DNA from: a virus | Length of the DNA: 37,521 nucleotides | Strand: one strand, 5' to 3' | Virus record (IMG/VR): IMGVR_UViG_3300042868_005261 | Span: 1-37,521 of that record | Shown here: piece after piece, positions 1-37,521 of the stretch | Position numbering within the stretch: position 1 is the stretch's first letter | Layout: every line of letters begins with the position of its first letter | Translations under genes and position numbers: made by a program | Notes under the pieces: generated by a model | Database searches by the model: none | What the model was told of the DNA's origin: nothing | Seen by the model: the letters and a program-made list of their open reading frames with translations, nothing else

Positions 1-1646
1 CCACTTACACCACTAGTTCCAGAACTCCCTGAAGAACCACTAGAACCAGAAGATCCACTAGTTGCAGATGTACCACTTGTTCCAGAAGTACCACTTGGTG
101 GATTGAATGTTGTTTGAGCGTATGAGTAGTTACTCGTACCCTCTGTATAAAAAGTTATATTATGATTACTACCACCGCCAGTAAATTCAGCATAAATTTG
201 ACAATAAAGCCTATCTGTTGCGTTTAATGCGGTTTGACCTAAAAACAAATCTGTAAAAAACTCTCTGATAACATTTGTTGACATAGACTCGGTATCTAGG
301 TTTGTAGTACCTAGAAGTGTTGAAACACCACCCGTTGTGTATTTATAAAGCTCTACATCTACTGCTACGTTTCTATTTGTATTAATAGAAAAGTGCGTTA
401 CCCAAGCCCAGTTGCCAGCAGGTATGCTTGTTAGATTAGGCACACCTGAATCAGTTGCAAAAGTTGCAATTAATGTTCTTGTGTTTGGCGCTACATTTGT
501 AACTACAGTTTGCTCTGCTCCTACTACTGCTGTAGGTGACCATTGCTTATATGTCGGAGTACCAAAAGCAGTATTTGTATTTAAAGATTGATTTAGATAG
601 TATACAAGACCACCTGCAACACCATTAATACCATTTATACCTGAAGTACCTGCCGTTCCGCTAGTACCAGAAGTTCCTGTTGTTCCAGAAGTACCTGTTG
701 TACCGCTTGAACCAGAAGTGCCTGATGTACCTGTTGTCCCACTTGTACCACTTGAACCAGACGTTCCTGAAGTTCCAGACGTACCCGAAGTACCACCAGT
801 TCCATCTGTGCCACTAGTTCCACTAGAGCCAGAAGTACCCGAAGTACCTGACGTACCGGTTGTTCCAGAAGTGCCAGAACTTCCGCTAGTTCCACTACTT
901 CCACTTGTTCCAGTTGTACCAGAAGAACCAGAAGAACCAGTGGTTCCTGAAGTTCCGCTTGTACCACCTGTGCCATCTGTACCAGAACTACCACTAGTCG
1001 CAGAAGTGCCTGAAGTACCTGACGTACCGCTTGTACCTCCTGTACCATCTGTTCCTGATGTACCACTTGTGCCTGATGTGCCACTCGTAGCGCTTGAACC
1101 AGAAGTACCTGATGTTCCAGATGTGCCTGATGTACCATCTGTACCTGACGTACCTGATGTACCTGTAGTGCCTGAAGTTCCATTTGTACCTGAAGTACCT
1201 GATGTAGCCGAAGTACCGGAGGTTCCAGAAGTACCTGTCGTACCTGAAGTTCCAGTTGTTCCTGATGTACCCGAAGTACCAGAGGTAGACGAGCTACCCG
1301 AAGATCCACTTGTTCCAGCTGTTGCTGAAGTTCCACTAGTGCCAGAAGTACCGCCAGAACCATCGGTTCCCGAAGTACCAGATGTACCAGTAGTTCCTGA
1401 AGTACCAGTTGTACCACTTGTTCCGGCAGTGGCTGAAGTTCCGGATGTACCAGAAGTTCCAGTTGTACCCGAAGTACCACTACTACCAGCAGTACCTGAT
1501 GTACCACTAGTGCCACTTGTTCCACTGCTTCCAGATGTACCTATAGTTCCTGAAGTATCGGCAAATACAATACCATCTACTGCAACTAATATACCATTTT
1601 CATCTCTAAGCTTTAAGTCACCGCTGATTAAATTCTGTATTGCCAC
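1..1646 (-). CDS. Collagen-like tail fibre protein (partial, runs off left edge)
   Basis: I read this frame by hand. It opens with GTG at 1646-1644, three codons after an in-frame TAA and 12 bp after the upstream gene's stop, and stays open to base 1 (at least 548 residues). A non-repetitive N-terminus of about 35 residues (start VAIQNLISGDLKL) is followed by roughly 300 residues of collagen-type Gly-X-Y triplets, mostly GTS, with GSS, GTT, GTA and GTD variants. Next comes a beta-rich domain of about 175 residues (plus-strand 105-630, includes WVTHFSINTNRN). A second GTS/GSS stalk continues past the window edge. Phage collagen-like proteins are usually trimeric fibre stalks that project receptor-binding or adhesive domains. 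Its place at the end of the late block, after two other probable fibre genes, fits that role. The receptor-binding tip is probably outside the window. Confidence 0.8.
   Translation of the reverse strand, partial: MAIQNLISGDLKLRDENGILVAVDGIVFADTSGTIGTSGSSGTSGTSGTSGTAGSSGTSGTTGTSGTSGTSATAGTSGTTGTSGTTGTSGTSGTDGSGGTSGTSGTSATAGTSGSSGSSSTSGTSGTSGTTGTSGTTGTSGTSGTSATSGTSGTNGTSGTTGTSGTSGTDGTSGTSGTSGTSGSSATSGTSGTSGTSGTDGTGGTSGTSGTSGTSATSGSSGTDGTGGTSGTSGTTGSSGSSGTTGTSGSSGTSGSSGTSGTTGTSGTSGTSGSSGTSGTDGTGGTSGTSGTSGTSGSSGTSGTTGTSGTSGSSGTTGTSGTTGTSGTSGTAGTSGINGINGVAGGLVYYLNQSLNTNTAFGTPTYKQWSPTAVVGAEQTVVTNVAPNTRTLIATFATDSGVPNLTSIPAGNWAWVTHFSINTNRNVAVDVELYKYTTGGVSTLLGTTNLDTESMSTNVIREFFTDLFLGQTALNATDRLYCQIYAEFTGGGSNHNITFYTEGTSNYSYAQTTFNPPSGTSGTSGTSATSGSSGSSGSSGSSGTSGVS
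640..1550 (-). repeat. Collagen-coding Gly-X-Y repeat tract
   Basis: About 100 nine-base units encode Gly-X-Y, dominated by Gly-Thr-Ser, with third-base variation so adjacent units are rarely identical. Near plus-strand 1290 a Gly is replaced by Ser (GSSGSSSTSG), breaking the triplet phase chemistry locally. Positions 3-104 hold the start of a second stalk in the same frame. The tract opens long artefactual frames on both strands. Confidence 0.9.
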
Positions 1647-1658
1647 CTTTGATTATTT

Positions 1659-2186
1659 TTATTGTTGAACGACTACGCGTACAAATTCATTACTATAAAA
1701 AGCCACTGCTACTGTTAATGATCCAGTTGTTTTATCCCATACAACTTGGTTTCCTGTTGGAGTACCTGCTGTAAGTATTGTTCCAATATTATTACCTTGT
1801 CTAAATGCGTTTATACATCTCTTACCAATTGCTTCTGGGAAATAAATTGTAAATGAACCAAGAGTTGCATTACTAGAATATTCGTACACACTAAAGTTAC
1901 CACCACCGCCGGGGATAACACCACCACCACCAGTTCCAGTTCCTAATATTTCAATTGCTAATTGTAGCTTAGAACCACATAGTGCATAAACATAATTAGA
2001 TGTTCCGGGTAGTCCACTTAACTGCTGGTCAATGCCATATTGCAAAGCTTTTCTTTCTAGGTAAAGCTGCTGAGCCTTACGCGGATCAATACTTCCATTG
2101 AAGAAAGCATTTTGCTTTGGTATTGCGTCATTCCATAAGTATTGCGAAATCTCCGCTATTGATACTGTTGTTTGTGGATCTAACAT
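1659..2186 (-). CDS. Probable tail fibre or baseplate-type structural protein
   Basis: This 175-aa protein starts MLDPQTTVSIAEISQYLWND. The N-terminal half (to about residue 80) looks helical. A glycine-rich hinge (GTGTGGGGVIPGGGG) separates it from a beta-rich C-terminal half ending VRVVVQQ. The two-part layout with a flexible Gly linker suits a virion attachment segment plus a displayed beta domain, but I do not recognise a family. It lies 12 bp before the GTG of the collagen-like fibre and 2 bp after the preceding gene, so all three are probably one transcript from the promoter near 2726. The fibre-related role is inferred from position. Confidence 0.5.
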   Translation of the reverse strand: MLDPQTTVSIAEISQYLWNDAIPKQNAFFNGSIDPRKAQQLYLERKALQYGIDQQLSGLPGTSNYVYALCGSKLQLAIEILGTGTGGGGVIPGGGGNFSVYEYSSNATLGSFTIYFPEAIGKRCINAFRQGNNIGTILTAGTPTGNQVVWDKTTGSLTVAVAFYSNEFVRVVVQQ

Positions 2187-2188
2187 AT

Positions 2189-2707
2189 TTAGAAAAATAA
2201 AGCTTGGTTAGTAGATATGTATGTTGCTCTGTTTAATGCAGCTTGTGCTGAATAAATATCAGAAGCAAATGTAATTGCCTGATCTGCACTATCAATTTCA
2301 ACTCGTAATACTAGTTTCGTTTGGTACCAGTTGGTGCTTGCAGACAAATTAGAATTTGCAACTTGACTTTCAGTTAAGCCGTAATAAAAGGTTTCATTAT
2401 ATGCCGTAAATGCGAATGAAATTGTTTTAGATGTAACAACAGTATTTCCAGCTGTTAACCACTGTACCGTAATACTTAATGCAGAATCTTGAGATAATAC
2501 ATCTAAACTAATACTTGTATTTGCTAAAGGCCATTCAATATAAGTAGTTAGTGTACCAGCTGGCACCAACATAGTACCATTTGCTTGCAATAGATATATT
2601 CTACGCTTTGCTATAGTTACATCAGAACCAGTACTTGTATCTGTTAATGTAATAACTGATGGGGTGCCACTAAACTGACTGGCCGTAAAATTTGGAGTTA
2701 AAGGCAT
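2189..2707 (-). CDS. Beta-rich virion protein, first gene of the fibre unit
   Basis: This 172-aa protein is rich in Thr, Ser and alternating hydrophobic residues, as in beta-sandwich virion proteins (for example SVITLTDTSTGSDVTIAKRR near the N-terminus). The C-terminus (ATYISTNQALFF) is more helical. No enzymatic motif and no signal peptide are visible. The ATG at 2707 follows a 53-bp gap holding a TATATTTG box, so it likely begins its own transcription unit with the next two genes. It is probably a tail or fibre adaptor protein, inferred from context only. Confidence 0.45.
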   Translation of the reverse strand: MPLTPNFTASQFSGTPSVITLTDTSTGSDVTIAKRRIYLLQANGTMLVPAGTLTTYIEWPLANTSISLDVLSQDSALSITVQWLTAGNTVVTSKTISFAFTAYNETFYYGLTESQVANSNLSASTNWYQTKLVLRVEIDSADQAITFASDIYSAQAALNRATYISTNQALFF

Positions 2708-2725
2708 TTGCTTTAAATTTTACAC

Positions 2726-2759
2726 CAAATATAAGAAAAATATGGCTATATTAAGCAAA
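2726..2759 (-). promoter_or_regulatory. Predicted Bacteroidetes-type promoter for the fibre genes
   Basis: On the minus strand TATATTTG (plus 2726-2733) matches the -7 consensus TAnnTTTG, with TTTG 22 bp upstream (plus 2756-2759, just before the stop of the preceding gene). It sits in the only sizeable gap in this part of the block. The spacing is longer than the usual 19-20 bp. Confidence 0.5.
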
Positions 2760-2760
2760 T

Positions 2761-5700
2761 TTATTCATCATCGTCCTTACCTATACCTCGCCTTGCCCTA
2801 TCTTGTCTTAAATCGTATTGAACATCTGGATCTTGTGCCTGTTTTTGACCAAATTTCTCTATTTTTTTTACACTAGTTGCATATTTTTGTAACCTACTAA
2901 GCTCGTCAGCAAGTTCCTGCTTGGTGGCAACATTTGGACCTTCTCCTTCAACTATCTTTTCAATTAATTTACCTTTTTCATTAGGAACAGAAAAACCATT
3001 TTTATGTATTTCTTCAATAAGTCCTTTTAAAAATGCATCTCTTTCTTTAACAAATTCATCAAACTCGCTTTTTGTTATTCTCCTACCTTTATTAATTTTA
3101 TCTTTATAATTGAAAATGCTATTTCTATCCATTGAAGATGATGATACATTATTATCTAATAATGATTTTAAATCTCTTTCATCAAAGGTTTTTTCATTTT
3201 GAACTTTTAATCCATAAAAAGTAGGAATAGCGTATAAAATAGCCTCAGCACCAGAAGCTTGATAAGACTTTCTAAAATCTTGCAAAAACAATGGTTCAAA
3301 TAAATCACTTGTTAATTCTTTTTTAATATCGTATGGTTTACCAGAAAAACCTTTACCGGTAGCAATATCAGCAGCAATACCAACTAAAGGATTTGCTTTA
3401 CCTCTAATAAATTTATAGGACTCCCTCACTACATCAACTTTTTTAGGCTCACCATCAGCACCAATTTTTTTGGCAGGCCCTAATGCACCCCCAGATAAAG
3501 TACTAGCGATAGAAGAACCTAACATTACCAATTGTTTAACTACAGAACCGTATGGTCCCAATAGATTAATTGACCAACCTGTTTTAGTATTTTTTATTTG
3601 ACCAAATGTAACGCTTTCTGGATCTGCATCTACTTCTACATCATCTTGCAAAGATGCAGCTGCCATAATTAAGAATACAGTTGATAAACTTCTTACCGTT
3701 GCTTGAACGGCTTTTTCTCTACCTTCTTTGTTCATAGCACTGTAATATCCCATTGGTCTACCTTTGCTATCTTTTTTACCCCATAACTTATTAGAAATAA
3801 GGTCACTCAACCCTAATTTATTTAATGTTGATGCCAACAATTTAGGTGACCACAATACAGCACTTTGAATAGATTTAGAGCTTTTAAACATAGTTTCACC
3901 TCTACCCGTAAGGTTATTTACCTTACTTGCCAAGTCCTGATAGTCCTTTAAACTATTTTCAATTGTTTTACCTTGGTCCATTAATTCTTGCGAACCCTGT
4001 ATAAAAAGAGAAAGTCTTATTTCATTACTAAATCCAGAAAACAATCTTTCAAATGGAGCTGTTATGTATTTATCAGCACCAACTCTCTCTAATAAATTTC
4101 TTTTACCAAATGACTCTTCTTTTAATTTAGTCTTAAAACCTTTTGGATCTAATATATCAAGCCCAGATTTTTCAATCATATTCCATAAAGGCTTATTATC
4201 ATATATTTCAAGTAATCTTCTTCTAAGTGCAGCCTCACTCGCAAATGCCATTTTTTGGAATTTAAGAGCTTGTAGAGCTGGTTTTTCTTTAGTTATATTA
4301 ATCTTATAAGCAAAAGGATTTAATGCAGATCTTCCTTTTTGTTTCCTAATTTTTATTCCCCATGACTCTGGATCTAGCATAACAGAGGAATTTTGAACGA
4401 ATACAACAGAGTTATCTATACCAGACTTTAAAGCCATAATGGTATTTAAAAATTCTTTACCTAATTGCTTAGCCTTACCAAGCTTACCTTCTTTTTCTAA
4501 TTTATCTTTTTCTGCGGCCATTAAAAACTGATGCTTCATCTCATCAATCTTATTTAATCCGTCTAAATATTTATTGTATGAATAAGGATATTTCTTTTTT
4601 AATTCAGGATTTTCTATAAATGATTCAGGTCTTGGAGTAGGCTCAAATTCCTTATTTTCTATCTTTCTTTTTATTTCATTAGCCTTAGCTTCATTTCTAG
4701 CAATTAATGACTTTAACTTAGATTCATCATAATAACCAGATTCCTTTCTTAACTCTCTAAGTTCTTTTTCTTTCGCTGATATTTCAGCATTTTTCTCAAT
4801 CTGCTTCTTCTCGGTCAACTCTTGTTTTGGACCATATTTTAAATCATATATTGCGGAAGCCAATTTAGCTTCTTTGTTTATATTTGCTAGATTCGCTTTT
4901 GCCTCATTCAAGGCTTTCTTTTCTTTCTCTTTATATTTACCAGCAATAATATCTACAATATCCTTCTTTGTTATCCCTTCAATTCCATCTTTCAATAAGT
5001 CATAGATATTATTAACAACATCATCTAATTTACTAACCCCATCTTCAGCATAAATTTTAACTAATTTTGCTACATCAGGAGATATAGCATATAATTGAGC
5101 AGAAAATGGTAATGGAACTGCTGTTAATCCCTCAGATCCTTTTGATGCCCTATTCCATTTTTCTTTTATGCTTTTAAATATATCTTCCCTTTCTTTTTTA
5201 TAATCTCTTTTAGGAGCCTTTTCTTTCTTTTCTTTTTTTACTTCAGTATTAATTTTAGCCATTTCTTGCTCGGCTAACATCTTTGCATTTAATTCTTCTA
5301 GCTCCTGCTTTTCTTTTTTTAGTTTTTCAACCTCTTTTTGAATCTTTTCATAATCCTCAATAACCTTTTTCATTTGGTTATCAGTCAACTCATCTACACC
5401 ATTAGCTTCTCTTACTACTGTAACATAATCACTAAGTGTTTGTAATTGTTCTAATGGAGCATAAGCAGTGCCCTGCAATGCTCTAAAATCTCTACCCATA
5501 GTAGCAGCAGAAATCAATTTAGCTTCAGTGAATCTAGCTAAATCCCTTTGTATTTTTTTATTGAACGGATCTTTAACTAATGCGTTATCTAAGGTAGCTG
5601 CATAAATTTTTAATATTTCAGACTCAACAGCGCTTGTTCCTTGTCCCTGTTCCATTCTCTGAATCAAAGCATCAAAATCATATCCATTTTCTATTTGCTC

Positions 5701-6075
5701 AGCAGCTTGTTGCTTAATTTCAGCATCAGTAATAACCTTACCTTCTACTACCGGTAATCCATTTTCTAATCTTCTTTGCTCAATTTCTGCTTTGGTAATA
5801 CCTCTTATGGCTTCTTCATTGCTTTGAGCTTCTTCGGTAGCTTCAGCCCTTTGCTGGCTTGATCGTATTCCTTCACTACTTTCGGTGATATTTTTCCTTG
5901 CTCCAGTAGGACGTGAAACTTTTTCCTCTGCGCTTCGCTCTTGTATGGCATCTTGGATAGGTTTTAAGTTAGATAAATCTTGGTTTAAAAGATAGTCTTT
6001 AAGCTCCGGTTCGGTCATTTCTTTGAACTCGCCGGGCTTAACTTCAATAATATATTTACAAGGGTTTTTTGCCAT
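2761..6075 (-). CDS. Giant internal virion protein (polyvalent-type, 1104 aa)
   Basis: The N-terminal 35 residues (MAKNPCKYIIEVKPGEFKEM, then ELKDYLLNQDL) are followed by a very long Lys/Glu-rich, coiled-coil-prone region to about residue 510. A region with few charges follows and includes a hydrophobic helix at about 795-810 (STVFLIMAAASL). The C-terminus is acidic and charged (ARRGIGKDDDE). Size, helicity, one membrane-capable segment and position among structural genes resemble the large internal or ejected proteins of short-tailed phages, sometimes annotated as large polyvalent proteins. No lysozyme, protease or ADP-ribosyltransferase motif was recognised. Its ATG overlaps the stop of the ferritin gene by 1 base, so the two are translationally coupled. 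Confidence 0.5.
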   Translation of the reverse strand: MAKNPCKYIIEVKPGEFKEMTEPELKDYLLNQDLSNLKPIQDAIQERSAEEKVSRPTGARKNITESSEGIRSSQQRAEATEEAQSNEEAIRGITKAEIEQRRLENGLPVVEGKVITDAEIKQQAAEQIENGYDFDALIQRMEQGQGTSAVESEILKIYAATLDNALVKDPFNKKIQRDLARFTEAKLISAATMGRDFRALQGTAYAPLEQLQTLSDYVTVVREANGVDELTDNQMKKVIEDYEKIQKEVEKLKKEKQELEELNAKMLAEQEMAKINTEVKKEKKEKAPKRDYKKEREDIFKSIKEKWNRASKGSEGLTAVPLPFSAQLYAISPDVAKLVKIYAEDGVSKLDDVVNNIYDLLKDGIEGITKKDIVDIIAGKYKEKEKKALNEAKANLANINKEAKLASAIYDLKYGPKQELTEKKQIEKNAEISAKEKELRELRKESGYYDESKLKSLIARNEAKANEIKRKIENKEFEPTPRPESFIENPELKKKYPYSYNKYLDGLNKIDEMKHQFLMAAEKDKLEKEGKLGKAKQLGKEFLNTIMALKSGIDNSVVFVQNSSVMLDPESWGIKIRKQKGRSALNPFAYKINITKEKPALQALKFQKMAFASEAALRRRLLEIYDNKPLWNMIEKSGLDILDPKGFKTKLKEESFGKRNLLERVGADKYITAPFERLFSGFSNEIRLSLFIQGSQELMDQGKTIENSLKDYQDLASKVNNLTGRGETMFKSSKSIQSAVLWSPKLLASTLNKLGLSDLISNKLWGKKDSKGRPMGYYSAMNKEGREKAVQATVRSLSTVFLIMAAASLQDDVEVDADPESVTFGQIKNTKTGWSINLLGPYGSVVKQLVMLGSSIASTLSGGALGPAKKIGADGEPKKVDVVRESYKFIRGKANPLVGIAADIATGKGFSGKPYDIKKELTSDLFEPLFLQDFRKSYQASGAEAILYAIPTFYGLKVQNEKTFDERDLKSLLDNNVSSSSMDRNSIFNYKDKINKGRRITKSEFDEFVKERDAFLKGLIEEIHKNGFSVPNEKGKLIEKIVEGEGPNVATKQELADELSRLQKYATSVKKIEKFGQKQAQDPDVQYDLRQDRARRGIGKDDDE

Positions 6076-6572
6076 TATAAGTCAGATATATGTTCGTCAA
6101 ATTCAAGGATTTCTTTAGTTTGCTCTGCTATTTTATATTTAGCAAGTAAATCACCATAATGGCCTACCGCTTTTCTTTGAATTTCAATGAATTGTAAAAT
6201 GTACTGAGCTACAGAAACATCTTCATCTGCCGCCTTCTCATAAAAATCTTTATATTGATTATATACGTCCAATTCAGTATTGTAGCCAATCTCTAACGCA
6301 TCACCAATATCCGTTACTTTATCAGTAACTGCATCAATTTTTGGAAGGTCAGCGCAGTCACCCATATCATTCATGAACTCAACGTGCATTTGATAATGGG
6401 TTAATTCCTCAGCACTTTCTGCTAAGAAGTATTTTTGGCTACCAAATAGACCTAACCTCTGTAATTGATTAGCTAGGCTTTTCCATAGGTTAGATTGATA
6501 CAGTTCTATATATACCGCATCTTGCATGCCCTTTTTCATTGCCGGGCTTAATAATGATTTTAGGTTGGACAT
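6075..6572 (-). CDS. Ferritin (non-haem, four-helix bundle)
   Basis: This 165-aa protein has the length and helix layout of bacterial ferritin. Glu23, Glu56, His59 and Glu100 have the same spacing as E. coli FtnA Glu17, Glu50, His53 and Glu94. The second-helix signature is AEELTHYQMHVEFMNDMGD, where E-E-x-x-H is the diiron motif. Gln132 lines up with FtnA Gln127, but the residue matching FtnA Glu130 is Ala135, so the third iron site looks altered. Ferritins oxidise Fe(II) at a diiron centre and store ferric mineral in a 24-mer shell. The gene is embedded in the virion operon: its start overlaps the 919-aa gene by 13 bases and its stop overlaps the 1104-aa gene by 1. Whether it forms cages in the host cell or joins the virion cannot be told from sequence. 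Confidence 0.85.
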   Translation of the reverse strand: MSNLKSLLSPAMKKGMQDAVYIELYQSNLWKSLANQLQRLGLFGSQKYFLAESAEELTHYQMHVEFMNDMGDCADLPKIDAVTDKVTDIGDALEIGYNTELDVYNQYKDFYEKAADEDVSVAQYILQFIEIQRKAVGHYGDLLAKYKIAEQTKEILEFDEHISDL

Positions 6573-9319
6573 ATTTTCTCTATTTTAAGTGCTTTTATTA
6601 ATTCGTCAAATTTACTATTTATTATTTGTCTTTTTTCATTTCTGGTCAAGTCTTTATAGGCTTCTGCTAATTTTTCCTCCTTTGAAGGCTCTTTCTCTAT
6701 TTTAGGTTCTTCAGCCTTTTTACCCTCTTCTTTTACTTCTTTACCAGATTTAATAGGTACTTCCTTTTCAACTTGGGTAATTATCTCCTCAAACTCAGCA
6801 TCAGAAAACTCACCTACTTGTTCTGCTCTTAACTGAATAGCATAATCAAGAGCTTTTTCTGGATCTTTAAAATCAATAGTAATTAATCTATCCGGAACTA
6901 AACCAGTTTCTTTATCTACTTTTCGTAATTGAAATGTTATAGATTTAATGTTTCCATTATTATCTAATGTAATTGGATTAGGAACTAATTCAGTTGAAGG
7001 CAATGTAACGTCCCTGTCTGTAATCTGTTTTTCTCCTATTGACGCGACTTTGTTTCCATCTGAATTATATAAAACATATTTACCACCTTCTGATTTTATA
7101 TATCCATTTACCGTTTTGCCATCTGGGGATTTGATTGTTGCTTTGCTTCCTTCAAATTGCCCGATTGATTTGCTGACTTCTTTTTTTCTAACATCAACTC
7201 CAGCACGCGTAACTGCTCCTTTTTGGGTAATTGTGCTAACCTCAGTCTTTGATTGATTTTCATAAGTTAATATTTTATCTATTATTGGATTTATTAAATT
7301 ATTTAAAGATTCATTATTTGTTTTAGATTTTAAATCTTCTAGTACCTTAGCTGCATCATACAAATCATTTTCATTAACTATTTCGTTATTTTTTATTTTT
7401 TCAATTACAGGTTCAAATTTTTCTCTACCTTCAACTACATACGGTAAAACATCTTCTATTTTTTCAGTTACTTTAACTTCTTTAGGAGCAATTTCAGCAA
7501 CTGATAATTCAGTTACAGGTATTCCTGTATCACTACCTTCTACAAAAGCATATTTACCATCTTCAGATATAGATTTTATTTTTTTAGGTTCAACAAACTG
7601 ATCTGCTCCCTGTGATGTCCATTGAACGCTATCACCAATTTTAACTTCAGTAGGAGTAACTTCTTCTGTAACTATCTCTTCTGCTGGTGTAATCTTTCCA
7701 TCATCAAAAGATGTTTCTTCATCTTTTTGAGATTTCTTTGATAAATTATCATAATAAGAGATTGTTTCACTTCTCTCTTTATTCAATTCATTTAATTTAT
7801 CATTATATAATCTATCTCTTTTATCTAATGAATTTATATATTCATCTATATCAGCTAACTTTGTTTCTTTTTCATTTTCAATCTCTAAACTAGATGGCTT
7901 TGATATATTTTCATCAACCATTGATTTAAAAACTTGTGCATCATTTTCAGAAATAACACCTTCTTGAACACTTTGATTTATCTCATTAACAATATTATCT
8001 ATATCTTCTTGAGTTTTAGCATTCTTTACTTCATCTTCTATATGTTGCTGAACATTTTTTGTTCTTGAGCTAATAGATCCTACGGTACCACCAAAAATAC
8101 CACCCATTGCAGCAGCGTTTAAATACCTAGATGCTGCTGTATTTTTTAATTCTTCTTCGTCAAATATTTCACTACCTTCTAATTGATTTGCAGCTAACTT
8201 CATTAAATCCATAGCACCTTCCTGAGTAGCTTCAGTAGCTCCTTCAACTAATGCAGATTTAGCACCAGCTTTTACAGTATTTTTTAATGCTGTTTTAGTA
8301 AGCATTTGAGTTGCTTTATTAGCAACAGCTTTTTCAAATTGTTCTGCTGTAACTTTTACTCCTTTTTTAGCTAATTCACCTGCTGTTTCTTTTAATATCT
8401 TAGATGTAACATACTTAGTAACTGTACCGCTTTTAAGTATGTTATCCATACCAAGCTTTTCTAAAACACCAGCTACAATAGCGCCACCAAAACCAAATGC
8501 AGTTCTAGTTGTTTCGCTCATGTATTTAGCTTCTGGAATATTATCTAGTGTAGACAATGCATCATCATATCCTTGAATAGCAAAACTACTACCTGCCGTT
8601 GGAGCAGCAATTGCAATATCAGCAAGCATTGATGGTAAAACAGCTCCAAGACCTTTTAAATCATCTAATCCTATACCATTTGTAATATCAAATCCTTCGG
8701 CCAAACCTTGCTCATATTCTCTTGAAGAAGCTGATGTTCTAGCCTTACCAATAAAACTCTTAACTTTATCTGCTATTTCTTTTTCTCTTTGTGCTTCATA
8801 ATTAATACCAGTAACACTAGAAGCCGCTTTATCTACAGATTCCTGTATCATTGAAACAGGGCTAGTATCAAATTTTTGAGCTAACCTAGCTGCACCACCT
8901 GCTAATCTTTCAGCACTTGCTACTACGTTATTCCACATAGCACCTAAGTAGCTATTGTTATTATTCTTATCTTTTATTACAGCCTCTTTCAGTGTCGTTT
9001 TTGGAACGGACGCACTAATATCTTTAAAAATTTCTCCAGAAGCCATTTTTTGGCCCTGCTGTAAAAAGTTAGGTTCGTTTGGTAATCTTGATGGTATACC
9101 CGAAGATGGTAAATTCCCGGCTTTTTTTTTTAAACCAAATGTATTCGCAAAAGAATCATAAGTATCTGGTACGTCAAATTGGTTTTCTTTTAAATATGAA
9201 TAATATTTAGAAGCCTTGTTGGAATCAGATAATGTATTCTTAAATGAATTAAAATCAGGAGCTACATCAGCTCCATTAGCTTTTAAATACTTATAATATT
9301 GTTCAAATTTATCTGGCAT
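6560..9319 (-). CDS. Large internal virion protein with N-terminal tandem repeat (919 aa)
   Basis: Residues 5-33 and 34-65 form a tandem repeat (FEQYYKYLKANGADV / ASKYYSYLKENQFDV, then FNSFKNTLSD / YDSFANTFGL). Hydrophobic, Ala/Gly-rich stretches follow at about 215-250 and 270-290 (TAFGFGGAIVAGVLEKLG) and near 395-410 (AAAMGGIFGG). A highly acidic coiled-coil-like region then runs to about 520. The C-terminal third is beta-rich and charged, including a short SH3-like stretch near 575-615 (IGDSVQWTSQGADQFVEP). I recognise no catalytic motif. The layout fits a core or ejection protein that inserts in membranes during DNA delivery. It overlaps the ferritin gene by 13 bases. Confidence 0.5.
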   Translation of the reverse strand: MPDKFEQYYKYLKANGADVAPDFNSFKNTLSDSNKASKYYSYLKENQFDVPDTYDSFANTFGLKKKAGNLPSSGIPSRLPNEPNFLQQGQKMASGEIFKDISASVPKTTLKEAVIKDKNNNNSYLGAMWNNVVASAERLAGGAARLAQKFDTSPVSMIQESVDKAASSVTGINYEAQREKEIADKVKSFIGKARTSASSREYEQGLAEGFDITNGIGLDDLKGLGAVLPSMLADIAIAAPTAGSSFAIQGYDDALSTLDNIPEAKYMSETTRTAFGFGGAIVAGVLEKLGMDNILKSGTVTKYVTSKILKETAGELAKKGVKVTAEQFEKAVANKATQMLTKTALKNTVKAGAKSALVEGATEATQEGAMDLMKLAANQLEGSEIFDEEELKNTAASRYLNAAAMGGIFGGTVGSISSRTKNVQQHIEDEVKNAKTQEDIDNIVNEINQSVQEGVISENDAQVFKSMVDENISKPSSLEIENEKETKLADIDEYINSLDKRDRLYNDKLNELNKERSETISYYDNLSKKSQKDEETSFDDGKITPAEEIVTEEVTPTEVKIGDSVQWTSQGADQFVEPKKIKSISEDGKYAFVEGSDTGIPVTELSVAEIAPKEVKVTEKIEDVLPYVVEGREKFEPVIEKIKNNEIVNENDLYDAAKVLEDLKSKTNNESLNNLINPIIDKILTYENQSKTEVSTITQKGAVTRAGVDVRKKEVSKSIGQFEGSKATIKSPDGKTVNGYIKSEGGKYVLYNSDGNKVASIGEKQITDRDVTLPSTELVPNPITLDNNGNIKSITFQLRKVDKETGLVPDRLITIDFKDPEKALDYAIQLRAEQVGEFSDAEFEEIITQVEKEVPIKSGKEVKEEGKKAEEPKIEKEPSKEEKLAEAYKDLTRNEKRQIINSKFDELIKALKIEKICPT

Positions 9320-9337
9320 TATTAATAATTTTATTTT

Positions 9338-10690
9338 TTATTCTTCCCAAATAATACCTGAGCTACCTTTACGTCCGGGTTTAGGTTTCGGTTTAGGCTT
9401 AGGACCTCCTCCATAATCAGGCTGTTCTCCTCTTCTTGGCTCTGTATTATATTTCAATTGATAATTATACATTCCTCTTCTATCAATAACACCTGTTTTT
9501 TCATTTACAAATTTGACAGGAGTACCATTTTCAAATGTAACATCAAAATCTTGTACACCTTTTGCAAGTGGACCTAAAACACTAAATATTTCTGATGGTA
9601 AATTTTGCTTTTGTATAAACATCTTACCATTAAAAAGAGTACCGTCTTTGTCAAAAGCTTGACCATTTTTTATTGAACGTCCATCAACAGTTGTAACATC
9701 TGGTATTACATCAAAAAGATTTGCATTTTCTTCACTTGATCCCGTATTTACAGCAGCTCTATTTAAAGCAGATCTTATGTCTTGCCTTCTTTGCCCTTCA
9801 GTAAAATACCATTCTTTTGTAAAATCATATCCAGTTTTATCTTCTCTTTTTGGTTGTTTAGTAGCTAGACCATAAGCAACTGCTAAATCTGCTGGAGTCT
9901 TTATATCTACGCCAAAATATTCCTTATATTTAGGATTCAATTGATTAACAAAATTCTTGTCTTTAAATAAATTACCATATTGTTCTTGTGTACCTAAATT
10001 ATCTCTAAAATAACCTCTAACTCTTTGAGAATAAGTATTAGCAACTTCTGGAGTAATTGATTCAACTTTAACTTCCTTAACACGACCAGTTGGTTTGTTA
10101 TTAAAAACTTGCTCTTCAACTTCAATTTTACTAGGCAAATTTATGCCTTTCCATGTTTTATCTGAAAATACTAAATCATCATGAGGATCGTATATATCTA
10201 CCTGCATCATATCTGGAGGTGTATAACCAGCTCCTACAGGCAACATTGATTTATTTAATACATCTAAATAGTTATCAGAAACATGTTTACCAGATTTGAT
10301 AGCCTGATTAATATAATCTTTAAATGCTTTTCTTTCAGCTGTAGCTTGCTTCCCTTGCTCAATATAACCTTGCAAATCTTTAAATCCAGCCATTAATGTT
10401 GACTGAGCATCATAACCATACTTTGAAGGGTTATTAATTGCTTGTTTATTTTTAATGCCGTATTCTTGAACTTCTCTTAATTTCTTAGCAAAAATATCAA
10501 GCTCTGCTTTAGATAAACCAGCAGGATTTATACTTTTCTCCCAATCTTTAAAATATTTATCTGTAGCTTCAGCTTGCGCGCGCTGCTTTTGGATAAGACC
10601 AATAGCTAATTGAGTTGGCTTAGATGTAAAATCTATTGCCACATTGCCTCCTCTATATGGGTTAATCCCCAGTAATCCTGTACTTGCCAT
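9338..10690 (-). CDS. Virion-associated protein of unknown function (450 aa)
   Basis: The N-terminus MASTGLLGINPYRGG is followed by a helical, Lys/Gln-rich region to about residue 130, then mixed alpha/beta sequence. The tail is basic and proline-rich (KPKPKPKPGRKGSSG) and ends in IIWEE. There is no signal peptide or recognised domain. It follows the gp14-like gene by 1 base and precedes the 919-aa gene by 18 bases, so it belongs to the internal-protein cluster. The Pro-Lys tail could be an unstructured DNA- or membrane-binding extension (inference). Confidence 0.45.
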   Translation of the reverse strand: MASTGLLGINPYRGGNVAIDFTSKPTQLAIGLIQKQRAQAEATDKYFKDWEKSINPAGLSKAELDIFAKKLREVQEYGIKNKQAINNPSKYGYDAQSTLMAGFKDLQGYIEQGKQATAERKAFKDYINQAIKSGKHVSDNYLDVLNKSMLPVGAGYTPPDMMQVDIYDPHDDLVFSDKTWKGINLPSKIEVEEQVFNNKPTGRVKEVKVESITPEVANTYSQRVRGYFRDNLGTQEQYGNLFKDKNFVNQLNPKYKEYFGVDIKTPADLAVAYGLATKQPKREDKTGYDFTKEWYFTEGQRRQDIRSALNRAAVNTGSSEENANLFDVIPDVTTVDGRSIKNGQAFDKDGTLFNGKMFIQKQNLPSEIFSVLGPLAKGVQDFDVTFENGTPVKFVNEKTGVIDRRGMYNYQLKYNTEPRRGEQPDYGGGPKPKPKPKPGRKGSSGIIWEE

Positions 10691-10691
10691 T

Positions 10692-11456
10692 TTAATTTTT
10701 TCTTGGGTTTGCTTTTACAAGAGGTACGTTACGTCCGGTATTTATTCTTCTACTATTAAAAGGAACGTAAGATTGATTTATTTTAGCACCAGAATGAACA
10801 TCGGCCATAACTTGACTTAAATCTCTTTGCTGATTAACACTTTGAGGTTTTACTGGATTATCCATATATGTAGCATAAGAAAGGGCATTACTTAATCCTT
10901 GCCCTACCATTTGCATACCTGCATTATATCTTTCACCAGCAGCAGCACCTTTCATTTGTTCTAATTGAAGCTTACGCTGATAAGGAGTCATTTCGTTAAT
11001 ATCAAACAATTCATCTTCATTTGCTTTTTTCATTTGAGTAGCTCTACCTAATTCAGAAAATCTTTGAGCTTGCATTTGTTCTCCTTGAGCAACTGCACCT
11101 TGAGAAGCGCGACTTTCTAATCCACCAAGCCTAGATATACCACCAATTGCAGATCTTCTATCTTGTAATGCACTTAAGCCTGAAGCAGTTGTTCTCCTAG
11201 CATTTTGCATAGCTTGCTGATAAGCAGCTGATTGATACGGGCTTTCCTTAAATCTATTCAAGGCTTGCTGATAGTAATCATTTAATGATTTGCTTTCCTT
11301 TCTTAATGGGCTGTTTGCAGCTTGCCTTTCAAGTTCAGCTTGCGCTCTTTTTTGCTGCTTGTTTGCATTTGCCATCTGAATACCGCCCATAGCAAGCGAA
11401 CCAGCTGTCCCTACTGCTGCAATTGTACCAGCAACCCCTAATGCCGCAAAACTCAT
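10692..11456 (-). CDS. Internal virion protein, T7 gp14-like in character
   Basis: This 254-aa protein has a hydrophobic Ala/Gly helix at residues 4-30 (ALGVAGTIAAVGTAGSLAMG) followed directly by a long Gln/Ala/Arg-rich amphipathic helical region. One transmembrane-capable helix plus an Ala/Gln-rich coil is typical of the small ejected internal proteins of short-tailed phages such as T7 gp14, which form a pore in the outer membrane. The similarity is in architecture and context; I cannot claim sequence homology. Its ATGA start overlaps the cupin gene stop by 4 bases. Confidence 0.5.
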   Translation of the reverse strand: MSFAALGVAGTIAAVGTAGSLAMGGIQMANANKQQKRAQAELERQAANSPLRKESKSLNDYYQQALNRFKESPYQSAAYQQAMQNARRTTASGLSALQDRRSAIGGISRLGGLESRASQGAVAQGEQMQAQRFSELGRATQMKKANEDELFDINEMTPYQRKLQLEQMKGAAAGERYNAGMQMVGQGLSNALSYATYMDNPVKPQSVNQQRDLSQVMADVHSGAKINQSYVPFNSRRINTGRNVPLVKANPRKN

Positions 11457-11950
11457 AATTCTAAATTTTTAGTATTATTCAATATTTTTTTATATTCTTT
11501 ACCAATATCAGTGCCTGTTATAAGATTTATATGCGGCTCTAATATTTTATCTTCAATCTTTTCTACTATCTTCACTATTTCTTCATCACTTAAATCATTG
11601 TAATCAGATTTCATTCCATCTATTCTATGAAATGTAGTCCAAATACAATCTTCCAATATAAATAAAACTCTCCTTGTTCCCGGCTTTGTAATTCCAGTAT
11701 AAGGAGCAGTTATTTCATACCACTCTTGCGCGTCTACTGATACAGCCACTTTACCATAAGATACAACATACGGATGCTCCGTTTTATGTATCTTACTTGT
11801 CCATAAAGAACCTGCTGGCATAAAGATTTCTCTTATATACATACCATCAGTAAATTTATGAACTAGTGGCGCATCTATTAATTCATTAGGGTGTTCCATT
11901 ATAGCTGCTTCTAAATTATCAACTATATTGTCATTTTCCCTAATAATCAT
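11453..11950 (-). CDS. Cupin-fold protein in the virion operon
   Basis: The 165-aa sequence has a jelly-roll cupin core at residues 30-108. The segment MPAGSLWTSKIHKTEHPYVV carries His55 and His59 (motif 1, here H-x3-H rather than HxH), then Gly66 in YGK. Motif 2 is PGTRRVLFILEDCIWTTFH with Glu100 and His108. Related cupin-like proteins are common among virion genes of tailed phages, where they may be structural rather than enzymatic. Histidines compatible with a metal site are retained, so an enzymatic or metal-binding role is not excluded. The C-terminal 50 residues are charged and helical. Start and stop overlap both neighbours, giving tight coupling in the late transcript. Confidence 0.6.
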   Translation of the reverse strand: MIIRENDNIVDNLEAAIMEHPNELIDAPLVHKFTDGMYIREIFMPAGSLWTSKIHKTEHPYVVSYGKVAVSVDAQEWYEITAPYTGITKPGTRRVLFILEDCIWTTFHRIDGMKSDYNDLSDEEIVKIVEKIEDKILEPHINLITGTDIGKEYKKILNNTKNLEL

Positions 11951-12495
11951 TACCTGTTATTTAATGGCGAATTAATATATTTAGTCGTTGCGCTGTTCAA
12001 ATATACGAAAGAATTTGCACTTGCTTTCTCAAATTTTATAACCATATAATTGCCCTTCAGGCTATCCCCTTCAATCAGGCCTCCCGGACTATTTGAGTCC
12101 CTTAAAAATGAGGCATGATACTCGGATTCTAGGTCTTGGAAATCTGTTGCTAAAAGCTCACTATCTTGTCTAGTGCCAGCACTTTCCATCTGGGTATATA
12201 TATCTGGGCAAGCCCATACTGTGTTCCCCGTTTCCATAACAGAAACCCAAGTCTTTTTATCCAATGAATTTGAGTTAAATACCGGAGTTATTGATGCATT
12301 ATATTGAACTCCATAGAAATTACAATAAGGACTCGTTCCATGCTTCCAGATACCGCCATTCTTAAACGTAAACATGGTAGTATTTACCTCACCCATAAAT
12401 TCAGGGTGATAAGAGTAAAATGACTCAAAAGCATTATCAGGCTCTGAAAAACATATTGTAAATGGATCTTGATGAAAATATAATGTATTTGCCAT
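11950..12495 (-). CDS. Conserved tail-associated virion protein
   Basis: This 181-aa protein is rich in aromatics and turns, with a core FYSYHPEFMGEVNTTMFTFK, then IWKHGTSPYCNFYGVQYN. From memory this core resembles the C-terminal part of large tail proteins in Bacteroidetes phages; here it is a separate gene directly after the 1440-aa tail protein. That suggests a module detached from the large protein, or a partner that completes it. The 18-bp gap to the tail gene is AT-only. No catalytic motif is seen. Confidence 0.5.
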   Translation of the reverse strand: MANTLYFHQDPFTICFSEPDNAFESFYSYHPEFMGEVNTTMFTFKNGGIWKHGTSPYCNFYGVQYNASITPVFNSNSLDKKTWVSVMETGNTVWACPDIYTQMESAGTRQDSELLATDFQDLESEYHASFLRDSNSPGGLIEGDSLKGNYMVIKFEKASANSFVYLNSATTKYINSPLNNR

Positions 12496-12513
12496 TTAAT
12501 TTAATTTATTTAA

Positions 12514-15500
12514 TTAACAAGATGTTTCATTTGTTAATGTACCATTACCTCCTGTAACTAACCAGTTATTTACTCCATTAGAATAATAATTATTAGGCAC
12601 AACAGTAGTTAGTGCAGAATCTTGATAAACTACCACCCCATTAGTTAACACTGAAGATGCTGAATAATACGTTAACGGTCCAACAGAAAAATCAACACAA
12701 GCTAAAGCGCCGCTACTTGAATCCACTCCTAATAAGAAAGAATAAAAAGAAGCAGTTGTTGTTGTTGTTGTTGTCGGTGCAGCGGTTGTCGTAGTACTTG
12801 TTGTAGTACTTGTTGTAGTACTAGTCGTAGTAGTAGTCGGAGCAGCTGTTGTAGTTGTTGAGGTAGTCGTTGTACTAGTCGTTGTAGTCGGAGCAGCTGT
12901 TGTAGTTGTCGTAGTACTAGTGGTAGTTGTAGTTGTAGTTGTTGGCGCAGGCGAACAAGGAGCACAAGCACTTGTGACAGTTGCAACAGGATTACCATTT
13001 ATAACTGAAACGCTAACATATTGACCGCCAAAACTAACAAACCACAGACCTGTTGGTGCAGCTGAGAATATTGCACCCGTAAAGGTAGTGCAGCTACAGA
13101 AATCAGGATTATCACCTGTTACAGTTCCTGATGCTACAAATCCACAAGCATCTGTAGAATCTCCACCAAAACCTATTAAAAATGATAGGGTTGTTGTTGT
13201 AGTTGTTGTTGGTGCAGCAGTTGTTGTTGTGGTAGGAGCAGCAGTCGTTGTCGTTGTTGGTGCTGCGGTTGTCGTTGTACTTGTAGTTGTAGTAGTCGGC
13301 GCAGCAGTTGTGGTCGTTGTTGTTGTGGTAGGACCTGACGTTGTTGTCGTTGTAGAAGCAGGTAAATACCTGTTAATTTCCTCCATTGCAATAATATACT
13401 TATTAGTATTTGCATCAAATACACCATAAATACAAGGATTACCAGTATAAACTTGACCAGTTGCAGGAACTCCATTATTTAAATCTTGTCTATATGCGGC
13501 TAATGTAGCCACAAAGAAAGCATTTGTATTATTAGTAATACTGATTGGAGTTATTCCATCTTGAGCCAATCTACAAACCACACCCCTAAAATTATCTACA
13601 AAGTAGTCTGCAAAGTTATTCCATGCAAGACTTGTAGCGGCATCACCAATTCCATAATCACCAGCATAATACTGAATCTTATTAATTAATTGATTGCTAT
13701 TAGCTTGTAGTGGGTTCCCAGTTACATCTTTTACAATCTGAGTTAAAATAGGAACATTACCTACTTTAAAGTTCTGGTAAACCTTTAAATATCTATCTCT
13801 TACATGCAATCTCAATACATCACCAAAAGACCTATCGTATTCATCAAAATCTTCATAAATAAATCTATTTGTAGCATTAAGATTAGTATTTGATTGATAT
13901 GCCTGTCCAAATCTAATTAATGTAGGAAAATATGTTTGAATAGCATTTTCATCTATTACTGAAGCTCTACCATTGCTATTTGTAATCAAATTATATGTAT
14001 CATTAAAACTACTTTCTATAATTTCAATTTCAGAACCTTTTAAAACTTGAAAATCAAATGTCATTGGTTCAACAATTATATTATTAGAACCAATACTGTC
14101 ATTTGTAGATTTAGCTACTATATATACTTTACCTGTTGGTGGTACACTAATTCTTTTGTCAATTGTAAATGTTGTAGGCGTATTTTGAACTATGTCATTT
14201 ACTTCTATAGGAAGTAATGAAACCGTAAATTTAGAAGCGAATGGTATTAAATTCGTACAAATAAGCGCATACACTGAAAATGTAGAACCACCATCAGATG
14301 ACATGATAAAAGAGCCTTTTATTGATACAACCTTATCAGTTCCTAAAACGCTTGATTTATTATAGAAAAAATAACCAGTGTCACTCCAAACTGGATAACC
14401 TGCTCCAGTTAAAGCAACATTAACATTTGGTTGTGTTTGTATTCTATATGATATATTATCAATAGTTGTATTAACAGTTATTGGGAATGATACACTTCTT
14501 GATACAAAAGCACCGGTTACTCCAATAGTAAATACTCCAGACCTGTATTCGTATTTATCACTATATGGTACATTTCTAAGTCTATAAAATAAATCTCCAT
14601 TATTAATAGCAAGAGTAGCTCCGCCGTTAGGGAGTTTTGTTAAACCAAAATGATATCTTGTTGGCAAACCTACATCACCAATACCATATTGCTTTCCAAA
14701 CTCATAGAAAAATCTTTGAGTTGAAGCAGCATTATTTGTGTAATTATATAATAATATTTCGTAGTGCTGAAAATTTTCTGTACCCGGAAATTGAAATGTT
14801 GCATCAATGTCATTAGTTGGGTATCTTAATTTTAAGAAATTACCAACTGCTGTGTTAGTATTGTTATTATTTGTTGTAATATATTCAATTGTAGAAACAG
14901 TACCAACTATTTCATAATCAAATTGACTAGTAATATCTTGAGGAGCGCCAGCAACATCATATCTTCTTATAAATTTAATTCTATCGCCCTCTGTATAATT
15001 ATAAGAAACAACATTTTGTGTTGAACTAATTTGTTCATTATATTCTTGGATATTACCAATACCTATGTAAATAAATTTTGTACTATCTACTCCAATAGGC
15101 AATGATGTATAAGCTGATTCACTTACCCAACAAAGACGCTTATTGTAAGTTGTGTTATTTGATCTTACTACTTGATAATAAGAAGCATATAGTGGAGGTC
15201 TATTTAATATAGATAAATTAACCAAAGGGAAATCATCAGCAAGAACTCTTGATGGAGTATTAATTACGGCGTTTTCTGACGTTTGGGTTCCAATAGTCCT
15301 ACCCTGTGCATCAAAATATTGAATACCATATTGGTAACCACCATTCCAAACATTTGCAAATCTTGTATTATCATTATCCAATGCAGGAATAGTAGCAAAA
15401 GCTGTTGATGTCAATACAAATCCACCTGCTAAAGACATAGTAAGCTTATTACCAACTAATGAAACTTGAGTATATCCTTCTAAAACCATAGCGGCAGATA

Positions 15501-16836
15501 TGCCAGCTAAAATATCACTTACTAAATAATTAGTAGTAAGTCCTGTAGTTGCATAAGATGTACTTAAATCAGTTCCGCTTGAGCTAAATGAATTAATAAA
15601 ATATGTGCCTGCCGCATTGTTTAATTCTGTAACATTTCCATTTACACCATTAGTACCAGTACCATAAAGATATATATTCATCGTGGTTCCAGCTCCACTA
15701 TCGTTACCATTTACAGAAGCAAAAAAAGATATACCACATTGATCATAATAATAACTTGATGCGGTTGAATATGTAGTTGCTTCTAAATTAACGTCTGTTT
15801 TATCATAACCTTCTAAAATACCAGCATATAATAACACATTGCCATTAGCAAGTTCAGCTGCATTTGCTCTTTGAGGAACCCAGTCCTGCAATTGATCTGC
15901 TTCAAGAACATCAATTTGTGTATATATTGTATCATTATAGAATCTAAAATAATAAATATCATTATGATTTATTTGAAGAGCATCCTTATCAAAAGATTGT
16001 ATCAAAAACCAATCACTAGTTCCACTACTAGATGTTTCTCTAAAACAAAGTTCAATAGCCTTTACATCAGGCCCACCTGTTGAAAAATTAACAGCAATTC
16101 TTGAGTTATAAGTGTCTGCTGGTGTTGGAGGATTAGGACTTATATCATTTGTCAGCGTTAATGATGGCTGTTGAGGCAACGGAACTATACTCTTTGAACT
16201 CCATACAGACTTTTCAAGATTATCGTAAACATATCTGTATGAAAACTGAAATAACTTGTTTCTTAAATTATTAATAGTAATTGTAGTATCATTCTCATAA
16301 GTAACTTGTGGTGGCATTACTGGAGGAGCCTTTGCTACAAGCAAATATTCAGCAACCCAGTCAGTACCATACAAATCATTTACGTTCAAATTTCTTGGAG
16401 GATTATACCCATCATTAAAGAATATTAAATCTCCCTCTAAATCCCTATAATATATATTAATAGATAAAACTTTATAAGAAGGATTAAAATTTAAAATATC
16501 AATCCCATTACTATCTGTTTTACTCTGAAGAACCGTTACAATTGATTGTGTATTTAAATCATAATAAGCAATAGTATGAAAACCATCACTATTCCATATA
16601 AAATAATAAGCTCTATTTCTTACCTTATCCCCATAAAATCCAATAACCTTACTTACTCCACTTGGTAAACTGTAGTTTATTATAGTATTCCCTAAAATAT
16701 TAGAAACTACTCTATCTTGCCCACGACCTTGTGCGTCTTTTGTGACGTTTAATGCATCTATATAATCATTATTACTGACTCTATACTCTGCATCATCTAG
16801 GTTTAATTTTCCACTAAAAGGAGTATTTATTATCAT
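12514..16836 (-). CDS. Large tail protein (stabilisation/hub type) with Thr-rich linkers and C-terminal display domains
   Basis: This 1440-aa protein begins MIINTPFSGKLNLDDAEYRV. Its first 300 or so residues carry beta-strand repeats with motifs such as IGFYGDKVRNRAYYFIWN and GDLIFFNDGYNPPRNLN, a style seen in the propeller-like stabilisation or tail-hub proteins of short-tailed Bacteroidetes phages. A long beta-rich middle follows. From about residue 1160 the protein turns into Thr-rich linkers (TTTTTAAP units) separating two small Cys-containing domains, FLIGFGGDSTDACGF and FLLGVDSSSGALACVDF; the second ends TNETSC. This looks like a conserved tail body with a variable, surface-exposed display end. 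It follows the connector gene by 3 bases. Confidence 0.6.
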   Translation of the reverse strand: MIINTPFSGKLNLDDAEYRVSNNDYIDALNVTKDAQGRGQDRVVSNILGNTIINYSLPSGVSKVIGFYGDKVRNRAYYFIWNSDGFHTIAYYDLNTQSIVTVLQSKTDSNGIDILNFNPSYKVLSINIYYRDLEGDLIFFNDGYNPPRNLNVNDLYGTDWVAEYLLVAKAPPVMPPQVTYENDTTITINNLRNKLFQFSYRYVYDNLEKSVWSSKSIVPLPQQPSLTLTNDISPNPPTPADTYNSRIAVNFSTGGPDVKAIELCFRETSSSGTSDWFLIQSFDKDALQINHNDIYYFRFYNDTIYTQIDVLEADQLQDWVPQRANAAELANGNVLLYAGILEGYDKTDVNLEATTYSTASSYYYDQCGISFFASVNGNDSGAGTTMNIYLYGTGTNGVNGNVTELNNAAGTYFINSFSSSGTDLSTSYATTGLTTNYLVSDILAGISAAMVLEGYTQVSLVGNKLTMSLAGGFVLTSTAFATIPALDNDNTRFANVWNGGYQYGIQYFDAQGRTIGTQTSENAVINTPSRVLADDFPLVNLSILNRPPLYASYYQVVRSNNTTYNKRLCWVSESAYTSLPIGVDSTKFIYIGIGNIQEYNEQISSTQNVVSYNYTEGDRIKFIRRYDVAGAPQDITSQFDYEIVGTVSTIEYITTNNNNTNTAVGNFLKLRYPTNDIDATFQFPGTENFQHYEILLYNYTNNAASTQRFFYEFGKQYGIGDVGLPTRYHFGLTKLPNGGATLAINNGDLFYRLRNVPYSDKYEYRSGVFTIGVTGAFVSRSVSFPITVNTTIDNISYRIQTQPNVNVALTGAGYPVWSDTGYFFYNKSSVLGTDKVVSIKGSFIMSSDGGSTFSVYALICTNLIPFASKFTVSLLPIEVNDIVQNTPTTFTIDKRISVPPTGKVYIVAKSTNDSIGSNNIIVEPMTFDFQVLKGSEIEIIESSFNDTYNLITNSNGRASVIDENAIQTYFPTLIRFGQAYQSNTNLNATNRFIYEDFDEYDRSFGDVLRLHVRDRYLKVYQNFKVGNVPILTQIVKDVTGNPLQANSNQLINKIQYYAGDYGIGDAATSLAWNNFADYFVDNFRGVVCRLAQDGITPISITNNTNAFFVATLAAYRQDLNNGVPATGQVYTGNPCIYGVFDANTNKYIIAMEEINRYLPASTTTTTSGPTTTTTTTTAAPTTTTTSTTTTAAPTTTTTAAPTTTTTAAPTTTTTTTLSFLIGFGGDSTDACGFVASGTVTGDNPDFCSCTTFTGAIFSAAPTGLWFVSFGGQYVSVSVINGNPVATVTSACAPCSPAPTTTTTTTTSTTTTTTAAPTTTTSTTTTSTTTTAAPTTTTTSTTTSTTTSTTTTAAPTTTTTTTASFYSFLLGVDSSSGALACVDFSVGPLTYYSASSVLTNGVVVYQDSALTTVVPNNYYSNGVNNWLVTGGNGTLTNETSC
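12754..12945 (-). repeat. Threonine-rich linker tract 2 (ACN-type codon repeat)
   Basis: About 64 codons, nearly all Thr (ACA/ACT/ACG/ACC mixed), are broken by AAP tripeptides every 6-15 residues and by occasional Ser. It links the two C-terminal Cys-containing domains of the 1440-aa tail protein. Codon mixing means the repeat is held at protein level. The shadow frames it opens on either strand are not genes. Confidence 0.9.
13190..13354 (-). repeat. Threonine-rich linker tract 1
   Basis: About 55 codons of Thr with AAP and one SGP insertion join the tail body to the first Cys-containing display domain. It has the same composition as the downstream tract and as the tail of the separate protein at 29283-29660. 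Confidence 0.9.
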
Positions 16837-16839
16837 ATC

Positions 16840-17610
16840 TTATGCCTTAACAGTCATTCTTTGAGTATCTAAATTCCATTCGTAAGCATCCATAATGTAT
16901 AATGGTTTGAATTGAGCATTTGCCAATCTTCTTTGATTGTAAAACTCTTGCTTTCTATCTCTTTTATCTCCTAAATTACCTCTTCTAGTAGAAGGCATAG
17001 ATGCAATATCTCTCCAAGCAATCCATGCAAGCATAGCTTCTCTAAACTGAATAGGTATAGAAAATGTTTCTTCAGGATTTCCGCTTGATAAATATTCAAT
17101 CATTAAATAAGAATAATAAAAATACTGATTTAAAAGAACAACACCATTTGAATCATCAATATTAAATTGACCCACAAACGGAGATCCACTCGGTAATCCA
17201 TAAATATTTTGGAAACCATATCCATCCCAATAATTAAACCATAAAGGTAAATCTGTCTGATACCATGTTGCCAAAGTATCATCCTGAGTCAAAGCCAATC
17301 TATTTGGCTGTTGATCTCCATAAAATGTCATTTTATTATTAAACTTCAATGGAATAATTTCTCCTACTGAGTTTAACACACCTATCTTAGTATAGCTTAT
17401 ATAATCATTAGGTAACTGTGCAGTATAATTAGTAGTGTCTACAGGAACCTTAACTGTTCTTATTTTATAAAAAAAGTCAAGACCAAGTTTCTCCATACCA
17501 CGCACAGCAATATTATATAACTTAGCGTATTTGTGTACTGACTGTTCACTTTCATCAATGTAATCATTGATAACTGAATCTAATGTTATGTAATTTCTTA
17601 CTTGGGACAT
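16840..17610 (-). CDS. Probable head-tail connector or tail ring protein
   Basis: This 256-aa protein has an N-terminal helical part (SVINDYIDESEQSVHKYAKL), then beta-rich sequence (VPVDTTNYTAQLPNDYISYT). The C-terminal helical, basic segment contains RGNLGDKRDRKQEFYNQRR. The motif of helices followed by a 'PNDY' beta hairpin is shared with the proteins at 17898-18530 (VPDDYMPV) and 18530-19198 (PAPNDFLQVD), suggesting three related ring or adaptor proteins below the portal. Family-level identity is inferred. It overlaps nothing but is separated from its neighbours by only 2-3 bases. Confidence 0.5.
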   Translation of the reverse strand: MSQVRNYITLDSVINDYIDESEQSVHKYAKLYNIAVRGMEKLGLDFFYKIRTVKVPVDTTNYTAQLPNDYISYTKIGVLNSVGEIIPLKFNNKMTFYGDQQPNRLALTQDDTLATWYQTDLPLWFNYWDGYGFQNIYGLPSGSPFVGQFNIDDSNGVVLLNQYFYYSYLMIEYLSSGNPEETFSIPIQFREAMLAWIAWRDIASMPSTRRGNLGDKRDRKQEFYNQRRLANAQFKPLYIMDAYEWNLDTQRMTVKA

Positions 17611-17612
17611 TT

Positions 17613-17885
17613 TTAATTATTTGAAAAATAAGCTAATATATCGTTATGACGAATCAAAAAATGCAATTCATTATCTACAATAACAGGTTCCCCTGCACCT
17701 TTGATATGAAAAATGCAATCATCTTTTTTTGCTTCCATTTTTACTTTAGCAGTTCCGCGACCAACAGAAATTACTTTAGCCTTACTACTTCTTTCCCTAA
17801 ATCCTTCAGGGATAAATAATCCTCCTTCTGTAATTTCATCAGCCATAAATGGTTTTACTAAAACAAAATCTCTAATTGGTTTCAT
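17613..17885 (-). CDS. GroES-like co-chaperonin
   Basis: The 90-aa length matches Cpn10. The N-terminus MKPIRDFVLVKP corresponds to the GroES start (IRPLHDRVIVK). Residues 17-35 form the mobile loop, with GGLFIP at 21-26 in place of GGIVL/GGIIIP, the part that docks onto GroEL. KVISVGRG at 38-45 and the C-terminal HNDILAYF, equivalent to ESDILAIV, complete the fold. Phage co-chaperonins such as T4 gp31 replace host GroES so that GroEL can fold the capsid protein. The gene lies inside the connector cluster, two genes after the capsid terminator. Only 2 bases separate it from the next gene. Confidence 0.85.
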   Translation of the reverse strand: MKPIRDFVLVKPFMADEITEGGLFIPEGFRERSSKAKVISVGRGTAKVKMEAKKDDCIFHIKGAGEPVIVDNELHFLIRHNDILAYFSNN

Positions 17886-17897
17886 TGGTTATTATTT

Positions 17898-18530
17898 TTA
17901 GTTATTATTGTCTACTCCATCATTACTTTGATCTATAGGTCTTGATTTTTCAAATGCCAATTGCCCTTTAATATACTCAACCACTACTGGCATATAATCA
18001 TCAGGAACTATTAATGTTGAATCTAAATCTGTTGAATCACCTCCACTAACCATTCTTAAAGTTGCTTTATATGATGTTAAAGGTATTGAACTTTTTACAT
18101 AAATATTCTCACCTTCAATCCAGTAGGCTATTTTATTTTGGATAGGTCTTAATTGCTCCTGATAAGCTACCTGATTCATACTTAAAGGTATTGCTGTTTG
18201 TGAGGTTTTTTTATCTCCTACGAACTGTAATGTAGCAACACCTTCATTCCTTCCTAGTGCAACAGGTATAGACGGTAAATCAACTCTGTAAGTAACATTG
18301 TCTACCGTTTCAGCATAAATATCTAAATTCTTAAAAGTAGTATAAAATGAATTATTTATGTAAGACACCCCATCCAACTGGATATTGTCTGTATAATTCT
18401 TTTTAGCTGCTGCTCCAATAGCATCATTTAGCCACTGGTTAACTAATCCGTATGTGATATTAGAATCATCAGACGGCTGCCCGTTATATATTTGCCTTAA
18501 TACTCTTTCTATTAATTGATACCTAGTCAT
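17898..18530 (-). CDS. Probable connector/ring protein
   Basis: This 210-aa protein has a helical N-terminus (MTRYQLIERVLRQIYNGQ, then LVNQWLNDAIGAAAKKNY) followed by beta-strand sequence and a C-terminal helix (VVVEYIKGQLAFEKSRP). The arrangement and the VPDDYMPVV motif resemble its two neighbours in the cluster. It overlaps the preceding gene by one base (TAATG) and is 12 bases from the GroES gene. The role as part of the portal-proximal ring stack is an inference from order and architecture. Confidence 0.45.
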   Translation of the reverse strand: MTRYQLIERVLRQIYNGQPSDDSNITYGLVNQWLNDAIGAAAKKNYTDNIQLDGVSYINNSFYTTFKNLDIYAETVDNVTYRVDLPSIPVALGRNEGVATLQFVGDKKTSQTAIPLSMNQVAYQEQLRPIQNKIAYWIEGENIYVKSSIPLTSYKATLRMVSGGDSTDLDSTLIVPDDYMPVVVEYIKGQLAFEKSRPIDQSNDGVDNNN

Positions 18531-19198
18531 TATTGTCCAGTTTGGTTTATTTGATTAGCATACTGCATTACTGCACCATCCTGTAAATTTAATCCAACTA
18601 ATTTCAATGCTCTTGTAATAATTTCAAGAATATCTATTTCAGCCCAAACAGGTTGAACACTTGTACCAGCATTATAAACAGGTCTGCCACTTACAGTGGT
18701 ATATCCCCATACAATATCTGGAGCAGATTTTACATAAGACAAAACAGCTGTACCTAATGTCTTAGGATAAAACTGAAATTGATTATTTTCTAATAAGTAT
18801 ATTGGATTATCCGCAATTGGATCAATTTGACTATTGTAATAAGAATACAATTTATCTTGAGAAACAAATTTAACTCTATGCAATCCGTCAGACTTCCACA
18901 TAGCATCAACTTGCAAAAAATCATTTGGCGCAGGAGCAACTCCAGTTCCGCTATTTATAGTCAAAGTAGATTCTGCAATCAAAGGGGTTAACCTTTGTCT
19001 AGTGTTTTCATTTTGGCTATAATTAATTCTAGCTTGTGGCCTTCCGTATTGATACTGCTGAAATTCACCCAATAGATAATCTTGATATGAAATCTGCGCT
19101 TGATTTATAGTCAGATTAAACTCCGATGGAGTCAAATAGCCATTCTGCGCTTTATTAACCGCATATTGGCAAATACGATACATATCATTAACATTCAT
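18530..19198 (-). CDS. Probable connector/ring protein, first gene after the capsid terminator
   Basis: This 222-aa protein has an N-terminal helical bundle (MYRICQYAVNKAQNGYLTPSE) of the kind seen in phage adaptor proteins. A beta region with PNDFLQVDAMWKSDG and a C-terminal helix (DILEIITRALKLVGLNL) follow. It is the first gene of the unit downstream of the intrinsic terminator at 19243-19266, with a TATATTTG box in its leader. Likely a head-completion or ring protein; no family is assigned with certainty. Confidence 0.5.
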   Translation of the reverse strand: MNVNDMYRICQYAVNKAQNGYLTPSEFNLTINQAQISYQDYLLGEFQQYQYGRPQARINYSQNENTRQRLTPLIAESTLTINSGTGVAPAPNDFLQVDAMWKSDGLHRVKFVSQDKLYSYYNSQIDPIADNPIYLLENNQFQFYPKTLGTAVLSYVKSAPDIVWGYTTVSGRPVYNAGTSVQPVWAEIDILEIITRALKLVGLNLQDGAVMQYANQINQTGQ

Positions 19199-19215
19199 TG
19201 AAATAAGTTATACAA

Positions 19216-19223
19216 CAAATATA
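19216..19223 (-). promoter_or_regulatory. Predicted -7 box (TATATTTG) for the connector/tail unit
   Basis: The minus-strand TATATTTG matches TAnnTTTG and lies 18 bases upstream of the ATG at 19198, directly after the capsid-unit terminator. No TTTG or ATTG is present at the expected -33 position; the region there is the terminator stem and T-tract. Confidence 0.5.
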
Positions 19224-19235
19224 CGAAAAACTAAT

Positions 19236-19266
19236 AAAAAAGCCCCGTAATTTTTAGGCTACGGGG
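19236..19266 (-). terminator. Intrinsic terminator of the capsid transcription unit
   Basis: A perfect 7-bp stem (CCCCGTA 19266-19260 with TACGGGG 19249-19243, read on the minus strand) with a 10-nt loop is followed by CTTTTTTATT. It lies 26 bases past the stop of the gene at 19292-20182. Confidence 0.9.
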
Positions 19267-19291
19267 ACTTCTTTTATTAAGGGGGATAGTA

Positions 19292-20182
19292 TTAAACTAG
19301 CTTTTTTAATTGCTCTAAAAAGGCCTTACTTTCATCTTGAGGGAACATTGCAAACTCAACCAAGTAATTCTGTGGTTTTTTATCAGCAGGTATTTTGCAG
19401 ATAAATCCACCATCACCTGACCAGTAAGCTGATCCTCTCTTAGTAGTAGTGTCTATTTTATTGTCAATCAATGCCTTTTTAACAATGAAAGCAATTTCAA
19501 CTTCTTTAGAACCAGCACTTTGCATAAACTTATTAGGTTGTGCTTCAGCGTAAAGCTCATAGTCATTTCTTAATGCTTCTAGTGATTTAGGCATTCCTAA
19601 TTCATCCACAAATGAAATTCCAAGATAATTACAGTGCTTACGCATATCTTCGTCAGAAGCTAATGAAGCGTACTTAATAGCTTCAACCTTAGCAACTCTC
19701 TTAGCGCGTTCAAGCTCTGCTGTTCTTTGAGGATTCCATTGGAAAAATGTAACTTTTCTTGTACCTTTTCTATGAGGATTATCAAGGTTTGCATTACAAA
19801 GACTTAAAAACTCAAGAGCTTCTACATCATATTCTGCTACCCTTAAAACCCTTCTATCAAAAATAAGACTTCTTCTATTTTGTTCAACAAATGACTTTTC
19901 TAGCCCTTTTTGATCTTCTACCCAAATGCTAGGATAACCTCTCAAAAGTCTAATTCTCTCCATTCTACCCTTCTTTTCATTCCAAACATCATCAATACCT
20001 TCCATGTGGTATTTACCATTTTTCTTAGTATCTGATAATTTGAAAATTTTAAAAGTGTTACCGGTAGCTACGGGAGCATCATTAAGTGCTGCTGTAGATT
20101 CTTCGTATTGTCTTGATTGTACTGATTCACTTTGTTGTGAAAAATTGGCTTCTTGTATGCCAACTGCCTTTAAACGAGCCAT
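19292..20182 (-). CDS. Capsid-associated protein downstream of the major capsid gene
   Basis: This 296-aa protein is charged and mostly mixed alpha/beta. The N-terminus is Gln/Ser-rich (ANFSQQSESVQSRQYEEST). The middle contains RLLRGYPSIWVEDQKG and RKVTFFQWNPQRTAELERAK, and the C-terminus FAMFPQDESKAFLEQLKKL. I do not recognise a family. Its place directly after the capsid gene and before the strong terminator suggests a product needed in quantity with the capsid, for example a minor capsid or cargo protein. An alternative is an assembly factor. Confidence 0.45.
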   Translation of the reverse strand: MARLKAVGIQEANFSQQSESVQSRQYEESTAALNDAPVATGNTFKIFKLSDTKKNGKYHMEGIDDVWNEKKGRMERIRLLRGYPSIWVEDQKGLEKSFVEQNRRSLIFDRRVLRVAEYDVEALEFLSLCNANLDNPHRKGTRKVTFFQWNPQRTAELERAKRVAKVEAIKYASLASDEDMRKHCNYLGISFVDELGMPKSLEALRNDYELYAEAQPNKFMQSAGSKEVEIAFIVKKALIDNKIDTTTKRGSAYWSGDGGFICKIPADKKPQNYLVEFAMFPQDESKAFLEQLKKLV

Positions 20183-20208
20183 AAAATGGTTTTTATATGT
20201 TTAAAATA

Positions 20209-20239
20209 GGTAGCGACAATCAATAAAGTTGCCGCTACC
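20209..20239 (-). terminator. Hairpin after the major capsid gene (partial terminator or processing site)
   Basis: GGTAGCG (20209-20215) pairs with CGCTACC (20233-20239). A single A/C mismatch is followed by CAA/TTG pairs, and the loop is 9 nt. On the minus strand the 3' arm is followed only by TATTTTAAAC, a weak T-run. It may attenuate or stabilise the capsid mRNA rather than stop it completely. Confidence 0.6.
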
Positions 20240-20263
20240 CGATTAATTAAAGGTAATTAATTA

Positions 20264-21676
20264 TTAGTTACCTTGAAGGATGATAAACTGATTTGCTGCA
20301 CAAACGCGAGTACCACGATAAGTGATCATTGCGATTTGATTAGTCATTGTACCATCTGTAGGATTAGGAGATCCACCACCAAATTGCCATACACGAATAC
20401 CGTTACCAACAGTACCGCCCACAGGAGGCTGCTGATACATGATAGTAATGTTCTTGTAAGCTTGAGCGGTTTTTGCATCCTTAGTTTCACCCATTGGGTA
20501 GATTAAACCAAAATTACGGAAGTAATCTACGTTAGGAGTTAAACCAGTTGTAACCTCAGTGTTGAATTGAGAGTACTTCTTAACAGATAATAAGTAACCG
20601 TCAATGAAGATTTCTTGGAAGCCATAAGCAACAGAAGCTTCTTTTGACTTTTCGCCTTGACCATAAACGAAAGCACCAGCAGGGTATGCAGCGAAGATAC
20701 CATCACTGAAGTCTTGTCTTTGGAAGATATCACACAACCAAGCAGATTGCTTAGCGCAACCATTAACGTCCATGATACGAGTAATTTCATGAAGTTTAGC
20801 GATATCAAGAGTACCCGGAGTGTAACCAACAGTTTCACCATCAGCAACTACTTTAGGAATGATACCAACAGAACCTTGAGAATTAGAATCAATAGCGTTA
20901 TTGTTTTGTAAGTTACCACGCATTAATTTAGCTTCTACGTTGTTTTTGAAACGTACAAGTGTTTTGTACATACCTTTGTATGTAAATGCGGTAGCACCAT
21001 TTGCAGCCATATCAGGAGATACAGGGAACTCATAATATGTTTCAGCCATTTGTGCTAAGTCGGTATTGCTCCAACCATCACGAATTTCTGTTACATAGTT
21101 ATCATATCTTTGATCCAATTGGATTAAAGGATTGATTTGAGTTGAAGCTTCACCAGCATCAGCGTCACCGCCAAATAATAAAACTTCACCAGCAAGTAAT
21201 GAGTTAACACCAGCTGAAGCAAAACGCTGACTAGTTTGCTTAGGAGCAACTTCAAATGTGAAAGCATAAGGAGTTGTATCATCAATTGAGATAATAACAC
21301 CCTCTACGTTTGAAGAAGCAACACGCAATGTTTCTTTTAATCTAAGTGGAGATTGAGTACCATTGTTATAGTACGCTTCTTGACCAAGAGTTAAAGTTAA
21401 AGTTGAGCCAACACCTGCTGCTACTGTATTTTCGTTTGTAACACCCGGCATTAATTTACCGCGGTTTTCAAACCAGAAGTAGTTTAAGTTTTTAACTTCT
21501 TCCATGCCGCTATGAGCTGCTAACCACCAAGTAAAATCTTCGTTACCGTACTTTTGAGTGTACTGCTTGTAGTACTGTGGGGTTAATAATTGTAAGTCAA
21601 CCATCAGTTGACGATTCTGTGACTGGAGCGATATTGCACCCGGTTGCAGAATATTAGAGGTAGGTATTCCTGCCAT
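20264..21676 (-). CDS. Major capsid protein
   Basis: This 470-aa protein is preceded by an acidic helical scaffold-type gene. The N-terminus (MAGIPTSNILQPGAISLQSQ, then LQLLTPQYYKQYTQKYG) and the dense beta-rich body with many GN/PG turns fit an HK97-fold capsid protein of the large, crAss-like type. Motifs include ITRIMDVNGCAKQSAWLCDI and a C-terminal ITYRGTRVCAANQFIIL. The base composition here is visibly less AT-rich than in neighbouring genes, consistent with high expression. The assignment rests on size, position between scaffold and connectors, and protein character, not on a search. Confidence 0.75.
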   Translation of the reverse strand: MAGIPTSNILQPGAISLQSQNRQLMVDLQLLTPQYYKQYTQKYGNEDFTWWLAAHSGMEEVKNLNYFWFENRGKLMPGVTNENTVAAGVGSTLTLTLGQEAYYNNGTQSPLRLKETLRVASSNVEGVIISIDDTTPYAFTFEVAPKQTSQRFASAGVNSLLAGEVLLFGGDADAGEASTQINPLIQLDQRYDNYVTEIRDGWSNTDLAQMAETYYEFPVSPDMAANGATAFTYKGMYKTLVRFKNNVEAKLMRGNLQNNNAIDSNSQGSVGIIPKVVADGETVGYTPGTLDIAKLHEITRIMDVNGCAKQSAWLCDIFQRQDFSDGIFAAYPAGAFVYGQGEKSKEASVAYGFQEIFIDGYLLSVKKYSQFNTEVTTGLTPNVDYFRNFGLIYPMGETKDAKTAQAYKNITIMYQQPPVGGTVGNGIRVWQFGGGSPNPTDGTMTNQIAMITYRGTRVCAANQFIILQGN

Positions 21677-21724
21677 AATATTTAGTTTTTAATCTTAACA
21701 CCTTCTCCAAGGGCAATATTTAAG

Positions 21725-22918
21725 TTACGAACTAAAAGCCCAGTTAGCCAATTGCTCCTGAATAGCAGCATTTGGATTTAGACTTGGAGCCGTTCCTTGC
21801 GGAGTGGGGGTTTGGTTAAGGTTAATGTTACCACTTTTCTTTAAATGAGCAAGCAATCTTTGAGATGCTGCTTCATTTGCTACCTTTTGCAAAATTCTAG
21901 GCAAATTCTCAAGAACATATTTGTCGGCCATTATTTGTCTTACATTTGGCTTTCCTTCCTCGTTAAACCATCTGTTTTCTAAATAAGCTTCGCCATCAAA
22001 ATCTGATAGTTCTTGCTTCAATGCTAATCTCTCATCTTCCGCTACATTAAATGAAATCGGTATTTCAACATCATCGTCTTTTACCGAAACATTAAACCCA
22101 TTGAAAGATTGAAATTCAGAATCCAGCGTTCTTTCATAAACAGACCTAGCTTGTTGCAAATATTCAAATTCCTCTTGATATTCCGCTTCTCTACCGGCCT
22201 CATTATAAATATCTGGTAGTTTTATTTCACTTTTTAATTTCTCTATTTCTGGTCTAAGCACTTTTGCTTCAATCATCAGACGTTTCTCTGTGTAATCAGC
22301 TTGTGCCTGCCATGTCTTTAACTTATCAGCATAATCCTCATCAGTTTCATCATAACCTTGTTCAGGTTTCAAAGGTACGAAAAATTGGTCATAAAATAAA
22401 AGATCAACTTCATCAGCACTTAAATCCTTAAACTTGTTTTGAATATTTGTTTTCACAATTTCAGCCGCTATTTCAGTTGTTAGTTCTGATGTAGTAAGTT
22501 TTTCAAGTTTTTTTTGCTCATTTAGAATTTGGTAAACATCATCTGTTTTACCTTCTCTAATTGCATCAAACAAAGTTCTACTAACATCATCAGAAAAATC
22601 AAAACTAGGAGCTTGCTCCCTTTCTTCAATTAATCTCATGAACTCTTTCTCTGCTTCATCTACTGTATCAAATCCAAATCTTTCTTTTATAAAAGAATCT
22701 GGATTAAAAGTAGAATAATCGGCCTGTTGTGTTTGTTGATTATCACTAACAATTGAATCCGGAGATGTGTTAGGTGAATTATCAACGATTTGTTGTTCAT
22801 TTGCAGTAGGGGCTACTTCTACTTGCGGTTGCACTTGAGGCACAACATCTTCATCCGAAAACGGATTGTAACCTTCTGCCAGCTTTATTGGAGCTGACAT
22901 GTCTTGATTTTCTAGCAT
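21725..22918 (-). CDS. Capsid scaffolding protein
   Basis: This 397-aa, strongly acidic, Gln/Glu-rich protein has a disordered N-terminus (VVPQVQPQVEVAPTANEQQ), a long helical middle (EAEKEFMRLIEEREQ, then YLQQARSVYERTLDSEFQS), and a C-terminus with PTPQGTAPSLNPNAA. This composition and its location immediately upstream of the capsid gene are typical of phage scaffolds. Met1 at 22918 is used here; Met7 is an alternative start. The gap to the capsid gene is 48 bases. Confidence 0.7.
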   Translation of the reverse strand: MLENQDMSAPIKLAEGYNPFSDEDVVPQVQPQVEVAPTANEQQIVDNSPNTSPDSIVSDNQQTQQADYSTFNPDSFIKERFGFDTVDEAEKEFMRLIEEREQAPSFDFSDDVSRTLFDAIREGKTDDVYQILNEQKKLEKLTTSELTTEIAAEIVKTNIQNKFKDLSADEVDLLFYDQFFVPLKPEQGYDETDEDYADKLKTWQAQADYTEKRLMIEAKVLRPEIEKLKSEIKLPDIYNEAGREAEYQEEFEYLQQARSVYERTLDSEFQSFNGFNVSVKDDDVEIPISFNVAEDERLALKQELSDFDGEAYLENRWFNEEGKPNVRQIMADKYVLENLPRILQKVANEAASQRLLAHLKKSGNINLNQTPTPQGTAPSLNPNAAIQEQLANWAFSS

Positions 22919-22942
22919 AAATGCTTATTTTGTTTTTCGTTA

Positions 22943-23206
22943 TTAATCTATAACTATAGAGCCATCTACATCAATTGTAATGGCATACTTAACACCAGTA
23001 TTTGTTAACAACTGAACACCATACCAATCGGAACCGTTTCCATATACTGGTTGTATTAAGTCACTTTCAGTATATAGAATATTAGCACTACTCAAAGTTG
23101 CGGTAGTTGCATAAACTATTCTGGTTCCTTGTAAAACACCAACATTATATGCTTCTGAAGCTGTTGGGTATGTATTTTTAGATAAAACGTATGCGTAACT
23201 TGCCAT
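22943..23206 (-). CDS. Small beta-rich virion protein (possible head decoration)
   Basis: This 87-aa protein consists of a short helical start (MASYAYVLSKNTYPTASEAY) and alternating beta strands (GTRIVYATTATLSS, then YAITIDVDGSIVID). There is no motif, signal or membrane segment. It sits between the portal and scaffold genes with an 11-base gap from its partner at 23218-23565. Head decoration or a head-assembly accessory is plausible from position only. Confidence 0.45.
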   Translation of the reverse strand: MASYAYVLSKNTYPTASEAYNVGVLQGTRIVYATTATLSSANILYTESDLIQPVYGNGSDWYGVQLLTNTGVKYAITIDVDGSIVID

Positions 23207-23217
23207 TTTATTTTATT

Positions 23218-23565
23218 TTAAGCTATTTTTAAATATTTACCAATAATGCCAAATGCCACGATGCCACTTGCATTAATTGATGATACGTCTGTTTTAGTAG
23301 CTAAATTAACACCTAAAACAGTAACCCAGTTAATAGGAACTTGTGGAGCTGGTAATAACTGACCTTCAATTGAACCATCATCATTCGTTGTGGTAAAATT
23401 TATTGCGCCAGAAGGAGTTACTACTTGAACTACAGCTGAGTCCCAACCAGATAAATCTTGATAAAAACTACTATTAGCATTAAAAGAATCAGTTGCATCT
23501 ACAACTGTGCTAATTTTAGAACTAAATTTTTGAAGTCTTATTAAGAGCTTGTTTACCGTTGCCAT
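23218..23565 (-). CDS. Small beta-rich virion protein (possible decoration/auxiliary)
   Basis: This 115-aa protein begins MATVNKLLIRLQKFSSKIST and contains a beta core (WDSAVVQVVTPSGAINFTTT) of the kind seen in small phage head or tail accessory proteins. No catalytic residues are evident. Its ATG follows an A/T-only leader (TAAAATAAA), typical of the translation signals in this block. The gene follows the portal by 22 bases. Confidence 0.45.
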   Translation of the reverse strand: MATVNKLLIRLQKFSSKISTVVDATDSFNANSSFYQDLSGWDSAVVQVVTPSGAINFTTTNDDGSIEGQLLPAPQVPINWVTVLGVNLATKTDVSSINASGIVAFGIIGKYLKIA

Positions 23566-23587
23566 TTTATTTTTATTTTAAGTTTAT

Positions 23588-26005
23588 TTATTCTTGTGTT
23601 ACCATTTCTTCTTGTAATTGCATTTCTTCTTGAGGTGGCATTGCACCTTCTTCCATTTGCTGCTGTTCCATTTGTTGTTGTTCAGCCATCCTTTGTTGTT
23701 CTAAAGCTTGCTGCTGCTGCTCATTTTGAACCGATATAGGAACAATTACATTCTGCAACATACTTGCTACTAACGTCTGAAGCTCAGAAGGAACAGGAAT
23801 ATTTGCTTTTGCTAAATCAAATACTCCTTGTAAAATAATTTCTTTTTCTTTCGTTAAAGCTTTTTGTTGCTCAATAGAACTATCTGCTTGCATTTTTGCT
23901 TGTATACTAGCCTGCTGAGCTTCTGCATTTTGCTGAGAATTAATCATAGCCTTTTCTTGCTCGGCTTTTATATATCTTTTTTGAGCTTGTCTAAAATACA
24001 ATTCACCCAATTCTACATTTTCTTTAGCCATTCTCATTGCCTTAAATGGATCTAAATAAATAACCAATTGAGGATTAGATGCAACAGCATTATTCATCAT
24101 TGCCTGTAATGTTGCAACCTGAACATCATCAGGCATCATCTTTATAGAAGCAACAAAATTTCTATCTTTTACATCTTCCTCATTTAATAAATCTCTATAT
24201 TTTTTAGAACCATGAGTAACACTTTTATTAATTAAACATGCCACTTTTTTGGCTGTTTCTTCCATAACATAAATATATGCATCATACATATACTCTGTTG
24301 CATTATTAGCAAGAACTCTTGAAGCTTCAATATTAGAAGCAGCAACTCTTGGTTGCGCAGCCTGATTCATTAAATTAGGATCTTCACCTAACTCATCTTT
24401 TAGAACTTGATAATGGAATTGATATAACTGAATTAACGCCTGTAATTGAGGTGAAAAACCTGTATTAGCCAACTCAGTAATAGGAACCGGAATACGATTA
24501 CCTTCAGCATCTCTACCGCGATAATAAAGCTTACCTGTTTGTTCCCATATTTTTTGAACGTCAATTGGCTTAACAGAATCACCTAGACCTAAGTCAAGTT
24601 CCTGAAGCGCATCAACATCAATTGCTGCACCTGCTGGTACCATTTTAGCTACAAGTTGTTGTATCTTTAATCTAGCTAAAATCATTTGCTCAATAGGCTC
24701 TTCAATTTTTTCGGGTACAGCTACGTTACGCATGTCATAAGGATCATACATATAAAAGCTATAAGAAAACTCAGCGTTACCTATTTCTTTTGGATCTTGT
24801 GGACGGATCATGTTTTTCTTGATACCCCAATGAAGCATTGTTTGCGTTACTGGGCAATAAACTCCATGATAAATGTTCCACTTCTTTTCCTCTAAATATT
24901 CTTGATTTTCATCTAACTTCTCTGGCTTACCTTTCTTAATAATAGTACTACCGTTCTTTTTTGTTTTAGTTACAGTATAACCATCAGAATCAAGTGTACG
25001 AATTTCAAAATTAACTAAATCAATATTCCACTCATCGTAAGGTCTTAGCCAAGAAACATTCCAATCTTGCATCCACTTAATCTTATCTGTAAGTTGATAC
25101 TCTTTTGATGATTGAGCTAATTGGAAAATATCTTCTTCAGAAAGTATTCCTCCTGCTGCTTTACTATACCTTGCTCTTATTTCACTAATTTTCATTGAAA
25201 GGACATGTCCTCTATAAGTAGTATCTCTAAAATCAGGAAAATCAGAATATGAATAAATTGCGTTTTCAGGTCTAATCCATTGAACATGAACTTCTCCTTC
25301 TTCATCCATCCAAGTATATGTACACACTAATCCAACTTCTGCTGAATCATGTAACAGTCTTTGTTTTAAAACATCATTCCAACCATTAGCTTCAAAAACA
25401 TTGTTACAACCAATGCTGTACAATATTTCTTCAGGTAAATGATTAAACTCCATTATCCATTGATCTAACTCATCCCTATCTTCTGCAACAAATTTATCTT
25501 TTGGAATAATCTCAACACCAGACTCTTGCTGAAGCTGAGCAAGTGTTTCTTTATTTTTGTATAAAAATTCAGCTTCATCTGCTTGTCTTTGTTTTAGCAT
25601 TGCAGATGCGGAATCATTAGCAGAAACTGTGATTTTTTCTTTGCGACTCATCCATGAACCAACTAATCTAGCAACAATAGTATTACCAATGATAATTGAT
25701 TTCCAGTTAATATTTACAAAATTGGCTTTAGCATTCATTTCCAATCGGTCCATAAACACGCTCATGTCTACCTTACCGTTAGCAATTTGTCTGTTTTTTC
25801 TAAATCTATTGTTTCTTAACCAAAAATAAGTTTGGTTACCATAAATTGTAGAATAGATATTTTGGGCAACATTTTTACCGTATAAATAATCTTTTTTAGA
25901 CGCTATATCAGTAGTAATTTGGAAGTCTTTAAGTGACTGCCCACTACTATTTGCCGAGGATATGTATAAAGGACTCTCTGCCAATTTGAATATATTTTGT
26001 GTCAA
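23588..26005 (-). CDS. Portal protein
   Basis: This 805-aa protein lies directly after TerL. Size, the helical start (NIYSTIYGNQTYFWLRNNRF), the central beta/alpha body (GLVCTYTWMDEEGEVHVQW; YSYSDFPDFRD) and the long helical C-terminal region ending in a Gln/Glu/Met-rich tail match the large portals of crAss-like and related Bacteroidetes phages. The only upstream in-frame start is TTG at 26005; the next candidate is TTG at 25984 (before AESPLYISS), with no ATG until about residue 80. The 26005 TTG is itself the last three bases of a TATATTTG promoter-like box. Confidence 0.75.
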   Translation of the reverse strand: MTQNIFKLAESPLYISSANSSGQSLKDFQITTDIASKKDYLYGKNVAQNIYSTIYGNQTYFWLRNNRFRKNRQIANGKVDMSVFMDRLEMNAKANFVNINWKSIIIGNTIVARLVGSWMSRKEKITVSANDSASAMLKQRQADEAEFLYKNKETLAQLQQESGVEIIPKDKFVAEDRDELDQWIMEFNHLPEEILYSIGCNNVFEANGWNDVLKQRLLHDSAEVGLVCTYTWMDEEGEVHVQWIRPENAIYSYSDFPDFRDTTYRGHVLSMKISEIRARYSKAAGGILSEEDIFQLAQSSKEYQLTDKIKWMQDWNVSWLRPYDEWNIDLVNFEIRTLDSDGYTVTKTKKNGSTIIKKGKPEKLDENQEYLEEKKWNIYHGVYCPVTQTMLHWGIKKNMIRPQDPKEIGNAEFSYSFYMYDPYDMRNVAVPEKIEEPIEQMILARLKIQQLVAKMVPAGAAIDVDALQELDLGLGDSVKPIDVQKIWEQTGKLYYRGRDAEGNRIPVPITELANTGFSPQLQALIQLYQFHYQVLKDELGEDPNLMNQAAQPRVAASNIEASRVLANNATEYMYDAYIYVMEETAKKVACLINKSVTHGSKKYRDLLNEEDVKDRNFVASIKMMPDDVQVATLQAMMNNAVASNPQLVIYLDPFKAMRMAKENVELGELYFRQAQKRYIKAEQEKAMINSQQNAEAQQASIQAKMQADSSIEQQKALTKEKEIILQGVFDLAKANIPVPSELQTLVASMLQNVIVPISVQNEQQQQALEQQRMAEQQQMEQQQMEEGAMPPQEEMQLQEEMVTQE

Positions 26006-26033
26006 ATATACTAAATCTCCAGAATTTAATAAA
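26003..26033 (-). promoter_or_regulatory. Promoter-like motif overlapping the portal start codon
   Basis: On the minus strand TATATTTG (26010-26003) has TTTA 19 bp upstream (26033-26030), one base from the TTTG consensus. If active it would start transcripts a few bases past the TTG used as the portal start, so those transcripts could only use the TTG at 25984. Confidence 0.4.
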
Positions 26034-26041
26034 AATTTTAA

Positions 26042-28090
26042 TTAATTAAAAGAAGGAACGTAGCTTTTTACCAATGGTTCTCTCTTTGGCTGTTTTATAA
26101 TAGGCTCCATTAAACAAACTATAAGCATCAAAAATGACACAGTTATGTCATAGTCTGTTCTATTATTTGGATCAAATTTTTTGGCATCTTCTAGTAAATT
26201 CTCAAAATCTATAGAATTTATATGAGATTCAAAGTACATAATACCAACATCCGCTTGTTTTGTTAAACTAAATGGAGTAGTAGGGAATCCCTTGTATCTT
26301 TCTGCTGTTTCTCTTTTTGATGGATCTATTGTAGAAATAGGGTAAGAACCTAAATACCCAACTCTGCCTCTTTCCCTAAAATAAGATAAATAATCATCAC
26401 TATTATGCTCATACCAAGCTTGATAACCATAATATTCAGCAGCCAAAAGTACCTGTTCGTGCAATGTTTCTTTGATATGCGGCCTTCCATACAAATGCCC
26501 TATAGCCTTACCAGTATTAGATGGATCTAACAAATTGTACCTTCTGCCAATCCAAGCTGATGCCTTAGATCCATATTTACCTCCTTGACTATTACTATAT
26601 CCGTCAATTGCGATAGCGCCATCATCTGTCCTTCCGGGCTTTTTTGTTCTAATATCAAACACATGGCTGTTCTCTTTTCCAACAGGTGGGAATTGAGTAA
26701 TAACCCAATGAAAATCTTCTTCTTTTTCATTGATATTTCTCCATTTGACAGTTTGGTCAATATCTCTGTAAAATACAATATGACGCTTTAATACAGGGTT
26801 TTCTTTTAAATAAGACTCTCTTGCGCTAATATTCATTACATTAAATATACAGCCGTCAGCATCTGTACTAAATGCCTCATCAATCGTTAGTGGCTCTTTT
26901 CTAATACGAGCCGATAATGCTCTTGGGTTATTTTTAACTGTTTCCCTATCTGCTTCAATTTGCAATAAAGTTTTTTCTTCATCTGGAAATCCAAAATCAT
27001 CAAAGTTTCTTGTTCTTTTAGCAGACATAAAAAATCTATACAAACCACTTGATGTAGCTCCATTTTGTTGTCTTTTCTCCTGATTACTTTCTTCCCATAA
27101 CAACTTAAATGCATCCTGAACTCCATCTTTTTCAGATGTAAGCTTTTCTACAGTAGTAGTATAAAGAGCTTTACCAATGATTTTACCTTCATCATCTAAT
27201 AAGCAATAACGAACAACCTCGTGTCTATCATATACGTTTACTTCAGTTGTTTTACCACACTCGTCCGCTACATATCTATGCAACTTCTGTCCATCATAAG
27301 CTACTGTATCAGCAGACTGATGGTCAATAACTGAACCTAATTCATCTTTATCTACATTCTCCTCTGCCTTCTTTCCTCTTACGTTTGTTTTCTGAAATCT
27401 CATTTCAGACTTTGGATTAACCCCCAAAGACATATCATATTCAGGTCTAAAAAACTTAGGAAGCCTCCTAAATGGATTCACAACTGTCTTAGCAAAGAAC
27501 TTCTTAGCATCAGAACCTGTTTTAGATTGAATACCACCATTTGTCATTTTAGTTCTGGTAGTATATTCTGTAACAAACAAACCAGCCACAAAAGACTTAC
27601 CAAAACGTCTTTTTGTAACCTCAAGCATGCCCATACAAAGCGGATCCTGTATGCAATAATCCATAAAATAGAACTTTTCTAGGTCTGGCATCCTGAATTT
27701 AGGATATCCAATATCTATACTCCACCATTGCAAATACAAATAGTGCATGCCAGTTAAATAAGTCGGCTTGCCATTATTCATGTACCAAAAACCATTTAAT
27801 CTTCTATCCCACTCTTGCTTCTTAAATTCTTCCAGCTTCTCATCATAGAACTCCGGAGCCTCATCTTTTTTCTTTTTATCATACTCATCCCATTCTTTCA
27901 TAGTATCTGCATACCAAGATGGTAGCGGTATTCTTTTCCAGTATTGCTCTGATTGAACATCTGACCTTTGATAAACACCTCTAAACTCAACCTGCTTAGT
28001 CAATATATTGAATACATATCCTTCAGGTGGAAGATTACAATCTAACCCCTGAATGTGAATCGTGGAACCTTTTTCAATTTTTTCGTACAT
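26042..28090 (-). CDS. terL: Terminase large subunit (DNA-packaging ATPase/nuclease)
   Basis: In this 682-aa protein a deviant Walker A is at 158-166 (VTKRRFGKS), Walker B at 271-277 (HRYVADE, with catalytic Glu277), and a coupling-type motif at 311-316 (TTTVEK). The C-terminal nuclease has candidate acidic residues Asp496 (AIAIDGYS), Glu561 (WYEHNSDD) and Asp648 (YDITVSFLM), as in RNase H-fold terminase nucleases. It packages DNA into the prohead through the portal, which is encoded next. The N-terminal 150 residues are an extension with WYMNNGKPTYLTGMHYLYLQWW, shared with terminases of crAss-like phages as I recall. The stop is followed by a 36-base AT-rich gap before the portal. Confidence 0.9.
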   Translation of the reverse strand: MYEKIEKGSTIHIQGLDCNLPPEGYVFNILTKQVEFRGVYQRSDVQSEQYWKRIPLPSWYADTMKEWDEYDKKKKDEAPEFYDEKLEEFKKQEWDRRLNGFWYMNNGKPTYLTGMHYLYLQWWSIDIGYPKFRMPDLEKFYFMDYCIQDPLCMGMLEVTKRRFGKSFVAGLFVTEYTTRTKMTNGGIQSKTGSDAKKFFAKTVVNPFRRLPKFFRPEYDMSLGVNPKSEMRFQKTNVRGKKAEENVDKDELGSVIDHQSADTVAYDGQKLHRYVADECGKTTEVNVYDRHEVVRYCLLDDEGKIIGKALYTTTVEKLTSEKDGVQDAFKLLWEESNQEKRQQNGATSSGLYRFFMSAKRTRNFDDFGFPDEEKTLLQIEADRETVKNNPRALSARIRKEPLTIDEAFSTDADGCIFNVMNISARESYLKENPVLKRHIVFYRDIDQTVKWRNINEKEEDFHWVITQFPPVGKENSHVFDIRTKKPGRTDDGAIAIDGYSNSQGGKYGSKASAWIGRRYNLLDPSNTGKAIGHLYGRPHIKETLHEQVLLAAEYYGYQAWYEHNSDDYLSYFRERGRVGYLGSYPISTIDPSKRETAERYKGFPTTPFSLTKQADVGIMYFESHINSIDFENLLEDAKKFDPNNRTDYDITVSFLMLIVCLMEPIIKQPKREPLVKSYVPSFN

Positions 28091-28091
28091 A

Positions 28092-28478
28092 TTATGAGCG
28101 TTTGCCTGCTAATTCACCAATTTCATCAGCAACACTTTCTGGTGAAAAAGGTCTTTTATTTATTACAACAGCCTCTTTTTTACTTTCTTTTCCTTCCTGA
28201 TTAATCCCAGCGGATATTTCTAATGCTCTAATAGATTCAGTAATTGTACCAGCTTCAGACCAAAGTTTCTGAAGTCTTTCAAATGATTTATCTTTTGGAT
28301 CAATTAATTCAATATCCAATAAATTAATCCTATTCAATAACTCAGCCATTTCATTTGCCTTCCTTTGCAAACTATAATAAAGCTTAATTGCACCATCTTG
28401 TTCATAATAAGCTAGTTTACCCATTAAATAGGCATTTGATTTTTCTAACTCTTTTATTTTTTGCTCTAATTCAGACAT
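28092..28478 (-). CDS. Coiled-coil protein, possible small terminase subunit
   Basis: This 128-aa protein starts with a heptad-like coiled coil (ELEQKIKELEKSNAYLMGKL) and continues helical to about residue 90, with a Lys/Glu-rich C-terminus ending ELAGKRS. Small terminase subunits are short helical oligomers encoded just before terL, which is exactly its position (1 base before TerL). A clear DNA-binding HTH is not evident, so the assignment is positional. It overlaps the preceding gene by 13 bases. Confidence 0.45.
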   Translation of the reverse strand: MSELEQKIKELEKSNAYLMGKLAYYEQDGAIKLYYSLQRKANEMAELLNRINLLDIELIDPKDKSFERLQKLWSEAGTITESIRALEISAGINQEGKESKKEAVVINKRPFSPESVADEIGELAGKRS

Positions 28479-29161
28479 ATTACGTCAGGGGTTGTTATTA
28501 CTAATCTTGATGCATCAGAAATTCCATATCCAATTAAAACTTCATTATTAATTACTCTTGATGTTAAATTATGATCAATAGCAATTACCTCATTCCTTTC
28601 ATGGCCTTCTGGATAATATCTTAATCTAATTATTTTACCTTCAGTGCCATCATCATTTTGATAAATAATTTCATAATCACTTGATATTAATGTAGTTACA
28701 ACCTTCCCGATTAAATCTCCACTTGTAACATATATTTTATTTTTAATCAAAGTAGGTGGTATGCCTTCTAAAAATCCATTATACGGCTCAAAAACTCTTA
28801 ACCCTGTAACAAAATTATTAAGTGGCTGCCAAGCTTGATTTTGACCATTTCTCCATAAGAAACATTCTTCAATAGGTATTGAGAAATACTGAATATCTGA
28901 AGATGCCTCAGCTGTTGGTCTTAAATAATTAAAAAGCTTGTATGTGTCGTGCGTAGCATTATGATGTATCAGTATTTCAGCACCTTCAGGAATATCCTTA
29001 GCTGCCACAACTGTTGCGTTTACTGGTTTAACGTAACGCATATTAAAATTATCATAAACTCTTTCAAGCTTAATTTTAGTACCATCCTTGAAAGTATGGC
29101 TGTTTTTACTTTCTAAATCAACTTTAATAATAACTCTATTTGACGGAGCGATTAATTTCAT
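28466..29161 (-). CDS. First late-operon protein, possible GroES-like N-terminal fold
   Basis: This 231-aa protein is the first gene after the late promoter. Residues 1-15 (MKLIAPSNRVIIKVD) and the later AAKDIPEGAEILIHHN resemble the first strand and the 'v.vGD.V' strand of GroES/Cpn10 folds. The glycine loop (TFKDGTKIKLER) is weak compared with the true GroES at 17613-17885. The C-terminal half (YVTSGDLIGKVVTTL, IIRLRYYPEGHERNE) is beta-rich with no known motif. It may be an assembly factor or structural protein; the GroES link is tentative. Confidence 0.4.
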   Translation of the reverse strand: MKLIAPSNRVIIKVDLESKNSHTFKDGTKIKLERVYDNFNMRYVKPVNATVVAAKDIPEGAEILIHHNATHDTYKLFNYLRPTAEASSDIQYFSIPIEECFLWRNGQNQAWQPLNNFVTGLRVFEPYNGFLEGIPPTLIKNKIYVTSGDLIGKVVTTLISSDYEIIYQNDDGTEGKIIRLRYYPEGHERNEVIAIDHNLTSRVINNEVLIGYGISDASRLVITTPDVICLN

Positions 29162-29163
29162 AT

Positions 29164-29178
29164 TTAATTAATTTAATT
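29164..29178. repeat. 15-bp AT element, copy 1
   Basis: TTAATTAATTTAATT occurs exactly here, at 34271-34285, and inverted at 34973-34987, each time in a promoter-bearing intergenic region. This copy is in the leader of the late operon, downstream of its -7 box. Confidence 0.55.
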
Positions 29179-29209
29179 CAAAGGTAGTGATTTTATTAAC
29201 TTAATCAAT
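29179..29209 (-). promoter_or_regulatory. Predicted main late promoter (leftward)
   Basis: On the minus strand ATTG (29209-29206), exactly 19 bp, then TACCTTTG (29186-29179), close to the Bacteroidetes consensus TTTG-N19-TAnnTTTG. It is oriented into the 29-kb late block, with the ATG 17 bases beyond the -7 box. Confidence 0.7.
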
Positions 29210-29216
29210 TTTTAAT

Positions 29217-29229
29217 TGCATAAAATGCA
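29217..29229. promoter_or_regulatory. Inverted repeat between divergent promoters (candidate operator)
   Basis: TGCAT-AAA-ATGCA is a perfect 5-bp inverted repeat just upstream of the rightward -7 box and beside the leftward -33 element. A dimeric regulator bound here could affect both directions. This is inference from position. Confidence 0.4.
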
Positions 29230-29230
29230 T

Positions 29231-29238
29231 TATATTTG
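29231..29238 (+). promoter_or_regulatory. Predicted rightward promoter (-7 TATATTTG)
   Basis: TATATTTG matches the Bacteroidetes -7 box exactly. The -33 position holds only a T-run. The leader to the ATG at 29283 is about 40 bases, A-rich and without a Shine-Dalgarno sequence. Confidence 0.6.
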
Positions 29239-29282
29239 TATTGCCCAAAAAAAAATTCATAACAATAAAAACAATTTAAAAA

Positions 29283-29660
29283 ATGGCAAATCATTTATCA
29301 GTTTATGTTTATCGTAGAAATCAATACGATTTAACAAATCCTAACGGTACTGCTGCAACTAGCGGTGTTTTATTTTCTTTACCAACAGCCGACTTACAGG
29401 TTCAACCATCTACAGTTGTAGCAAATGGTGTACAGATGAACTCTTTAATTCTCATCTATCCTAGTGGTTTAAATCAACCAGCTGAAAAATTATACAGCAA
29501 TGCAACTGTTGCTGGATTAATTGCAGCTATTAACGGTAGTGGTATTGCTACAACAACAACTACGACTACAACAACATCTACCACAACAACAACCACAGCG
29601 GCTCCAACCACAACAACAACCACAGCGGCTCCAACCACAACAACAACCACAGCAGCTTAA
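29283..29660 (+). CDS. Small protein with Thr-rich tail (paralogue pair, member 1)
   Basis: This 125-aa protein has a folded part of about 90 residues (VYVYRRNQYDLTNPNGT; VVANGVQMNSLILIYPSGLNQ) followed by a Thr-rich tail of TTTTTTAAP units. The folded part aligns with the next gene along its whole length (YRRNQYDL-NPNGT-ATSG; VANGV-MNS; P-GLNQ). The tail has the same composition as the linkers of the 1440-aa tail protein. No signal peptide or membrane helix is present. The gene stands in an isolated rightward unit with its own promoter and terminator between two leftward blocks. A virion-surface or decoration role is inferred from the shared tail. Confidence 0.5.
   Translation: MANHLSVYVYRRNQYDLTNPNGTAATSGVLFSLPTADLQVQPSTVVANGVQMNSLILIYPSGLNQPAEKLYSNATVAGLIAAINGSGIATTTTTTTTTSTTTTTTAAPTTTTTTAAPTTTTTTAA
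29581..29657 (+). repeat. 27-bp tandem repeat encoding TTTTTTAAP-type units
   Basis: Two identical 27-bp units (29581-29607, 29608-29634) and a third, 23-bp copy with one G-to-A change run directly into the stop codon. Near-identity at DNA level contrasts with the codon-shuffled Thr tracts at 12754-13354, implying recent duplication here. Confidence 0.9.
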
Positions 29661-29696
29661 TAAAAACAATTAAAAAACAAATAAAAACATTATAAA

Positions 29697-29960
29697 ATGG
29701 CACAAATAGTATCAATAACCGCATATCGCAGAAATCAATACGATTTATTAAACCCTAACGGAACTCCAGCAACGTCTGGTATTGCTTACGGATTCCCAGT
29801 TGAAGGATTTGTAGCTTACCCAGCTCCTTCTGGAACAGTAGCAAACGGAGTAACTATGAACTCAATAGTTGAAGTATCACCTACTGGCTTAAATCAAGTA
29901 CCAGTATTGTTTTATACAACTTCTACTGTAGCACAAATTAATTCAGCTGCAAACGCTTAA
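29697..29960 (+). CDS. Small protein without Thr tail (paralogue pair, member 2)
   Basis: This 87-aa protein is homologous to the preceding one by direct alignment (AYRRNQYDLLNPNGTPATSG; TVANGVTMNSIVEVSPTGLNQ) but stops where the Thr-rich tail would begin (ends NSAANA). The pair looks like a tandem duplication in which one copy gained or lost the tail. It is co-transcribed with member 1 (36-base A-rich gap) and followed at once by a terminator. No domain is recognised. Confidence 0.5.
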   Translation: MAQIVSITAYRRNQYDLLNPNGTPATSGIAYGFPVEGFVAYPAPSGTVANGVTMNSIVEVSPTGLNQVPVLFYTTSTVAQINSAANA

Positions 29961-29969
29961 ATAAATTAG

Positions 29970-29998
29970 GCCCCTATTTTTTAGGGGCTTTTTTATTT
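29970..29998 (+). terminator. Intrinsic terminator, shared by convergent units
   Basis: GCCCCT (29970-29975) pairs with AGGGGC (29983-29988), extended by one A/T pair around a 5-base T-rich loop. TTTTTTATTTT follows on the plus strand. The stop codon of the opposing leftward gene (TAG at 29976-29974) lies inside the 5' arm. On the minus strand only a weak T-run follows. Confidence 0.9.
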
Positions 29999-30117
29999 TC
30001 TTTATATACTGTTTTTAGATTTTTGTAGATTCTTTCTGCATCATCAATAGTCTTGCCTGAACCGGCAGCTAGGGCAACAGATAATCTTCTTAGTTTTTTG
30101 GCGGCTTTGTTATTCAT
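29974..30117 (-). CDS. Small basic conserved phage protein (47 aa)
   Basis: A frame upstream to 30195 is open, but the ATG at 30117 is preferred: it follows the stop of the upstream gene by 2 bases, and the extra N-terminus would overlap that gene. The product is MNNKAAKKLRRLSVALAAGS, then KTIDDAERIYKNLKTVYKENK and a basic end. It is helical and positively charged, similar in style to short proteins seen in other Bacteroidetes phages. Function unknown. Its stop is inside the convergent terminator hairpin. Confidence 0.55.
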   Translation of the reverse strand: MNNKAAKKLRRLSVALAAGSGKTIDDAERIYKNLKTVYKENKKAPKK

Positions 30118-30119
30118 AG

Positions 30120-30386
30120 TTAGTATTGATTTACAAAAATTGGTGTTTGTTCTCCAACGTAAGCATTGAAGCAATTGTATTCTAAAAATTCCCAAGCATC
30201 TTCTTCAGTCATTTCGGGATCCATATTCAATAATAAATCAACCATAATTTCTTTAGAGTACACAAGCTGACCATTATCCGTTAATCCAAGAATAGCTTTA
30301 TCATAACCGTCTGTGCTTCCATCAAACCCATCAGGTTTTAATGCCAAACATTCTTCGGCCATTTGTAAAATTAATTCCAAATCCAT
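30120..30386 (-). CDS. Small acidic conserved protein (88 aa)
   Basis: This acidic, mostly helical protein (MDLELILQMAEECLALKPDG; MTEEDAWEFLEYNCFNAYVG) is followed by a short strand and ends FVNQY. No known domain. It follows the 40-aa basic gene by 10 bases and precedes the 47-aa gene by 2, so it belongs to the leftward early transcript. Pairing of acidic and basic small proteins may be coincidental. Confidence 0.5.
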   Translation of the reverse strand: MDLELILQMAEECLALKPDGFDGSTDGYDKAILGLTDNGQLVYSKEIMVDLLLNMDPEMTEEDAWEFLEYNCFNAYVGEQTPIFVNQY

Positions 30387-30396
30387 ATTTTAATTT

Positions 30397-30519
30397 TTAT
30401 CTCCCCTGACCTCTGTATTCTTTAGGCTTAGGAGTGTGTTTGTTATAAGTTTTTTTCGCACTTCCTGTTTTTCTTTTACCAAATGTAATTTTTCTAGGAT
30501 CTGATTTGATTTTCGCCAT
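30397..30519 (-). CDS. Tiny conserved basic phage protein (40 aa)
   Basis: Found by hand: ATG at 30519-30517, stop TAA at 30399-30397. The product starts MAKIKSDPRKITFGKRKTGS and ends KPKEYRGQGR, extremely Lys/Arg-rich. I recall similar short 'ITFGKR...KPKxYRGQGR' proteins in other Bacteroidetes phages, which supports a real gene; a search would confirm. It overlaps the 3' end of the winged-helix gene by 26 bases in another frame. It could bind nucleic acid. Confidence 0.6.
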   Translation of the reverse strand: MAKIKSDPRKITFGKRKTGSAKKTYNKHTPKPKEYRGQGR

Positions 30520-30793
30520 TTTGCTCTTTTTTAAGGATTAATTGGTACGAATATAAACCATTTTTTTCATATCTTTTATTCAGAGAATGACCCCCAAACT
30601 TTTCTTTCCTAAAATCCCTTAACCCAGCAGATACTGAAGCTTCAGGAATACCGGTAAAATGAGATATTTCCCCAAGAGTCCTATAAACAGAGTCTTTCAT
30701 TAACTCTCTTAATTTATAATGGTTATTTGCCAATCTTTGGTAATCCCTTTCTTTTACATAATCAGCACCATCAAATTGTAGTTCTTGTTGCAT
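30494..30793 (-). CDS. Phage winged-helix DNA-binding protein
   Basis: In this 99-aa protein residues 25-75 form a winged helix: KLRELMKDSVYRTLGEISHF, TGIPEASVSAGLRDFRKEKF and the wing ending GLYSYQL. This 'RTL-EI-TG-PEASVSA-LRD-RKEKFGGH' pattern is widespread in phage early regions of many groups, with an unproven regulatory or replication role. The N-terminus is a short charged helix. It lies in the early operon below SSB and probably acts on DNA in the cytoplasm. Confidence 0.7.
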   Translation of the reverse strand: MQQELQFDGADYVKERDYQRLANNHYKLRELMKDSVYRTLGEISHFTGIPEASVSAGLRDFRKEKFGGHSLNKRYEKNGLYSYQLILKKEQNGENQIRS

Positions 30794-30797
30794 AATA

Positions 30798-31019
30798 CTA
30801 TTTATTTTTAAAGTAATCTAAGTCAATACTTCCGCCGTCCATCTTATTTGGGTAGACGATAATGTCGGTGTCGTAAAAGTTCCGCACGATACCACTGTCG
30901 TGTAATATAACTTTCCAAACGGTGTTGACTTCGCTTCCGTAATCAATCCATGCGATTGCTTTTCCTTTTCCGAGTGGGGTATGGACATCTATTATATTTT
31001 TAAGTTCATGAATATACAT
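30798..31019 (-). CDS. Small beta-barrel-like early protein of unknown function (73 aa)
   Basis: This is a beta-rich protein with IAWIDYGSEVNTVWKVILHD, a tract reminiscent of small SH3-like barrels. A somewhat higher G+C stretch (30820-30930) stands out from its neighbours. The ATG overlaps the SSB stop by one base. Function not recognised. Confidence 0.5.
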   Translation of the reverse strand: MYIHELKNIIDVHTPLGKGKAIAWIDYGSEVNTVWKVILHDSGIVRNFYDTDIIVYPNKMDGGSIDLDYFKNK

Positions 31020-31357
31020 TAAAATGGAGCTTCTTCTTGTTTACCAGATAGTAATTGAAGGCTTGCCACTCTTGCGTGCAATTGAGCAATAGTTTCATTT
31101 GTACTATTATTCAAATAAGTTTTAGCTTCTGGTTTGCCTTCCATATAAATCAAGGTACCTTTTTTTAAATAATTTGCAACATTTATTTTTTCTGTCCAAT
31201 AAGCACAAGAAATCCAAGTCGTTTTATCAACCTCTTGACCATCTTGTTTTTTAAATTTTTCACTGTAAGCCATTGAGAAATTAATCACCGTCTTACCATT
31301 CACATTGTTTACGATTGCATCTTGTCCTAATCTTCCGATTACTGAAATTCTAATCAT
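31019..31357 (-). CDS. ssb: Single-stranded DNA-binding protein
   Basis: In this 112-aa OB-fold protein the start MIRISVIGRLGQDA, then VINFSMAYSEKF, WISCAYW and KGTLIYMEGKPEAKTY match the SSB pattern of strand 1, the Trp motif and the 'yveG' strand. The C-terminus ends EEAPF, a degenerate version of the acidic DIPF tip that binds partner proteins. It coats ssDNA during phage replication and recombination. It is 20 bases downstream of the primase-helicase gene and overlaps the next gene's ATG by one base. Confidence 0.9.
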   Translation of the reverse strand: MIRISVIGRLGQDAIVNNVNGKTVINFSMAYSEKFKKQDGQEVDKTTWISCAYWTEKINVANYLKKGTLIYMEGKPEAKTYLNNSTNETIAQLHARVASLQLLSGKQEEAPF

Positions 31358-31377
31358 TGTTTTGTTTTTTATAGTTA

Positions 31378-33243
31378 TTAAAATATTACTTCTTCGCCAT
31401 CATCATTTTTGTACGGAAGCCAAGCCTGACTTGCTTCTTTACGCTTCCAAAAATCATAACTTTTTTTATTTAACATATCTTGTATAAAATCTTTCCCTTC
31501 AATAAAAAATCTTCTCCTTTCCCATAAATATTCAACTAGCATAAAACCTTTTCTACCAACACTTTTCTTTTTAATTTTTTTAGAATGAAATTCTGCTAAA
31601 GGATTATTTGGATCTGTTTGCGCAAACGGTCTATGATAAACAGTTATATTATCCATTTTATTATTCCACATTGCACCGTCTGCAATATCAAATACATCTG
31701 GACATTTATAGTTGCCTGACCTATCTCTTTCCATTAATTTAGGATGTGCTACAATCCAAAAATACACATCATTTTTTTTTGCAAATCTTGAGAAATCTGA
31801 TAACAATGTTTCAAGATATTTATCAGTTCTACCACCAAAACCTTTATAGTCATTTGTCATTTGGTTGAATGGATCAATACAACAGAAGTCAACCTTTTCT
31901 TGAACAATCAACTCAAGAAACTTCTCTTTGATATACTGAGGAGTAGGAGAAAGCATTTCTGCGCTGATGTAAAAAATATGCTTTGATATAAAATCATAGG
32001 CAGCTTCGTATATTTCATTTGATGGTCTATTTGGATTAAAAGGTGTACACTCACATCCCAATAACATCTCCACATAATCATGAAAATATTCTTCAGCTGG
32101 AGTATCTTCTGGTGAAAATGTAGCTACCTTTTCGCCGTACATAATGATTCTTGATAAAATCTGTGATTTCTGCCAAGCGGTTTTACCGTAGTTACCAATA
32201 CCAGTCAAAAGGGTAATTTCCCCTCTTTTTGGTTTAAATAAATAATCCATTTCAGGTACACCTATACCCATAATCTTCTCAAAACCCTTTTCATTGATTG
32301 ATAAAGCCCTATCTTTTACATCAATACCATACACAACATCTTCAATCCTGTAATTTTCACCATTTTCTTCTGTAAATTCCTTCTTTACATCAATCTCATA
32401 ATTGGTTGTTTTATTAACAAGCTTTTCTTTCTGGATAGAAGCTGTTCCAAAATTGCCTCTATTTGCCCTATATCCGCTCTTTACGGCACTTTTCATCTCC
32501 GACATAGTAAAGTCATTACTTACGGTATATTCTGCCGAAATAAGGCCTAATGCGGCGTTTTCTTCAATACCGAACCTGCAACATGCTGATGCCAACTTAA
32601 AAATATAGGTATTTCGCTCACCAGTTACGAATGCATCGTTCTTGTTGGTAAGCCATTTAAGTATTCTACGAAAGTTTTCGGAATCATCTAAGTTCTGAGT
32701 TTCAGAAACAATGATTTTTTCAATTTTCTTAGCTTTTGCAAATACAGTAGCCTTATCGTTTATGTAAATATCAGCATCAAAACTCTCATAGCAAACTCTA
32801 CTTACGTTAATTCCGCTCCTATCAATCTCCGGGAAAACCTCTTGTAATGACTGGAAATGTTCTCTATGCTTTGAACCATCGGCTATCTTTACCAATGCTT
32901 TTAGGCCATTACCAGATGGGCTTACCCAACATGCATAAACAAAATCATTAGAAATAATTTCTGTTTGCTTATCCCTTAAATCAGAAATATCATCAAAGTC
33001 AAGCACAATAAATCCGCTATGCTCAATAAGTTGCTCATCCTTTCTATCTGCTCCAAACTTTCCACTGAAACATACTGAAGGTAAATTTAATTTAATTTTA
33101 TTAGCCTTTTCCTTATCAAGTGTATTTCTAATTTCAGTAACCAGTTCTTTACTTGAACCAGTTTTAATTCTTTCTAAAGCTTTTTCAATCGTTATAAAAT
33201 GTGGTTCCTTGCTAAAAATGTTTTTAAAAATAGTAGCTATCAT
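31378..33243 (-). CDS. Primase-helicase: BT4734/VirE_N-type domain fused to a RecA-fold helicase
   Basis: In this 621-aa protein residues 50-160 carry the BT4734/VirE_N-like signature: VCFSGKFGADRKD, IVLDFDD (81-85 acidic), SPSGNGLKALVKI, and SRVCYESFDADIY. A linker domain follows to about 320. The C-terminal half is a RecA/DnaB-like ATPase with Walker A GIGNYGKT at 348-355, Walker B VDFCCIDP at 451-458 and a sensor-like His500. The fusion suggests priming and unwinding in one chain, as in phage primase-helicases. That this N-domain synthesises primers is inferred from family usage. It follows the replisome organiser by 4 bases and is upstream of SSB. Confidence 0.8.
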   Translation of the reverse strand: MIATIFKNIFSKEPHFITIEKALERIKTGSSKELVTEIRNTLDKEKANKIKLNLPSVCFSGKFGADRKDEQLIEHSGFIVLDFDDISDLRDKQTEIISNDFVYACWVSPSGNGLKALVKIADGSKHREHFQSLQEVFPEIDRSGINVSRVCYESFDADIYINDKATVFAKAKKIEKIIVSETQNLDDSENFRRILKWLTNKNDAFVTGERNTYIFKLASACCRFGIEENAALGLISAEYTVSNDFTMSEMKSAVKSGYRANRGNFGTASIQKEKLVNKTTNYEIDVKKEFTEENGENYRIEDVVYGIDVKDRALSINEKGFEKIMGIGVPEMDYLFKPKRGEITLLTGIGNYGKTAWQKSQILSRIIMYGEKVATFSPEDTPAEEYFHDYVEMLLGCECTPFNPNRPSNEIYEAAYDFISKHIFYISAEMLSPTPQYIKEKFLELIVQEKVDFCCIDPFNQMTNDYKGFGGRTDKYLETLLSDFSRFAKKNDVYFWIVAHPKLMERDRSGNYKCPDVFDIADGAMWNNKMDNITVYHRPFAQTDPNNPLAEFHSKKIKKKSVGRKGFMLVEYLWERRRFFIEGKDFIQDMLNKKSYDFWKRKEASQAWLPYKNDDGEEVIF

Positions 33244-33247
33244 CGTA

Positions 33248-33979
33248 TTAATTTAAAGTTTTTCCTAATTCCTGTTGTCTTTTTTTGTAAGCCTCAAAAT
33301 CTCCATTTTTGTAAATCTGTGTTTTTGGTATATCAGAAGAACCAATCAATTCATCATTCCAAGAACTGTTGTTAAAGAAAGTCTGAGGATCTTTTCTAAA
33401 CTTCTTTTCTGGCTGAATCAATTTATACTTTGGGATATACTCAATTATTGAACTTCTATCATCATCCTTCATTGAATCCCATTTCTTTTTTAACTTCTCC
33501 TTATCACCAACCTTCTTGTCATATAAATCCCAAAAAATATCAAACGATATATTTATTTCTTTTATTTCCTTTCCTTTTATTTCCTTTCCTTTCCTTTCCT
33601 TTTTAGCATTGCTATCGGATTGCGTTTGCATTGCGTTCGCATTATCCCATCTATAACTTGCTGATTTTCTTGCTTTTGCGCTTTTGTCATTTCTTTGTTC
33701 TAGTCTTTCTTGAACAGAATTACTACCAAAATAATCACCATTAAAAATGAATAAATCAAAGTCATTTACTACGCTCGCTACAAGTTCGCAATCCGACCTT
33801 AAATCATACGCAATGCCTTCGTAATCCGTTCGCAATGCGTTCGCATTGTTATATAAATCTTCAACTATTGACCAAAAAACACCATACCCTTGCATACCAT
33901 GTTTCCTAATCAGCCTTTTTATCTTCTCATCATTACGAGCATTATAGTCGTGTGAGAAGTAGAATGTATCTTTTGGCAT
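33248..33979 (-). CDS. Replisome organiser / helicase-loader (DUF4373-like)
   Basis: In this 243-aa protein the N-terminal 100 residues (FYFSHDYNARNDEKIKRLIR, then GMQGYGVFWSIVEDLY and SNSVQERLE) match the DUF4373/Lin1244-Lin1753 winged-helix domain found in phage replication proteins. A Lys/Glu linker (KKERKGKEIKGKEIKEIN) leads to a C-terminal domain with FWDLYDKKVGDKEKLKKKW and FRKDPQTFFNNSSWNDEL, typical of DnaD/loader-like C-ends. Such proteins bind the origin and recruit the helicase, here encoded next. The gene contains several unusually GC-rich repeats that may be an origin. Confidence 0.75.
   Translation of the reverse strand: MPKDTFYFSHDYNARNDEKIKRLIRKHGMQGYGVFWSIVEDLYNNANALRTDYEGIAYDLRSDCELVASVVNDFDLFIFNGDYFGSNSVQERLEQRNDKSAKARKSASYRWDNANAMQTQSDSNAKKERKGKEIKGKEIKEINISFDIFWDLYDKKVGDKEKLKKKWDSMKDDDRSSIIEYIPKYKLIQPEKKFRKDPQTFFNNSSWNDELIGSSDIPKTQIYKNGDFEAYKKRQQELGKTLN
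33552..33604 (+). repeat. Polypyrimidine tract (tandem TTCC/TTTT units)
   Basis: About 53 plus-strand bases hold no G, built of TTTATTTCC and TTTCC repeats, coding the KGKEIKGKEIKE linker on the other strand. It is slippage-prone and adjacent to the GC-rich repeats at 33619-33643. Confidence 0.8.
33619..33643 (+). repeat. Tandem 11-bp repeat, possible origin iterons
   Basis: ATTGCGTTTGC (33619-33629) is followed immediately by ATTGCGTTCGC (33630-33640), one substitution apart, inside the replisome-organiser gene. They are GC-rich against an AT-rich background. A related palindrome lies 190 bp away. Confidence 0.5.
33833..33848. repeat. Palindrome CAATGCG-TT-CGCATTG
   Basis: A perfect 7-bp inverted repeat with a 2-base centre, made of the same hexamers as the tandem repeat at 33619-33643. 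Further CGCAATSC-like copies lie at 33787-33794 and 33809-33816. Possible replication-protein binding site. Confidence 0.5.
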
Positions 33980-33988
33980 TTTAAAATC

Positions 33989-34186
33989 TTAATCGTTTAT
34001 TAAATCGGTTTTTAAAGCTTCATTTATGCGCGTAATCTCACTATCCGTAAATAGTAATTTACCCTGCATTTTGCGCGATAATTCCGATTCTGGTATCTTG
34101 GCATTTAATGAAAGCCAACGCTGAGTGCGACCATCCATAGCTTCCTTGATTCGTTCATGAAGCTTCATTGTTTTGATTTCTTCCAT
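33989..34186 (-). CDS. Small HTH (Cro/CI-like) transcriptional regulator
   Basis: This 65-aa protein has a probable helix-turn-helix within RTQRWLSLNAKIPESELSRK, followed by a helix TDSEITRINEALK. It is similar in size and arrangement to small Cro-like phage regulators. Met1 at 34186 is used; Met7 (34168) would also give a complete HTH. First gene of the leftward early block, starting 20 bases after a consensus -7 box, so it likely controls the divergent early promoters (inference). Confidence 0.65.
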   Translation of the reverse strand: MEEIKTMKLHERIKEAMDGRTQRWLSLNAKIPESELSRKMQGKLLFTDSEITRINEALKTDLIND

Positions 34187-34205
34187 AAAGTTTATTGTTG
34201 AATAG

Positions 34206-34236
34206 CAAAAGTAGTATTAATTTTTAAATTCCCAAT
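34206..34236 (-). promoter_or_regulatory. Predicted leftward early promoter
   Basis: On the minus strand ATTG (34236-34233), exactly 19 bp, then TACTTTTG (34213-34206), the same ATTG-N19-TAnnTTTG design as the late promoter at 29179-29209. It drives the regulator and replication genes. Confidence 0.7.
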
Positions 34237-34262
34237 TATTTTTAATTTTTTTTAAAAATAAT

Positions 34263-34292
34263 TTTGTGGTTTAATTAATTTAATTAAATTTG
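34263..34292 (+). promoter_or_regulatory. Predicted rightward early promoter
   Basis: TTTG (34263-34266), 18 bp, TAAATTTG (34285-34292). The -7 box overlaps a 14-bp perfect palindrome AATTTAATTAAATT (34277-34290), a candidate operator. The next ATG, at 34296, would be at or next to the transcription start. Confidence 0.6.
34271..34285. repeat. 15-bp AT element, copy 2
   Basis: TTAATTAATTTAATT, identical to 29164-29178, between the -33 and -7 boxes of the rightward early promoter. Confidence 0.55.
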
Positions 34293-34295
34293 CAA

Positions 34296-34466
34296 ATGAA
34301 AAATAGAGAATTAATATATGATTTGGCTAAAAAATTGGATTTGATAATAGAGGTTACCAAAGACGGTAAATATGCTGGTAAATATAAATTTATTAATAAA
34401 AAACTACATAAACTAAAAGAAGATGAGAAACTCAACGATAATAGTAAAGAAAAAGAGATGCGTTAG
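34296..34466 (+). CDS. Small early ORF, possibly leaderless (56 aa)
   Basis: Translated by hand: MKNRELIYDLAKKLDLIIEV, then TKDGKYAGKYKFINKKLHKL and a charged end EKEMR, stop TAG at 34464-34466. It overlaps the NinG-like gene by 44 bases in another frame, a common operon layout. The ATG lies only 3 bases after the predicted -7 box, so either the mRNA is leaderless, the true promoter lies further upstream, or this ORF is untranslated leader. The composition is Lys-rich and helical. No function recognised. Confidence 0.4.
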   Translation: MKNRELIYDLAKKLDLIIEVTKDGKYAGKYKFINKKLHKLKEDEKLNDNSKEKEMR

Positions 34467-34959
34467 ATGCGGAAACATTGATTACCATTTTTCAAAAAAG
34501 ATGTGTAAACAATGCGCTACTATTGAATCTACACAAAAAAGAATGGAAGAATTTGAAGATGATGGAGAAAGCTTTCAAAATTTAGTTTCAGATTTGGATC
34601 ATGTATTTAGCCAATACATAAGATGTAAATATGCAGATAAACAAGGTATGGTAGAATGTTATACATCTGGCAAAAAGATGAAATGGCAGGAAATACAATG
34701 CGGTCACTTTATTCCCAGAGCAAATCTTGGCACCAGATGGTTAGAGGCTAATTGTAGACCACAATCTATGGAAGAAAATTACTTTAAAATGGGTAATTTA
34801 GAAGAATTTGAATACAAACTTGATGCAGAAAACAATGGGGTAGTAGAGTATTTGAGAGAGTTGGCCAGACAGGTTGCTAAGCCTACAAAAGAAGAGTTAA
34901 AGTCTTTAATTATTGAGTATAGATCAAAGCTGAATCTAATAAAGAAGAAATTTAATTAA
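34423..34959 (+). CDS. NinG-like recombination nuclease with altered zinc site
   Basis: This 178-aa protein has an N-terminal zinc ribbon C13-x2-C16-x11-C28-x2-C31. A NinG/Rap-type core follows: LDHVFSQYIRCKYAD, QEIQCGHFIPRANLGTRWLE with Gly94-His95, and NCRPQS with EENYFKMGN. NinG proteins are Holliday-junction/branched-DNA endonucleases of phage recombination. In most relatives two CxxC pairs bind zinc in the core; here they read C79-x2-S82 and S115-x2-E118, so three of four ligands are replaced. The catalytic-type GH and Asn119 remain. It heads the rightward early block with the exonuclease further down. Confidence 0.7.
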   Translation: MRNSTIIVKKKRCVRCGNIDYHFSKKMCKQCATIESTQKRMEEFEDDGESFQNLVSDLDHVFSQYIRCKYADKQGMVECYTSGKKMKWQEIQCGHFIPRANLGTRWLEANCRPQSMEENYFKMGNLEEFEYKLDAENNGVVEYLRELARQVAKPTKEELKSLIIEYRSKLNLIKKKFN

Positions 34960-34972
34960 ATTTATTTTTTTT

Positions 34973-34987
34973 AATTAAATTAATTAA
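34973..34987. repeat. 15-bp AT element, copy 3 (inverted)
   Basis: AATTAAATTAATTAA is the exact reverse complement of the copies at 29164 and 34271; it lies directly before the -7 box at 34990-34997. Confidence 0.55.
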
Positions 34988-34989
34988 AT

Positions 34990-34997
34990 TAATTTTG
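34990..34997 (+). promoter_or_regulatory. Predicted promoter (-7 TAATTTTG) for small genes and exonuclease
   Basis: TAATTTTG fits TAnnTTTG and lies 25 bases before the ATG at 35023, in the 63-bp gap after the NinG-like gene. There is no clear TTTG at -33; only a T-run. Confidence 0.5.
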
Positions 34998-35022
34998 TAC
35001 TCAAATATTAAAAACACATAAA

Positions 35023-35220
35023 ATGGCAAGAAACATTAGTCCAGATTCGGTATCAAGCAAGGTATCAGAACTGCAAGTAGGAGAAAGTTTACTATTAGAA
35101 AACCCGTATACATCTGTAATGGTTATGGTTTCTAATCTAAAAAGAAAAGAAGAACACAAAAACAAAGTATTCAAGATTAAGACAACTGAAAAACAAACGA
35201 ATGTAACTAGAATAAAATAA
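35023..35220 (+). CDS. Small conserved early protein (65 aa)
   Basis: MARNISPDSVSSKVSELQVG continues with strands and a basic C-terminus (LKRKEEHKNKVFKIKTTEKQ) ending TRIK. The pattern 'L-VGESLLLENP' then a basic helix and strands resembles small beta-type early phage proteins, but no family can be named. Five bases separate it from the next gene, in an operon ending with the secreted protein. Confidence 0.5.
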   Translation: MARNISPDSVSSKVSELQVGESLLLENPYTSVMVMVSNLKRKEEHKNKVFKIKTTEKQTNVTRIK

Positions 35221-35225
35221 GTATT

Positions 35226-35597
35226 ATGCATATACAAACCATCCACTACACCAGAACATTTAATTTAGGTAATTATTCATCAGAAAAAATAGGAGTTGAG
35301 TTTGCACTGAATCCGGGAGAATCAGCAGACAAAGCTCTTGATAATGCAAGGCAACTAGTAGAAGAATACCATAAAAAGAGTGTTAAGCAAATTGAAGAAG
35401 CTGGGTTTTATTTTGAACAAGATGAACCAATTGCTGAAAAGGTAATACCAACACAGTCAAAAAAGACGTTAACAGAAAGAACAAAAGAGTTTATTGATTC
35501 TTGCACAACAAAACAAGAATTAAAAGCTTGGGAACTAATGTGTAAAAACAATCCTGAATTGCTGGAATATTATAATAACAAACTAAACAACCTTTAA
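35226..35597 (+). CDS. Conserved phage protein of unknown function upstream of exonuclease (123 aa)
   Basis: The N-terminal beta part (IHYTRTFNLGNYSSEKIGVE, then ALNPGESADKALDNARQLV) resembles a domain I recall from phage recombination regions ('tR.fNlGNy...kig.e'). The C-terminal 40 residues are helical (TLTERTKEFIDSCTTKQELK). It lies 2 bases upstream of the PD-(D/E)XK exonuclease, so the two may act together. Role unproven. Confidence 0.55.
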   Translation: MHIQTIHYTRTFNLGNYSSEKIGVEFALNPGESADKALDNARQLVEEYHKKSVKQIEEAGFYFEQDEPIAEKVIPTQSKKTLTERTKEFIDSCTTKQELKAWELMCKNNPELLEYYNNKLNNL

Positions 35598-35599
35598 TT

Positions 35600-36328
35600 A
35601 TGAACTGGAGTGAAACACTTATTAGATCAAGTTCTGTTGGGTACTTAATGACAGAGCCGGTAACTAAAGCCGACAAAGAAGCTGGTGTATTATCAAAAAC
35701 TGCACAAAAACATTTAATTGAAGTTTATATCGCTGAGAAATATGGTAGAAAGCGAGATATACAAACAAAGCAAATGAAGAAAGGTGTTGAAGTTGAAGAT
35801 GATTCAATTGATCTTTTAAATAATTTTTGGGGAGTAGATTATGATAAAAATGAACATAGATTTACTAATGATTACATATCAGGGCATCCAGATATAATTA
35901 CTGTTAATCCAAATAAGGTTATTGATATTAAATCAAGTTATGACCTTTGGACATTCTTAGGAAATATACCAGATAAACTTGATAATTTGTATTACTGGCA
36001 GCTTCAATCTTACATGTGGCTTACAGCTGCTACTAGTGGACATATTGCATATTGTCTTGTAAATACACCATTCAATATTATTGAACAAGAAAAAAGATAT
36101 TTACTTAATAAGATGAATGTTATTTCAGAAGAAAGCCCAGAATATGTAAAAGAAGCTCTTAAATTAGAATTTAGTTTGACTTTTGATGATATTGATATTT
36201 CAGAAAGAATATTAATATTTAATGTTGAAAGAAACGAGGATGATATTTTAAAGATTCAACATAAGGTAGAAAAAGCAAGAGAATTTTTATTTGAACTTGA
36301 AAACAAACATTTAAATTTCAATAAATGA
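35600..36328 (+). CDS. PD-(D/E)XK exonuclease (YqaJ/lambda-Exo-like)
   Basis: In this 242-aa protein the N-terminal SSSVGYLMTEP and KKGVEVEDDSIDLL (Lys61-Gly62, Glu66) match the start of phage recombination nucleases. The catalytic core is SGHPDII (Asp98) and VIDIKSS (Asp109-x-Lys111), followed by YYWQLQSYMWL, the QxxxY/YWQLQ helix typical of YqaJ and lambda Exo families. It would resect DNA ends for annealing-type recombination. No annealing protein (Beta/RecT/Erf) is recognised nearby; the SSB at 31019-31357 or an unidentified gene may serve. The stop overlaps the next ATG by 4 bases. Confidence 0.75.
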   Translation: MNWSETLIRSSSVGYLMTEPVTKADKEAGVLSKTAQKHLIEVYIAEKYGRKRDIQTKQMKKGVEVEDDSIDLLNNFWGVDYDKNEHRFTNDYISGHPDIITVNPNKVIDIKSSYDLWTFLGNIPDKLDNLYYWQLQSYMWLTAATSGHIAYCLVNTPFNIIEQEKRYLLNKMNVISEESPEYVKEALKLEFSLTFDDIDISERILIFNVERNEDDILKIQHKVEKAREFLFELENKHLNFNK

Positions 36329-36675
36329 CCGGAGCTAATATCATAAGTGCAATCCAAAATTTAAAAATGGCTCAAGAGCAATTAGAAGATTTTTGCAGGC
36401 AGTTCCCCAACTCACAGGGCGAAAGAATATTTAAAAATTATAGTAAAAAAATAGATTGGATTTTTAATGATATTATAACCCACCCGTTCCTTACAACTGA
36501 AGTTAGACTTGGAATTAAAAACGAAATACAAAGTGATGTTTTTGCAGTTCCAGCTATAGTTGAAAAGGTTGCTTTATTGAACCCAGAACAAAGAGAAATT
36601 ATAGAGTCCACATTAGATGCTATGATAAACGGAGAAGAAGTAAAAATTGTTGACATTAACGAAATAAATAAATAA
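36325..36675 (+). CDS. Helical early protein of unknown function (116 aa)
   Basis: An almost wholly helical protein (NIISAIQNLKMAQEQLEDFC; FLTTEVRLGIKNEIQ; LNPEQREIIESTLDAMING), acidic, with no motif recognised. It is translationally coupled to the exonuclease by a 4-base overlap, which suggests a partner or accessory role in the recombination step (inference). Confidence 0.5.
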   Translation: MTGANIISAIQNLKMAQEQLEDFCRQFPNSQGERIFKNYSKKIDWIFNDIITHPFLTTEVRLGIKNEIQSDVFAVPAIVEKVALLNPEQREIIESTLDAMINGEEVKIVDINEINK

Positions 36676-36677
36676 AA

Positions 36678-36950
36678 ATGGCTAAGAAAAAAGAAAAAGA
36701 ACTCAACCTACCATCTAATGCACAAGTACTTGATGGATGCGACTTTTGTATGCAATTTGATTATGATGATCCACATGTAATTGGTGCTAGTGAAAGCTCA
36801 GATGGCGTAATGGAAATTGTATTGAAGTCTTACATGGACGTTGGTATAACATTTTTATGTCCAACAACCGGAAAAAAGCTAAGACTATTTGCAAGGCCAT
36901 TATCAGACAAAGGCAGACAAATTTTAGAAATGCAAGCAGAACAAGATTAA
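36678..36950 (+). CDS. Small Cys-containing early protein (90 aa)
   Basis: A charged start (MAKKKEKELNLPS) precedes DGCDFCMQFDYD with a CxxC pair, then beta strands (MEIVLKSYMDVGITFLCPTT) and a basic end. A single CxxC plus one further Cys is too few for a clear zinc finger. Function unknown; it follows the preceding stop by 2 bases. Confidence 0.5.
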   Translation: MAKKKEKELNLPSNAQVLDGCDFCMQFDYDDPHVIGASESSDGVMEIVLKSYMDVGITFLCPTTGKKLRLFARPLSDKGRQILEMQAEQD

Positions 36951-36969
36951 TAACCACAAAACCAAAAAA

Positions 36970-37515
36970 ATGAAAAAGCTAATAACAACCACACTAATCA
37001 TTATTTTCTTAGTAAACACTGCAATGTCACAGATATTTGATGGCATTAATTTAAAAGAAGATAGGAATCTTTTATTATCAAAGTTAAAAACAAAAGGATT
37101 TACTTTTGATTACGCAGCAGGTGAAACCACAAAACTTTCAGGAGAATACGATAACAAACTTGCTAGGGTATATATAGTAAACACCGTTAAATCAAATAAG
37201 CCAGTTGTATTAACGGCTTATGTTGGAGATGCTAATACATGGGATGAATTAGTTGCAAACTATAAAAAGTATGTAAAAGTATTTTCAGACAAATACGGCA
37301 ACCCAGATATGTATTCAGAATCTTTTAAATCACCTTACGACAAAGACTTTAAGGGATATGAAATGGAAGCGGTGAGAAATGAAAAGTCAAACTTTATTTC
37401 TGAATGGACTAGAGATGGTATTAATTATTCGGTAGAGATATTTCAATACAATAGTATAATTATTACATACAGGAACGAAGAAAATTACAGGATAAATAAG
37501 ATGGAGTTGAAGTAA
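36970..37515 (+). CDS. Secreted or periplasmic protein (signal peptide), host-type family
   Basis: In this 181-aa protein residues 1-20 are a Sec signal peptide (MKKLITTTLIIIFLVNTAMS, cleavage before Gln21). The mature part is alpha/beta (LLLSKLKTKGFTFDY; VVLTAYVGDANTWDELVANY; SVEIFQYNSIIITYRN), a pattern I recall from secreted proteins of Bacteroidetes chromosomes. It is unusual next to recombination genes and could modify the cell envelope of an infected cell, for example to exclude other phages or protect the host, but nothing here proves that. No lipobox Cys follows the signal, so it is probably periplasmic or exported. The gene ends 6 bases before the window edge. Confidence 0.6.
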   Translation: MKKLITTTLIIIFLVNTAMSQIFDGINLKEDRNLLLSKLKTKGFTFDYAAGETTKLSGEYDNKLARVYIVNTVKSNKPVVLTAYVGDANTWDELVANYKKYVKVFSDKYGNPDMYSESFKSPYDKDFKGYEMEAVRNEKSNFISEWTRDGINYSVEIFQYNSIIITYRNEENYRINKMELK

Positions 37516-37521
37516 ATAATA

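Follow-up and report, generated by a model that had tools for sequence, protein, structure and literature searches.

The ferritin gene and its neighbours

The DNA analysed is a single virus record of 37,521 bases (IMGVR_UViG_3300042868_005261), the whole of which is referred to below as the window. On its minus strand, at 6572..6075, lies a gene with an ATG start for a protein of 165 residues, recognised as a ferritin from its match to Pfam PF00210, its AlphaFold2 model, its matches to known structures and its conservation in 73 of 73 viral rows. An earlier note had placed the gene correctly at 6075–6572, leaving the strand unstated. The overlaps that it reported with large genes on both sides are present: the frame shares 13 nt with an upstream ORF of 919 aa (6560..9319, minus) and 1 nt with a downstream ORF of 1104 aa (2761..6075, minus). 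We regard these giants as the first and second products of one split gene slot, the former on account of some 90 N-terminal residues common to relatives and the latter from the relatives' layouts. In relatives with and without the ferritin, the slot is bordered upstream by a 450-aa gene (9338..10690, minus) and downstream by a 172-aa gene (2189..2707, minus).

The giants had been described as internal-virion-type proteins. Their placement among virion genes stands; the type itself follows from position, with no family match. The window's two giants gave no Pfam match over the cutoff, no PHROG match of note and no match in phage records, and among six giants of relatives scanned against Pfam, one exceeded the cutoff, with DUF7178, a domain of unknown function. 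The family of the 1104-aa protein had no profile match to phi38:1 gp101 or Elemovirus gp18, and the model of this protein is poor (pLDDT 58.7). The style of its C-terminus had suggested polyvalent-protein domains, an idea to which Pfam gave no support. Four named relatives, Elemovirus, phi38:1, Panino and MW202828, each have a single giant gene (1691 to 3859 aa) following the tail genes, in a slot equated with that of the window from gene order; it is annotated as 'structural' in Elemovirus and phi38:1 only. The phi38:1 record assigns 'structural protein' by similarity to 'phi18:1_gp101', though phi18:1 is given as 39.2 kb; gp101 is not mentioned in the part of PMC13288928 that was searched. 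Across loci L143–L162, the giant protein between the 450-aa and 172-aa genes is a mosaic in which stretches of 60–90% identity alternate with unmatched ones.

Other genes of the virion module could be assigned from profiles. The portal gene (23588..26005, minus; PHROG 6547, 1.6e-42) has a relative that adjoins the ferritin in a second lineage, and the gene for the large terminase subunit (26042..28090, minus; PHROG 6681, 6.5e-73) was used to find relatives and to build a tree. In addition, a 1440-aa protein matches a PHROG family for virion structure, and a 181-aa protein matches crAss-type muzzle profiles slightly under their Pfam cutoffs.

Fold and family of the protein

The protein matches PF00210 (Ferritin) with E=4e-12 and 46.7 bits against a cutoff of 24.5, and its best match among solved chains is the ferritin of T. 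maritima (E=3.7e-7). The AlphaFold model, a single chain built from 22 aligned rows, has a mean pLDDT of 95 and consists of five helices (10–39, 43–69, 89–117, 119–151 and 155–164), that is, a four-helix bundle followed by a short fifth helix. A chance match is ruled out by the Pfam score and this confident five-helix model. Superposition on E. coli FtnA (1eum_A), which is tied with the other top structural matches, gave a Z of 23.1 and an rmsd of 1.3 for 158 residues at 16% identity, and for the T. maritima ferritin the TM score is about 0.9. The proposal of a ferritin bundle is therefore upheld for one predicted chain. The viral protein resembles these two ferritins in its five-helix fold (Z about 23), its length and its diiron residues, but it is only 16–24% identical to them, carries Trp30 and is encoded in a phage virion module. 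The vertebrate ferritin H chain has a similar fold (Z about 22) at about 21–22% identity, as does BFVD A0A8D9C9X5, a 'putative bacterial non-heme ferritin' of an uncultured marine phage (TM 0.86, 20% identity). PHROG 16594, a family of unknown function, matches the viral ferritin at 8.8e-7.

Other branches of the superfamily fit less well. The haem ligand of bacterioferritin is Met52; at that position, beside the bridging glutamate, 52 of 52 rows have a leucine (Leu57), and bacterioferritin was rejected. In Dps proteins, the B–C loop contains an additional short helix, and there is no fifth helix; the model is unlike Dps in both respects, having no predicted helix at residues 70–88 and having one at 155–164. 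The rubrerythrin profile PF02915 was likewise over its cutoff (29.5 bits against 22.8); rubrerythrin nonetheless carries a rubredoxin-like C-terminal domain, and the viral protein has no such part, finishing in its helix 155–164. The score against the NCBIfam non-heme ferritin equivalogs (PRK10304) was far under the cutoff, at 23.5 bits against 178. We conclude that the protein is, as judged from its sequence and model, a real non-heme ferritin with a predicted H-chain-type site.

The diiron site

Six residues, E23, E52, E56, H59, E100 and Q132, are invariant in the 73 viral rows compared, which reach down to about 57% identity. The earlier note had listed E23, E56, H59 and E100 in a protein of ferritin length, and they are at the positions that it gave. 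With Q132, they are the counterparts of E17, E50, H53, E94 and Q127, which we take to be the diiron residues of FtnA. The predicted diiron site is thus intact throughout, and the invariance suggests that it is probably in use. Over nine near pairs, the pooled dN/dS of the ferritin is 0.063, and over 298 pairs the median is 0.123 (range 0.008–0.386); the gene is under strong purifying selection. The constant place of the gene among particle genes could also be accounted for if the ferritin fold had been recruited for structure or assembly and had no metal chemistry, but five metal-site residues identical in every row, down to that level of identity, make this very improbable.

The residue three past Q132 is alanine (A135) in 71 rows and serine in two. 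The earlier note read this alanine as a sign of changed chemistry, a view that we abandon on comparison with vertebrate H chains: Gln132 and Ala135 reproduce what we take to be their pattern, Gln141 and Ala144 in the human protein, so that a Gln/Ala pair following the site residues of the fourth helix is presumably common to both. The third iron site of FtnA is formed, we assume, by glutamates at 126, 129 and 130, which the viral protein lacks; the equivalent positions are I131 (73 of 73), K134 (67 of 73, with glutamate in three) and A135. Ala135 therefore appears to mark the absence of the FtnA third site, not an unheard-of chemistry. The true oddity of the viral family is, from the alignment, an apparently lineage-specific tryptophan, Trp30, found in 70 of the 73 rows; the ferritins of T. 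maritima and Parabacteroides carry tyrosine there.

With two third-site residues missing (I131, A135) and tryptophan in place of the tyrosine near the site, iron oxidation may proceed at a different rate or with a different oxidant. Trp30 and the match to the rubrerythrin profile would also suit a diiron site used otherwise than for iron storage, for example in peroxide reduction as in rubrerythrin-like proteins. We think this unlikely, as the ferritin profile scores higher, the model superposes on complete ferritins, fifth helix included, with a Z of about 23, and a rubredoxin-like part is lacking.

Distribution of the gene

Searches for a cellular or other source returned little. Genome contigs searched with the ferritin alignment held no relative, nor did three Bacteroidales genomes. 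Two of 395 genomes of the phylum matched the ferritin profile (best 5.8e-13), and pairwise tblastn against these two loci gave no ferritin-like alignment; the Parabacteroides ferritin is 23% identical to the viral one. Plasmid matches were weak (best E 1e-3). A phage collection yielded no convincing relative, the best E values, 0.02 and 0.008, both belonging to contig MT838721. This contig (MT838721.1, our L025) is labelled 'Bacteriophage sp.', and its ORFs resemble bacterial housekeeping genes by eye; the weak match in it is probably not viral.

A related terminase was found in 77 contigs; those at least about 24 kb long, 47 in number, were searched for the ferritin. It is present, always as a single copy, in 25 and absent from 22. 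Layouts were drawn for thirteen of the latter: nine have a complete slot, occupied in each by one giant of 1921–3361 aa, and four stop within the giant; the remaining nine may be fragments. A search with PF00210 that was positive in 14 of 14 control genomes detected no ferritin in Elemovirus, phi38:1, Panino, MW202828 or the 22 ferritin-less relatives (0 of 26). Its absence from many near relatives, some of which may be fragments, implies that phages of the window's lineage can do without the ferritin. Across a tree of 35 terminases, from 26 phages that have the gene and nine that lack it, its presence changes eight times; shuffled labels give a mean of 8.2, and the observed number is no lower than that expected from shuffling.

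Positions of the gene in relatives

A profile scan of IMG/VR identified 50 ferritin loci. By their flanking ORFs, 24 resemble the window, with the ferritin splitting one giant gene, and three have it after an unsplit giant with no giant downstream. In the other 23, it lies between the portal gene and a gene of about 380 aa that precedes a gene of about 450 aa in the capsid position; this layout was drawn for 10 of the 23, the rest being placed from flanking ORFs, and the portal role comes from PHROG 6547 and the capsid and scaffold roles from gene order. Across the loci, the ferritin overlaps or closely abuts its neighbours, and all copies examined lie in the virion module. The earlier note's picture of a ferritin in a virion operon, overlapping virion-module genes, is therefore sound, whereas its bond to two giants is not a general rule.

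The portal lineage comprises 47 contigs, of which 43 extend beyond the portal gene and 38 of these 43 have the ferritin there. The five without it are L196, whose portal is 84% identical and is followed by the next gene about 10 bases away, and four with portals at 63%. In this lineage, the ferritin is close to a core gene.

Comparison of terminases with ferritins reveals a marked discrepancy. In the six of 10 portal-type contigs that hold most of the terminase, this protein is 25–26% identical to the window's over 526–557 aa, and the best stretch in each of nine portal-type records, some 210–300 residues long, is 33–35% identical; yet the 23 portal-type ferritins are 70–76% identical to that of the window. 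Conversely, in the contig with locus L022, the terminase (L064) is 97% identical and the ferritin 62% identical. The ferritin tree, of 73 viral rows from 67 distinct contigs and one outgroup on a very long branch, needs six changes of position, at least two of which are forced by strongly supported branches. A single clade for the portal position is rejected (AU p 9.6e-5, 74 rows), though it was not rejected with an earlier tree of 52 rows (AU p 0.070). Distant terminases accompanied by similar ferritins, together with the rejected clade, show that the ferritin has been exchanged between phages and between positions. We conclude that the phage ferritin is, by these comparisons, a transferable gene that stays among particle genes. 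What is new would be this placement, at the portal or in a split giant gene; we recognised no description of this family or of a ferritin at either position in those parts of the literature that were searched, which is a weak absence.

Splitting of the giant gene

L160 and L151 form the one clean occupied and empty pair, others being more distant. L160 has the ferritin and giants of 1938 and 984 aa, L151 has no ferritin and one giant of 2603 aa, and the flanking DNA of the two matches at 92% and 82%. The match breaks at 10096 in L160 and 11807 in L151 and restarts at 10918 and 11815, respectively, leaving 821 bp in the former against 7 bp in the latter. Within these 821 bp, the ferritin is preceded by the end of the upstream gene (about 62 codons) and followed by the start of the downstream gene (about 49 codons). 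In more distant pairs, the break falls at a similar point in several loci. Because the named relatives have single giants, we favour insertion of a ferritin cassette into the giant gene; alternatively, the empty form may have arisen by deletion with in-frame fusion.

The coding segments on either side of the ferritin are conserved. In the window, they are a C-terminal tail of the upstream giant (6560..6697, minus) and an N-terminal head of the downstream giant (5941..6075, minus), of about 45 codons each, defined by sequence models and dN/dS. The models, 45 aa each with 22 (tail) and 16 (head) rows after near-copies were removed from 26 loci, were searched against the 8,560 ORFs of the loci collected by then and matched only those adjoining the ferritin in split loci; there was no match in the other two ferritin positions or in 13 ferritin-less slots. 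Pooled over nine near pairs, hand-chosen neighbours in which both stretches are short, dN/dS is 0.20 for the tail, calculated without its last five codons, which are in part determined by sharing bases with the ferritin start codon, and 0.14 for the head. Ahead of the tail, the upstream giant is 23–30% identical in seven of the nine pairs. These ratios make it less likely that tail and head are mere hitchhiking DNA at the ferritin ends, and, as they are missing where the ferritin lies elsewhere, their role would seem to lie with the split rather than with the ferritin.

There is precedent for such an arrangement. In T4-like phages, homing endonucleases split genes, as with mobE in nrdA of Aeh1 and mobA in T4, and the split NrdA of Aeh1 is functional, according to the available text of PMC2988022. 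As here, a small inserted gene leads to two polypeptides; here the insert is a ferritin, and the halves are predicted proteins. The working halves of those split genes are to that extent a precedent for split giants.

Function

The reading that we rank first, and to which we would give about an even chance, is that of a working, transferable ferritin made together with virion proteins and serving virion assembly, whose cassette splits the giant in the window's lineage. Gene order and the overlaps point to likely late expression, so that the ferritin would be produced together with the particle proteins. It would bind Fe(II) at E23, E56, H59, E100 and Q132, oxidise it with O2 or H2O2 and store the ferric product, presumably keeping free iron and peroxide low while progeny DNA and particles form. 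In the window's lineage, the cassette makes two proteins of one giant from the virion module, and the tail and head peptides at the new ends probably aid cooperation between the halves.

Other phage-borne members of the ferritin superfamily belong to different families. Gratiaviridae carry Dps and Mn-catalase genes (PMC8008677) and Lactobacillus phages carry Dps (PMC6669764), taken by the authors, in the available parts of both papers, as oxidative-stress genes; the Lactobacillus gene is found close to genes of DNA metabolism, unlike the ferritin of the virion module. Another parallel, by description rather than by sequence, is gp217 of the Vi01-like phage Sajous1, which in the accessible text of PMC10892097 is ferritin-like by Phyre2, adjoins a tail completion gene group and was seen by mass spectrometry.

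Such detection in phage preparations is also what would be expected under the main rival to a ferritin acting during assembly, namely that it is a particle component, in or on the head or in a core with the split giants, taking iron-bearing or iron-oxidising cargo to the next host. Particle genes surround it at all three positions, and the gene is nearly core to the portal lineage, where it lies between the portal and the scaffold-position gene. However, the tail and head peptides are absent at the other positions and can provide no general tether, and TonB and FeoB mutants were infected as well as the wild type in the part of PMC10892097 consulted; we hold this possibility only tentatively. 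A more specific proposal, that the cassette splits an ejected giant protein, with tail and head holding the halves or the ferritin in the particle core and an iron-oxidising cage or its subunits being carried into or out of the host, seems rather doubtful to us.

Our preferred reading, a ferritin at work during assembly, would mean that phages have a family of ferritins bound up with making the virion, one that moves between distant phages while remaining among particle genes and in one lineage turns one gene into pieces. The question of iron in particles would gain a defined gene and a natural comparison of near relatives with and without it. The place of the ferritin among particle genes suggests that some viruses manage iron during assembly.

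Host and other features of the genome

The window's terminase matches 87 named records, from phages of Flavobacterium (68), Cellulophaga (15), Tenacibaculum (2) and Maribacter (1) and one spring metagenome phage, with identities of 27.7–29.4% among the 40 matches listed. These matches make a Bacteroidota host likely. L070 and L071 are two opposed terminase copies on one contig of 59,908 bases, perhaps a palindromic assembly. Within the head-tail operon of the window, 17613–17885 (minus) encodes a 90-aa protein that is GroES-like by eye, and the named relatives hold annotated genes for GroES and GroEL. At 1–1640 (minus), adjoining a 175-aa gene, a long reading frame that runs off the end of the contig has Gly-Thr-Ser and Gly-Ser-Ser repeats in a collagen-like pattern. 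Threonine-rich repeats of the TTTTTAAP type occur in two unrelated proteins, encoded at 12514–16836 (minus) and 29283–29660 (plus).
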